A stretch of DNA of 64,000 bases from positions 13,621,001 through 13,685,000 of the forward strand of contig NC_037090.1 of assembly GCF_002994745.2 (NCBI RefSeq), read 5' to 3'. Positions 1-64,000 of the stretch are shown here, piece by piece. The position numbers and the translations under genes are program-made. Within the stretch, counting starts at the first letter, position 1. The number at the start of each line of letters is the position of its first letter. Source of the DNA: Rosa chinensis. Its lineage: Eukaryota > Streptophyta > Magnoliopsida > Rosales > Rosaceae. The notes beneath the pieces are model-generated. The model saw only the letters and a list, made by a program, of their open reading frames with translations. It did not search any database and had not been told where the DNA came from.

Positions 1-28
<28 letters not shown>

Positions 29-32
<4 letters not shown>

Positions 33-424
33 TCCTATCCAGAGCGAGGCATCGCTTTGAAATTTCAGAGCGAGGTTAGGGTTTAGGGTCACTTTTCGGT
101 CGCATATCCACATCTCAACCGTTCAGTTTCTAGGTACTAATGTATAGATCATATCTGCAAAATTTCAGCCAAATTGATGGTCGTTAAGGCATTGATAACT
201 GCCTTAAAGCTAGTACGGTTCAGGTTGGACAGATTCAGTTCGTCCATTGGTTTAAGCGAGTCAGATACCTTAAAGACCATCAATTTGGCTGAAATTTTGC
301 AGAGATGATCTATACATTAGTACCTAGAAACTGAACGGTTGAGATGTGGATATGCGACCGAAAAGTGACCCTAAACCCTAACCTCGCTCTGAAATTTCAA
401 AGCGATGCCTCGCTCTGGATAGGA

Positions 425-428
<4 letters not shown>
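29..428. mobile_element. 400-bp foldback MITE in a TA microsatellite
   Basis: Positions 29-193 and 263-428 are near-perfect inverted copies of each other, separated by a loop of about 70 bp, so the whole unit can fold into one long hairpin. Both ends abut runs of TA, so any target duplication is hidden in the microsatellite. A second 400-bp element with the same architecture lies at 55221-55620: its arms have diverged, but the loop is recognisably the same in inverted orientation, which makes this a family and not a chance palindrome. No coding capacity. The superfamily is not clear. Insertion into TA runs recalls the rice Micron elements. Confidence 0.85.
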
Positions 429-469
<41 letters not shown>

Positions 470-472
470 ATA

Positions 473-545
473 TAGTCCGGATCAAGGAAGGACGTCCGTG
501 ACTTTCTAAATCTGCAGACGAAACGATCTGAGCCGTTGATTGCTT
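473..545 (+). repeat. Detached fragment of MULE terminal inverted repeat
   Basis: These 73 bases repeat the first 73 or so bases of the MULE left terminus that begins at 566 (same order, few mismatches). They are separated from it by a short TA run (546-565). The piece is either a relic of an earlier insertion in the same TA tract or a local duplication of the element end. Confidence 0.8.
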
Positions 546-565
546 TATATATATATATATATATA

Positions 566-960
566 CATTCCGGATCGAGGAAGGACGTCTGTGACTTTCT
601 AAATCTGCTGACGAAACGATCTGAGCCGTTGATTGCTTTAATTGAAAAGCAACGGTTCAGATAGAAATCTTCCAATAACAAGTGGGTCAAATAACTTTGG
701 TACGCAACCCGACTCCCCAGTCTCACCCTCGTCGAGCCAGAGTCATCATCTCCAGTTCTCCACCCAAAATCCATGTCTTCCCACCATTGACGTTTGAAAC
801 TCGCCGCATGTTGCTCAATTGTCGCAACCCAAGCTTCCTTCTTTTTCTTCCTCTCACAAAATTGTAGTCATCCGATGGTATCGACCTCCCTTGGAGTTTT
901 CGCCCCAAAAATTGAAGACTTGGAAGCACATATAGTCATCTAGAGTTTTTCTCGAGTATG
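566..960 (+). repeat. MULE left terminal inverted repeat
   Basis: The outer 115 bp match the right end closely. The inner part (783-836 against 5738-5792, and 880-930 against 5460-5500) matches in the same order with substitutions and gaps. The long repeat is typical of TIR-MULEs. Confidence 0.8.
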
Positions 961-1035
961 GGTTGCCTCTTTTATGATACTTTTGATTTCCAATTGCTTT
1001 TTTGTGTACTATGTTTTTCTTGTGACTGCTTGTAG

Positions 1036-1833
1036 ATCAAGTGAAGAATCCCATTCATGATCTGCTATACGCATGGAGAAAGTTGAAATTGGAGTCATGG
1101 CCAGCATGGCTTGACGAAGTGCAAGATCAATATGAGATTAATGTTGGAAAGGTAAATCCTCGGCTGGGACAGTCTGGCTACTTATATTTGTGAAGGTTGA
1201 ATGTGTTGAAATACAGTTTGGCTAAGATCTCGAATTGTGTACAGGGGTCTGGTGAAACAATAAACTAGATGCAAGTAACCTTAACTTTGCACGAAACTGA
1301 TCTGTTGTTGTCTCTATGTTGTAATAATTTTTCAATTTTTTTTATTTACTTCATATATCAATGTTCTGATTTTAGTTGTAATTGAGGGAATCCTTTAGCA
1401 TAAATTATAAATCAATTGATATGCATGTACATTATAAATCAATTTTAGTTGGCGTTGTGAACTGTGTTGCCTTGGTCTCCAATTTGTCCTGGATTTAAGT
1501 AATGAATTTTGATTACCTAATTTAATAATTTTTTTCAAAATTTTGCAGTTGTGGTTTCCTCTTTACTCAGTTCTACGAAAACGATGCTGCTGAATACAAA
1601 TTGTCTACTATCCAAATGTATGTTGAGAGTAACTATTTACTTAAATAATGAAGCTGCTTTATGCAGAAACTTTCTTTTAATGATCTTTGAGGTTGTATGA
1701 CACAATTGTAACTTTACAGTGTGGAGGACTTCATTCGCACATCCAGTTTTAGTGAATTTAGAAAAAGCCTTCAACTTCTTTTCGCGTTCCTTGGCCATAT
1801 AAAAACTGGTGTATGCCTGCAAGTTTTCTCAAG
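1036..1833 (+). pseudogene. MDN1-like: Captured midasin-like gene fragment (three exons)
   Basis: Three exon-like blocks with correct splice borders lie just inside the MULE left repeat: 1036-1151, 1549-1617 and 1720-1833, separated by introns that begin GT and end AG. Their conceptual translation includes LESWPAWLDEVQDQYE, LWFPLYSVL and VEDFIRTSSFSEFRKSLQLL, read through one frame break near 1600. From memory this order resembles the long linker region of midasin (MDN1/REA1), the giant AAA+ ATPase that releases assembly factors from pre-60S ribosomes in the nucleus. Only about 100 of some 5000 residues are present, so it cannot work as midasin. Retained introns mean the piece was taken from genomic DNA, as MULEs do, and not from mRNA. 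The assignment needs a protein search. That it is a spliced host-gene fragment is better supported than its name. Confidence 0.6.
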
Positions 1834-3037
1834 GTATAATTATAAAGGACAATCCAAAAAACCTCAAAGATCTGGAACAAGACGAGCTATGGTGTGTTTG
1901 ATTCTTCAGGTTTTGGATGCAAGACGATTTCTATCTAGATCTAGTGGATTGGTTTTCACATAATATATTGGTTGTGGGTTTGGGAATCTGTTTATTTGTG
2001 TAATACTTTTAGTAGTAAGGTGAGCTCTTAGCTCTACAAAATCAATGTATAGACTTTGTCAAATGTAATGTGCATTTTTTGAGAACACAGAGCAGTGATT
2101 ATGCCAATCTGGAAGATTCTTTTTATTTTGTACTTCATAGTATTATTGAAGGAATAAAATCAGTCTACATGAATGTTGTATTATACCACATTGAGAAATT
2201 GCTAGCAGGTTTAGCTTTAATTTGGGTGCATTTTGTTTTCTTGGTTGTGGTTGTTGTTTTGTGCATTGTTCTGTGCAATTTTAAGAACACAGAGCTTTGC
2301 TCGTGCAATTCTGGAGAAAAGTTAGCTTTCTTGGTTGTGGACTTGTGGTTGTTGTTTTTCTGCAATTTGTTATTTCTGGTATTAGAATGCACCACTGGCA
2401 GCAGACATTTATTAACAAACAAGGTTATTTTACTTCCAAATTGCATACAGCTGCAGAATTGCACTTTTGATCCCATAGTTCCTTATTCAATGTTTCTGGA
2501 ACCATTACACAAAATGAAATATCATATTTTCTGGAACCATTACACAAACAAAATGAAACATGATTAGTCCACATCAATTCAAAACAAATCCTGGCATCAT
2601 ATTTTCTGGAACCACTACACAAATTAAACACAATGAAACATGATCAGTCCACATCAATTCATGGCAATACATTTCTGGAACCATTACACAAACAAAATGA
2701 GACATGATCATAGAGAGCATCAGTTCATAACTAAGCCTAGCATTTTAAAACAAAACAAGACTGATCATGTACAAAATTCCATTCTTCCAAGAATCTTCCG
2801 AGTATCCAACTAACCATTCACAATTGAATTAAGCCATTACCTACAAAAATTTAATACCATTTGGCCTATTCACAAAAAGCATGTTGAACTTGACTCCTCA
2901 TCCATATTAGTGGAACTTGTCTCCCCATCTTTGTTAATAGCAGGTCTACATAAAAAAAGTAAAAATAAAGTGATAAATAACAATCAATAAAATTGTTGAC
3001 ATAAAAAATAATGTCAAACACAATTAACTATAGGTTC
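1834..3037. other. MULE interior without gene; short tandem repeats
   Basis: AT-rich sequence with no convincing coding frame. At about 2493-2710 a roughly 55-70 bp unit containing TTTCTGGAACCATTACACA occurs four times with decay. Open frames here are short and overlap on both strands. Confidence 0.6.
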
Positions 3038-5176
3038 TTACATTCCATGAAGTGTTGGACAATTTCTTTTGTCATGTGACTGGCCAAATAGTCCACATCC
3101 ATGGCATTGCCTACGTTGACTGTCCTTTACCTTAACTTTCCTCTTCTCTTTTTCTTTCTTCAACCTTCTTCCACACCCTTTTGCCCTCACTTGATATGGT
3201 TCATTAAAAATATGCTGAACATTATCAACCTTGGTCTCCAAAACTACTACATTTTGTTGGCTTTCGTTACCAATCAATGTTTTAATATTCTCCAAGAAAG
3301 CATCCAAAGATTTCATAAAAAGCTGGCTAGCCTCCTCACTCACCATTGCCTTATCAATTGCATTTGTAGCATGCTGCAATAGTTTAGTCCTCCTTGCAAG
3401 TGAAGCTTTGTTGTCTTTAATTTCCATTCCATCAGAATCTAACACAACACTCTGTCTTGCAGCTTTGGTCCATCTCTTCAAGATGTACTGAGTAGGAAAT
3501 TTATCAACATCTTATTTTTAATCAAATATGACAAAACATGTCGACGCGGGAGCCCTTCACTCTCAAACTTTCTATAGCTGCATGATGCAAAATCAGAGAC
3601 TTTTTCATAAGTCAGTTCACAAGACTTCATGGTATCTAGGTTCTTTCGCATAACCTTAAATACGCAATGAGTGACATTTTCTCTTGGAAGTTCTAGTTTA
3701 TATTTGAAGCTCTCTCTCAACTGTTCTTGAACTTCACAAAATATCTTATGTGTATAAATGTTGGCCATATGATCTTCAATGTCAAGTGACATGACAGTTC
3801 TTGCCTTCTCATCAATATTGATATGATCCTCCTCTAACTCATGATGGCATTGATGAAGAAGTCCCCTCTTAAATTGAACCATAAATTCCACCAATGAATT
3901 CCACTCAGAAACATAATACTTGAAGAAAGAATGCTGACTCTCTGCTCTTTGACTACTTGACATTCCTGCTGAGAAAGCATGATTTACATGTGCTGCTATC
4001 CATGATGAACAAATTTCATATATTGACTGCAACCACTTGTTATCACTCAACTCATTTTTTTCAATAATTTAAGTCCATCTTGAGTCAAACTCCTCTCTAC
4101 AATTTGAATTCCATATGCAGCTATGAAAGTCTTGGTAGTAATCCCGATATTTAATCGCATCTAGCTTCTCATAAAACTTATTTAGAATGTGCCTACTACA
4201 ATATCTATGAAATGTTTGTGGGAGTGCTTCTGAAATCGCTTTAGTCATAGCAGGATCTTGGTCAGTAATAATCATTTTGGAGGCATTTCTTGGCATAGCC
4301 TTTAGAAATTCCTTGAATAACCAAACAAAAGAATTAGTTGTCTCATCATTTAAGAATGCAAAAGCAAAGATGATTGTCTGCCCATGATTATTAACACCAG
4401 TGAATGGTGCAAAAATCATTCCATACTGATTTCTGTTGTATGTAGTGTCAAAGATAACTACATCTCCATAAAAGCTGTAAGCCCGTCTTGAAATTGAATC
4501 AGCCCAAAAGCACTGTGTTACTCTGTTTTCCTCATTTGACTCCATTATATAGATAGAAGAAGAATCTTTTTCTTTCTCATTCTGAAAATGCATGTATAAT
4601 AGATCTCCATCATGCCACTTCTTCTCTTGACCACAACTTCTTCCATAATTATACAAATCACGTTGTGTACAACCAATATTTTCAATACCACCCGCCTGAA
4701 CACCAAAGAATTCAAACTGTACGTTTATGTTTCTGAACATTTACCAAGCTTAGTTGCTGTGATAGAACTGTGTTAACTTTTGAAACACGATGGTGAGATC
4801 TCAACAAATGTACTTTAGGCGGGCTTGTTAATGGGTGGTTGTGACCCTCGACAAATACAGAGATTGCATATCTTCCAGACTCCTTTCTCACAACTACAAT
4901 TCTTGCTTTACAACCCACTTTTGGTAATCCTCTCTTACGTTTTTCTCCTTGAACCTCGGAAGTTCCTTGCTTATAACAGACATACTCCTTCCTCATAAGT
5001 TGGGTATTATATTTGTTGGTTGCACTAGAATTACTTCTAATACTGAACCCTGCTTCTTTTGCATATCTATTGTAGAAAGTGGCAACCTCATCTATTGTTT
5101 CAAACTCTTGGTGTAATTTAGGCATCAGCTCTGCTTTTACTTGAGGAATATAAACATGATCATCCTCTAACTCCAT
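3038..5176 (-). pseudogene. FAR1/MULE transposase, broken
   Basis: Three conceptual segments on the minus strand together form one FAR1-related MULE transposase of about 690 residues. 4712-5176 is the FAR1 DNA-binding domain, starting MELEDD, with a Cys/His zinc-finger pattern ending in GHNHPL. 4069-4740 and 3478-4050 form the MULE catalytic core: DTTYNRN (first Asp), ITDQDPAM (second Asp) and QRAESQHSFFK (Glu). 3038-3481 is the tail, ending in a CX2CX6HX4C zinc knuckle. Breaks: a frameshift near 4715-4725, an in-frame TAA at 4069-4071, and a frameshift near 3495-3505. The SWIM zinc finger that normally follows the core has lost two ligands (Tyr and Arg replace Cys). The protein would bind the terminal repeats and cut. 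This copy cannot be translated whole. Confidence 0.85.
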
Positions 5177-5429
5177 TCAATTAAAACTGAAAAGCACACA
5201 TACACCCAACCTAAATTTGTTAGTCAGCAGTGCCGATGAAAAGAAAAGATAGAAAGAAAGAAGAAACCCAGAAACAGAAAGATACCATACCATAACACAA
5301 TCAATGAAAACACCATAACTTCGACAAAAGAAAGAAAGAAGAAACCTAGAAATAGAAAGAAGTAAAGTCCCAAATACGGTAAAACCCTAAATTTTGTAAT
5401 TGAAAATCAAACAAATCAGAAAAGAGAGA
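5177..5429 (-). promoter_or_regulatory. Leader region of the MULE transposase
   Basis: Purine-rich on the plus strand (repeated GAAAGAAAG), between the transposase start and the right terminal repeat. No TATA box is obvious. MULE promoters usually lie inside the terminal repeat. Confidence 0.4.
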
Positions 5430-5674
5430 GAATCCATACTCTAGTTGTGTTTCTCTGCTTCCAAGTCTCCAACTTTTGGCGCAAAAATTTCAAGGGAGGT
5501 CTGAAAAATCCCAAATCTTCAAACACAGAAAACTCAAAGCTTTTCCTTATACGGTGACTTGGAGACCTTTATCAGGGTCTTCACCGGTGAAGAACTCCGG
5601 CTACCACGTCATCGTCAAACCCAAACGGCAGCAGTGAGGAGGACTAAGGAGATGACGAGGTTCAGCGATAATTT

Positions 5675-5731
<57 letters not shown>

Positions 5732-6031
5732 GAGAAGAAAGCTTGGGTTGCAACAATCTTCCAACATGAGACGAGTTTCAAGCATCAATGTAGTGTAGAC
5801 ATGGATTGGAAGACATTGATTTTGGGTCGAGAATGAGAGAAACTTTGGTTTTGTCGTTGGGAGTGGAGACTTTCCAGTCAGGTTTGAAGTATAAGACTTG
5901 AGACTCGTCCTGCGATTGTTATTGGAAGATTTCTATTTGAACTGTTGCTTTTCAATTAAAGCAATCAACGGCTCAGATCGTTTCGTCCGCAAATTTAGAA
6001 AGTCACGGACGTCCTTCCTCGATCCAGACTG
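5430..6031 (-). repeat. MULE right terminal inverted repeat
   Basis: The inverted partner of 566-960, expanded by an AG microsatellite at about 5680-5727 that the left copy lacks. The outermost 115 bp (5917-6031) keep the best match. Confidence 0.8.
5680..5727. repeat. (GA)n microsatellite
   Basis: About 24 uninterrupted GA units inside the right MULE terminal repeat, absent from the left repeat, so it expanded after the repeats formed. Confidence 0.95.
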
Positions 6032-6743
6032 TATATATATATATATGACAATCTACCATTCTTTATGTTGTGTATAATAAGAGAAAACTAATCAACTAAA
6101 ATGTTACACAAAAAATAAAGTAGTAAACTAATGATATAATTTATTTCATATCTAATTTACAAAAGAAGCATGTGTGTATGTTTCATCTTAACAATACCAT
6201 TGAAAGTGAGCTTAATTAGGTAGAAGGATTAAGGCTTCCAGAGCTATAGTGATAAAAATAAAAATAAATTATTAGATGAGAGCAGAGGAGGATAGTGGGA
6301 AAATAGGTCTAAGACAAAATAGATGAGTGTCACCTATTGAGAGCTGCTTCTTCTTCTTTTTTTCTTTTCTTTTTTTTTGGTGAAGAGCTTTTTCATTTTT
6401 TGAGTGAGAAAGAATCCATCAAAATCTCTTGGAAAATGGTTGGATTTTTTTTTATAGTTTTGATATGTAAAAAAAAACACTATAAAATCCTTCAAAATCC
6501 AGCATTTAATAAAATCCTTAAAAATCAGTATAATTTTGAATATCTGCAGATTTGAATGAATAATTTTAAATCTTAATTGAATACATCAAGATTTTAAAGG
6601 ATTGTTTAAAATCTCAATTGAATACCCATAGATTTTCAAAATACAAAAAAATCTTGTAGACTCTTAAATGAATACACCCCTCTTAAAAAGTTACCATCGA
6701 ATGAAGTTTTTGTGTGCTACACATTGTAGGAATGTACCGAAGG
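6032..6743. other. Intergenic AT-rich DNA with a possible MITE relic
   Basis: No gene seen. About 6430-6685 consists of repeated AAAATCC / TGAATAC words in alternating orientation and ends in TGAATACACCCC, a pattern common in old plant MITEs, but I could not fix both ends. Confidence 0.35.
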
Positions 6744-6826
6744 ATTGCAATGTTGGAAATTTTTAGGGTATGAGGTTACCAATTGAGTTGTTAGAGAAAC
6801 AAGGTATAATATTATAAGCAAACTTT
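6744..6826 (+). repeat. 83-bp direct repeat, left of SINE
   Basis: Nearly identical (two or so mismatches) to 7037-7119. The pair brackets the SINE-like insertion. At 83 bp it is far longer than a normal SINE target duplication of 7-20 bp. Confidence 0.85.
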
Positions 6827-7036
6827 TTTTTTGATCGGGTAGTTAGCTGTTAGTAACTCACACACCCATGCAGTGGTATCCCAACGCCAGGACACCTGTA
6901 CTGACATTGCGGTGAAAGCCAGACTAATTCACAGCATTGCAGACACAAGAATCCAAAGGGTCCCTCAAATCTACTGGCCACGGGATAGAGCTGAGATTCG
7001 AACGCTAGACCTAAGGATTCCAGACTAGGCCGTTCA
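6827..7036 (-). mobile_element. tRNA-derived SINE
   Basis: Read on the minus strand, the segment has a tRNA-like pol III B box (GTTCGAATC) about 30 bases from its 5' end with an A-box-like GGCCTAGTCTGG before it. It ends in an A run (the T run at 6824-6832). Length of about 210 bp fits plant SINEs. It is absent between the two flanking repeats' neighbours, as expected for an insertion. Confidence 0.7.
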
Positions 7037-7119
7037 ATTGCAATGTTGGAAATTTTTAGGGTATGAAGTTACCAATTGAGTTATTAGAGAAACAAGGTAT
7101 AATATTATAAGCAAACTTT
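7037..7119 (+). repeat. 83-bp direct repeat, right of SINE
   Basis: Partner of 6744-6826. Confidence 0.85.
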
Positions 7120-7484
7120 GGTCTAAGGAAATAATGTCAACAAAGTTTTGTGACTGCTTGATTAATTTTTACTTTTTATTAGAAGAAAATTCATAAAAAA
7201 AAAGTAGAAAAGTTTTGTTGGCATTTGCTACAACTTTGATAATTGCGTCACCGTTTTACAGAAGAATTGTTACTTTCAACCAACAATACGCTTGTGATAA
7301 TCATTACAAGAAAAAAAGAAGCAAGGAAAAATGGCAAGTACATTCAACTAATATAATCTACATAAATTAAATAAAAGAATGAGTACAACGATGATCATTT
7401 GGCCCTTTCGGGCTGTTTAATAAGTTAGTTCACGGCCGAAAAAAAAAAATATGATGATCATTTGGTGACCATTACAACAAACTA
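7120..7484. other. Intergenic, no gene seen
   Basis: AT-rich sequence with several A runs. Part of it (around 7290-7400) resembles the sequence just downstream of the second ZAT gene at 26580-26700, so it is probably old 3' flank of the first ZAT gene, pushed outward by the MITE. Confidence 0.45.
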
Positions 7485-8392
7485 AGACCATCTCCAACCG
7501 TTCTGTCAAATGACACGGTGGAGACTCAACGGCAACAAATGAAAGATGAAAATGGTCCAACAGATCTGTCAAATCCTACGTGGATTTGACATTCCAATTC
7601 TCACTGTCAAATTTGACAGATCTTACAACTCTGTCAAATTGTTTCTTTTCATTTTTTAATGCCGAGTCCTTCTCTTCTTCTCCTTCTTCCTTTTCTTCTC
7701 TCTTTCTTCCTACCCAGATCTGTTCTTAGAATCTGGGCATCTGTTGATGATGAAAGAAAGAGATTAACCACTGCTCTATCAACAAAGACTGATGAGAGAA
7801 ATCAAGCCATATAAAGCCAATATTAAAAGTCGAATCCTTTTCCTGCACACCAACACCCAAGCTGAGAAATCAAGTCATCTATTGTTGGCTTGTTGCCCAT
7901 CAAAGAAGAAAAAAGAAACCCAAAGAAGAAGAAGAAGAACGAAGATCAAAAGAGATAAAGAAGAAAAGTCGAATCATTTCCTGCAGACCAACACCCAAGC
8001 TGAGAAATCAAGTCATGTTGGCTTGTTGCCCATCAAAAAAGAACAAAGAAATCCAAAAAAGAAGAAGAACGAAGATCAGAAGAGATAAAGAAGAAAAGTT
8101 GAATCCTTTTCCTGCAGACCAACACCCAAGCGGCTCAATCTGTTGTTGGCTTGTTGCCCATCAAAGAAGAAGAAAAAAACCCAAAGAAGAAGAAGAACGA
8201 ATCAGAAGAGATAAAGAAGAAAGAGAAAAAAAAATAGTTTTCTTTTTGTTATAAAAATTTCAAAAAATAATAAAATAATATATAAATATAACTAATATGT
8301 TGGATCAAAAAATTGTCAAAAATGACCGTGACACATTATCCTTCAAATTCAAATTTGACACATGATTTTTGAATAATCTGTTGGAGATGCTC
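7485..8392. mobile_element. MITE with GA(C/G)CATCTCCAA termini
   Basis: Begins GACCATCTCCAACCG and ends TTGGAGATGCTC, an inverted pair. Its subterminal words recur in inverted orientation in the element at 20857-21783, for example TCCTTCAAATTCAAATTTGACAC near 8340. The middle has three tandem copies of a 130-139 bp unit (starting near 7829, 7968 and 8098) rich in AAGAAGAAG. Open frames of Lys/Arg-rich sequence here come from that repeat and are not genes. The target duplication is unclear in this copy. It sits directly in the 3' flank of the first ZAT gene. Confidence 0.7.
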
Positions 8393-8425
8393 AAGAAATC
8401 GAAGTATCTGCATTTGGTGCCAAAT

Positions 8426-8907
8426 TCAAGAAATCGAAGTATCAGCATTTGGTGCCATGCCATATTCCCAATTCCCAAACAACAACTTTAAGTCATTCTC
8501 TAAAGGCGTCAGGTTGAGATCCATGTCCAAAAACATCACACTCTTACTATTCGACCTCATTAGCCCCGGAATCTTCGAGGCACCAGCAACTGCGGCAGCT
8601 GCAGGAACTGGAGAACTGCACCCAGCATTCGTCATTCTATGCCTTCTCATATGACCTCCCAACGCTTGTCCCGAACTAAACTCCAGCCCGCATATGGAGC
8701 ACTCGTGCTTTTTCTTTTTCGTCTTGCCTTTCCCCGATTCGGTCTCAATTTTCGGATCTTGATCACTGCCCATTAACGTTCCCGGCCTCTTGTGGCTTGC
8801 TCTGTGACCACCAAGAGCTTGGAAAGACGGGAATTGGCGTTTGCAGGTTTTGCACTCGAACACGTGGTTTGGGGAAGATGAGCATTTTTTGAAGTTGGTC
8901 TCTAACC
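8426..8907 (-). pseudogene. ZAT11-like zinc-finger gene, 3' part (split by copia)
   Basis: The minus-strand reading gives two plant C2H2 fingers, each with QALGGH ([21 protein letters not shown] and [21 protein letters not shown]), then a C-terminal [13 protein letters not shown]-type repression motif. The family (ZAT11/ZAT12 type, nuclear stress-response repressors) is intronless and 160-185 residues long. The 5' end of the gene lies 8 kb away at 16961-17032. A copia element sits exactly between, after the codons for MLLSCR. Adding the two parts and counting the 5-bp target duplication once gives 549 nt, divisible by three (182 residues), with no other lesion. So the gene was intact when hit and the insertion is recent. 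Compared with its neighbours it has extra residues near the C-terminus. Confidence 0.9.
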
Positions 8908-9233
8908 TGTTAACCGATACTCAAGTCAACGAAATATGAGCTGGTATCAGTATTGACCAGTGTGTGGAGTACAGCTGTCATCCATGAAGTGGGCACTGGC
9001 CTTAGCTACTGTGGTTTTTACCTTGCTATGAGTAATTACTATATTTCGGTTTGTAATAACGTTTAGGGAGTTTCTCTAACTATATATATCTGTTGTAATG
9101 TGAGTTTCGTGTGTGTGGCATTAATTGAAGAAACACAGAAATTTTCTTCTGCTCTTTCTCTCATTTCTCTTCCTTCTTCTCTATTACTTCGTGCTTAAGC
9201 TCTTCAAGGTTAGCTATGGCTGCCATGTTATCA
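8908..9233 (+). repeat. Copia 5' LTR
   Basis: 326 bp, TG...CA ends. Contains a TATA-like TATATATC near 9081-9088. Differs from the 3' LTR at about four bases. Confidence 0.95.
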
Positions 9234-9245
9234 TGGTATCAGAGC
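9234..9245 (+). promoter_or_regulatory. Primer binding site, initiator tRNA-Met type
   Basis: TGGTATCAGAGC, immediately after the 5' LTR. This is the standard copia primer site complementary to the 3' end of initiator methionine tRNA. Confidence 0.93.
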
Positions 9246-9837
9246 TTCGGCTCATGATCCTGTGCTAATCATGATTAATCTGATTGTGTTTTTCAGCTCG
9301 CTTCCGCATTTGTTCGAGATTTTGAGAGCAGAAACCCTAGTTTTTCAGTCTGCATTGATTTTCTCTTCAATCTAAGCTCACAAGGTTATAGCTCTGTTAA
9401 TTTCTTTGCTTGTTATATTGTGAAGCTCTGTATAATCACTATTTGGTTGTGCGAGATTTAGATCTGTTACGATTTGCTAGATCTACTTGAAATCGATGTG
9501 TGCTCGTGCTTGATTGTGAAGAATATATATGATTATGAACATTTGAGCCTTGTTGATTCTGTTTTAGAATCTGAGGTGCTAGATCTACTTAGCTTGTGCA
9601 ACATCGTTGATTCTGTGTTTATTGAAGTTTACTACAGTGGTATCTACTGTGATTGATGAGTAACAATGGTGAATTTCATAAACTTGTGAAGATTACTACT
9701 GAGTGGGTAATAATTGTTCATAATTGAAGGAGTTATGATGATAACATAATTCGTGATAACATAAATGTTGTGTTAAATCTCATAAGGTTGATAATATCTT
9801 GATAACTTGTAGATTCAAGTCAAGTTTGTTGACAGAA

Positions 9838-11965
9838 ATGGCTATTACACAGTCTGATATCAACTCACTTCTGAGCATGATTACTGTGAAACTAAGTGAG
9901 AACAATTTTGTTAAGTGGAGCTTTCAATTCCAGTCAGTGTTGGAAGGGAATGATCTCTTCAGCTACTTTGATGGTAGCTATCCTTGTCCACCTCGATTTG
10001 TCCTGACTGAGGAGGGATCTGTTACTAATGAGGTTACTCAGGCCTATAAACAATGGAAAAAGATTGATAAGGCACTTCTAGGACTTCTTATGGCCACTCT
10101 AGATGATGAGATTATGGAAATCATTGTTGGCAGCAAGTCTTCCCATGAAGCTTGGCTTGCTTTGCAAGAGAGATTCTCAACTGTGTCAAGAGCTAACATC
10201 ATTCAGCTTAAGACTGACCTGCAGACCATTAAGAAAGGTGCTGATTCTATTGATAAGTATCTACTTCGCATTAAGCATGCCCGAGATCAGTTAAGCTCAG
10301 TTGGTGTTCATATTGTTGATGAGGACATTGTTGTGGTCACTCTCAATGGCCTTCCTGAGGAGTACTCTATGATCAAGACTGTTATTCGTGCCCGAGATAG
10401 CTCTATTTCTCTCAAGGATTTCAGAGCACAACTCTTAGCTGCTGAGAGAGATATTGAGGCACAGTTTACTTCACATAACTCTATGACTGCCATGGCTGCT
10501 CAAGGGACCAACTTCAGGACCAACAACAATAGTTCTTCAAACTACTTCAACAATGATAAGGGCAAAGGAGTGTGGAATGGCAAACAACCCAACTGGAGCT
10601 CTAATAAACAGTTTACTCAAGGAGATAATCAGGACTTTAAAGGTTACAATGCCACTGAGTGTCAGATTTGTAATAAGAAAGGGCACACTGCCTCTACCTG
10701 TTATCAAAACTCTGAGTGCAGTTACTGCCACAAGAAAGGTCATATTGCCAGTAAATGTTTTCAGAATCCTGCTTCACCTGATTTCAAAGGCAACAATTTG
10801 GAGTACAGGAATAATATTGGTCCTTCTCCTGAGTGCCAAATCTGTGGCAAGAAGGGGCATACTGCAGTCAATTGTTTCTACAGAAATGATATCCCTGTCA
10901 ATCATCCATCACACTCAGTGATTGTCTGTCAAATTTGTGGATTGAAAGGTCATGCTGCTCTTGACTGTCACCATAGAAGCAATTATGCTTATCAGGGTGC
11001 AGAACCACCCACTACTCTTACAGCTATGAGTGCTCATTCATCTGGGGCATGTTCATCTGGATCTTCTGGAGCATGTTCATCAGGATCTCAGGTTAATGAA
11101 GTATGGATTGGTGATACTGGTGCCACTCACCATATGACTTCTGATCTCAGGAACCTCACCATTGCTCATCCTTTTGAGTCTTCCAAGTCAATTACCATTG
11201 GAAATGGTGAAGGTTTGCATATCAAACATATTGGCTCTGCAAATATTACACCTGCTGATCATACATTCAAGCTTAATAATGTGTTACATGTTCCTCACTT
11301 AGCAGTCAATTTACTATCATTTAACAAACTCTGTAAGGACAATCATTGCTTTATTGTCATGGATGATGTTGATATATGTGTGCAGGACAAGGCATCAAAG
11401 GCACTACTGTACAAAGGAAAGAGTAATGGGGAAGGACTCTTCTTGTTCAAAACACCAAACCTCACACAACCTTATAATCATTCTCACACTGCATTTATTG
11501 GATCTGCTGTCAAGTCTACAATCTGGCATCAAAGACTTGGTCATCCATCTTCTGATATTGTTTCAAGGATGTTATCTCAGTCTAGGATAACATACAATAA
11601 TGATTCTTCCACTCATATGTGTGTTGATTGTCTTAGTGGTAAGATGCATAGGTTACCATTCTCTGAGTCTGTATCTCAATCTGTATCACCTTTTCAAAAG
11701 GTTCATAGTGATCTCTGGGGTCCTGCTCCATGCTTGTCTGTTGAAGGCTTCAAGTACTATGTAACCTTCATTGATGACTACACCAAATTTGTATGGATAT
11801 ATCCACTCATCAATAAATCTGAAACTTTCTCCACTTTTGTTAAGTTCTATAACTTTGTGAGTACTCAGTTTCATATCCTTATTCAATCTCTTCAAACTGA
11901 TGGAGGAGGTGAGTTCAATAGCAAGGCATTTCAATCTTTTCTTGATAGCAAAGGGATTCTGCATC
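9838..11965 (+). pseudogene. gag-pol: Copia gag-pol, first part (gag, protease, integrase start)
   Basis: The frame starts with MAITQSDINSLL at 9838, preferred over an upstream in-frame ATG at 9799 because the gag domain begins there. Order: UBN2-type gag; an array of four CCHC zinc knuckles of the form CX2CX4HX4C (about 10657-10965) where most copia gags have one; the protease active site DTGATHH (about 11113); the pre-integrase HQRLGHP; the integrase Asp residues in HSDLWGP and QTDGGGEF. The frame is cut by the solo LTR at 11966, just before the integrase [12 protein letters not shown] motif, and resumes at 14033. Apart from this and one stop further on it is open. Gag would form the particle that packages the RNA, and pol copies and inserts it. 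Confidence 0.95.
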
Positions 11966-14032
11966 TGATAGGAGCATTTTAATGTGATATTTTAATAGTT
12001 AATTCCTCACATTTTGCTTAGTTAATTCCTTAACTGAATCGATTTTTAATTCAATTTCTATTTTTAGGTACATTGGAGTAAATGAAGGTGAAATGAGCGT
12101 TAGGTTAATAATTACCTGGAAATGATGGAGAAAAATGGAAATGTACTAAAAGATCAATTTTACACATATTCCTACTCCGGCTAGGAGAAACCAAGCCAAG
12201 CAAAGAAGAAGGAGCGGCCGCCTGACCAAATGAACTTCAAATGAGCTAAAACCTTCCAGATCCATTCTAGACACCCAAAGGATCATTTCTTATGAAGAGT
12301 GCCAGAGAAAAATATGAGTGGAAGGCCTTCAAACAATCAGCCCAATTTTCTACAGAAGCAAAACCGGAAAACTGGACCTGTAAGAGGTCCAGCAGCATTT
12401 CCGGCCCAACCACATGGATTGAAGCTCTGAAAATTTGTCAGGTTGATCTACACTCATAGTGGAACATTTCATATGAAGAAGTTGAAGACATATAATGAAG
12501 TCTTGTTGGAGAAATAATTGAAGGAATAAAGGGGAAGAAACTGACCTGAAAACAGCTCAACACCACATATTCATGTTTCCCACCCACATGAAGAAAGCTA
12601 GATGCTTTTCTCTTTTTCCTTGGATATATTTTTTCTACAATCTCTTTAATAGATCATCATCACTTCCATGTTGCTGCACCTTCATGCTTTGCTTTCATTT
12701 CATCATTTCTCTTTCTTTTCCATATTTTACAAATCACTTTCATACTCCACTTTCATTATTTTTTTTCCACTCATCATTTCACTCTTCTTTTTCTTCCCTA
12801 TATAAACACCAATTTCTGAATCCATAACACAAATTCCTTCATCCATTCCATCTTCTTTGTCTCTCCATTTCCTCTCCATATTTCTTTTTCATTCTCTAGT
12901 TTTCTTGTTCTTCATTTTCAAGCCAAGAGAAAGAGAAGCCATGCAATACATCAATTTCCTAACCGCCATCCACCCTTGTGTCTTCCCTAGAAGATTGCTT
13001 GCTTTCAAGGATCTTCAAGTTCTTCATTTCAAGGCTTTATCATTCATCTTTCAAGGTGTATTATATCCTTTCTCTTGTTTTCTTTGTTTGATTTTGTAAG
13101 ACTATGAATTCTAGTTAACAAATAATGTTAAGGGCAAAGTTTAAAGCCCGTTTATATGTTTTGAGATAAAGTTGTGATTTCTATATGTTGATTTTTATGT
13201 TGCTTATGTGGGTTTGTTTAATTAAATTTGCATGATAGAAAACTTTTGTATTTTAATCTTATGTGGTTGCAAACACTTAGGGTTTTGATATAATTGGTGC
13301 TAGGTTTAAGAACATGAAATCGACTTTTCGTTTTGTGTAAACTTGAATCAAAGTAGTAAAGGTTTTGTGCAAAGACCGAATTTAATTAAAGAGGATTGCA
13401 ATTAGGTGGACTTTTCCATACTAAGTTGTACACTTGAGTTGATAGCCTTTCTCTATGTCTAATGCGTTGAACATGTCATGATTGACTAGCTTTCTAGGGC
13501 TTGATTGCATGTTTGATAGGATTAATCTAGGTGCTTTCGCTTAGGTTAATTAGCATTGAAAAGTAAAATATGGAAAATCATTTGCTTTCGAATGTTTCAC
13601 ATGATCAACTCCTCTCTCATGACATTTAAAATCAACTATAGGAATTGTAATTGGATTTCTTGCATATGGATGTGGTTTTGATCTTTGTTCCTTGCGTTCC
13701 ACCCTTGTATATATGTTTTTACGTTTTCTTTATTTTATTTATTTTAATTTTAATTTTAAGAATCCTAATCCCCCCCCCTTATTTGTGTTTACTTGTATAT
13801 ATTTATTCTTTATTTTATTGTTGTAAATAATACTTTATTATTTTAATTCTTTATTTGTTTATACAATTGTATATATTTATATTCTTTATTTTATTTTTGT
13901 AAATAATACTTTTCTTTATTTGTTTCACAATTACAAGTGTACCCTCAATCCCCGGAATAGAACGATCCCTACTTACTTATACTACTAACGACATTTCAGG
14001 GTTAAATTGTGCGCTTGCCAAAAGCGGCATCA
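11966..14032 (+). mobile_element. Solo LTR (2067 bp) nested in the copia integrase
   Basis: Starts TGATAGGAGCATTTTAATG and ends GCGGCATCA (TG...CA), flanked by the 5-bp duplication GCATC (11961-11965 and 14033-14037). It is the same family as the large LTRs at 45593-64000 and closest to the one at 45593. TATA box TATATAAA at 12799-12806, followed by a polypyrimidine tract. No internal domain is left, so the element was removed by LTR-LTR recombination after insertion. It carries only one unit of the CTTCATCCATTCCATC minisatellite that is expanded in the other copies. Confidence 0.95.
12799..12806 (+). promoter_or_regulatory. TATA box of the solo LTR
   Basis: TATATAAA in the U3/R part of the LTR, at the place matching the TATA boxes at 48738, 53622 and (variant) 46404. 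Confidence 0.75.
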
Positions 14033-14037
14033 GCATC

Positions 14038-16640
14038 TCATTACATGTCCATATACTCCTCAGCAGAATGGAGTTGCAGAACGCAAAAACAGACACCTTG
14101 TTGAAACATGCATTACTTTGATGTCTGCTGCTAAGTTGCCTAAACCGTTCTGGTTCCATGCTGTGGCACATTCATCCTATCTCATTAACAGGATGCCATG
14201 CAAAACTCTCCAGTACCAATCTCCATTTTTCAAGCTCTTTGGTGTGCTTCCTGATTTGAAGTTTCTCAAGGTATTTGGTACTGCATGTTATCCTTATCTT
14301 AGGCCTTATTCTCATGATAAACTTGATCCAAGGACCACTATGTGTGTTTTCTTGGGATATGCTCTAGGCTATAAGGGTGTTTTCTGTTATAACATTGAGC
14401 AGAACAAATTATGGATGTGTCGACATGTGATTCATGATGAATCTACTTTTCCTTTCAAATCTTCCCCGTCTCCTCCTTGTGTTACTGCTCCTTCTTCGCC
14501 ATCATCTGTCGCTTTTTCTATCTCACCTTCACCATCATCTGTCCCTTTTTCTACCTCACCTTCACCTGCTTCTCTTCCTGCTGCTTCTATCTCCTCTGGT
14601 TCTTCTTCCCTGTTGCCTGTCCTCACTTCTGATCAGTTACATGTTGTTCTTCCTTGTGAGCCTGTTTCTCATCCTTCTGCTGCTATCCCAGCCTTGGCTG
14701 ATGGGGGAGGAGCTAGTAGAAACACAAGTCCTAGCTCATCAGATTCATCAAGTCCTAGCTCATCAGATTCTAGCTCATCAGATTCATCAAGTCCTAGCTC
14801 ATCAGATTCATCATCTGATCCTGTGACTAGTGGTGCTGTATCGTTCTCTAATAATGACTTGCCAAGTGATAGTGATAATGGTGGTCTTCCACAAGAGCTA
14901 GTGTTTGTTGAAGATCAAGCTCAGACTTACAATAATCACTCTATGTTGACTAGAGCCAAGAATGGAATTGTGAAACATAAGACATTTCAAGATTATTGTG
15001 CTTACTCCTGTGTAGTTCAACAAGGTCTTGTTGATGAACTTGCCTATTTTAGTGGTTTTTCTGCTATCATGGATATACAAGATCCTATTGAACCAAAATC
15101 GTTTAGAGCTGCTGCAGGTATACCTGAATGGGATAAGGCTATGTATGAGGAGATTGATGCTTTGTTGAAACAAGGTACCTGGGAACTTGTTCCTTTACCT
15201 AAAGCAAAGAACATTGTTGGGAGCAAATGGATTTACAAGATCAAGAAAAATCCAGATGGATCAATTTCAAGGTATAAAGCCAGACTTGTTGCTCAAGGAT
15301 TTAGTCAAGAAAAAGGATTGGATTATGATGAAACATTCAGTCCTGTGGTTAGGCATAGAACTGTTAGGCTTGTAGTTGCTCTTGCTGCAATGAACAAATG
15401 GGAGTTGAGACAGTTGGATGTTAAAAATGCTTTTCTTCATGGTGATCTTAGGGAAGAAGTATACATGGTATAGCCACAGGGCTTTGTTGACTCTAAACAT
15501 CCTGATCATGTGTGCTTGTTGAAGAAATCACTCTATGGTCTAAAACAAGTTCCTAGAGCTTGGAATGAGAAGTTTACTAATTTCCTGCCAGCTCTAGGGT
15601 TCCAGTTTTCACATTCTGATCCTAGCTTGTTTGTCAAGCATTCTGAGAAAGGTGTGACAATTTTACTTCTGTATGTAGATGATATTGTCATAACTGGGTC
15701 AGACAAGGAGAGTATTGAAGCTGTGATTACTGAGTTAAGTGAAGCTTTTGATATGAAGGACTTAGGTTCATTGTCTTATTTCCTAGGAATCAATGTTCAA
15801 TACAAGACTACTGGAATCCTTCTATCTCAAGAAAAATATGCTAAGGAATTGATTGCAAAAGCTGGCTTAGAAACATGTAGAGAGTGTGTGTCTCCTTGTT
15901 TGCCACATGTTCAATTATTGAAAAATGATGGTAATCCACTGGCTAATCCTACACTCTACAGGAGCATTGTTGGAGCACTCCAATACTTGACATTTACAAG
16001 ACCTGACATTGCATTCGCTGTCAATACTGTGTGTCAGTTTATGTCAACACCAACTGATGTCCATTTTGCTTCTGTAAAAAGGATTCTCAGGTATATTCAA
16101 GGCACTCTCTCAAAAGGAATGTTTTACAAGTATGGCAATAGTGTTCCATATATTAATGCATATTGTGATGCTGACTGGGCTGGTGAAGTTAACCATAGAA
16201 GATCAACCACAGGGTTTATTGTTTATCTTGCTCATTGTCCTATATCTTGGCAATCAAAGAAACAAGGATCTGTGTCAAGAAGTTCCACAGAAGCTGAGTA
16301 TAGAGCATTGGCTAATACGGCTGCAGAAATCTCCTGGCTAAGGCATGTTTTATGTGATCTACATATTCGAATTCCTGCACCACCTCTACTAAAATGTGAT
16401 AACCTTTCTGCCCTTGCTCTATGTTCAAATCCTGTGTTTCACTCCAGAATTAAGCATTTGGATAATGACTTTCATTTTGTGCGTGAAAGAGTTCAGAGGC
16501 AGGATTTACTACTTCAGTATGTTCCAACTGAGCAACAAACTGCTGATATCTTCACTAAGGGATTGAATAGTCCACTGTTCAAATCTCATTGTTCCAATCT
16601 CAGTCTGGTATCCCCTACTGAGATTGAGGGGAGGTGTTAA
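14038..16640 (+). pseudogene. gag-pol: Copia gag-pol, second part (integrase end, RT, RNase H)
   Basis: Continues the integrase with [15 protein letters not shown] (catalytic Glu). A Ser/Pro-rich linker follows with repeated [10 protein letters not shown] (about 14730-14815). The reverse transcriptase has [12 protein letters not shown] and the YVDD active site (about 15674-15685), then RNase H with YCDADWAG and SSTEAEYRAL. The frame is continuous except for one TAG at 15471-15473, where a CAG glutamine codon would be expected before PQGF. It ends at 16640, inside the start of the 3' LTR. Excluding the solo LTR and one GCATC, the reading frame from 9838 is 4731 nt, divisible by three, so the only lesions are the nested LTR and this single stop. 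Confidence 0.93.
16624..16634 (+). promoter_or_regulatory. Copia polypurine tract
   Basis: Purine-rich TTGAGGGGAGG directly before the 3' LTR, primer for plus-strand DNA synthesis. Confidence 0.85.
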
Positions 16641-16960
16641 CCGATACTCAAGTCAACGAAATATGAGCTGATATCAGTATTGACCAGTGTGTGGAGTACA
16701 GCTGTCATCCATGAAGTGGGCACTGGCCTTAGCTACTGTGGTTTTTACCTTGCTATGAGTAATTACTATATTTCGGTTTGTAATAACTGTTAGGGAGTTT
16801 CTCTAACTATATATATCTGTTGTAATGTGAGTTTCGTGTGTGTGGCATTAATTGAAGAAACACAGAAATTTGCTTCTGCTCTTTCTCTCATTTCTCTTCC
16901 TTCTTCTCTATTACTTCGTGCTTAAGCTCTTCAAGGTTAGCTATGGCTGCCATGTTATCA
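16635..16960 (+). repeat. Copia 3' LTR
   Basis: Copy of 8908-9233, same length, about 1.2 percent different by eye. Confidence 0.95.
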
Positions 16961-17032
16961 TAACCTACATGATAGTAGCATAAGAATGTTTGCCATGTCT
17001 ACACCAACAAGCTCTTCTCTCGTTCTCTTCAT
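16961..17032 (-). pseudogene. ZAT11-like gene, 5' part (split by copia)
   Basis: ATG at 17032-17030, reading [24 protein letters not shown], the conserved N-terminus of the ZAT11/12 group (MKR basic start and the L-rich box). The second neighbour at 27242 starts the same way. The copia insertion follows directly. A TATA-type element (TATATATA, 17115-17122) lies about 85 bp upstream. If transcribed, the mRNA would encode only about 24 ZAT residues before retroelement sequence. Confidence 0.9.
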
Positions 17033-17164
17033 GGTTAAGCAGATTGAGAAAAGAGGTAATATGCAGAATGAAGATATACAAGAAATGAAAGCCTTCGAGT
17101 GTCTTATATATAATTATATATAGGGATATGGACTGGAGTGGCTATATTGTCTTATTTTATAATA

Positions 17165-17400
17165 GGGTTTTTGGGTGATCAAAGGTACGTTTGAACTCAA
17201 GTCCAAAAATTGACTTGGTCATATGTCGGATTACACGTGTAAATAATCAAAAGACTACTATAATACCTTACTCTGCTCTCGTCCAGTTTGCTGCCTCGAT
17301 CAGCACTCGCCTTCAAATTTCATCCTGGCAAGTAATCGCATGCAAGGAAGTTGTACGTTGAATATTAGCTCAGGATTCAAAGAGTAAGTTAGTATTAGCT
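17165..17400 (-). promoter_or_regulatory. Upstream module of the split ZAT gene
   Basis: Contains TTGACTTGGTC (W-box core, from 17210) and ACACGTG (17233-17239), in the same order and spacing as upstream of the second ZAT gene (27421-27470) and in the orphan copy at 18360-18432. W-boxes bind WRKY factors and ACACGTG binds bZIP/bHLH factors, which suits stress-induced ZAT genes. Confidence 0.6.
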
Positions 17401-18359
17401 ATTTTTTTACACGGGATTGGATATCCTTATCTAGTCTGATCCCAGTTATCCCATGTTTGGCAGCAAGAATAACTCTTTTTAACTCTCATCATTCTCAACC
17501 TGCAATTCAACCCCGGTCCATCTATTACATTGAAAGAATCTAAAACACAAGAAACAAAATCACAAACGACTCCAAGACCTCTGCTTTAAAATTATCTCTC
17601 ATCTCCCAAACCGACCAAATCCATGACCCGAGGCTCACTTTTCAAAGGCAGAAAGTTCAGACTTCGCCGGAATTTGAAAGTGAATCTTGATCGGATGTGA
17701 AGAGCGGGTCGGAAAACATGAGCATCTCCTCCACCGTGAGCATCGGAAATAGTAGATCGTAGAATGATTGGGTCGGAGTTCGCTGGCAAGCTTCTGCAAA
17801 TTGAAAGCTGAGAAGAAACCAAACTGAATGATTGGGAATCAGATGATTGCAAAGGTAATGAATCAATGAAATATCGTATTTTGAGAATTGGGTATTGAAT
17901 GTTTTGTTGTTTGCTTAGATAGATATTGATTGGAATTGCATAATTTTGGATTTGGGTGAAGGATTTTGATTCTGGAAGTTGAATTTGTTTGGGAAGAACT
18001 GCAGGCACCTTGGCTTGACTGGAAAACCAGATCCCTTGACGAAGAACGCGGGCACCTTGGCTTGACCAGAAGAGAAATTGGGTATGGCTTTGATCTGAGA
18101 AGTCTGAGAGAAATTGTTGATGATGTTGATGGTGTTACAGGTCTGTGGTGTTGATGGAGTCTAGGTCTTCGTGTTAGTGTTATTAGTCCCTCCAGCACCA
18201 AACATGAGTCAGGACACAGTAAAGCATAAGTCCAGCTTGAGAAGTCCGAAACAATTATAGAAATTAAGGCAGGGCATGACAATCCCAGAAAACAAACATC
18301 AAGTGTCTTATAGAGGGTTTTTGACTAAGGTGGCTGTACTAAATGTCCACTAAAGTGGC
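17401..18359. other. Sequence between two copies of the ZAT promoter module
   Basis: No recognised gene. Open frames of 62-139 codons on both strands overlap and show no domain I know. The phrase GGCACCTTGGCTTGAC occurs twice (18004 and 18049). May be an insertion that separated, or came with, the duplicated promoter. Confidence 0.4.
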
Positions 18360-18553
18360 TTTTGGGTGATGAAAGGTTTGACCTTAAGTCGACGAGATGA
18401 CTTGGTCATATGGATTACACATTTACACGTGCAAATAATCAACAGACTACTACCCTGGCTTTCCCATCTCTCGTCCAGATTACTTGCTGCCTCGATTATC
18501 TGCCTTAACTTTCATCCAGGCACAATTCATAATCGCATGCAAGGACCCGACCT
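18360..18553 (-). promoter_or_regulatory. Orphan copy of the ZAT promoter module
   Basis: Repeats 17165-17400 in the same orientation with about 75-80 percent identity by eye: TTGACC (18378), ATGACTTGGTCATATG, TTACACGTGCAAATAATCAA, CTCGTCCAG, AATCGCATGCAAGGA. No ZAT reading frame lies beside it, so it is a duplicated or abandoned promoter. Confidence 0.6.
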
Positions 18554-18563
18554 TCAAGTTGTT

Positions 18564-18681
18564 TTTTTTTCCTCTTCTTTTAAAAAATGATCAAAAGATT
18601 TCACTCCTATTTACATGGTGACTCAAACTCATGACTTCGTACATAGATAGTGGATGTTCTAACTACTGAGCTAACACCATA
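18564..18681 (-). mobile_element. Short tRNA-derived SINE
   Basis: On the minus strand it reads with a pol III A box (TAGCTCAGTAGTTAGAAC, like a tRNA D-arm), a B-box-like GAGTTTGAGTC, and a 3' A tail (the T run at 18562-18570). A perfect 10-bp target duplication TCAAGTTGTT flanks it (18554-18563 and 18682-18691). At 118 bp it is a short SINE. It lies inside the orphan ZAT promoter copy, which continues after it. Confidence 0.85.
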
Positions 18682-18691
18682 TCAAGTTGTT

Positions 18692-20818
18692 GAATATTAG
18701 CTGAGGATTAAATATAGAGCAAGTACTAATTACCTCCTTTTTTATATTTTATCTTTTCATTCCTTTATAACTTGTACGTTTTCCGTGTGAGTTTTGCTAC
18801 ATTTCTAAGTTCTATGTCTCACGCCTTTTGAACGGTAATCAGGTAATGTCATGTCTCTTATAGTCTAATACCGTCCATGTTAACTTACTTATGGAAAAAG
18901 ATAGGCCAGGCAAATCATGTTAACGCACTTTGTTTTTTATATTTAATCCCCACCCACTCTCTCTGGCTTTTAATCCTGCACATCCTTAACGTTCACCGAT
19001 TATCATGTTCACGTACTCGGTTATTTTCATGCGCACAATTTAGCACATATCATGCCCAAAATTTAAGTTTAGTTTAATTAAATACAGCGGCGCTTGTATG
19101 TTTTGATTTCTATATTTAGTCATATTGCAATTTTGGCCTTCTTGCCTTGAATAGTTTGTCTTCGTAACGATTACGTAAAAGTTACTAACTTCAACGCGTT
19201 CCACTTTTTTTTTTTCCCTAAACCTTTTGAATGTATAAAAGTTAAAATGGGTGCAACACGAGGCCTTCCAAGAATGATATATATCCATCCTATTACTACT
19301 CTCATTCAAGTAAGCTTAACTCCTAAATTCTGATGGCATTTAGTGCATTACTACTAGTATGATCGCACTCGAGTACCACATTTAGATTGTTAATAATTAT
19401 CTAAGAACATAAAGGGGTTGTTCCAAACGAAAATTCACCTATATACCTGATGTATTGATGCTTCATGTAATATGACATAATGTTAACCATTAGTGTCATT
19501 CTAAGAATTTAATTTATTTTTTATAATTAACCTGTTACACATGTTCTAATTAGTAATTTATAAAATTACAGAATTATTTATTTATTCTCAAGATGGAAAA
19601 TAAATATAAAATTTTAAAACTATAAAAAATAAACACAATTTTCTCAAAAAAAAAAAAACTCCGAGACCATAATTTTTACTCAAAATTGTGGACTATAGTT
19701 CTTATTTTCTCACAAAAATTTTACCACCCTCAAATAATGCTTTTCAAATGCTTCTTGAACTGAGGGAACTAAAAAATCATGACGCAATTTTTTTTTTACA
19801 ATTTTTCAAAGTAAAAGAAAAATAAAATTCGTTCGAGGCTTTGTTGTTTCGTCAATTAGAACACGTTCTAAAACTAAAAATCATGCGGTACAAATGATGG
19901 GCTTATAGCTAGGGGTGGGTTCGGTTTGATTCGGTTCGGTTTTAGGCCAAAACCGAGAACCGAACCGAATTAGACTTCGGTTCGGTTCGGTTCGGTTTTA
20001 TATTTTTCAAACTTCGACACCGAAAACCTATAAGTTATAGCTAGTATAGGGAAATTTTGAGAAAAAATATTGTTAACAAATTTTAACATGTTTCTACATA
20101 TCATTACATTTCACGGTTGCCCATGATACCTTTCAATGTGCCAAACCATGCAAAGGCCCAATTTTATTCAAATTTTCATGTTTGTTAATCTCAAATTGCT
20201 AAACTATGATCTTTCAAATGTGTTTCAATTGATGAAATACCAAGATATCTGACAACTTTTTTTTTATGATTTTTCAAAGTCAAAAAGCAAGAAAATTTAT
20301 ATAAAATAATATGTTCGATATTTCAGTTTTCCTCAAGTTCAAGTATAATCTAAAAGTCATTGCTCTATGAATATTAAGCTCATGGCATATGTCAATTTTT
20401 AAAATGATACACGCAATTCAGAAGGTAATCCCCTAGCATGTCTAAACATGCTAAACCATGTCAGTCCTTATTTTTATACAAACTCTTTCCTGCCATGAAC
20501 TCACTATTGGTATAACTTGATTTTCGAAATGGTATTCCAATTGACAAAACTTGAAAATATCAGCCAGTTTGTTTTCTTCACGATTTTCCTAAATTTTTGG
20601 TATATCTTTTTCTATAGAGATTGATTTTTTTTTTTTGGTGGTGTTCATGCAATTTCTTGAATTTTTACCAAGTAATGATGATAGGTAACATTATAAATCT
20701 TCAGATATGTTGATGTTTTCTTTGCTAAGTAATAATTTGATAGATATGCAACAGACTTGAGAACCATGTATACTTGTTAATTATGTTTTTATTTTTAATT
20801 AAAAAATTATTAATGTTT
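18692..20818. other. Intergenic AT-rich DNA
   Basis: No gene seen. At 19913-20000 the word CGGTTCGGTT and its complement alternate after AGGGGTGGGTTCGG, the kind of terminus often seen in plant hAT-like or other non-autonomous repeats, but no partner end was found. The rest is T/A-rich with many short A or T runs. Confidence 0.5.
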
Positions 20819-22135
20819 CAGATCATCTTTAGCAGACTCTCTATTGTGGCTCCTTAGAGCATCTCCAATGGTATAGTCAATTAAAGTGTGTCAAAATTGA
20901 ATTTGAAGGATGATGTGGCAATGTTATTTTTATTCAACTTCTTCTCCAATAGATATGTCAAATAATATCAATATTTTATTTCTTTTTAAAATTATTTTAT
21001 CTACAAATAATTAACCTTCTTTTATCCCTTTTTTCTCTCTCCTCCTCCTTCTCGACTTCTTCTCCTTCTCCACTTCTCCTTCTTAATTCCTTAATTATCC
21101 TCTCCTTCTGGGTTTTTTTTTGGTTCTTTGACGAGAAATATCAGATGCCCAGAAACATAATCAGATGCCACAATTGAATCCTTAATTTCTAAATAATTTC
21201 TCCTTCTCAACTCTCCATTTGATTTTTTACCAGAAACATCAATGCCCATTCCAAGAATAGATCCAACAACCCATGACAAATAAAGTCCTCCATATTCCAG
21301 CTCTTCATCTTCTTCCGCTTCTTTTTCAGTCAACACAATAAGCTTTATCTCAACACAAACCAACACCAACAACCCATCACCATGGTAAGAATCTTCTCCA
21401 TCGATTTATTCTTGGGCTTGATCTAATTCAGTTGAATTGGTGAGCTTTTCTTTCTAAATCCATGAATTTCTGGGCAGCTGCAGTAGCTGCGTTTTGGTAT
21501 GGGTTCTGATAGAAAGAAAGAGAGTGAAGAGGAAGAAGAGAAGGAGAAAGGGGTGCTTCGGTTTGGAAGAAAGAGAGTGAAGAGAAGAAGAGAGTGAGAG
21601 AGGAAGGAGAGAGAAACAATAAAAAAACAAAATGACAGTTTCTCTGCCTCTGTCAAATTTGACAGACCAAGTCCATAGGTTATTTACACGTAGGATAAGA
21701 CATATAGGTTGAAGGAATTTGGTATGTCTTTTGTTATCGGTAGAGATCTCCACGTGGATTTAACACATCCATTGGAGATGGTCTTAGCTATTTTAGAGAG
21801 CATGTTTAGCTTTTTATCTATTTTAGCTACTGCACCAGAATCCTTAAGTGGTTCTCTATTATAACTTTTAGCTATCTCGCTCCTAAATATAGAGAGCGGG
21901 ATAAGGCTCTCTATAATTTAAAACATTCATTTTAAGTTATTTTATGTAATTTATAAATACATTTAAACTATTTAATATTCATTTAAAAATAATATAAATT
22001 TAAAATTAGCTAAAATAGAGTGCGCGCATTGATGCAGACGTAATTTTAAAGTGGCTAGCTAAAATGAATTTTCAGTTATTTTAGCTAAAATTTGACTCAA
22101 AAATAACTAGCATTGCTAAAAATGCTCTCAGCTAA
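20819..22135. mobile_element. Possible outer MITE, split by the next element
   Basis: The left piece (20819-20856, ATCTTTAGCAGACTCTC) and the right end (about 22110-22135, GCTAAAAATGCTCTC) are loosely inverted to each other, and the interior repeats TAGCTATTTTAG words. The 927-bp MITE lies inside. Ends and target duplication are not certain. Confidence 0.35.
20857..21783. mobile_element. Harbinger-type MITE (TTA target duplication)
   Basis: Starts GAGCATCTCCAATGG and ends CCATTGGAGATGGTC, a 15-bp inverted pair with one mismatch, flanked on both sides by TTA (20854-20856 and 21784-21786). The 3-bp TTA duplication is the signature of PIF/Harbinger elements. Subterminal sequence matches 7485-8392 inverted. 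Pyrimidine- and purine-rich blocks in the middle give Ser/Phe-rich open frames that are not genes. Confidence 0.8.
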
Positions 22136-23701
22136 GTAAGAATTTGGCGGATGACAGGCTTGACAACCATTCTCTTTAATTACAAATTTAGTTTTACTTT
22201 TGGTTGAATAATCATTAATTATATTTCATAATCTAAATATGTGTTTTGTTTAATCATTTTTATTTATTTATATACTATTGTTTAATTGAAATTTAAATTA
22301 GTGATATAAATACAAGACATACTAAAATTTGACGTATAGAGTATTAAAATGATGGTCGTCAAAAGTCAAAACCCAACAAATGAGATTCTTGCCTGGCTTT
22401 CTCTCTATTATTAAACAACCTGGTGTCGTCGATATTAGGCCAGGGTGGAATACTAAGTTGGAATATTATTATTTTCTAATCTAGATCTAGATCTAATTAT
22501 GGTTGGCCGAGTATTACTCGGTGTGAAATCCACTAGTTGGAAGATGATTAAGAAGGTTTAAGGCGTTCTGTATATATTTGAATGGACCTCTGACCTGAAA
22601 CATCTAGAAGAGTCAAACGTATGATCACACGCAAGCTGTAGCTACTTCAAACTACTTAATGGATTAGTTACGGGAAACATGCTGCGTTAGTTAAACTATA
22701 TATAGTTAGGATAATGTAGAAGTAGAACAAAGTCAACAACAATTTACACAAGGATAATAATTTGTGGCTTCAATTTTAGGTGTCATGCTATGTCACATAT
22801 ACACATAATTTATTTGTCAAATCATGTCATGTAATTTTTGAGAAAAAAATATCATCTTAGCCTTCCAATTCCAAAATCTAATGACTCTAAGTTATTTTGG
22901 CATTTTTTTTTTCATTTTTTTTTTTCATTACACTCATGCTTAAATTTAAACAACAATTTTTTTTCTTCAATCAAGAATAGGAAAAATTTCATGTAATTCA
23001 GTCAATAGATTTGCACATACAGTCGATCAATAGATTTGCATAACATATGTATATGAAACCTTTGTTGGCTTTCTTTAAATTTTGAAAATATAATGTCAAA
23101 ATATTTATATGATTATATTTTTTTTTTGTTCATTTTTTTCTCTTTATGCTATGGTTTAAACATTATATTTGAGTTTATTATTTTTGGTTTGTTTTCCCTT
23201 ATATTTAGATTGTAGATGATGATTAATGGCTGCTACTAACATGGAATTTGTTCTTGCCTCTTAATTTAGACATACTTATTTTTCAAATTCACTTTATTAA
23301 TGCTATTTTTTAAAATGAAATTAATCAATATTTGGAAAAAAAAAATTAATGCCTATTTCTTGGCACCTAATTCAATATATGAATGCTATTTGGAAAGAAA
23401 AATTATAGAAAAAAATTTAATTAAATGAAGAAAAATATTGGTCAAAGAATTTGTAGAAATATCTCTTAAATTAATACATAATTAATAGCTAATATATCTT
23501 TTTTCGTCACCTAATTAAATTCATTAATGTAATTGATTCACTGGTAACATCTAAAAAGAAATACAAAAGGGTAAAGTTGGTGTTGCAACAGTATGATGTA
23601 GAAAGATATATTATGTGGAATTAAAAATAAAATTTGTATTTGCTTACGTGGCATAATACCTAGGATGAGACTACAAATCTTAGGCCACATTGAGACCCTA
23701 G
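22136..23701. other. Intergenic AT-rich DNA
   Basis: No coding frame or element end recognised. Long T runs near 22905-22930 and 23120-23135. Confidence 0.6.
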
Positions 23702-23714
23702 ATCATTGTCCTTT

Positions 23715-26527
23715 TTTTTTTTTTTGAGAATAAAGGGCTTGTACGGCTACCCTCAAGCCTTGATTAATGAAATTGAATACAAAGGGGGGGGACGTGGAGC
23801 CTAAATCCCTTATTACAATAAACACCTAGAGAATGTCCTGAAATAATATCAGGAGTCTCTACAAAATACATGTATTCTAACAAGCACCAATTAGCAAAGA
23901 GTGCACTACTGGCTACTTCATTTGCTTTGACATAACGGTGACATACCAGAAAGATAACTAGATTACATCGAAACATAATTACCCAAATCACAGCTTTCCT
24001 ACTATGTTGCCGCCAAAGATGAAACCCGACGACACTGAGTTTCATCCTGCCACTAGGAGGTTGCGACCATTTAATCAGAATGGATCGCCGCCTCACTAGG
24101 CCAGACAAGGCACTTAGAGTGCACACACAGGCAGTTAGCCCGACTAGCCCTACATGATAGCTACAGGGACTTATTACACGCTAAAGGCGAGACAATACTA
24201 ACCAACTAACATTAGCAAAACTAAAAACATAAAATAAAAAATCAACCCAGGCTGGGCCCAGAAAGAGGGCCCAAGCCCAAGCCGGTAAGCCCATGCCTCC
24301 ACCCAAGAAATAGGAAAAACCATAGCCACCATCCAAGCCCCAGCCACCGCTGCCCCGCCGCGCCAGATTCGCTGGACCACCCACCTTCTAACACCCTGAT
24401 CACGCCATCTCACGCCACTTGTTAGCATTGAAGCCACCCTCAAGTGCAAGAGGTTCAAGTTATAGAATAGGAGATTAAGTAAGGATGTCGAACCCACGAG
24501 GATTGGTAAATCATTTCCTAGCTAGGGAAGACCTAAGGAAAAACTAGAAGAATATGCAAATGTACAATCACAAACAAAGGCTCACAAGTAAACCAAAGTT
24601 CATGGTGAGTATGTGGAAGATGATGTGTAGAGATTTGATTTTGAGATTGGTTTCTATTCAAATTGAAACAATGAAAGCAAGTAATATAAACTAAGCTAAA
24701 CTAAACAAGTTGTTATCAAATGGATGGGAGTTAGGGCATCGGGTTTCACCTTTTGCCTCCCTCGCAAGCATTAAAGCAATTGAATATGAATGATGCAAAG
24801 CTAATTGTCCAACTACCCTCTTAGCATCCGGATAGGACTACTAAGGCTTAAACCCCTTTCATTTTATTAACTCTAACCGGATAAGTCTAGAGCTAACTAC
24901 CTAGAGACAAATTCAATTATCGGATAGGTCTCAATCATTTGCCCCTAAATGCATAAAGCTTAGAGTTTAAGTAACCAAGCAAGCAAACCAATCCTATCTC
25001 TAGGTGATTTTAGCTCACTACCCTCACATGCACACATGGTGTGCTTTCATGCTCCCTTTTTTGCCTAAAGGTAATCAATCTCTAGGAAAAACTTCATGTC
25101 ATGGCAAACACATAACTCAAATTGATTAGGTCTAAGTAATGCATTCAACTATTGACTTAGCATGTGAGAATGACAACATAAATTTGCATCAATTTATAAA
25201 CAAAAGCATCAATACAAGCAAGGTTGGCTAGGGTTTTCAACCCTAACCCTAACTAGTTCACTACTCACACTTAGCTAGATACACAAGTTTCAACATTCTA
25301 TTAAACATCAAATACATAAAGAGATAGGGAGTAAAAAGTGACTATTGATGATGCCGAAAGAGGTGGTGGAGATGGGTCTCCAAGAACATGATGTGGTGGT
25401 AGTCACCTCCTTCTCCTTGCTCCAAGCTCTTGATATTGGTAAGAATAGTGAAATTTGGAATCTCTAAGGTGAGTTGTGGTGTTGAATGGTGGAGGAAATG
25501 GAGGTTGTAGTGGTGGAAATTGTGGTTTTAGAGGTGGAAATGGTGGTTTTAGTGGTGGAAATGGTGGTGTCTTCTCTAGAGAGAAAATGGATCTTGGATA
25601 GGATGAAGATGATTAAATGGAGTAAAGAATGCTGAAGAATTGGTCTTTGGCTCTCTTTGATAAGCTATGTGTGTCCTCTTTGGTCCCAAAGTGTGCGAGA
25701 GATGCTCCTACACCATTGTCCCCCAAATGGTCCTAAATTGGCAAGGTGACAAAAGGACAAGGTGTAGGGAGATATTTGAATTTCAAATGAATGGAGATTC
25801 TCACAACCATGGTCCTCCTTTGCTCGAGAAAAGACCCAAAATGTGTGGCAGCTCGTCGGAAAAGTTTGCTGGAAAAGTCGCCGGAAAAGTCGATTTGCAA
25901 TTTTCTTCTAATCTCAGTGTCTTCTTCCCCTAGCTTCAAATCTCCACATTTCAAGCCTCAAATAGTCATTTTATTCTTAATGTAAGGTTTCCTACAAATA
26001 AAAGGAAATGGATTAAAAAGGATAAAATAGCATGGAAGACAAATCAATTTTCATAATTATAGGGCACAATTACATAAGTAATTTGTAACTCAACACCACC
26101 ACGAGCCAACCAAATCCAAACTAGTGTGCGGCCGATCCATCCTCAGATCGGATCCTTCCTTAGATTGGATCCAATAGCAACAACCCAGATCCGCCGCTAC
26201 AACCCAACAAATCAAACACCACCCAGATCAAAAGCAATCCTGCTGCCGATCCGACTCTAGCCACGCCGCGACGACAACTCCACCAAACCTGACAATTGCT
26301 GCGATCTCTCCCATTCCGCACCTCACATACAGCCGCCTCAATCTCCCCAATCCAAACCAAAGACATGGATCGAGAAGCCCGGCCTCACAGCAGTCCCACA
26401 CGAGGATGACAAGACCCGTCCAACGATGGCGAAGGGCTCGCCGCCTGATAGGAACGAAGATTGCACTTTTTCCTTCAGGCGCGTGCAAAGCGCGTTCTCC
26501 TTTTCTTTTTTCCTTCTTTTCCTTAAT
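23715..26527 (-). mobile_element. Non-LTR retroposon (LINE-like, 5'-truncated), interrupted
   Basis: A 13-bp direct repeat ATCATTGTCCTTT (23702-23714 and 26528-26540) brackets the segment. The left end is a long T run, which is the poly(A) tail of a minus-strand insertion. The element is GC-rich compared with its surroundings and has no intact frame. Removing the insertion at 24419-26097 leaves about 1.1 kb. GC-rich non-coding sequence, A tail and variable target duplication suggest a LINE end piece, but no reverse transcriptase is left to prove it. Confidence 0.75.
24419..26097. mobile_element. Probable solo LTR or LTR-like insertion inside the retroposon
   Basis: Composition changes abruptly at both borders from GC-rich retroposon to AT-rich sequence. 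Starts TGTTAGCATTGA and ends CTCAACA (TG...CA), flanked by CCACT and CCACC, a near-matching 5-bp duplication. Length of 1.68 kb and lack of coding sequence fit a solo LTR. The retroposon resumes after it. It is not the TGATAGGAG family. Confidence 0.5.
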
Positions 26528-26705
26528 ATCATTGTCCTTTATAGAATTGTAAAATTAACGTGCTGCCATGCATAGCTGAATTGTATAATTACCAAAAAGA
26601 TTAAAAGAAAGTAAAAATGGGAAGTACATTGATCTAATGATAATTTACAACAAATAAATAAAAGAATGAATACAAGGATGATCAGTTGGTAACAATTACA
26701 TCAAT

Positions 26706-27242
26706 TTATGAAATCAAAGTATCAATTTTTGGTGCCATATTCCCAAACAACAGCTTCAATTCATTCTCTAGAGGCGTCAAGTTCAGGTCCATGTCCAAAC
26801 ACATCAACCTCTTACTATTCGATCTCATTAGCATCGGAATCTTCATCTTTGAAGCACCATCAACCGACGCACCAGCAGGAATGGTAGCAGAAAACCGAGC
26901 ATTCACCGTTCTATGCCTTCTCATATGACCCCCCAAAGCTTGTCCCGAACTAAACTCACGCCCACATATGGAGCACTCGTGCTTTTTCGGCTTGCTTTGT
27001 GCCATTTTGTTCTCACTTTTCGGGTCTTGATCACTGCCCATTAACGTTCTTGGCTTTTTGTGGCTTGCTCTGTGGCCACCAAGAGCTTGGAACGATGGGA
27101 ATTGACGATTGCAAGTTTTGCACTCGAACACATCATTTGGGGTAGATGAATATCTTTTGAACTTGGTTTCTAACCTACATGATAGTAGCATAAGAACTTT
27201 ATCCATGTCTACACCAACAACCTCTTCTCTAGTTCTCTTCAT
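26706..27242 (-). CDS. ZAT11-like C2H2 zinc-finger repressor (intact)
   Basis: 178 residues, intronless. Starts MKRTREEVVG, preferred over an in-frame ATG at 27305 because the TATA box (TATAAATA, 27317-27324 on the minus strand) places the cap site downstream of that ATG. L-box MLLSCRL near residues 17-24. Finger 1 at 41-61 (C41, C44, H57, H61) and finger 2 at 90-110 (C90, C93, H106, H110), both with the plant QALGGH helix. EAR-type DLNLTPLEN at 152-160 recruits TOPLESS-class corepressors in this family. A nuclear DNA-binding repressor, in known relatives induced by stress and reactive oxygen. Upstream TTGACC (27421), GACTTGGTC and ACACGTG (27464-27470) match the modules of its neighbours. 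It is the only single-copy, undamaged member of the cluster here. Confidence 0.93.
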   Translation of the reverse strand: MKRTREEVVGVDMDKVLMLLSCRLETKFKRYSSTPNDVFECKTCNRQFPSFQALGGHRASHKKPRTLMGSDQDPKSENKMAQSKPKKHECSICGREFSSGQALGGHMRRHRTVNARFSATIPAGASVDGASKMKIPMLMRSNSKRLMCLDMDLNLTPLENELKLLFGNMAPKIDTLIS

Positions 27243-27316
27243 GGCTATATAAGCAGATGGAGCAAATAAATAATATGCAGAATGAAGATATACAAATGAC
27301 TTCATTCAAGGTGTCA

Positions 27317-27324
27317 TATTTATA
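27317..27324 (-). promoter_or_regulatory. TATA box of second ZAT gene
   Basis: TATAAATA on the minus strand, 75 bp upstream of the chosen start. The same motif is found at 30014-30021 and 31808-31815. Confidence 0.7.
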
Positions 27325-27420
27325 GGGGATTGCGAGCTGGGTTTTACTTTGACTAAACTCAGGTGACTATTATATATCCAACTGTCACCACAATGTTGAA
27401 AAAATGAAAAGTATTGGGGT

Positions 27421-27470
27421 TTGACCTTTGTCCTTTAACTAGACTTGGTCCATACGTTGGATAACACGTG
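27421..27470 (-). promoter_or_regulatory. W-box plus ACACGTG module of second ZAT gene
   Basis: TTGACC, GACTTGGTC and ACACGTG in the order shared with 17210-17239 and 18378-18432. Confidence 0.6.
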
Positions 27471-28471
27471 CAGGTAACTGATGAACAAACTACTACGAGT
27501 CTACGACTGTGGCCTTTGATCAGCAGCTAGCCTTTCTCGTCCTGGCACGTTTCTGCATTCAAGTTGTTTGTGTAGTACCAAGCAAGCAAGTTCCTCGAGC
27601 TTTGAATCACCTGCAGGCTGCAGCTTAAACACACATGCAGTAAGTTTGTGCATGCTATTATATCACCAAATAACAAAACTAATTAAAGTCTCCCTCTCTC
27701 TATCTCTAAATTAAGGAAACAAAGACATAAGAAGAGAGAGTTTTGACATTAAATAAGAAGAGGATCCCTGGTTTAAATGTCCGTAGCAAAGTTGAAGATT
27801 GATTTTTTTAATACTTACTATTTTGCTAAAGAGTGATGTTGGATCGTCTAATTATCCGCTGTCTGTTTGTAGATTTCTTGTTTATTAGAAGTTCAAAATA
27901 GAACTTTTCTGTGTTATTTCAAATTTTCAATTAATTTTGGGTGTTAGCCTTTTTTTGTTATAAAGTGTTTTAGTAGTTTGGAAAAGACAACAACCTGGGG
28001 ACCAATATTATCTAATAACACCCCCCCCCCCCCCACTAAAAATTATTGAATTTTATTTGGGGGTAATAGGGTGTGTCCTGTAACGTTTTATGAAACTATT
28101 TTTGTAATACTGGATTGTAGAATGAAAACAGGGAATTAAACTACAAGTTTTTAAGATGTAAATACATGTTCGGCACAAGTATTTCAAAATTTGAAATATT
28201 AAAAAGTAAAAACATATCTATCATTTCAAACAAAAACAAAAAAAATAAAATAAAATAAAAAAACTGTAGCACTCAGTTTATACAATCTGAAACTCTATTT
28301 CTTTTTTCTTCAAAGAGAAAAAATCATTTTTATGAAACAAGGAAAACGTCAAAAAGTCATTTCTCATATTTATTCATAGTTCCTGAATTATTTCCTAAAA
28401 TTTGTTTTCCCTGTTTTTCAAATTTAATGCACCGAACGCAAATTACATAAGTTTTTGAATTCGTAAAATAA
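27471..28471. other. Intergenic DNA with a poly-C run
   Basis: No gene seen. A run of about 17 C at 28021-28037 is the longest homopolymer of C or G here and a likely site of sequence error. AT-rich on both sides. Confidence 0.6.
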
Positions 28472-28759
28472 AAAACAGTTTCTCAAAATGATACCGAACG
28501 GGCCCTAAAAGTCTCTGGCAATCTTTCTGATGACTTATAAGATCTCCAACAACTTCTCTGGGATCTTTGGCAACCTCCCGCCTGTGACCGGATTTTGCCG
28601 TCTGGTGACTAGAGTCCGGCGAAGTCTCCAATGACTTTGTAATTATTTGGAAGGTAAACTTGTCTTTTTACATTTAAATGGGATAAGTGGGCACACAAAT
28701 CTTTTAGTGGAGTAAATGGACATTTGTTAGACCCAAATTGAGTAAATGGTCAAGAGCCC

Positions 28760-29113
28760 TTTTAATTTTTCAAGAAGGTGCTACGGGAGATGCAATCAAG
28801 GTGGTGGAGGGTGAAAATCCTTCCTCTACCTCTACCTCTAGCACCATTTAATTTTAGTCTTGATCGCATGAACTTGGTGCTATGTTGATTTTTTTAGTCT
28901 ACTTTGGGGTTTTAGCCTTTAGGTTTGTGTTTGTGAGCTCATTATAAAAAAGTGGGTGTATTGGAAGTGTGTTGGGCAGCTTGTTCTTTGTTAGAATAGG
29001 TTGATTGGTTTACTGATCTAAAAAACGACTCTTTCTGACAAATTTTAAGGGTGTGTCATTTCTTGCATTGTTTGTTGAACTTCATTAATGGATGACCTCT
29101 TTTGATTAAAAAA
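28760..29113 (+). mobile_element. LINE-like 3' end fragment
   Basis: Plus-strand sequence ending TTAATGGATGACCTCTTTTG, then TTAAAAAAAAA at 29110, resembling the 3' untranslated end of plant L1-type LINEs. Its 5' border is not defined. Repeated in the second unit at 30554-30907. Confidence 0.45.
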
Positions 29114-29364
29114 AAAATTAATTATTCGAATTTATTCAAACGAAAAATGTAAAAGGAGAGAAGGGGTGCTTATAAAAAATTAATAAATCAATAGAAGTAT
29201 AATATACTGTGGATGCGAATAAGTTGTAACAAAAGAATAATTAAGTTAATTAAAAAGAATTGGTCAGTACATCAAATGCCATGTTACATAAAATAATCTA
29301 AGACCTAATAAAAGAATTAATACAACAGCGATCGTATATATCAAAGAATTAAGAAACCAGAGTA

Positions 29365-29880
29365 TCAAAAAACTTTTGGAGCCATGTTTCCAAACAAGAC
29401 CTTCAGGTCATTTTCCAAAGGCGTCAAGTTCAAGTCCAATTCCAAACACATCACCCTCTTACTATTCGACCTCATCAGCACAGGAATCTTCGAAGCAACA
29501 ACAGCCGCAGAAGGAACCGAAGAAGAAAACCCGGCGTTCATCATTCTGTGCCTTCGCATATGACCACCCAAAGCTTGCCCCAAACTGAACTCCATCCCGC
29601 ATATGGAGCACTCGTGCTTTTTCGGCTTGCTTTGCGCCAATTTGGTCTCACTTTTCGAGTCCTGATCGCTGCCCGGTAACGTTCTCGGCTTCTTGTGACT
29701 CGCTCTGTGGCCACCAAGAGCTTGGAACGATGAGAATTGGCGGTTGCAGGTTTTGCACTCGTACACATCGTTTGGCGACGATGAACACTTTTTGAACTTG
29801 GTCTCTAATCTACAAGAGAGGAGCATCAGACATTTCGCCATGTCTAAACCCATAACCTCTTGATTTTTCATTGTCTTCAT
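29365..29880 (-). CDS. ZAT11-like C2H2 zinc-finger repressor, duplicate A
   Basis: 171 residues, intronless, starting [14 protein letters not shown]. The open frame extends upstream but the first true ATG is at 29880-29878. Finger 1 at about 42-62 ([21 protein letters not shown]) and finger 2 at about 91-111, both QALGGH. The EAR motif [11 protein letters not shown] is at about 148-158. Shares [20 protein letters not shown] and the C-terminal LFGNMAPK with the other cluster members. TATAAATA at 30014-30021 upstream. Four TTGAC W-box cores between 30142 and 30185 and a CACGTG at 30223-30228. A nuclear repressor. The whole gene, with promoter, is repeated without change at 31159. Confidence 0.93.
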
Positions 29881-30141
29881 GGCTAAGCTAATCAAGCAAA
29901 GAGATGAGTATAATGTGGTGAAGAAGATGAAGATATACAACGACAGCAAAGGAAGGCTATATTTTGCGGTGAAGATTGAAGAAGATATAAAAGAAATGAA
30001 CCCTCAATTGAGCTATTTATAGGAATCTAAAGTCATACAGTTTTGACATTTTTTTCAAATGACCATATGGCCCTTCTTGTCAACGTTGAAGGAACCCAAA
30101 AGGTAAATGCAATATTGGGTTTTCAAGGGGAATAAAAGAGT

Positions 30142-30228
30142 TTGACCCTTATTCTTTGACTTGACTTGGCGATGTCCCTTTGACCTTTTGTAAAGAACAA
30201 AAGGGATTGGATATTCCTTCTCCACGTG
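30142..30228 (-). promoter_or_regulatory. W-box cluster and G-box of ZAT duplicate A
   Basis: TTGAC at 30142, 30156, 30161 and 30180, and CACGTG at 30223. The duplicate at 31936-32022 is the same. Confidence 0.6.
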
Positions 30229-30553
30229 TTAAATTGCACTCGCTTGTAAGCCTTGCATTTTATAGAAAACAGTTTCTCAAAATGATACCGAACGGGCCCT
30301 AAAAGTCTCTGGCAATCTTTCTGATGACTTATAAGATCTCCAACAACTTCTCTGGGATCTTTGGCAACCTCCCGCCTGTGACCGGATTTTGCCGTCTGGT
30401 GACTAGAGTCCGGCGAAGTCTCCAATGACTTTGTAATTATTTGGAAGGTAAACTTGTCTTTTTACATTTAAATGGGATAAGTGGGCACACAAATCTTTTA
30501 GTGGAGTAAATGGACATTTGTTAGACCCAAATTGAGTAAATGGTCAAGAGCCC

Positions 30554-30907
30554 TTTTAATTTTTCAAGAAGGTGCTACGGGAGATGCAATCAAGGTGGTG
30601 GAGGGTGAAAATCCTTCCTCTACCTCTACCTCTAGCACCATTTAATTTTAGTCTTGATCGCATGAACTTGGTGCTATGTTGATTTTTTTAGTCTACTTTG
30701 GGGTTTTAGCCTTTAGGTTTGTGTTTGTGAGCTCATTATAAAAAAGTGGGTGTATTGGAAGTGTGTTGGGCAGCTTGTTCTTTGTTAGAATAGGTTGATT
30801 GGTTTACTGATCTAAAAAACGACTCTTTCTGACAAATTTTAAGGGTGTGTCATTTCTTGCATTGTTTGTTGAACTTCATTAATGGATGACCTCTTTTGAT
30901 TAAAAAA
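30554..30907 (+). mobile_element. LINE-like 3' end fragment (second copy)
   Basis: Same as 28760-29113, carried along by the tandem duplication, so not an independent insertion. Confidence 0.45.
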
Positions 30908-31158
30908 AAAATTAATTATTCGAATTTATTCAAACGAAAAATGTAAAAGGAGAGAAGGGGTGCTTATAAAAAATTAATAAATCAATAGAAGTATAATATA
31001 CTGTGGATGCGAATAAGTTGTAACAAAAGAATAATTAAGTTAATTAAAAAGAATTGGTCAGTACATCAAATGCCATGTTACATAAAATAATCTAAGACCT
31101 AATAAAAGAATTAATACAACAGCGATCGTATATATCAAAGAATTAAGAAACCAGAGTA

Positions 31159-31674
31159 TCAAAAAACTTTTGGAGCCATGTTTCCAAACAAGACCTTCAG
31201 GTCATTTTCCAAAGGCGTCAAGTTCAAGTCCAATTCCAAACACATCACCCTCTTACTATTCGACCTCATCAGCACAGGAATCTTCGAAGCAACAACAGCC
31301 GCAGAAGGAACCGAAGAAGAAAACCCGGCGTTCATCATTCTGTGCCTTCGCATATGACCACCCAAAGCTTGCCCCAAACTGAACTCCATCCCGCATATGG
31401 AGCACTCGTGCTTTTTCGGCTTGCTTTGCGCCAATTTGGTCTCACTTTTCGAGTCCTGATCGCTGCCCGGTAACGTTCTCGGCTTCTTGTGACTCGCTCT
31501 GTGGCCACCAAGAGCTTGGAACGATGAGAATTGGCGGTTGCAGGTTTTGCACTCGTACACATCGTTTGGCGACGATGAACACTTTTTGAACTTGGTCTCT
31601 AATCTACAAGAGAGGAGCATCAGACATTTCGCCATGTCTAAACCCATAACCTCTTGATTTTTCATTGTCTTCAT
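31159..31674 (-). CDS. ZAT11-like C2H2 zinc-finger repressor, duplicate B
   Basis: Encodes the same 171-residue protein as 29365-29880, with the same TATA box (31808-31815), W-boxes and G-box, because the entire 1794-bp unit is repeated. Two QALGGH fingers and a [13 protein letters not shown] motif. If both copies are real, the locus makes a double dose of one repressor. Since no base differs between the units, the duplication is either very recent or an assembly error. Confidence 0.9.
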
Positions 31675-32059
31675 GGCTAAGCTAATCAAGCAAAGAGATG
31701 AGTATAATGTGGTGAAGAAGATGAAGATATACAACGACAGCAAAGGAAGGCTATATTTTGCGGTGAAGATTGAAGAAGATATAAAAGAAATGAACCCTCA
31801 ATTGAGCTATTTATAGGAATCTAAAGTCATACAGTTTTGACATTTTTTTCAAATGACCATATGGCCCTTCTTGTCAACGTTGAAGGAACCCAAAAGGTAA
31901 ATGCAATATTGGGTTTTCAAGGGGAATAAAAGAGTTTGACCCTTATTCTTTGACTTGACTTGGCGATGTCCCTTTGACCTTTTGTAAAGAACAAAAGGGA
32001 TTGGATATTCCTTCTCCACGTGTTAAATTGCACTCGCTTGTAAGCCTTGCATTTTATAG

Positions 32060-32721
32060 AGATAAGAATTTAGACCGTGTGAGTAGTTGGCCAGACTGAT
32101 TCTAAAGGAAGGTATAAAGAAAGGACCTGTAAAGCAGACGTGGCCAGTCGTGGGTGGCGACTGAGCTAGGAAGCTCCTCCGCAGCTTCGAAGCTTTTTCA
32201 AGGAGGAGTTCCAAAAGTGCAGTCTGAAAGCACTTTTTGTTTAGGATTTAGGGTTTAAGGTCCCACCGTAGATGTCTCAAGTCTTAACAATGAAGAATGA
32301 ATAGTCGGTCTTTTAACCAACAAAATTCTAGAGAAGAATAGGCAGCTGGGTGCACCTAAACGGGTTTTCATTCTTTGTCCCCATTCTAGTGCGGATTACT
32401 ATGCTGCAACGTAAACACAGTTGAGCAACTTCCCGGTGCTTATCGACATTGTTGCTTAATCAGTTGGAGAAGAAGAGTTGGATAAACTTGGGAATGTTAT
32501 TCATTTTTTCATGGAAATTAACTAAAAGATATTACACTGCTGTCTTCTTAACTTCTAAGGAATAAATGGGAACACGATTACACGATGCCCGGTCATCGAT
32601 CGCTGTGTAAATGAGCAGCACGGAATAGATGGACTTGTTCTCATTGCTCATCAGTTGATGAGCTTGTTTTGACAAATGAACAGCTAGCACACAACATGTA
32701 GTGTAAATTCTTGACTAGCAA
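32060..32721. other. Intergenic and 3' UTR of the kinesin gene
   Basis: No gene seen. The part next to 32721 must include the kinesin 3' UTR. No clear polyadenylation signal picked. Confidence 0.5.
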
Positions 32722-35700
32722 TTAGTTGACATCTGCGAAGGGAGTTCTGGGACACGGGATCTTGCTTTCAGTTTGGCTCCACTTCAATTTGTCATCAGAA
32801 ACATTCTCTTCTTTGATGTCAAAGGAGCTTCTCATTTCCTCAATAGATGCCAAGCTTGGGACTTCTATAACTTTTTTCTTCCGAGTACCAGCATGCTTAT
32901 CAACCTGTTAATAACCATACCAATCAAAAAATACTAAGCTTCATGCAATAATTCCAACCTATTAAGTATTGAGAACATTATTTTAACCCTAAATGGACAA
33001 CATACTGCATAATCTTGTACAAGACACTTTTCTGCTTGGTTTCGTATGGTTGATACACTTTCACTGTGATTGTCTTGTACTGATTTAAGTTGATCCAAGC
33101 ATAAGGTAGTTATGGAATCCATCTCTTTTGCCTTTTCATGATCTTGCATCAGCGAAGCTGCCAATTGTAAAAGACAAGTTGTAAGGGTTGAAAGGGTGAA
33201 CTGCCATTTACCATACAGGAGTGAAGTAGTCAGTGTAGCATAAGTAAATTCAATTTACCATTAACGCATGCCAGCGTGTCAGTGGTTATAGCATCAAAAT
33301 CTGCATCCACATGGGAGGATGCAGACACAAACTCTTCATGTGCCAAACGATTTGCAGAGATGTTTTCCCTGTTTAAGCATGGAATGAAATTTTAATAAGC
33401 AGCATACTAGGAATACTGCAAAATTGGATGATGAGTCAAGGAATGGAAACTCACTTCACAGTGGATTCGATCTTTGAAACACTGTTCTTATTCATATGAT
33501 TTATCGTTGACTCGGTATTTTCCCACTGTTTTCTAGAATAACCAACTCTCTCTGAGCTGCACATACCGTAGAAAGAAAAAAGTTATGAAGTGAAACATTG
33601 ACAGGATGGGTTATATCTGCAACACACTCATGCACAACGGTGGATATAACAGTTAATCAGGTGATGGATTTGCATCTTTTTCTATTAGGATATAATTGCT
33701 TTTACTGTGTCATGCTATTTTAAGAAATAAAAATTTGAGATTGCCAGGAATCATAGAAATGAATCAACATACCACTCTTGGAGGCAGTTTTCCATGATTG
33801 TGTGAGATTCAGCTGCTGAGAATGTGTCTTCCATAAAATGACTCTCCACCTTTTCCAAATGTTCGCTCAACTCCTTCCTAGCATCTGTTGCCACTTGTTG
33901 CATGGTAAACACCTCTTTTTGCAATATGCTATGCTCTTTTGTATCTGTGTGCTTGATGCTGGTTGATGCCTCCGATACCTAATATTTATTTCTTAATGTC
34001 AATTATACAATACCAAATAAACAACTCTAACTCAAGTGACAAGAGAGGGAAATACTTACCATAGAAATTTTCTTAGACGTCAAAGTTTCTAATACTGCTG
34101 CAATTTTATCAAAAGCCTGTTTTTCCTCTCTAGCAGCCTCTTCCTGTTTCAAGGCAGCAAACCATCATCAGTCATTATTCTACCAACTGCTAATATCCAT
34201 CTGTTGGATACCCTTACCTTAAACATCTTCTCAAAGTTCACTAACTGGTGGAATCGTTTGACTTGACTAGATTCAAGAATTTTCATAACTTCTGAAGCAC
34301 GGTCATGGAGGTCATCAAAAAAATTCACACTAGCCTTTGAAATAACTTGTGCTGAATGCAAACTTCGTTGTAATCCCTACAGTTTTACACCAAGGTTAAC
34401 AATATGTTTATCCTTTTCAAGTACAGATTATAACAAGAACAAACTTACCAGCTCGTGTTGCTGAGTGGAGAAAGCCAATAGCTGTTTATGCTCAACAATA
34501 GACTGCTGAATATCTTGGATGACCTCGTTGGCCTCCGTAACCGCAGATCCAAGAAACTGGAAGACAACATCATATTATACACAGCTATAAATTAACAACG
34601 TCCTATAAATAGTAATATGGATAATGCATGTATAAATAAAATTTCTGACACAATACCTTCTCAACAGCCACTGTCTGTGATAATGTTTTACTATTTAGCT
34701 GCTCCAAGTCAGATGATGCTTTCATTTGCAGCACGTTGGCAAGCTCCTTCAAGGCTGATACTCCAGAACTGTATGTCTCTGATATTTTCTTAATCCTTGA
34801 TTCCAATACCTTTGTTGCCTGGTAATTTTAATTTTGAAAGAAGCATATTAATAATAAAAACCAAGGCAAGCAGTATCTGATGAAGACAAAATCTCCCTTA
34901 CATCACATTTACTCGCAAGGTATGAGTGAACATGCTCCTCCATGCATCTTAGTTGGTTCTTCTGTTGAGAAACAGACCCTAAGATGGTCTTATGCAGATC
35001 TTTTAAACTCCGGTCAAGCTGAGAACCAAATGTCAAAACCAAGCCTTGATTTTCTTCCTCCATTCTGTCTTTCTGATCTGCAGAAAGCAAAGAACATTTA
35101 CTTGAGTCCAGATATAATAATGCAATAGCTCATGTAGTATGCTGTCTTAACATCTAGCCAGCAACCACAGTAACCACTTAGCATTTTCGAATCATTAAAA
35201 AATTAAAAATGCAATACAGTCATACTTTTCTATACAACAGTTGCTTATAAGCTTAAATACTGAAGTTTTTACCTAATTTTTCATGTAGCGAACTTATATC
35301 CTCTGATGCAGTCTGTAGATCAGTGCGTAACTCCTTTGCTCGTCCAATTATAAGATTTTCTGTTTTCATAAGCACATAGATATTTGTCACCAATGTTTCA
35401 AGTATCAAACATACAGAAGATATAGTTAATAAACAAATAACAAGAAACAAACACAATCTCCTCAACAATATCTCAACTGCCTTGCCTGAGGATAGCAGTT
35501 TGGAGATGATATGCTCCTTCTCTTTTAGGGTTAAGATGGCTACCCGGTGATTCTCTTGAAGTTCAAGCAATGCCTTGTTACTATTTTCCAGATTTATCTG
35601 ACAAAATGCATTTGAAGTCATTATGAGATGCATGAACTCAAAAGACAACAAAATAAACACAATTTCAAGTACATGATACGTACCTTACAGTCCTTGAGCT

Positions 35701-38700
35701 CACTTTGGAAATCCAATTTCTGTTCTTGCTCGCTGAGATAGAGCTCACGAAACTTTTCCACTTGCTGCAAGAACAAGTGACTTTGATGACATCTATATCA
35801 TAGAAGAAAATTTTATCAGCGAGCACAAAAATGTACCTTTTCTGAGAGGTTGAGGTCATTCTCCAATTGCTCTATTCTCTCAACCCTAGCCTGCAGGTTT
35901 TCCAAATTTTAAACAGATGAAGCCACATTATATAAAAGCAATAGGACAACTATAATGCAGATCACAGTACATGATGCAAATAAGTTAAGCACCCACTAGT
36001 TTTTCTATATACAGGATAATCAACTAATCTATTAATTTAAATAAAGTTTCTGGTTTCCTTCAGTAAATGTGAAATCATGAATTCAGTGTGATTAGAAAAC
36101 AACCTAATTTAAAGAATGCTCTGACCAACCTACGCCTAATATGCGTAAATCCTATGGGCAAAACAAAGGTGTAAATTCACCTTCTTCTCAGCTTCTTCCA
36201 GGACAAATCTTTCACGTGGAATATAAACACCATTCTTTTCACGTGCTGCCCGAATATCTGCATTGGTATAAAAGATTACAATGATTTAGTCCTTTTCCTT
36301 ACAGAATCAATTTAAGTATGCTAGTGTCATCTAACCTTCTTTCATTCTCTCAATCTCTATATACAAATCCTTAAGCAGCACTGTTTTTGACATTTTCTGG
36401 TTTGCCTGCCAAAATAAAAAATTAAAAAATGGATCATCATGAAGCAACAGGTTTGGAGAAACAAAGTGGAGGCAAATATATATCCAAGCAAACCTCAGGT
36501 CTGTTTTTGATGTTCTTGGCACGATGGGCATAATCTAGTGTGCTTAGAGTCTCATCCACGAAATGAAAACAAGGAGAAATTGTGGCGATGATGCAAGTTT
36601 TTGTTTTGCCTCCTAGTGATTCTCTTAAAAGTCTTGTAAGCTTACTGTCCCTGCAGACAAAATCCCGGTATTAGGCAAGACACAGTCAAAAAAAAAAGTA
36701 TATTATATTAGATATTTCAAAGTACCTGTAAGGTATATGAGTGGAATGCTCCACTAGTGCATTTATGACACGGCCTAAGGTGAGTAAGCTCTTATTTATC
36801 TCTCCTGCTTCTCTTGCACGAGCCTGCAATTTTTACACAAAAGTCTTATGTAAGCCTGATATACATACCAATTCTAAAGTTAAGAAACTGTGGCAAACTC
36901 ATATTCAACCAAGCATAGGCTTTGGCATGCCTTTAGATTACAGTTCAATAAGATAGGAAAATTGAATTACAACATCATACAAATGTGCATCATAATGAAA
37001 GAGCTACTGGGCCATTAATAGAACAACATGAAGAGCTAAGCTATGTCATAGTAACAATCAAATGTACCATTTGGGATTGTCTCTGGGTGTAACTTTAGTC
37101 ACTAATACGATAACTTTGCCAGACCAGCAATAAAGTTTTTTTTTTTAAAAAAAGTTTAATATAATACCTCACGTGCACCTGAACGAGATATGTTTCTGAT
37201 CCTGCCAAATCAACAAGATTAAGTTTGCCGCATTTAATTAGCTCCTCATCACCAACTGTTGCTTCTTTTATATGGACAGTAATGGAAAAGACGGAATGAG
37301 AGCGACTGCAAAAAGGGACAAAAAATTGATAAGAAACCATTTCTTCAAGAGTTTACTTTTTTTAGTGATCGAGAAAAACACACCTGCTGCGCTTGTTCAG
37401 AAGAGTGTCTGCTGTACGCCTCTTGGCAGCCCCCCTTTCCAACAGAGTATAAATTTCATTTACAGTATACACAGGTTCTTCTTCGAGGCCTCTCACGATC
37501 ACACAACCCTTTCCATCCTCCATCAAGGAAATAGGTTTCTTTTGCCTGTCTTCAGAAGTTCTTGAGTGGTCCTCTGGAGCTAGTAAATCAGTTATTTCTT
37601 CATTATATAGTTCCAAGAATGTCACTCTCAGGCTGTAGTCTGCATTTTGTGCTTCGAGTGTATCAAAAATCTGATGAACAGCCCGTGGAATTACACCAGC
37701 CTCAGCAGGTAAATTGCCATTCTACAAGAAATGTTATGCACACATTGTGAGAGCTGTAAGAAAGAAGATATTGCCTAATTTATCATTTAAATAAGTTGAC
37801 GATTACCAATCCATACCTTTTTTCTCATCCCACCTTCCATTGTATAAGTTTTACCGGTGCCTGTCTGCCCATATGCAAATACAGTGCAGTTGAAACCATC
37901 AAGAACTTCATTCACAATAGGGGAAATGGCTTGTTCATATATTGACTTTTGCTGTGCTTTTGGACCGAAAACCTAACAAATTTTAAGAGTAAAATAAATA
38001 AGCCGATAATTAACATTTGGATTTAAGAGGACATTACAAAGATTCTCCAAAAAAGAGGTTAGGAGTATACCTTGTCAAAAGTGAAAACTTTGTCTATTGG
38101 CTTGTTATTTAGACTGTGCAAAACAGTGACTTCTCTTTTTGTTTCATTACATGATACCACCTTCTGAACATGCGACTTTTGCTCCTCATCACTTAATGGC
38201 CTGAAAATAAAATCAACAATAAGCAGATGAGATATTTCTGAACTTTTAGTATTTAACTTCAGCAAGTTTAGATAACTCATCAGAGATCATTAACCATTCA
38301 CTAATATTTCACAAGTCAGCTGAAAGCATAATTCGAAGCTACAAACTTCAATGCCAAACCAGAACAAACAAACACTTCCATGGTCCACACGTCAAAAACC
38401 ATATCAATTCTCACACACTATAATCTAATTGATGACAATGAACTGCAAGTTCCTCCCTACTTCATTAATTAAGAACACAGCAAGTTGAAAATAGATTAGC
38501 AACCCCACAAATATTTCCAGTTACCAATCACAAAGCAGCTGGCTATAACTATAACCCAATTCCAGATTTCCAACAGCAATCAAATATGAATCTAACCCAA
38601 CAAATAAACACCCATACATATCCATAGAGATTTCAAGTCAGTATCAAATACTCAAACCCTCAACTGAAAAATCCAGAGAGATAAAAAGTGACCTGCATCT

Positions 38701-38859
38701 GAGCACAACTTGCACATTAACTTCCTTATCCTTATCCTTGTGATTCGAATTCCAATCAAGAGTACCACGCCGCTTTTCGGGCCGAGGCGTGAGAAAAGGA
38801 GATGGGGATGCTGCCATCCCCGTCCCAACTTTCCTAGAATCAGGCGTCACTGACGTCAT
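32722..38859 (-). CDS. KIN5: Kinesin-5 (BimC class) mitotic motor, one base missing in the motor domain
   Basis: Plus-end motor that crosslinks and slides antiparallel spindle and phragmoplast microtubules as a tetramer. Coding exons in gene order: 38693-38859, 38071-38200, 37817-37972, 37384-37721, 37168-37305, 36726-36823, 36494-36650, 36336-36405, 36181-36257, 35837-35890, 35684-35764, 35486-35597, 35273-35359, 34902-35077, 34657-34818, 34449-34556, 34218-34376, 34060-34143, 33773-33978, 33455-33556, 33259-33368, 33006-33157, 32722-32904. Start [12 protein letters not shown]; motor residues about 45-410 with P-loop GQTGTGKT (134-141), switch I NKRSSRSHS and switch II DLAGSE. Long coiled coils follow, and the end is RTPFADVN. 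The intron after 35486 is GC-AG, the others GT-AG. Exons sum to 3107 nt, one short of 1036 codons. The loss is in the A run after DLAGSE (37193-37195). A donor at 37177-37178 would restore the frame. Confidence 0.92.
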
Positions 38860-38879
38860 CTTTCAGTCCTTCCCAAAAC

Positions 38880-39086
38880 CTAAAAGCAACACCAACACAG
38901 TTCATCACCAGGTGCAAACCCCAAATCCAAATACAGAGTAATAAAAACAAAACAAAAAAAACCCTAAACAGAAAATTTTAATTAACTCGATTAACTGCCA
39001 TAATGAACCCTAAAAGAAGCCCTGACATCCGCAAAGGGAAACAAAATCAAGGGGGGGGAATTTAATTTTGGGAGCGGAGAATTTAC
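38880..39086 (-). other. Intron in the kinesin-5 5' UTR
   Basis: Minus-strand CAG|GTAAAT at 39087 and TTTTAG|GTTTTG at 38880 frame a 207-bp intron. The 5' UTR part next to the ATG is then 38860-38879 and the first, non-coding exon begins upstream of 39087. Confidence 0.6.
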
Positions 39087-39246
39087 CTGTGCGCTTCAGA
39101 AACCACGACGTAATTAAGAATCTGAACGTCGAACAGAGAGAACTAGGGTTTTGATGATTTGGGGGGATCGGAATTGAGATCTTTGGGATTTTGGGGACGG
39201 ATTCCAAGTGAGGATTTGAAATGAGGAAGCTGTTGTTGGTCCAAAG

Positions 39247-39257
39247 GCCAACGGCTA
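39247..39257 (+). promoter_or_regulatory. MSA-like element upstream of kinesin-5
   Basis: GCCAACGGCTA matches the mitosis-specific activator consensus (YCYAACGGYYA, bound by MYB3R factors) at 10 of 11 positions, in the likely promoter or first exon of a G2/M gene. It is on the strand opposite to the gene. Confidence 0.55.
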
Positions 39258-40322
39258 CTACTAGAATTTGTAATGGGGGAGAGGAACTGGAGCGGTGGGA
39301 CCCAGATAGATTCCGGGCGTTTTTCAAAATGGTAGGGTCGGTAGCTTAAAATTTTCAAATCAGGCGCGTAGGCTCAGGCGTCTGGCTAAAATATTTGAAA
39401 AAATAAGCAAGAATGACCGCTAATGGTATGATAAAAAAAAAAAAAAAAACAAACAAATAAATAATGGAGTGTATAGCAAGGTTGGATTTCAAAATTCTAC
39501 AATGGCGTTGGCATTTAATTGGATTGGAGATGTGATATAATTGGTAAAATTAAAATGTTGCTCAATGCAAGTTCAAAAATAATCTTTTTGTGTGAATAAT
39601 ATTTGATTATTTGTACTGTAAATGGATTTTAGTTGTTGATGCATGTGGATTTCATTTTAAACTTTACATACATACAAATAATTTCATTATATTAACGCGA
39701 AGCGCGTGAGTGAACCATCTAGATATTAACCATCTCTCCGGTCGCCTCCATTTGTTCGTAGTTCGTCTATGGTTTTATTGTCGTTGCTGCCACCCTCGTC
39801 CTTGAATATGCTCTTAAGGTTTGAGTTCTTCACTCGCTCACTGGTAGGGTGGTGTAGAGCTAGCCATTTAGCTTTCTAATTGTTTTTTTTTTTAGGAGAG
39901 TTTGATTTTTTTTTTTCAAAAAAGAAAAAAGAAGTCATCTTAAGAGAAACTAAATTGGCTCCAAAGAATCCGAGCAAATGGACATTGTTGCTTCCTAAGA
40001 ATCAAACCAGAGCTGAATCATGTCATTCAAGCAACAAAAGTTATAATTACCACACAAGGAGCTTATCTACTTGTGCATGATTCAGTAAAACTGTAAAAGG
40101 GCGAGAAGACAGTGCATGATTGTGGGTGCAGCGCAATTGTAAAAGAGAAAAAGATAGAGAATTATAATTTTATAATGATTGCAAAGAATGCAATCTGAAT
40201 TGGAGTGCGAACGTCAATTAACCATAATACTATCATATAGAATTGTGGGTTCGACTCTGTGGTCGATCATTTATGATTTTTAAAAACGTAAAGCCATATG
40301 ATTAATGGTTGAATCAATTTAA
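39258..40322. other. Intergenic DNA; possible Helitron 3' end
   Basis: No gene seen. At 39695-39707 a CG hairpin (ACGCG-AAG-CGCGT) follows a long AT-rich stretch and is followed about 11 bases later by CTAG, which is how plant Helitron 3' ends look. The next base is A, not the expected T, and no 5' end was found. Confidence 0.35.
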
Positions 40323-41077
40323 GGGCAACTCCAACCTTGGGGTGCCAAACCTATTTTTGGGCTATTTTGAGACTTTGGATCTCCAACCTTTTGTTTTTGG
40401 GGGGTCTGGTCCTATAAATATAGGACTTGGACTCATTTGTAGTCTCAAATATGAGACTTTTCCAAGACCAGAACTTATCACTGTGCATGGGGGCCAGCCC
40501 ACTTGCTGCCTCAGCCCACACACCGAACCAACTCGCGGAAGGAAGAAACTGAAGGAAACGCGCGCCAAAGGGAGAAGGAAGAGACAGCACGCGCGGAACG
40601 CGCGCTGGAGAGAGAAATTTGCCTGCTTTCCGTCTGCAGCCGTGGGCCCCTCGCCTGCGAAACTGTCCCCTGGTGACCGTTGGAACCCCCAACGGTCATG
40701 AAATGCACGGTCCAGATTGTTTCCCTGATCAATTTGGACGGTCCGATGTCACCTCTTTTTTTTTTTTTTTGACTGTAACGGATCTATTCAAGATCCAATG
40801 GTTCAGATTATTTGGAAAAAAGTAATGAACGGCTCTTATTAATTGACGAGTTATTATTTCCTTTTTGTTCCAAAAAAAATAAAAAAAATTACCAGAAAAT
40901 AGGGGGGAAAAATATACCCGTTGGAACAGTAAATTATGGGAAATTCTATAAATACCTACCCATTCTTTTCTATTTCCTCACACCAAATATCCTCCATCTC
41001 CTTCACAATTTTCCATTCATTGTTACATCTTCTTGTTCTTAAATATATATTCCTTTTATTTTTTTGTCTTGGAAAAA

Positions 41078-42094
41078 ATGGCTCCAAGAGGGGATTCTTG
41101 GAGGCACAATGAAGAAATTATTCTTTGCCAAGCTTGGATCACCGTTGGGGGTGATGGTTGCGTTGGAAAAGATCAAAAGTCGGACTTATTGTGGAGTCGT
41201 GTGGCGGAGGAGTACAATGCTCACAAACCGGCCGGTTGCATGGATAGAACACATTCTAGTTGCCACGCTCGTTGGAAGAAAATAAGTCCGGCATGTATGA
41301 AGTGGCGCCAAGCTCTTAACAAGGTCGAACACTTTCAACGAAGAAGCGGCGAAAATATGGAGGACGAGGTAATTATTTTGAAATATGTTCAATAATGATT
41401 ATTGATTTATTTATCATGTAGTTGTTAAAAGTAAAATGTTGTTATATAGTTTATTCATCGATTTATACTAAGCCAATTTTTTTTTAATATTTTATTTACT
41501 TAATATTATATGTAGCTCATGAATGTTAAATCAACGTACTACGACTCGGAAGGTTGCGATTTTGTGTTTGAGCATTGTTGGCAATACTTGAAAAATACGG
41601 AAAAGTTTGGGAAAACACCATCAATGGAAAACACCAACTTTAGTGTTCCTAATCATGTCAACTTCGATGACGGTGGAACAACCACGCCCGAGGATGAGCT
41701 TCCGTCATCAAGAAAGGCACGTCCTCAAGGACAAAAAGCACAGAAGCTAGCTAAGAAAAAAGGCAATAAGCAGGATGCGGATGGCCTACGAGTTCAAATG
41801 CAGAAATGTTATGAACAAACCGAACGCGAGTACCAACAAAGGCAAAGACAGTTTGAGGAAGGTCAACTAATTGAGCAACGCGCTGAGGATGCTCGCACGA
41901 TGCAGGTGGATCCATCAATTTTCACCCCAAGAAAGAGGAGTTATTGGGAGAGGAAGCAACAACAAATAATTGATAAGGAGGCAGAAACTTCAAGCATCCC
42001 GGAACACTCTCAAGATCCTACACCCCCTGAAGGAGACAACACAGCCTTGACCACTTATGATCCACTTTGCCTGCACGTCATCATGATGTATTGA
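41078..42094 (+). CDS. PIF/Harbinger ORF1, Myb/trihelix-like protein (two exons)
   Basis: Exons 41078-41368 and 41516-42094 joined by a 147-bp GT-AG intron in phase 0 give 289 residues. Starts MAPRGDSWRHNEEIILCQAW; an upstream in-frame ATG at 41033 lies in the AT-rich leader and is less likely. The N-terminus is the SANT/Myb-like domain of Harbinger ORF1 (W-spaced helices with DLLWSRV and HSSCHARWKKIS). Exon 2 continues with FVFEHCWQYLKN and a Gln/Glu-rich charged tail. In this superfamily ORF1 binds the element ends and brings the transposase into the nucleus, and both proteins are needed to jump. The last 12 or so residues (YDPLCLHVIMMY) are antisense of the transposase tail, so the natural C-terminus is probably lost. 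Confidence 0.85.
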
Positions 42095-43137
42095 AGGTTC
42101 TCCTTACTCCACCCACGAGCTGGTCCTCTTATGATTGCCCAACGAGCTTGGAGAATACCAAATGCTCTCTCCACGTCTTTTCTGTATGCTTCCTGCATCC
42201 TTGTGAAATGTTGTGTCTGCGGCGACCTCGGGTTTCGGATTGCTTGTACAAATGACCCCCACTTTGGGTATATGCCATCAACTAGGTAATAACATTGACG
42301 ATAATGCCTATTATGTACCTGGTAGTTCACTTCAGGGGTTTCACCGGTGCATACGTCATTGAATAAAGGTGAACATCCAAGGACGTTAATATCATTCAGG
42401 GAACCTGGAAGTCCGAAGAAGGCATGCCAAATCCAAGTATCGTAGGAGGCCACCGCCTCTAAGATGATTGTGGGTTTCCCCTTGTAGCCAGTATACTGCC
42501 CTGCCCATCCGGTGGGACAATTTTTCCACTGCCAATGCATACAATCAAGGCTACCGATCATCCCCGGGAATCCCCGTTCTGCAGCTTTGTCAAGCAGCCG
42601 TCGCAAATCTGCCGGTGTTGGTCGGCGGAGGTAAGTCTCATGGTACACATTCCAGATTGCTTTTGTGAAGTGCTCAAAAATCTCAATGGCAGTGGACTTC
42701 GCAATATCTAGATAATCATCACAGAAATCAGCTGTGATGCCATACGCGAGCATTCTCATGGCGCATGTCAGCTTTTGTTCAGTGGATAAGCTGAGTCTCC
42801 CACAAGCATCTCTTGTTTGAACAAAATATGGGTCGTAGTTGGCCACATCACGCATCATCTTGTCAAAGACCCAAGGTTGCATTCTATATCGCCTGCGAAA
42901 TATGTTTGGTTCATACCTGCACGGATCCGTGAAGTATTGAGCTTTGAGTCGAAGATCCATCAGCTCTCGATCCCTGGCCTTATAGGTACGACCTTCTGAA
43001 GAACCACCCCATTGTGAATCCTCATCTTCCAGAGTTTGGATTTGCAAGGCAGCAGCAGACATCATCAAGGCTCGTCGACGGCTTCTCGTGACGGCCTCTT
43101 CTTGATCTTTCTGCAACCATTTCGTCAAACGATTCAT
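42055..43137 (-). CDS. PIF/Harbinger transposase (DDE_Tnp_4), C-terminus clipped
   Basis: 360 residues from an ATG at 43137-43135, no intron. N-terminal helix-turn-helix region, then the DDE nuclease core: D198 in GSLDCMHW, D249 in GSLNDINV and E323 in DVERAFGILQARW, with the family's GYKGKPTIILEAVA between. All three catalytic residues are present. It cuts at the inverted ends and inserts at TTA/TAA. The reading ends ...YIMMTC then RQSGS and stop, whereas relatives run on for several dozen residues after MMTC (usually IILHNMI). The frame instead runs into the end of ORF1, so a deletion has removed the last part and the spacer between genes. Activity is doubtful. Confidence 0.9.
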   Translation of the reverse strand: MNRLTKWLQKDQEEAVTRSRRRALMMSAAALQIQTLEDEDSQWGGSSEGRTYKARDRELMDLRLKAQYFTDPCRYEPNIFRRRYRMQPWVFDKMMRDVANYDPYFVQTRDACGRLSLSTEQKLTCAMRMLAYGITADFCDDYLDIAKSTAIEIFEHFTKAIWNVYHETYLRRPTPADLRRLLDKAAERGFPGMIGSLDCMHWQWKNCPTGWAGQYTGYKGKPTIILEAVASYDTWIWHAFFGLPGSLNDINVLGCSPLFNDVCTGETPEVNYQVHNRHYRQCYYLVDGIYPKWGSFVQAIRNPRSPQTQHFTRMQEAYRKDVERAFGILQARWAIIRGPARGWSKENLQYIMMTCRQSGS

Positions 43138-43410
43138 TGTAGAAATGGTTTGACAAAATCAAAACGGAAAAGAAAGAAAGATTTGTATGATTTGGATATG
43201 AGAAGTGTTTGTGAATTTGTGAGAGATGAGGATGATAATGACCCCATATTTATGGACGGTTTGAGTTTATTTTATTAGATAATGTATGACACGTGGCGGA
43301 CGATGACTCGACCGTAATTTGGACAACCAATTACAGATTGACACGTGGCGCTGAAATCACATCGAAATTCGGCTGTTTGGCATATATGCCGACACAAAAC
43401 ATCAAAATAT
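43138..43410 (-). promoter_or_regulatory. Promoter side of the PIF transposase
   Basis: Holds two copies of GACACGTGGCG (near 43290 and 43340) and otherwise no gene. Expected promoter of the minus-strand transposase. Confidence 0.4.
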
Positions 43411-43740
43411 CTTCTAAATAGTTAGATTCTTTGTCGTATGTGCCGACACTTTTGTTGTATATGCCGACAAAAATAAAAAATTAAAATTTTTAAATAATAA
43501 GAATATTTTTTAACTATTATGATCTAAATAGTTAGATTTTTATTCGTATGTGCCGACACTTTTGTCGTATATGCCGACAAAAAAAATTTAAAATTTTTAA
43601 ATAATAAGAATAATTTTTAACTATTATGATCTAAATAGTTAGATTTTTATTCGTATGTGCCGACACTTTTGTCGTATATGCCGACAAAAAAAAATTAAAA
43701 TATTTTTTTAAATTCATTAAATAATAAGAATAATTTTTAA
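43411..43740. repeat. Subterminal minisatellite of the PIF element (about 106 bp x 3)
   Basis: Three units starting near 43414, 43521 and 43628, each with GTATGTGCCGACACTTTTGT then CGTATATGCCGACAAAA, so each unit has GCCGACA twice and its near-inverse. Repeated subterminal motifs of this kind are often binding sites for the element's own proteins. Confidence 0.85.
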
Positions 43741-43855
43741 ATATTATGATGAAATGTTAAATTATTTTTTTAACCTTATTTAATTAAATTAACATATTTT
43801 TAATATAATATTCATCAAAATTATACTCATATTATATTTTAGTCAAGAATAGTGA

Positions 43856-43979
43856 AAATAGCACCCCCAAATGGTGCCTATGGTTGGAGATGGGAATTGA
43901 GTCCTATATGAATAGTGCAACAAGGGGGTGCTAAAATGAGAATAGCACCCCCAAATGGTGCCTATGGTTGGAGTTGCCC
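43856..43979. repeat. Duplicated right terminus of the PIF element
   Basis: GAATAGCACCCCCAAATGG with the following TGCCTATGGTTGGAG occurs at about 43857 and again at about 43940. Only the second copy ends in the true terminus GTTGCCC. Confidence 0.85.
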
Positions 43980-43982
43980 TAA

Positions 43983-45050
43983 TAGTTCAACAATTGGACC
44001 TAGCCACTCTGCTAGGGTTTACTCGTTGGCCTCTCGTCATCGACAAATTTCCCAAATCTATGGCTCTTGCCACAATTTTTCCTTCCTCCAGCGTGTCTTG
44101 CGTTGTTCTTGGGCGCGCTGCTGAATGTTATTCTTTGTTTTTCCTCCTCCTTATACGCAGTGTTTGCGGCTTTGATGGGGGGGACTATCAGATCCGGTTT
44201 TAGATGGGACTTTGGATCCTTATGTGTTGGGTGAAGGAGGTACTGCGATTAGCAAAATCGATCCTTGGAGGTGGAGAGGGTTTATGGGCACGCAGACTCT
44301 GATGCATCTTGACGGATTCCATCCGGAGCGTTTTGGCCTGGTTGGTTTGGGAGATGAGGGCAGCAATCTGGTAATGGTGAAGGATGGTGATCTGGCTCGA
44401 TTTGCTTTCTTTGGCGATGCTTGAGGTTTGGGTGGGAATCAGCCTGGTCGTGGTGGTCTAGAAGTGGCTCTGTGTAGAAGCTTTGCGGCGGCGTGGTAAG
44501 TCGGAGGTAGTTGTGGTCTGGACGCTAGGGTGTCCTCATCAATTGGCACCATCTGGGCCGTGTTGGGCCATAACTATAACCCAAAATTTGGCTTGATGTG
44601 GAGTTGGCTGCCCTTATGTTGCTGGGCTGCTGGAGTCGGGTATTTTGGGCCCACCGTGGTGAATTTTCTTGTGAACTTGTTGCTGCTGAAGCATCCAAAA
44701 CGACCAAGATTGCAGGATTGGAGGCCTCGGAGCATGAAGAAGGAATGGAAGGTGATTCATCACCTTCCATTCCCGCAATTGTTTAATTTCTGTTTTAGGT
44801 CGCAAAAATTAGATACTCTAAGGGTCATTTTTACTTACTTGCTTCGGAGATTCTAGATTTTTGTTCGGAATAATGGTGCGTGGAATTTCTAAAAGGTGGG
44901 GGCATCTTGGGTCTTATTCTTGAATTTAGAATGGGTTTTAGGGTTCTCTAAGGAACGATTCTTTTTGTCGACCCCATAGGGGTGTTTCGTTTTTGTACTG
45001 CTTGCAAAATCTATATAATGGGCTGATCTCTTTTCATCAAAAAAAAAATT
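43983..45050 (+). mobile_element. LINE-like non-coding fragment with A tail
   Basis: GC-rich, Gly-codon-rich sequence without an intact frame, ending ...GGGCTGATCTCTTTTCATC followed by an A run at 45040-45049, like a plant LINE 3' end on the plus strand. The 5' border and target duplication were not found. Confidence 0.45.
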
Positions 45051-45592
45051 CATTTAGAAATATGATTTTAGATGATTTTTTTAATTAAAAATGCCATCTT
45101 TTAATGAAATCTAGTAAGCAGTATAAAAACGACATATTTCAAAAGATCATAAAAAAAAGTCTTTTAAAATTCAACAGAGCATCAAATTTCTTTGCGACCT
45201 ATTCTCTTGAGAAATAATAGTCATAGCCTCTTCAAAGAAGAAGGGAGGATGTCCAAACACAAAATACAACATATAGCAGAAATTAAAGGCCTAAAAGCCT
45301 GTAGAGCCCAACTCAATTAGACTAATTGAAGCCCAAGACCCGGTTAGATGCCTAGGCTCAATTGATCAACAAACCAGGTTGAAGGGGGATCGTGACATCC
45401 ATGTCGTTGTAGCACTTCAGCACCACCCGACCATCATCACAAGTTCACAAGCGCACCCCAAGCAACCAATTCGATTGATCTCGCGCCACCAGAAGACGAC
45501 ATTCTCCATCCAGACTATGCCTCATCATTTAGCCCGCGGATCAAATGGGCCGATAGAGGCCCGCAAGCCCAATGGACAAAAGCCCTGCCCGG
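45051..45592 (-). mobile_element. Second LINE-like GC-rich fragment, cut by the LTR complex
   Basis: From about 45220 the composition again turns GC-rich. On the minus strand it reads like the non-coding end of a LINE (GGGCCTACAGG-type words). It stops abruptly at 45592, where an LTR starts. Confidence 0.35.
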
Positions 45593-47900
45593 TGATAGGA
45601 GCATTTTAATGTGATATTTTAATAGTTAATTCCTCACATTTTGCTTAGTTATTCCTTAACGAATCGATTTTTAACTTAATTTCTATTTTTAGGTACATTG
45701 GAGTAGATGAAGAAGAAATGAGTGTTACGTCCATAATTACCTAGAAATGATGGAGAAGAATGAAAATGCACTAAAAAGTCAACCTTGAATATTTTCTTAC
45801 TCCAGCTAGGAGAATCAGAGCCAAGCAAGGAAGAAGGAGCGGCCACCTGACCAAATGAACTCGAAATGAGCTGAAACTCTCCAGATCCATTCTAGACACC
45901 CAAATGATCATTTCTTATGAAGAGTACCAGAGAAAAATATGAGTGGAAGGCCTTCAAACAATCAGCCCAATTTTCTACAGAAGCAAAACCGGAAAACTGG
46001 ACCTGTAAGAGGTCCAGCAGCATTTCCGGCCCAACCACATGGAATAAAGCTCTGACAATTTTTGAGGATGATCTACACTCATAGTGGAACATTTTTTATG
46101 AAGAAGTCGAAGGCTCATTCTGAAGTTTTGATGGAGAAATAATTGAAGGAATAAAGGGGAAGAAACTGACCTGAAAACAGCTCAACACCACATATTTATG
46201 TTTCCCACCCATATGAAGAAAGCATTTCTTTTTCCTTGGATACAATTTTTCTACCCTAAAAGATCATCATCACTTCCACATTTCTTCACCTTCATGCTTT
46301 GCTTTCATCATTACCTCATCTTTTACATATTTTACAAACCACTCTCATACTCCACTTTCATTATTTTTCTTCATCTCATCATTTCTCTCTTCTTTTTCTT
46401 CCCTATTTAAACACCTTCTCCTCTCACTCTCAATCACCAATTCCTTCATCCATTCCATCTTCTTTGTCTCTCCATTTCCTTTCCATTTTCCTCTACCAAT
46501 TCCTTCATCCATTCCATCTTCTTTGTCTCTCCATTTCCTTTCCATTTTCCCAAATATTCCTTCATCCATTCCATCTTCTTTGTCTCTCCATTTCCTTTCC
46601 ATTTTCCCACACAAATTCCTTCATCCATCTCATCTTCTTTGTCTCTCCATTTCCTTTCCATTTTTCTCTCCATTCTCTAGTTTTAAATTTCTGCATTTTT
46701 AAGCAAAGAGAAGAAGAGAAGAAGAAGCCATGAAGCCTCCTAGCCGTCATCATCCACCTTGTGCCGTGATAGTGAAGTCTTGCTTTAAAGATTCAAGATC
46801 AACGTCTCAAGCTCTTCATCATCCACTCCCTTCATGGTGTAATTCTATCTTTTTCCTTGTAATTTCTTTTGGTTTTCTTTGTTTAGATTTGTAGAACTAT
46901 GAATTCTAGTTAACAAATAATGTTAAGGGCAAAGTTTAAAGCCCGTTTATATGTTTTGGGATAAAGTTGTGATTTCTATATGTTGATTTTTATGTTGCTT
47001 ATGTGGGTTTGTTTAATTAAATTTGCATGATAGAAAACTTTTGTATTTTAATCTTATGTGGTTGCAAACACTTAGGGTTTTGATATAATTGGTGCTAGGT
47101 TTAAGAACATGAAATCGACTTTTCGTTTTGTGTAACTTGAATCAAAAGTAGTAAAGGTTCTGGACAAGAATCGAATTTAATTGAAGAGGATTGCAATTAG
47201 GTGGACTTTTCCATAACTAAGTTGTACACTTGAGTTGATAGCCTTTCTCTATGTCTAATGCGTTGAACATGTCATGATTGACTAGCTTTCTAGGGCTTGA
47301 TTGCATGTTTGATAGGATTAATCTAGGTGCTTTCGCTTAGGTTAATTAGCATTGAAAAGTAAAATATGGGAAATCATTTGCTTTCGAATGTTTCACATGA
47401 TCAACTCCTCTCTCATGACTTAGATGAACAATATTAGGGTTTGAATCAATTTTAATCATATGTTTCGGTTTTTGATCTTTGTTCTCTCATTCCATTCGTA
47501 TTTTTATGTTTTTGCATTTTAATTTGTTAACTTAGTTTTATTTTCGAAAATCCAAAAACAAAACCCCCCTTTTATTTGTGTTTACTTGTATATATTTATT
47601 CTTTATTTTATTTTTGTAAATAATACTTTATTATTTTAATTCTTTATTTGTTTATACAATTGTATATATTTATATTCTTTATTTTATTTTTGTAAATAAT
47701 ACTTTATTATTTTAATTCTTTATTTGTTTATACAATTGTATATATTTATATTCTTTATTTTATTTTTGTAAATAATACTTTTCTTTATTTGTTTCACAAT
47801 TACAAGTGTACCCTCAATCCCCGGAATAGAACGATCCCTATTTGCTTATACTACTAACGATATTTCAGGGTTAAATTGCGCGCTTCCCAAAGGCGCATCA
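45593..47900 (+). repeat. LTR a (2308 bp, subfamily A)
   Basis: Starts TGATAGGAGC and ends GGCGCATCA. Closest to the solo LTR at 11966. TATA variant TATTTAAA at 46404-46411. Four units of a 57-60 bp pyrimidine-rich minisatellite at 46436-46665 follow the TATA box. It differs in its U3 part from LTR b, so the two are not the LTR pair of one insertion. Confidence 0.9.
46436..46665 (+). repeat. Pyrimidine-rich minisatellite in LTR a (4 units)
   Basis: Units of 57-60 bp containing TTCCTTCATCCATTCCATCT. Copy number differs between LTRs: one in the solo LTR, two in LTRs d and e, four or five here and in b and c. Long Ser/Phe/His-rich frames on one strand and Lys/Glu-rich ones on the other are products of this repeat. 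Confidence 0.92.
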
Positions 47901-47911
47901 ATTTTTGAATT
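47901..47911 (+). other. 11-bp remnant of an internal domain between LTRs a and b
   Basis: ATTTTTGAATT. The first seven bases are the start of the internal domain (as after LTR b) and the last four or five are its end (as before LTR c, GGGGGAATT). All between is deleted, with a G as shared base. Confidence 0.8.
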
Positions 47912-50152
47912 TGATAGGAGCATTTTAATGCGGTATTTTAATAGTTAATTCCTCACATTTTTCTTAGTTAATTCCTTAACGAATCGATTTTTAACTCAAT
48001 TTCTATTTTTTAGGTACATTGGAGTAGATGATGATGAAATGAGCTGTTTGGCCCTAAAATGAGCATTTTGGCCTGAGAAAGCGTGTCTTGGATAAATTGA
48101 GCCAATGAGAAAGCGAGCTAGACAAGAAATGAGGAGTGGCAGACTAACCATCCGAACTTCAAATGAGTTGAAACTTTCCAGATTCATTCTAGAAAGTCCA
48201 AGGATCATTTCTTATGAAGAGTGCCAGAGCAAACTATGAGTGGAAGGCCTTCAAACAATCAGCCCAATTTTCTACAGAAGAAAAACTGGAAAACTGGACC
48301 TGTAAGAGGTCCAGCAGCATTTTCGGCCCAACCACATGGCAATACATTCTGAAATTTTACCACAGTAATCTACATTCATGGGGGAATATTTGTTATGAAG
48401 AAGTCTTGGGTAGAATCTAAACTTTCGGTGGAGATAAAATTGAAGTAAATGAGTAGGAAATCCATCATCATCATCACCCAAAAACATTCCATGTTTTAGG
48501 GTGTAATCATCATGTTTTCTCCATCATTTCTCACACTAATCCACCATCATCATCACCCAAAACATTCCATGTTTTAGGGTGTAATCATCATGTTTTCTCC
48601 ATCATTTCTCACACTAATCCACCATCATCATCACCCAAAAACATTCCATGTTTTAGGGTGTAATCATCATGTTTTCTCCATCATTACTCACACTAATTTA
48701 CTCCATCTTTTCCAATTTCACTCTTCTTTCTCTTCCCTATATAAACACCTTCTCCTCTCACTCTAAAACACATTCCTTCATCCATTTCATCTCCTTGTCT
48801 CACCATTTCCTTTCCATTTTCCCAAACATTCCTTCATCCATTTCATCTCCTTGTCTCACCATTTCCTCTCCATTTTCCTTTGTCACCATTTCCTATACCA
48901 ATTCCTTCATCCATTCCATCTTCTTTGTCTCTCCATTTCCTTTCCATTTTCCCACACAATCTTCCTTCATCCATCTCATCTTCTTTGTCTCTCCATTTCC
49001 TTTCCATTTTTCTTTCCATTCTCTAGTTGCAAAGTTCTGCATTTTCAAGCAAGGAGAGGAAGAAGAAGAAGGAGCCGTGAAGATCATATCCTCCATCATC
49101 CATCTTGAAGGCTTGCTTCCAAGATTCAAGATCCAACCATCTAGCTCTCCATCTCCATCTCCACTCACGGTGTAATTCGTTCCTTTTCCTTGTAACCTTT
49201 TTGGTTTCCTTGTTTGATTTCGTATGAACTTGTTTCTAGTTAACAATAATGTTTAGGGCAAAGTTTAAGCCCAATTTCTATGTTTAAATAAAGTTTTCGA
49301 ATTCTATAATTGTGATTCTAAGTTGCTTATGTGAGTTTGTTCGATTAAATTTGCTTTACAGAAAACTTTTATATGTTTATCTTATTTGGGTCGACACTTT
49401 TAGGATTTGCATGTAATTGGTGCTAGGTTTAAGAACATGAAATCGACTTTTCGTTTTGTGTAACTTGAATCAAAAGTAGTAAAGGTTCTGGACAAGAATC
49501 GAATTTAATTGAAGAGGATTACAATTAGGTGGACTTTTCCATAACTAAGTTGTACACTTGAGTTGATAGCCTTTCTCTATGTGTAATGCGTTGAACATGT
49601 CATGATTGACTAGCTTTCTAGGGCTTGATTGCATGTTTGATATGATTAATCTAGGTGCTTTCGCTTAGGTTAATTAGCATTGAAAAGTAAAATATGGGTA
49701 ATCATTTGCTTTCGAATGTTTCACATGATCAACTTCTCTCTCATGACTTGGAAGAACAATTATAGGGTTTGAATCGAATTTGATTACATGGAATTGATTT
49801 TGATCTTTGTTCCTTGCGTTCCACCCTTGTATATATGTTTTTACGTTTTCTTTATTTTATTTATTTTAATTTTAATTTTAAGAATCCTAATCCCCCCCCT
49901 TATTTGTGTTTACTTTTATATATTTATTCTTTATTTTATTTTTGTAAATAATACTTTATTATTTTAATTCTTTATTTGTTTATACAGTTGTATATATTTA
50001 TATTCTTTATTTTATTTTTGTAAATAATACTTTTCTTTATTTGTTACACAATTACAGGTGTACCCTCAATCCCCGGAATAGAACGATCCCTATTTGCTTA
50101 TACTACTAACGATATTTCAGGGTTAAATTATGCGCTTGCTTCAAGCGCATCA
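47912..50152 (+). repeat. LTR b (2241 bp, subfamily B)
   Basis: TG...CA ends. TATA box TATATAAA at 48738-48745. Three tandem units of about 78 bp (48466-48700, with CATTCCATGTTTTAGGGTG) upstream of the TATA box and about five pyrimidine-rich minisatellite units (48770-49012) downstream. Confidence 0.92.
48466..48700 (+). repeat. U3 tandem repeats of LTR b (3 x about 78 bp)
   Basis: Each unit has CACCCAAAAACATTCCATG and GGTGTAATCATCATG. They lie just upstream of the TATA box, where retroviral and plant LTR enhancers sit. LTR c has the same three units (53349-53585). Confidence 0.9.
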
Positions 50153-50157
50153 ATTTT

Positions 50158-50175
50158 TGGCGCCGTTGCCGGGGA
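50158..50175 (+). promoter_or_regulatory. Primer binding site, tRNA-Asp
   Basis: TGGCGCCGTTGCCGGGGA, complementary over 18 bases to the 3' end of plant tRNA-Asp including its CCA, five bases after the LTR end. Confidence 0.9.
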
Positions 50176-52780
50176 TTGAAAAATCACTTGCTAAATTGTA
50201 TCATTTATTGTATATATATTTGTTGTATATAAATTGTTTGAAACTTAGTTTAAATTAACTAGGACTTTTTTTTATATTATTGAACACGAATTTTAATTGT
50301 ACGTTGTAAATTGAGAGGAATAGGTGAAGTCTCTTTTGTTAATATTGGCCTAAACCCCTTATTCGTACCTAGCTCAGGTCCCTTAAGGTTGAGGGCGGCC
50401 TTTATTAACACTTGTTGAACTGTCTTCACATTTATGACCTTTCTCATCTTAGTAAGAAAGCCTATGTGAAATGGTGTCTAGGAAGGGGACAACGTTCATG
50501 ACGGGTTTTTGAATCCAGAAGTGCTTGCAAATGGGCATAAACCACAATGTGGGAGTAGCTCATGCCAAAATGGATTTTTCCTCTCGTGTTCGTCCTCCCC
50601 CACCTGGCCATTTCAGTAAGGTTGCCCAAACGATTTGAAAGGGAGTTTGTGTCTAGGCGACTATACTTGGGCCGCACGTCCACTTGATTTACCTCTTGGA
50701 ATTTGATTCGATATCAATAATGTTTATAATAAAAGAAATACTTGTGAATACTCTATACGTCTAAATTATTTTGTTGTTTCACACTTTAAACTTGTAAAAA
50801 TACTTTTCACGTTTTATACTCACTTGAGTACTTAACTTGTGTCTTATGTACAATATACTTGTTAATTATACTTGTAGTTTGTAATTAATAGTTATACTTG
50901 TTTTTATTTTGTATTTCTTTGTTAATTATAGTTACTAACTTTATTAAATGGAGGTACAAGTCTAGGCTGAAAGACTATAAACATTAAGCGCTGCTTGGGA
51001 GGCAACCCAATTCCAACGTAGCTGTGGAGGAGTCGTCAACGCAGATTTGCTTTCTCTTTCCCTTTTACTTCTCCAATTTTCCTTTGTTTTAGTAGTCATT
51101 TTCGTAAATTTCATCCCTATATGCTTAAGTGTCTCATTGCATGCTAATAATTGATTACATTGAGGACAATGCAATATTTAAGTGTGGGGGAAGGGATTTA
51201 CACTTTTATCTTGAGTCATATATATTGAAAAATACAAAAAAAAAAATCAAAAAATGTCAAAAATTTAAAAAAAATTTGGTTACTTTTGTTTTTGTTTTTG
51301 AGTCTTAGGATGCTCCTAACGTCTAGGATGAACATGTCTCCGAATTCATGGCTGAAGGTTTTCACAATCAAAATAGGACTTAATTGAATTCTGTGGTTAA
51401 TCGACATTGTGATGCTTGTATGAAGATTTGAGATAGGATTGTAACTTGGTTCATTAAGCATGCTAGGATTAAGTCTGATTCATTTGACCCAAGTGAGCTG
51501 TTGAGCTAAAATACTTTCTTTTTGAGTGCTTACTGATAATTTCAGAATTTCATGGCTGTATTTGCAAAACCTCATCTTTCTTTGAAAATCCAATGATCAT
51601 GTGCCATAGATTTTAATGGACTAGAGAGTACTAGAACTCGGCTGTTGTGACTGTCAAAACTTATATGCCATAATATGCACTGATCCTGGATAGGAGAGAA
51701 GGCATTAGGGTAACCACCATAGCCAAACAAGCATGTGTCCCCAATTGTGCCCGTCGTGGGACTCCTTAGAATGAACCCCTTTGAGCCTACATTGAAAACC
51801 TTTGTTTCATCACCCTCACTACCCTACCATGAGCTTAGTACAGGATATCTCTACCCTTGTGCTAGGGACTTAGTAGAGCATGACATAGTATGTAGGGGTG
51901 ACGATGAAAGACAAGTGTGGGGTGGGGAAATCCAAGAAAAAAAAAAATTTGCCTTGAAAAAAAAAAAAAAAAAGAAAGAAAGAAAGCGGCAAAAGAGAAG
52001 AAAAATTGAAAAGAAAACTCTTGGGAAAATGTTGAAGCGTGGTTTTGGACTTGCAAATTTGTAGAAGGCTCAAAGTTGAAAATTATTCCTTTGTCCATTC
52101 CCATGTTAGTTAGAGTGAAGGTTTGGCCCAAAACAATGATATTTGGTCTACAAAAATGATGACATAAGGTGGTCCTTATATGCTCTGCTAGGTCCTTAGG
52201 ATTTTTTGTATCCTTAATCTTCATTTCAAAAACCCTAGCTTAGCCCCATTAAAACCTGTTTTAAGTGCTGACTTGATCCTTGAGATGGGCAATCTTTGGT
52301 TAGTGGAGTCAGTTACGCAGTCGAGCTTATGGTTTAGGTCCATTTGTGCACTTAGTTATTTCATGAGGTCTTTAAAAATTCTTCACAAAATGTGTTTATT
52401 GATGAAATATGCAAGCTGTTTGTTGCCTTACAATTTGTTCTCTTGCATATACTTGAGTGTGAAGCTTTTAAGCATAGCCATTTCTGAGAGAAAAATCGAG
52501 AGTATGCCCTGTGAGTTTGGATTGGACTTGTTCGAAACATGCTATCATTCACTGTATAACTTAAGTTCTCCATATCTTGCTTAGTCATATGAATGTCACA
52601 GGTTTATTAACCATGGAATTATCTTTGTGATTTTGATTAAGTGTTTAACGTGAAAGCCATGAGTTTGGAGTCTCTGAGACAACAGTTAGGAGCAATAGAG
52701 TCATTTACTTGCTTTTTGTCAAGTCTTTGTTCTGTTTTGGATTTTTTTTTTTTTGTTTTGCTAAGGGACTAGCAAAAGCT

Positions 52781-52795
52781 AAGTGTGGGGGAATT
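52781..52795 (+). promoter_or_regulatory. Polypurine tract of the LARD
   Basis: AAGTGTGGGGGAATT directly before LTR c. Confidence 0.85.
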
Positions 52796-55018
52796 TGATA
52801 GGAGCATTTTAATGCGGTATTTTAATAGTTAATTCCTCACATTTTTCTTAGTTAATTCCTTAACGAATCGATTTTTAACTCAATTTCTATTTTTTAGGTA
52901 CATTGGAGTAGATGATGATGAAATGAGCTGTTTGGCCCTAAAATGAGCATTTTGGCCTGAGAAAGCGTGTCTTGGATAAATTGAGCCAATGAGAAAGCGA
53001 GCTAGACAAGAAATGAGGAGTGGCAGACTAACCATTCGAACTTCAAATGAGTTGAAACTTTCCAGATTCATTCTAGAAAGTCCAAGGATCATTTCTTATG
53101 AAGAGTGCCAGAGCAAACTATGAGTGGAACGCCTTCAAACAATCAGCCCAATTTTCTACAGAAGAAAAACTGGAAAACTGGACCTGTAAGAGGTCCAGCA
53201 GCATTTCCGGCCCAACCACATGGCAATACATTCTGAAATTTTACCACAGTAATCTACATTCATGGGGGAATATTTGTTATGAAGAAGTCTTGGGTAGAAT
53301 CTAAACTTTCGGTGGAGATAAAATTGAAGTAAATGAGTAGGAAATCCATCATCATCATCACCCAAAAACATTCCATGTTTTAGGGTGTAATCATCATGTT
53401 TTCTCCATCATTTCTCACACTAATCCACCATCATCATCACCCAAAACATTCCATGTTTTAGGGTGTAATCATCATGTTTTCTCCATCATTTCTCACACTA
53501 ATCCACCATCATCATCACCCAAAAACATTCCATGTTTTAGGGTGTAATCATCATGTTTTCTCCATCATTACTCACACTAATTTACTCCATCTTTTCCAAT
53601 TTCACTCTTCTTTCTCTTCCCTATATAAACACCTTCTCCTCTCACTCTAAAACACATTCCTTCATCCATTTCATCTCCTTGTCTCACCATTTCCTTTCCA
53701 TTTTCCCAAACATTCCTTCATCCATTTCATCTCCTTGTCTCACCATTTCCTTTCCATTTTCCCAAACATTCCTTCATCCATTTCATCTCCTTGTCTCACC
53801 ATTTCCTTTCCATTTTCCTTAGTCACCAATTCCTTCATTCATTTCATCTTCTTTGTCTCTCCATTTCCTTTCCATTTTCCTTCTCCATTCTCTAGTTGCA
53901 AAGTTCTGCATTTTCAAGCAAGGAGAGGAAGAAGAAGAAGGAGCCGTGAAGATCATATCCTCCATCATCCATCTTGAAGGCTTGCTTCCAAGATTCAAGA
54001 TCCAACCATCTAGCTCTCCATCTCCATCTCCACTCACGGTGTAATTCGTTCCTTTTCCTTGTAACCTTTTTGGTTTCCTTGTTTGATTTCGTATGAACTT
54101 GTTTCTAGTTAACAATAATGTTTAGGGCAAAGTTTAAGCCCAATTTCTATGTTTAAATAAAGTTTTCGAATTCTATAATTGTGATTCTAAGTTGCTTATG
54201 TGAGTTTGTTCGATTAAATTTGCTTTACAGAAAACTTTTATATGTTTATCTTATTTGGGTCGACACTTATAGGATTTGCATGTAATTGGTGCTAGGTTTA
54301 AGAACATGAAATCGACTTTTCGTTTTGTGTAACTTGAATCAAAAGTAGTAAAGGTTCTGGACAAGAATCGAATTTAATTGAAGAGGATTGCAATTAGGTG
54401 AACTTATTCATACTAAGTTGTACACTTGAGTTGATAGCCTTTCTCTATGTCTAATGCGTTGAACATGTCATGATTGACTAGCTTTCTAGGGCTTGATTGC
54501 ATGTTTGATAGGATTAATCTAGGTGCTTTCGCTTAGGTTAATTAGCATTGAAAAGTAAAATATGGGTAATCATTTGCTTTCGAATGTTTCACATGATCAA
54601 CTCCTCTCTCATGACTTGGAAGAACAATTATAGGGTTTGAATCGAATTTGATTACATGGAATTGATTTTGATCTTTGTTCCTTGCGTTCCACCCTTGTAT
54701 ATATGTTTTTACGTTTTCTTTATTTTATTTATTTTAATTTTAATTTTAAGAATCCTAATCCCCCCTTATTTGTGTTTACTTGTATATATTTATTCTTTAT
54801 TTTATTTTTGTAAATAATACTTTATTATTTTAATTCTTTATTTGTTTATACAATTGTCTATATTTATATTCTTTATTTTATTTTTGTAAATAATACTTTT
54901 GTTTATTTGTTTCACAATTACAAGTGTACCCTCAATCCCCGGATAGAACGATCCCTATTTGCTTATACTACTAACTATATTTTCAGGGTTAAATTATGCG
55001 CTTGCTTCAAGCGCATCA
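52796..55018 (+). repeat. LTR c (2223 bp, subfamily B)
   Basis: Near copy of LTR b, TATA box at 53622-53629, U3 repeats at 53349-53585, minisatellite at 53652-53885 with a slightly different unit order. Followed by ATTTTTGGCGC, the first 11 bases of another internal domain, which then breaks off at 55029. Confidence 0.92.
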
Positions 55019-55029
55019 ATTTTTGGCGC

Positions 55030-55220
55030 GTATAAAACCCTGCAAAGGCTCGCCTCGGCGGGTAGAGGGCCAGGCTTAGTTTAGGTGTTTAAATCTCAGC
55101 TCGGCCCGTAAAAACCCTCTAAACTTGGCACATAAAAGCCAGTAAATTAATATATATATATATATATATATATATTTATTATTGTATAATATAGTTAATT
55201 AGATACATACATATATACAT
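55030..55220. other. Unassigned spacer after the LTR chain
   Basis: GC-rich stretch (CTCGCCTCGGCGGGTAGAGG) then a TA microsatellite at 55149-55172. No gene. Does not continue the sequence left of 45593, so the two sides of the chain were not originally neighbours. Confidence 0.5.
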
Positions 55221-55620
55221 AATCTTGCTCTGCTAAGGAGGTCCTTAACTTAGCTTAAGGAACAGATTTTCATATTTTGACTATTTTTCGATAACATATT
55301 CACATCTTAATCATTCAGTTTTTAGGTATATATGAGTAGATCATCTATGCAGATTTTCAGTCAAATTGATGATCATTAAGGCATCTAAAACTGCAATTTA
55401 CATGAACAAACTGAATCTGTCCAACCTGAACCATTCGTGTAAATTGCAGTTTTGGATGCCTTAACGATCATCAATTTGACTGAAAATTTGCAGAAATGAT
55501 CTACTCATACATACCTAAAAAATGAACGGTTAACATATGAATATGCGATAAAAAATGGTCAAAATATGGAAATTCGTTCCTTAAACTAAATTAAGGACCT
55601 CCTTAGAATAGAAGGATTGT
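55221..55620. mobile_element. 400-bp foldback MITE, second copy
   Basis: Arms of about 160 bp (55221-55385 and about 55455-55620) are inverted copies. Same size and loop (AACTGAATCTGTCCAACCTG) as the element at 29-428, there in the opposite orientation. TA- and CA-rich microsatellites lie on both sides. Confidence 0.85.
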
Positions 55621-55644
55621 ATAGATATATATACATATATGTAT

Positions 55645-55649
<5 letters not shown>

Positions 55650-55675
<26 letters not shown>

Positions 55676-55787
55676 GACACACATATATTATGTTACTGAT
55701 CATGTTCAGTAGCCTTTTTCTCATAAATTCAAGATTCTTCTTTACGTGCAGATTATGTTACTGTGAGTTCTATAGTATATCTCTTCT

Positions 55788-55832
<45 letters not shown>

Positions 55833-55956
55833 GTGTGTGTTCTGTAGCATATCTTTTCTCTTATATATATATATAGACACACATATAGTATGTTACTGAT
55901 TATGTTCAGTAGCCTTTTTCTCATAAATTCCATATTCTTGTTTACGTGTAGATTAT
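55650..55956. repeat. Local duplication with CA and TA microsatellites
   Basis: About 85 bp (GACACACATATA...GTTACTGAT...GCAGATTAT) occurs at about 55674-55758 and about 55875-55956, with (CA)n at 55647-55668 and (TA)n at 55791-55820 between or before. LTR d is inserted right after GATTAT in the second copy. Confidence 0.8.
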
Positions 55957-57622
55957 TGATAGGAGCATTTTAATGCGACGTTTTAACTGCATTTCCCTAC
56001 ATTTCTTACGTTATTTCCTTATTAAAATCCTGTTTAGGAAAGTTTCCATTCTTTGATTGGGAAAGTTCCTATTTGTAGAAAGTTTATATTTTTGTAGTTT
56101 CTATTTATCATTTTTAGTAAGTTGCCATTTTTCATTTTAGGTAAGTTTCTATTTTTCTTATTAGTTTCTATTTTTAGGACCTCCAAGCAAGTGGAAAATC
56201 TTGAGGAGGAAAATCAAAGTTGCAAGCAAGTGGAAAATCTTGAGGAGGAAAATCAAAGTTGCAACCAAGTGGAAAATCTTGAGGAGGAAAATCAATTCAA
56301 GTTGAACAAGTGATAAACAAGTGGGAAGATATTTTTTACAAATTTGTCTAACATATCTAGCCCTTCATTTATGTTCATCTCCACCCTCCATTCATCATTT
56401 TTTGGGCTATAAATACACTTCTCCTCTCACTCTCAAAATACCAATTCCTTCATCCATTCCATCTTCTTTGTCTCTCCATTTCCTTTCCATTTTCCTAAAC
56501 CAATTCCTTCATCCATCTCATCTTCTTTGTCTCTCCATTTCCTTTCCATTTTCCTTCTCCATTCTCTAGTTACAAAGTTCTGCATTTTCAAGCAAGGAGA
56601 GGAAGAAGAAGAAGGAGCCGTGAAGATCATATCCTCCATCATCCACCTTGAAGGCTTGCTTCCAAGATTCAAGATCCAACCATCTAGCTCTCTATCTCCA
56701 TCTCCACTCACGGTGTAATTCGTTCCTTTTCCTTGTAACCTTTTTGGTTTCCTTATTTGATTTCGTATGAACTTGTTTCTAGTTAACAATAATGTTTAGG
56801 GCAAAGTTTAAGCCCAATTTCTATGTTTAAATAAAGTTTTCGAATTCTATAATTGTGATTCTAAGTTGCTTATGTGAGTTTGTTCGATTAAATTTGCTTT
56901 ACAGAAAACTTTTATATGTTTATCTTATTTGGGTCGACACTTATAGGATTTGCATGTAATTGGTGCTAGGTTTAAGAACATGAAATCGACTTTTCGTTTT
57001 GTGTAACTTGAATCAAAAGTAGTAAAGGTTCTGGACAAGAATCGAATTTAATTGAAGAGGATTGCAATTAGGTGGACTTTTCCATAACTAAGTTGTACAC
57101 TTGAGTTGATAGCCTTTCTCTATGTCTAATGCGTTGAACATGTCATGATTGACTAGCTTTCTAGGGCTTGATTGCATGTTTGATAGGATTAATCTAGGTG
57201 CTTTCGCTTAGGTTAATTAGCATTGAAAAGTAAAATATGGGAAATCATTTGCTTTCGAATGTTTCACATGATCAACTCCTCTCTCATGACTTGGAAGAAC
57301 AATTATAGGGTTTGAATCGAATTTGATTACATGGAATTGATTTTGATCTTTGTTCCTTGCGTTCCACCCTTGTATATATGTTTTTACGTTTTTTTTAGAT
57401 TTTATTTATTTTAATTTTAATTTTAAGAATCCTAATCGCCCCCTTATTTGTGTTTACTTGTATATATTTATATTCTTTATTTTATTTTTGTAAATAATAC
57501 TTTTCTTTATTTGTTTCACAATTACAAGTGTACCCTCAATCCCCGGATAGAACGATCTCTACTTACTTATACTATTAACGACATTTCAGGGTTAAATTGC
57601 GCGCTTGCTTTTGAGCGCGTCA
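55957..57622 (+). repeat. LTR d (1666 bp, subfamily C)
   Basis: TG...CA ends. The first 450 bp are unlike LTRs a-c beyond the first 20 or so bases; from about 56415 on it is almost the same as LTR b. TATA box TATAAATA at 56408-56415, two minisatellite units at 56440-56556. Confidence 0.92.
56185..56301 (+). repeat. 39-bp x 3 tandem repeat in LTR d
   Basis: Three units of 39 bp with GTGGAAAATCTTGAGGAGGA. An open frame through them repeats QVENLEEEN, but it starts and ends in LTR sequence and is not thought to be a gene. The same three units are in LTR e (63100-63216). Confidence 0.9.
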
Positions 57623-57627
57623 ATTTT

Positions 57628-57645
57628 TGGCGCCGTTGCCGGGGA
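57628..57645 (+). promoter_or_regulatory. Primer binding site, tRNA-Asp
   Basis: Same 18 bases as at 50158-50175, five bases after LTR d. Confidence 0.9.
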
Positions 57646-58892
57646 TTGAAAAATCACTTGCTAAATTGTGTCATTTATTGTATATATTTGTTGTATATAA
57701 ATTGTTTAAAACTTAGTTTAAATTTTTATTTATATTATTGAACACGAATTTTAATTGTAGGTTGTTAATTGAGAGGAATAGGTGAAGTCTCTTTTGTTAA
57801 TATTGGCCTAAACCCCTTATTGGTACCTAGCTCAGGTCCCTTAAGGTTGAGGGCGGCCTTTATTAACACTTGTTGAACTGTCTTCACACTTATGAACTTT
57901 TTCATCTTAGTAAGTATAGCCTATGTGGAATGGTGTCTAGGAAGGGGACAACGTTCATGACGGGTTTTTGAATCCAGAAGTGCTTGCAAATGGGCCTAAA
58001 CCACTATGTGGGAGTAGCTCATGCCAAAATGGATTTTTCCTCTCGTGTTCGTCCTCCCCCACCTGGCCATTTCAGTAAGGTTGCCCAAACGATTTGAAAG
58101 GGAGTTTGTGTCTAGGCGACTATACTTGGGCCGCACGTTCACTTGATTTACCGCTTGGAATTTGATTCGATATCAATAATGTTTATAATAAAAGAAATAC
58201 TTGTGAATACTCTATACGTGTAAATTATTTTGTTGTTTCACACTTTAAACTTGTAAAAATACTTTTCACTTTTTTTTTACTCACTTGAGTACTTAACTTG
58301 TGTCTTATGTACAATATACTTGTTAATTTTACTTGTAGTTTGTAATTAATAGTTATACTTGTTTTTATTTTGTATTTCTTTGTTAATTATAGTTACTAAT
58401 TTATTTAATGTAGGTACCGTCTGGCTGCAAGACGTAAAATACAAGCGCTACTTGGGAGGCAACCCAATTCAGAATATAATCAGATTTGCTTTCTCTTTCC
58501 CTATTTCTTTTTATTTTTCAATTTTTCTCTATTGTTTTTATTTTAGGATTTGTTTTCGTAAATGTCTTCTATCTATGCTTACTTATTTCATTGCATGCTT
58601 TTAATTGATTACATTGAAGATAATGCAATATTTAAGTGTGGGGGAAGAGATTTATATAATTGTCTTTCATTTTGAGTCCTATAAATATAATTGTCTTTCA
58701 TTTTGAGTCCTATAAATATTTTTGTCTTTCATTTGAGTCCTATATATTTTATATTTGTCTTTTATTTTTTGAGTCCTTTATATAAAAATATATATATATA
58801 TATAAAAAAAAACACTGCATTTATTCAGTCTTATTAAATTCAGCTATTTACAAAAAAAAAAATAATAATAATAATAATAAAAATACTCTATA

Positions 58893-59552
58893 CTAAGCTA
58901 TGTCTGCATTTCCGTAGGAGTTGAGGCTGAGCTCAAGGGAAATGCGAGAGCCACCGCCATAACCGCTACCTCCCTCGGAAGTAGTCTTCATGTTGCCAAA
59001 GATGTCCTCACCATGCATGGGGAATAGTGGAAGGGTTTCAATCTCCTGGTGATATTCTCCTCGTTGTTCCATGATCGATCCATCAACACCATAGCCGACA
59101 CGTGACCCAAAATTTAGATCAATGGATCTGTCAGTACTAGTAGAACCAGTGGAACCAAAGTTTAGATCAATGGACCTACCATCATCAGTAAAACTAGTGG
59201 ATCCAAAATTGAGATCGAGAGAGCCACCAACCCGAACGTTCCGAAATTCCTTCAACTTCTGCCTCTCACGAGCCTTGAGGTTCTGGAACCAAAAGAAGAC
59301 GTTCTTGTCCTCGATCTGCCCATATTGTTTCAGATGAAGGCAGATCTCTTGAATCTGCTCTGGAGTTGGGTACTTAAAACCCTTATCATAGTAAAGGCCC
59401 TTGAGGATTCTTAGTTGAGGCGGTGTGGGAGCCCACCGGTTACTACTCCCGGCTGCTTGGATGCTTCCTCCCTCCTCGGTTGGTTGCTGGGCTTGTAATT
59501 CCATTTGTTGCTGGGTTTGTAACTCCATTAGTTGCAGAGTTCGTGGTTCCAT
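58893..59552 (-). CDS. WUSCHEL-like homeobox (WOX) transcription factor, inside an LTR element
   Basis: 219 residues without intron. Start [12 protein letters not shown] chosen at 59552 because a TATA box (59663-59670) puts the cap site near 59635, making the longer frame to 59822 impossible. Gln-rich N-terminus with a repeated MELQ(T/A)QQ; homeodomain at about 37-101 with the WOX-type long loops and helix 3 [16 protein letters not shown] (Leu where WUS has His); three copies of DLNFGS (113-118, 129-134, 145-150), each EAR-like; the WUS box TLPLFPMH (173-180), which marks the WUS clade; and a C-terminal EAR motif LELSL (206-210). Known relatives hold stem-cell fate and recruit TOPLESS. No stop or shift is seen. 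It lies antisense to the host element, between its primer site and polypurine tract. Confidence 0.9.
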
Positions 59553-59662
59553 GTTGATGAAGAAAGGATTTGAGTTTCGAAAGAAAGGCTGAAGGGTTGA
59601 GAGAGAAAGGCTGGAACTCGGAAGAATTTTCTTTTGGAGTGAACAGTCGCTCAGAATGCACC

Positions 59663-59670
59663 TATTTATA
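59663..59670 (-). promoter_or_regulatory. TATA box of the WOX gene
   Basis: TATAAATA on the minus strand, 111 bp upstream of the start codon. Confidence 0.7.
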
Positions 59671-59775
59671 GAACGAGTGAGCAGATCTCCACCGTTGGAT
59701 GGACGATCTCTGAGATTAAATCTACGCGTTGGATTAAAGTCACCCGAAAACACGGAAAAGCTGTTGGCGCGTGGA

Positions 59776-59975
59776 GGACACGTGGGGGAACCAAACGAAT
59801 CTCGAGGAGCTGTGACAGCCAAGCTACAGCCGAAAGCAGGTTTAATTGCCGTGAATCAAGGAAAAGAAAGGACGCGTGGGGGAATCAAACGAATCTCGAG
59901 GATCCGTGACAGACAAGCTATAGCCGAAAGCATGCCATAAATCCAGGAAAAGAAATGAATATTTACACGTGGGGG
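59776..59975 (-). promoter_or_regulatory. Tandem G-box units upstream of the WOX gene
   Basis: A 94-97 bp unit (GGACACGTGGGGG ... CAAACGAATCTCGAGGA ... GCCGAAAGCA ... GGAAAAGAAA) is present twice (59776-59869 and 59870-59963), followed by a third ACACGTGGGGG. CACGTG cores at 59779-59784 and 59966-59971, with a CGCGTG variant in unit 2. Possible bZIP/bHLH sites. Confidence 0.65.
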
Positions 59976-60154
59976 AGTTTCTTGGGCCGTGAACTGTCAT
60001 AACTCTTCTCCTTCCCGGAGAAGCTTTGTTAAAACCGTGTGTCTGTTGAGATTTCTACCCTATTTTGTGCTTTACATATACATCCTTTTTTGTCTCCTCC
60101 AGATTTTACTAAGGTTTGTCTAAGCGTGCAGTTTCAAATTCCTTCTACTTCTTC

Positions 60155-60685
60155 ATGGCTCGAACCAAGGTTACCCCTCGCAGGGGCGTCAATCAACGCC
60201 GTGTTCTCTCTTTGGAAGAAGAAGGTCGTCAAGCGGCCACTAGAGCTGGACTTACTCGTCCATGGGACCATCGTCCTATCCGTGAGCGTACCCGCAGTCC
60301 CCCTCCTCTGCCTCGTCGCTCTCCGAGACTGCATCCCTGAGAGTCTTCTTCCTCACCAGCTGCTCGTGCTCCTCGGCCTATGGCCACCCTGGAAAGCTTG
60401 TCGGATTCGATTGATGATTTGCGTTCCTCTCTCCGCGATGGTATTATGGTGACAGATTGGAGAGTCAATTGCATGATCGATTACATCTCTGAGATGAACT
60501 GCTCTTTGATCCGCTGTCACACTGCAATAAACAAGCTTGCTCAGGAAGTCAATAACTTGCAGAGTTATCCTCCTGGGTTTCCTCGCAAGGACACTACTGC
60601 ATCACACCATGAGAACTCTCCTCCGGAGGCTGAAACCAGCAAAAGGGCTGCCACTCGCCGGCATATCGCTCCTCCAAAGGAGTAA
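60155..60685 (+). pseudogene. Unknown reading frame in the LTR element, one in-frame stop
   Basis: From ATG 60155 (MARTKVTPRRGVNQRR) the frame is open for 177 codons to TAA at 60685, except for one TGA at 60338-60340. The first part is basic and Pro/Ser/Arg-rich; the second (MATLESLSDSIDDLRSSL, then NKLAQEVNNLQS) has heptad-like Leu spacing, so a short coiled coil is possible. I do not recognise a family. The stop codon is followed within 5 bases by the conserved block that also begins at 50945 in the LARD, so this may be the remains of the last gene of the parent retrotransposon (a gag-like or envelope-position frame) that the LARD has lost. Confidence 0.5.
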
Positions 60686-62856
60686 ATGGAGGTACAAGTC
60701 TAGGCTGAAAGACTTTAAACATTAAGCGCTGCATGGGAGGCAACCCATTTCAACTGTAGCTGTGGAGGAGACATCAAACGCAGATTTGCTTTCTTGAACT
60801 CTTCCTTCTATTTTATTTTCTTAAATTTTAAGTTGTTTTAGGTTTCGTTGTGTTCATTTTCTCTTCTATGCTTGATTTATGCTTTGCATGATTTATATTT
60901 GTTTATACATTGAGGACAATGCATGAATTAAGTATGGGGGAAGGGTTATTGTTTTATTGTGTTTTTAGTAGTTAGTATATAAAGAAAGAAAAAAAAAATA
61001 GTTGATGTTGGATTGTGTTTTTAATTGATGTTGTGATACACTAAGGTATATTGGATTAAACATAGTCTTGAAAAAGGGTAGCTGTTTCAGTCCCATTGCA
61101 CATCGAGACTCCCAGTTCCCGTACCTAAGTGTTGAAATTAAATTAAATTGTTGAAAAAGAAAAAAAAAATTACTTTTGTTTTTGTTTTTGAGTCTTAGGA
61201 TGCCCTTTCAACTGTCTAGGATGATTCTATATCTCTGAAATCATGATTAAAAGAGGATCACAAAATTGAGATGATTTTTAAAATGGTATTCTTTGGTTAG
61301 TTGAGATATATGAAAAATGCATGCATGTGTAGTGGATATGGATTTCGTAACCTTGGTACAGAATATGAGCATGTTAGGATGAGTTTTGATTCATAAAAGC
61401 CCATGTGAGATATTTGAGCCATGTCCCTTTTTCTTGGAGTGATAATTGAAAAATATATTCTTAATTTCTTGGCGAAGTTTTGATGATCTCATTACTCTTT
61501 CATTTGATTGATTGCTTGCCATAGATTAAGTTTGATGGACTAGAGAATGCTAGAATTCGCTCTTGTGCTTGTTGAGACGTTTGTCAATACATGGCCCTGA
61601 TTCTGGAAGGGATAGAGGCAACCTAGGAATTATCACCATTGCCAAATAAGCATGTGTCCCTATTTGTGCCCGTCATGGGACTCCCTTAGATAAACCCCTT
61701 TGAGCTTACATTAAGCCTTTTCTTTCATCACCCTTAAATCCTTAACCCTGAACCTTAGTATAGCTACACTCCTACCCTTTGTTCTAAAAACTTAGTGGAG
61801 CTATATTTTGGGACTTTACTTGAGGATTTGGCATTGAGAAAGAAGATTGAGAAGAGGTGAAAGTTCAAGTGTGGGGGTAGACTTGTCCATGAGAAAAAAA
61901 AATTATGTGAAAGCCGTGAAAAAGAAATGAAAAAGAAAAAAAAATGTGTACGGCTAGAAAATTAAAAGAAAGAAAAGAAAAAATGTATATGGATTTTAGT
62001 CCTCCATACTTGGTGAGTTTGGAGTTTGTTTTGAATTGAAGACCCACTATTGGAAAATTTGGTCTTTGTCCAATTCACTAGTTCGAGGGAAGTTTAGAGT
62101 GAAGATTGGGCCCAACATGAAGACATTTGGCCCTTTCATAAAACCTCTATGGGATGTGACGTTTTGATATATCTTGGTGGATTTCTAGAAGTCTCTACAT
62201 CTACATGAGCTCTGCTAGGTTTTTAGGACACTTTGTGAAATTCCTTACCTTTCGTTTCTTAAAACCTTGAGCCTTGGCCCCATTACAACCCTAAATAAGA
62301 CCTTCTTGATCCTTAAGATGGGACAGCCTTTGATTTGTGGAGATGAGTTACAAGAGTTGAACCTATGGCTTGGGTCCATCCGTGCAAGTAATTGATATCC
62401 TTCATGAGATCTTTTCAAAAAAAAAAAAATTATATTCACAAAGTGCTTTTCGTTTCTTATATATGTGAGCTATTTGATTGCCTCAAAATATTTTCTCTCA
62501 CATATAATTGAGTGATTATAAGCTTTTAAGCATTGTCTTGAATTCTGAGAGAAGAAAGAGTGGATATACCTTGTGAGGATATGAATCATACTTGTTCGAA
62601 GCATGCTTAACAAAAACCATCACCATTGTCACAACCAAGTCCTACTTGTGTATGTGTGGATTATATGTTTTAATTAACTCTTGAATATCTACATATTGAT
62701 TCTTGGTTGAGTGCTAATCTTGATGTTGTGAAAGTAGGAGATTTCTGTGACAAAAAGTTGAAGGGCAATAGAGTCATTGTTTTTGTAGAGTCTTTAATTT
62801 TCGTTGAGTCTTAGTGTGTGTCTTAGTGTGATTTTGCTAAGGGACTAGCAAAAGCT
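60686..62856 (+). other. Right internal domain of the WOX-carrying element, non-coding
   Basis: Matches 50945-52780 of the LARD in order with substitutions and indels. Contains the hairpins at 60733-60748 and 60908-60921 and purine runs at 60930-60945 and 61867-61880. No gene. Confidence 0.7.
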
Positions 62857-62871
62857 AAGTGTGGGGGAATT
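62857..62871 (+). promoter_or_regulatory. Polypurine tract of the WOX-carrying element
   Basis: AAGTGTGGGGGAATT directly before LTR e, same as 52781-52795. Confidence 0.85.
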
Positions 62872-64000
62872 TGATAGGAGCATTTTAATGCGACGTTTTA
62901 ACTACATTTCCCTACATTTCTTACGTTATTTCCTTATTAAAATCCTGTTTAGGAAAGTTTCCATTCTTTGATTGGGAAAGTTCCTATTTGTAGAAAGTTT
63001 ATATTTTTGTAGTTTCTATTTATCATTTTTAGTAAGTTGCCATTTTTCATTTTAGGTAAGTTTCTATTTTTCTTATTAGTTTCTATTTTTAGGACCTCCA
63101 AGCAAGTGGAAAATCTTGAGGAGGAAAATCAAAGTTGCAAGCAAGTGGAAAATCTTGAGGAGGAAAATCAAAGTTGCAACCAAGTGGAAAATCTTGAGGA
63201 GGAAAATCAATTCAAGTTGAACAAGTGATAAACAAGTGGGAAGATATTTTTTACAAATTTGTCTAACATATCTAGCCCTTCATTTATGTTCATCTCCACC
63301 CTCCATTCATCATTTTTTGGGCTATAAATACACTTCTCCTCTCACTCTCAAAATACCAATTCCTTCATCCATTCCATCTTCTTTGTCTCTCCATTTCCTT
63401 TCCATTTTCCTAAACCAATTCCTTCATCCATCTCATCTTCTTTGTCTCTCCATTTTCCTTCTCCATTCTCTAGTTGCAAAGTTCTGCATTTTCAAGCAAG
63501 GAGAGGAAGAAGAAGAAGGAGCCGTGAAGATCATATCCTCCATCATCCACCTTGAAGGCTTGCTTCCAAGATTCAAGATCCAACCATCTAGCTCTCTATC
63601 TCCATCTCCACTCACGGTGTAATTCGTTCCTTTTCCTTGTAACCTTTTTGGTTTCCTTATTTGATTTCGTATGAACTTGTTTCTAGTTAACAATAATGTT
63701 TAGGGCAAAGTTTAACCCAATTTCTATGTTTAAATAAAGTTTTCGAATTCTATAATTGTGATTCTAAGTTGCTTATGTGAGTTTGTTCGATTAAATTTGC
63801 TTTACAGAAAACTTTTATATGTTTATCTTATTTGGGTCGACACTTATAGGATTTGCATGTAATTGGTGCTAGGTTTAAGAACATGAAATCGACTTTTCGT
63901 TTTGTGTAACTTGAATCAAAAGTAGTAAAGGTTCTGGACAAGAATCGAATTTAATTGAAGAGGATTGCAATTAGGTGGACTTTTCCATAACTAAGTTGTA
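62872..64000 (+). repeat. LTR e (partial; runs off the window)
   Basis: Near copy of LTR d: same U3, same three 39-bp units, TATA box at 63323-63330. It lacks part of one minisatellite unit near 63455 and has one G fewer in AAAGTTTAACCC (near 63715). About 540 bp of its end lie outside the window. Confidence 0.92.

Follow-up and report, generated by a model that had tools for sequence, protein, structure and literature searches.

A WUSCHEL-derived antisense gene carried in hundreds of copies by an LTR retrotransposon family of rose

How does a WUSCHEL-like homeobox (WOX) gene come to lie, open and in antisense, between two near-identical LTRs? The question arises at the end of a 64,000-nucleotide stretch of Rosa chinensis DNA (contig NC_037090.1, positions 13,621,001 to 13,685,000; hereafter the window), and it meets a published puzzle. 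A 2024 survey counted 381 WOX genes in R. chinensis, 226 of them on chromosome 2, found zero collinear genes within rose and left the expansion unexplained, hypothesising whole-genome duplication (PMC11405225). No word beginning with transpos- or LTR occurs in the main text of that survey.

A first-pass annotation of the window, made from its letters alone, had placed the gene in a recently inserted LTR element with a primer binding site and a polypurine tract. The parts of this element, and a neighbouring relative, are:

55957..57622, plus strand: 5' LTR (LTR d), 1666 bp, TG...CA
57628..57644, plus strand: primer binding site TGGCGCCGTTGCCGGGG, 5 bases past LTR d
57645..58654, plus strand: untranslated leader, about 90% match to the sister element
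60155..60685, plus strand: sense accessory ORF, broken in the window copy by a single in-frame stop
62857..62871, plus strand: polypurine tract-like AAGTGTGGGGGAATT
62872..64000, plus strand: 3' LTR (LTR e), running past the window end
47912..55018, plus strand: sister LTR element without WOX, its LTRs 98.3% identical (K2P 0.0169)

The hallmarks of an LTR retrotransposon are thus present, namely paired direct TG...CA LTRs with a primer binding site and a polypurine tract at their borders. LTRs d and e are 99.8% identical over 1129 aligned bases (2 substitutions and 2 indels), and their K2P of 0.0018 bears out a young insertion. The primer binding site is presumably that of tRNA-Asp, and the GTGTGGGGGAATT tract directly adjoins LTR e. 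The same polypurine-tract context is repeated in copies L033 and L034, the former a full related copy with a 5-bp TSD (ATTTG/ATTTG). The sister element had been described as the same interior minus the gene; this holds for a stretch of about 1.2 kb covering leader and LTR end (90%), for one module of 0.25 kb (80%) and for a large part of the LTR, and fails for the rest of the interior. In 16 of the 20 copies sampled, the sense accessory ORF is open over 176 aa; it gave no Pfam or NCBIfam match above cut-off. Between LTRs d and e we found no ORF longer than 140 aa besides the WOX frame; three other plus-strand ORFs of the element had no Pfam match, and the relative P0121 had none above cut-off. 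Neither a gag-pol coding region nor a reverse transcriptase was found in the window element. Because no gag-pol reading frame lies between the LTRs, the family appears to be non-autonomous; a gag-pol-bearing autonomous partner was not found.

The antisense gene, hereafter retro-WUS, and its upstream region contain the following features, those within the protein being placed by hand:

58893..59552, minus strand: intron-free ORF of retro-WUS (WOX), 219 aa, in antisense relative to the element
59259..59438, minus strand: homeodomain, 60 residues RW...ERQ, the span taken for selection tests
59109..59219, minus strand: linker with three [LI]DLNF motifs, not in host WUS
59013..59036, minus strand: WUS box TLPLFPMH
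58923..58937, minus strand: C-terminal EAR motif LELSL (in SLELSLN)
58820..58825, minus strand: AATAAA hexamer resembling a poly(A) signal, 3' of the WOX stop codon, read by eye
59663..59670, minus strand: TATA box of the antisense promoter, TATTTATA, common to old copies
59779..59784: G-box CACGTG
59966..59971: G-box CACGTG

As first annotated, the window protein has the features of WUS-clade WOX proteins: an atypical homeodomain (Pfam E 6.7e-11; WUSCHEL structure 6ry3 E 6.1e-22), a TL.LFP WUS box and a C-terminal EAR motif. It resembles host WUS in its N-terminus as well, and its homeodomain retains the equivalents of base-reading R38, Q89, N90 and R94 and of the anchor W39. An AlphaFold model gave pLDDT values of 76–87 at residues 41–100, with a whole-model mean of 56. 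Across 36 alignment rows, T173, L174, L176 and P178 of the WUS box and L206, E207, L208 and L210 of the EAR motif are invariant.

Is this a single accident or a regular part of the element? The genome search that the first-pass annotation proposed returned 691 candidate copies, of which 150 were scored; these show 89–100% protein identity, and 13 of them contain a stop codon. When copies were instead picked by a non-coding stretch of the element, WOX was present in 19 of 20 loci, with a full-length ORF in 17, and the single WOX-free locus was interrupted by another LTR insertion. Of 6402 candidate LTR matches the best 40 were scored, and all 10 same-strand LTR pairs among these enclosed an antisense WOX. 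In the sample picked by the ORF itself, both 1.5-kb flanks were collinear with the element at 25 of 30 loci, and at least one flank was at the other 5. The gene has thus multiplied with the element, as had been suspected. The copies combine alleles in mosaic fashion; blocks of young copies were defined post hoc, with 2 of the 150 copies, on unplaced contigs, left out there. By these comparisons, retro-WUS is spread in hundreds of copies as a regular antisense part of a rose LTR family.

Where did the gene come from? Host WUS lies at about 11.71 Mb of G000:C2 and has three exons. Comparing it with the intronless copies, as had been advised, we found that both introns are gone in all seven old retrocopies. 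The intron 2 junction is exact in all seven; the intron 1 junction is exact in L036, and the other six lack 11 codons across it. All seven alignments stop at one common position inside the last WUS codons. Aligned in this way, retro-WUS descends from spliced WUS mRNA. Since both introns are missing and the endpoint is shared, a single mRNA-derived origin is likely, and it would predate the split between R. chinensis and R. rugosa. Because the captured part ends within the last WUS codons, simple poly(A)-primed insertion seems unlikely; no poly(A) tail was seen at the 3' junction of the seven old copies. Although the window insertion is young, retro-WUS itself is an old lineage common to the family, so the capture was neither recent nor a one-off. 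Nor was the gene captured whole, as had been proposed. Sequences transduced by LTR elements are often fragments, and here the introns and last codons are lost, as is the middle of the protein in young copies. Relative to host WUS, retro-WUS has no introns, ends in other residues, differs at 17 of 60 homeodomain positions and sits in an LTR element; on the aligned sequences, it has lost the middle of WUS and gained [LI]DLNF repeats, and it keeps a homeodomain of WUS type together with the WUS box and the EAR motif. The carrier of the oldest copies was not found: the flanks of L036–L041 had no blastn match to the window element, L042 matched in the leader alone with no LTR seen in the surrounding 8 kb, and no LTR was found for another old copy, L073.

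The gene had also been thought to bring along its own TATA and G-box promoter. The TATA box and two CACGTG motifs are indeed present, but the promoter is not the one that precedes host WUS. The TATA/GGTGGAGAT promoter is common to the window copy, the intermediate copy L064 and four of the seven old copies, and its motifs were not found in the 1.5 kb that precede host WUS. Capture of the WUS promoter was rejected because the upstream region resembles old retro-WUS copies, not the 1.5 kb ahead of the host gene. We also considered self-binding of the protein through enriched TGAA tandem sites. The preferred WUS-HD motif in tandem, TGAATGAA, does not occur in exact form in the element, and in the window it is rarer than chance; TGAA tandem sites showed no enrichment, and this idea was dropped.

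Our favoured explanation, which we consider quite probable as a whole, is that the window holds a young member of an apparently non-autonomous rose LTR family, in which retro-WUS serves as a regular antisense accessory gene maintained through steps set out below. Alternatively, retro-WUS could be a passive passenger, captured by accident, amplified without function from few source elements and still intact because its copies are young. Several observations fit such a passenger: (i) 40 scored copies are 98–100% alike across the non-coding stretch; (ii) 359 of 364 clade I–V WOX genes are almost unexpressed in rooting cuttings (PMC11405225); and (iii) in 30 young copies, the alternative bases are close to neutral counts, both those private to one copy (34 non-synonymous, 17 synonymous, 2 stop) and those that copies share (13 non-synonymous, 6 synonymous), and the intact ORFs of young copies may reflect youth alone. 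The ORF-first sample, its copies having been picked by ORF similarity, was not used for claims about selection, and copies were then resampled via the non-coding stretch and via the LTR. Against a passenger, all 17 full-length ORFs of the unbiased set carry DLNF motifs, two or three each; the WUS box is exactly TLPLFPMH in 16 of the 17, and LELSL is likewise present in 16. Intact ORFs also occur in more diverged lineages such as L064, L069 and L070, picked partly for open frames. Moreover, five of ten captured-captured pairs show homeodomain omega of 0.18–0.43 (p 0.005–0.03), robust to ts/tv and CpG weighting. The other five, with omega of 0.45–0.93 and no significant constraint, fit a passenger instead, and in this comparison pairs share branches, recombination blurs pairs and deep copies were chosen partly for open frames. 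Eight of the ten pairs were retested, together with the host-window pair; uncorrected NG86 omegas ranged from 0 to 1.05, the maximum coming from a pair with 5 changes. On balance, we regard the passenger account as possible but doubtful.

Domestication, with selection acting on host fitness and not on the element, would agree with the expression of the five remaining clade I–V members in rooting cuttings (PMC11405225) and with the retained DNA-contact residues, but it fits poorly with hundreds of recent, dispersed and mosaic copies, and we hold it improbable. A resident WOX gene caught between two unrelated LTR insertions, the outcome that the first-pass annotation had named as fatal to its model, or a segmental or whole-genome duplication, is scarcely credible. 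Whole-genome duplication has been hypothesised, but the absence of collinear genes within rose speaks against it. LTR d is closer to LTR e than to the LTRs of the sister element (97.6–97.7% over about 1.06 kb), the same element flanks recur around dispersed copies, and the intron-bearing WUS is located elsewhere. Two separate insertions and duplication are thus largely contradicted.

What, then, would keep an antisense accessory gene in the family? In the explanation that we favour, an ancestor of the element family would have captured WUS once and brought it under the control of an antisense promoter already present in the element. The protein would be selected through the propagation of the element itself, for which a related autonomous element would supply gag-pol. 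The antisense transcript would encode a putative nuclear repressor that helps the element, either by repressing host genes in meristem cells leading to the germ line or, by analogy with HBZ in HTLV, by damping the element's sense transcription. A bolder version, which we advance tentatively and think unlikely to hold in full, would make the captured stem-cell master gene the element's own regulator: refitted with DLNF motifs, which would act as extra EAR-like repressor motifs, retro-WUS would bind WUS sites in the shoot meristem and repress host differentiation or silencing genes, and the element would multiply in germ-line founders. Animal retroviruses with captured growth regulators offer a parallel. 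If this were true, a mobile element would have partial control of WUS biology in rose and perhaps of somatic traits.

Other LTR elements carry antisense genes. According to two reports, the aORFs of Retand, Grande and RIRE2 are present in antisense in most element copies, that of Grande has its own promoter and a nuclear protein, and the encoded proteins, TRP28 or others, have no similar genes outside elements (PMC11963269, PMC7264820). Retro-WUS is likewise an antisense gene inside an LTR element but, unlike these aORFs, it can be recognised as a host master regulator whose donor is traceable. The TRP28 domain of the Retand lineage is absent: for the antisense protein, as for three relatives, Pfam gives the homeodomain alone. 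Gene transduction, as in maize Bs1, likewise captures host gene sequence; it is described as usually in sense and in one or few copies (PMC7264820), in contrast to retro-WUS, which is antisense, near complete and present in hundreds of copies. HBZ of HTLV-1 and APH-2 of HTLV-2 are antisense nuclear regulators in retroelements (as cited in PMC11963269), and the likeness to retro-WUS is one of analogy alone, with no homology claimed. Retro-WUS lets one follow a developmental master gene of the host on its way to a standing antisense place in a retrotransposon family. One genome holds the donor, the junction, the intermediates and hundreds of descendants, and because these can be traced, the long-standing question of the origin and role of antisense accessory genes in plant LTR elements becomes testable.

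The family also offers a concrete mechanism for the 381 published WOX genes, hundreds of which it probably accounts for; gene-family surveys would otherwise keep treating such copies as ordinary genes. Consistent with this, the motifs quoted for RcWOX clades V and IV (PMC11405225) match those of retro-WUS proteins such as P0012, a likeness drawn by motif and not gene by gene.

The element reads, from its left LTR, primer-binding site, antisense WOX gene, sense ORF, polypurine tract and LTR:

55957–57622, LTR d
58893–59552, antisense to the element, WOX ORF
60155–60685, sense, second ORF, broken in this copy
62872 to window end, LTR e (partial)

Between the LTRs, the WOX frame is the sole frame above 140 aa, and three other plus-strand ORFs had no Pfam match. 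In 16 of the 20 copies sampled, the sense ORF runs open for 176 aa; it gave five matches, an organism being named for Rosa alone (P0121, an intact 176-aa relative with 18 members), and this relative had no Pfam match above cut-off. Across 1129 aligned bases, 2 substitutions and 2 indels separate LTR d from LTR e (K2P 0.0018). At LTR-dating rates of 1.3e-8 or 7e-9 substitutions per site per year, insertion took place ~68 or 127 thousand years ago (Poisson 95% 8–246 or 15–457), in agreement with the first-pass annotation, which had read the near-identical LTRs as a recent insertion. Could d and e belong to separate insertions, the alternative raised there? LTR d is 97.6–97.7% identical (~1.06 kb) to the LTRs of the WOX-less sister element at 47912–55018 (pair K2P 0.0169); because d is closer to e than to these, d and e form one insertion. 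Among four further 10-kb stretches, L033 is a complete copy (LTRs of 1831 and 1828 bp, K2P 0.0094, target-site duplication ATTTG on either side); the other three are L034, with a single clear LTR start, L035, a head-on nest, and the diverged L032. The window also holds a 1.8-kb tandem pair (28468–32060, 99.94% identity), an inverted repeat left of the element (55285–55555, 122-nt arms, 87% complementary) and two more LTR-like copies of the same superfamily (11966–14032 and 45593–47907, 87–89% alike over most of their length), with no obvious paired partner within the window.

Is WOX multiplied with the element, as had been proposed? We searched the R. chinensis genome (515 Mb, 53 contigs; window at C3:13621001–13685000) and chose copies in three ways: (i) by WOX protein, keeping the best 150 of 691 candidates (E ≤5.5e-117, identity 89–100%), 13 of which have an in-frame stop; at 30 fetched loci, both 1.5-kb flanks were collinear with the element in 25 and at least one flank in the other 5; (ii) by a non-coding query outside the WOX ORF (59960–60700, covering most of the sense ORF), keeping the best 40 of 513 candidates (98–100% identity); WOX was present at 19 of 20 loci, the window counted in, and its ORF was full-length in 17, truncated in L048 and L057, while in L047 another LTR sequence interrupts just upstream of the ORF; and (iii) by LTR, the best 40 of 6402 candidates giving 10 same-strand pairs spaced 6.8–8.9 kb. 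WOX lay inside all 10 pairs (3 already listed, 7 by fetched stretches), always antisense to the LTRs; among the 7 fetched, the ORF reaches its usual end in 6 and stops before the EAR motif in L079. Since the three routes agree, WOX belongs to the element family. WOX-free related elements exist, such as the sister, which falls outside the best 40 LTR matches.

What was the donor? Using Fragaria WUS as query (827 candidates, 132 scored), we found the resident three-exon WUS gene (C2:11711808–11713110, 299 aa; contained in locus L043) and seven old intronless retrocopies, L036–L042, on C1, C2, C3, C4, C5 and C7, 89–100% identical to host exons in aligned pieces. All seven lack both introns, with an exact junction at intron 2 throughout; at intron 1 the junction is exact in L036, the other six missing 11 codons across it. 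The suggested intron comparison did reveal an intron-bearing resident gene; the captured one is intronless and mRNA-derived. All seven alignments stop at one WUS position, 2782–2784 of L043, inside the last codons, and that of the window copy at 2781; this common breakpoint suggests that retro-WUS derives from one capture event. In four of the seven old copies (L036, L037, L038 and L040), in the window and in the diverged copy L064 (where TTAAATA replaces TATAAATA), the gene lies behind a promoter that contains GGTGGAGAT and TATAAATA. Neither motif occurs in the 1.5 kb upstream of host WUS, which contradicts the earlier proposal that the gene was captured with its own promoter; the antisense promoter would have been present in the element before capture. 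In its 5′ leader, host WUS has ~340 extra bases (L043 ~926–1265) between two ACCTCTCTGTCAACTT copies, a 16-bp direct repeat, with a T-run adjoining. L036 and L037 read through this site uninterrupted, the other five old retrocopies not spanning it, and the resident stem-cell gene probably acquired the extra bases later, as a SINE-like insertion.

In a protein tree of 65 rows, five host WUS proteins from Rosaceae make up a clade of their own (100/98). R. rugosa rows group with R. chinensis rows in several clades, six of them forming the sister (100/99 each) of the window's 30-row clade; thus retro-WUS is older than the split of these species. Among the matches listed (120 of 185), Rosa clusters came from R. 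chinensis (47; 315 members), R. rugosa (16; 51) and ENA contigs (3; 11). The consulted portions of PMC11405225 report 381 RcWOX genes, against 170 for R. multiflora and 105 for R. rugosa, with 364 in Rosa-only clades and 226 on chromosome 2; whole-genome duplication is suggested there, with zero collinear genes and a call for further evidence. The clade V and IV motifs quoted in that text match retro-WUS family proteins at motif level, not gene by gene. Among the papers listed, mostly from outside the subscription literature, titles and abstract openings contained no link of rose WOX genes to a retrotransposon, and the main text of the R. chinensis genome paper (PMC6786968) has no word starting WUSCHEL or homeobox. 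Vicient's papers (PMC11963269, PMC7264820), in the excerpts consulted, describe antisense ORFs without the word WUSCHEL, and present transduction as mostly sense and low in copy number, in contrast to the antisense gene and 691 candidates here.

Retro-WUS differs from host WUS at 17 of 60 homeodomain residues and retains the equivalents of R38, W39, Q89, N90 and R94, residues with a base-reading or arm-anchoring role in the crystal structure (PMC7203112, as excerpted). AlphaFold gave confident homeodomain helices (block pLDDT 76–87), the rest being low-confidence (model mean 56). [LIF]DLN[LF] motifs number zero in host WUS and three in the window copy; all 17 full-length ORFs of the non-coding set have two or three. 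DLNF-type motifs can recruit TPL-type co-repressors. TLPLFPMH and LELSL are each intact in 16 of the 17 (exceptions L059 and L056). Is the homeodomain under constraint? We tested synonymous and non-synonymous counts against neutral expectation in 10 captured–captured pairs, WIN being the window copy. Constraint was significant in five (WIN-L064, WIN-L069, WIN-L068, WIN-L065, L071-L072; omega 0.18–0.43, p 0.005–0.03 over four mutation weightings) and not in WIN-L070, TYPE2-WIN and WIN-L072 (0.45–0.93), L064-L072 (0.82) or L064-L065 (0.51). Because the pairs have branches in common, mosaics disrupt the tree and deep copies were chosen partly for open frames, these tests support constraint without proving it. 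Omega was 0.35–0.41 for the host–window homeodomain and 0.47–0.56 for the whole ORF of young copies against host WUS. Private differences of 30 young copies (34 non-synonymous, 17 synonymous, 2 stop) appear near neutral, as expected after insertion. Synonymous divergence of the window copy from the host is 0.93 in the homeodomain versus 0.12 in the C-terminus, for which gene conversion, chimerism and uneven mutation are candidates; the ratio is ~5–9x in young L001, L010, L019, L025 and L030 and 1.5–4x in the seven old copies.

What does the gene do? We consider it quite probable that this is a rose LTR family with antisense retro-WUS as an accessory gene. The analyses above show its anatomy, mRNA origin, spread and conserved motifs, with partial constraint. 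Most likely, the singly captured gene would be expressed from an antisense transcript as a nuclear repressor that benefits the element, with gag-pol supplied in trans. Against this mechanism stand (i) the absence of TGAATGAA from the element; (ii) the near-silence of 359 of the 364 genes in rooting cuttings, one tissue series, in the consulted portions of PMC11405225; (iii) the unconstrained homeodomain pairs; and (iv) the carrier of the oldest copies, not found by blastn of L036–L041 flanks, which gave no match to the window element, nor within 8 kb of L042, which holds no LTR there but has the element leader at 91% in antisense arrangement.

In the 20 copies of the non-coding set, whose query stretch is ≥98% alike, two N-terminus types (A, B), two homeodomain types (1, 2) and a linker that has or lacks PYSSS are variously combined. 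All four N-type and linker combinations occur (A-with L049, A-without L044, B-with L046, B-without L050), a pattern suggestive of recombination among copies, repeated deletion being the alternative. Young copies (ORF not 684/681 nt) lie, 124 of 125, in four blocks delimited post hoc and amounting to 18.8% of the chromosomes (2 of 150 copies, on unplaced contigs, dropped):

C1, 59.8–68.5 Mb, young-copy block
C2, 33.9–88.6 Mb, young-copy block
C3, 0.8–15.9 Mb, young-copy block
C7, 2.8–19.2 Mb, young-copy block

A passage of PMC6786968 describes 'Old Blush' as an interspecific cross, so these blocks may mark ancestry from the one parent in which the burst took place. C4–C6 carry 1 young copy against ~56 expected, and the blocks contain 17 of 23 copies with a 684/681-nt ORF as well as 38 of the 40 copies scored with the non-coding query.
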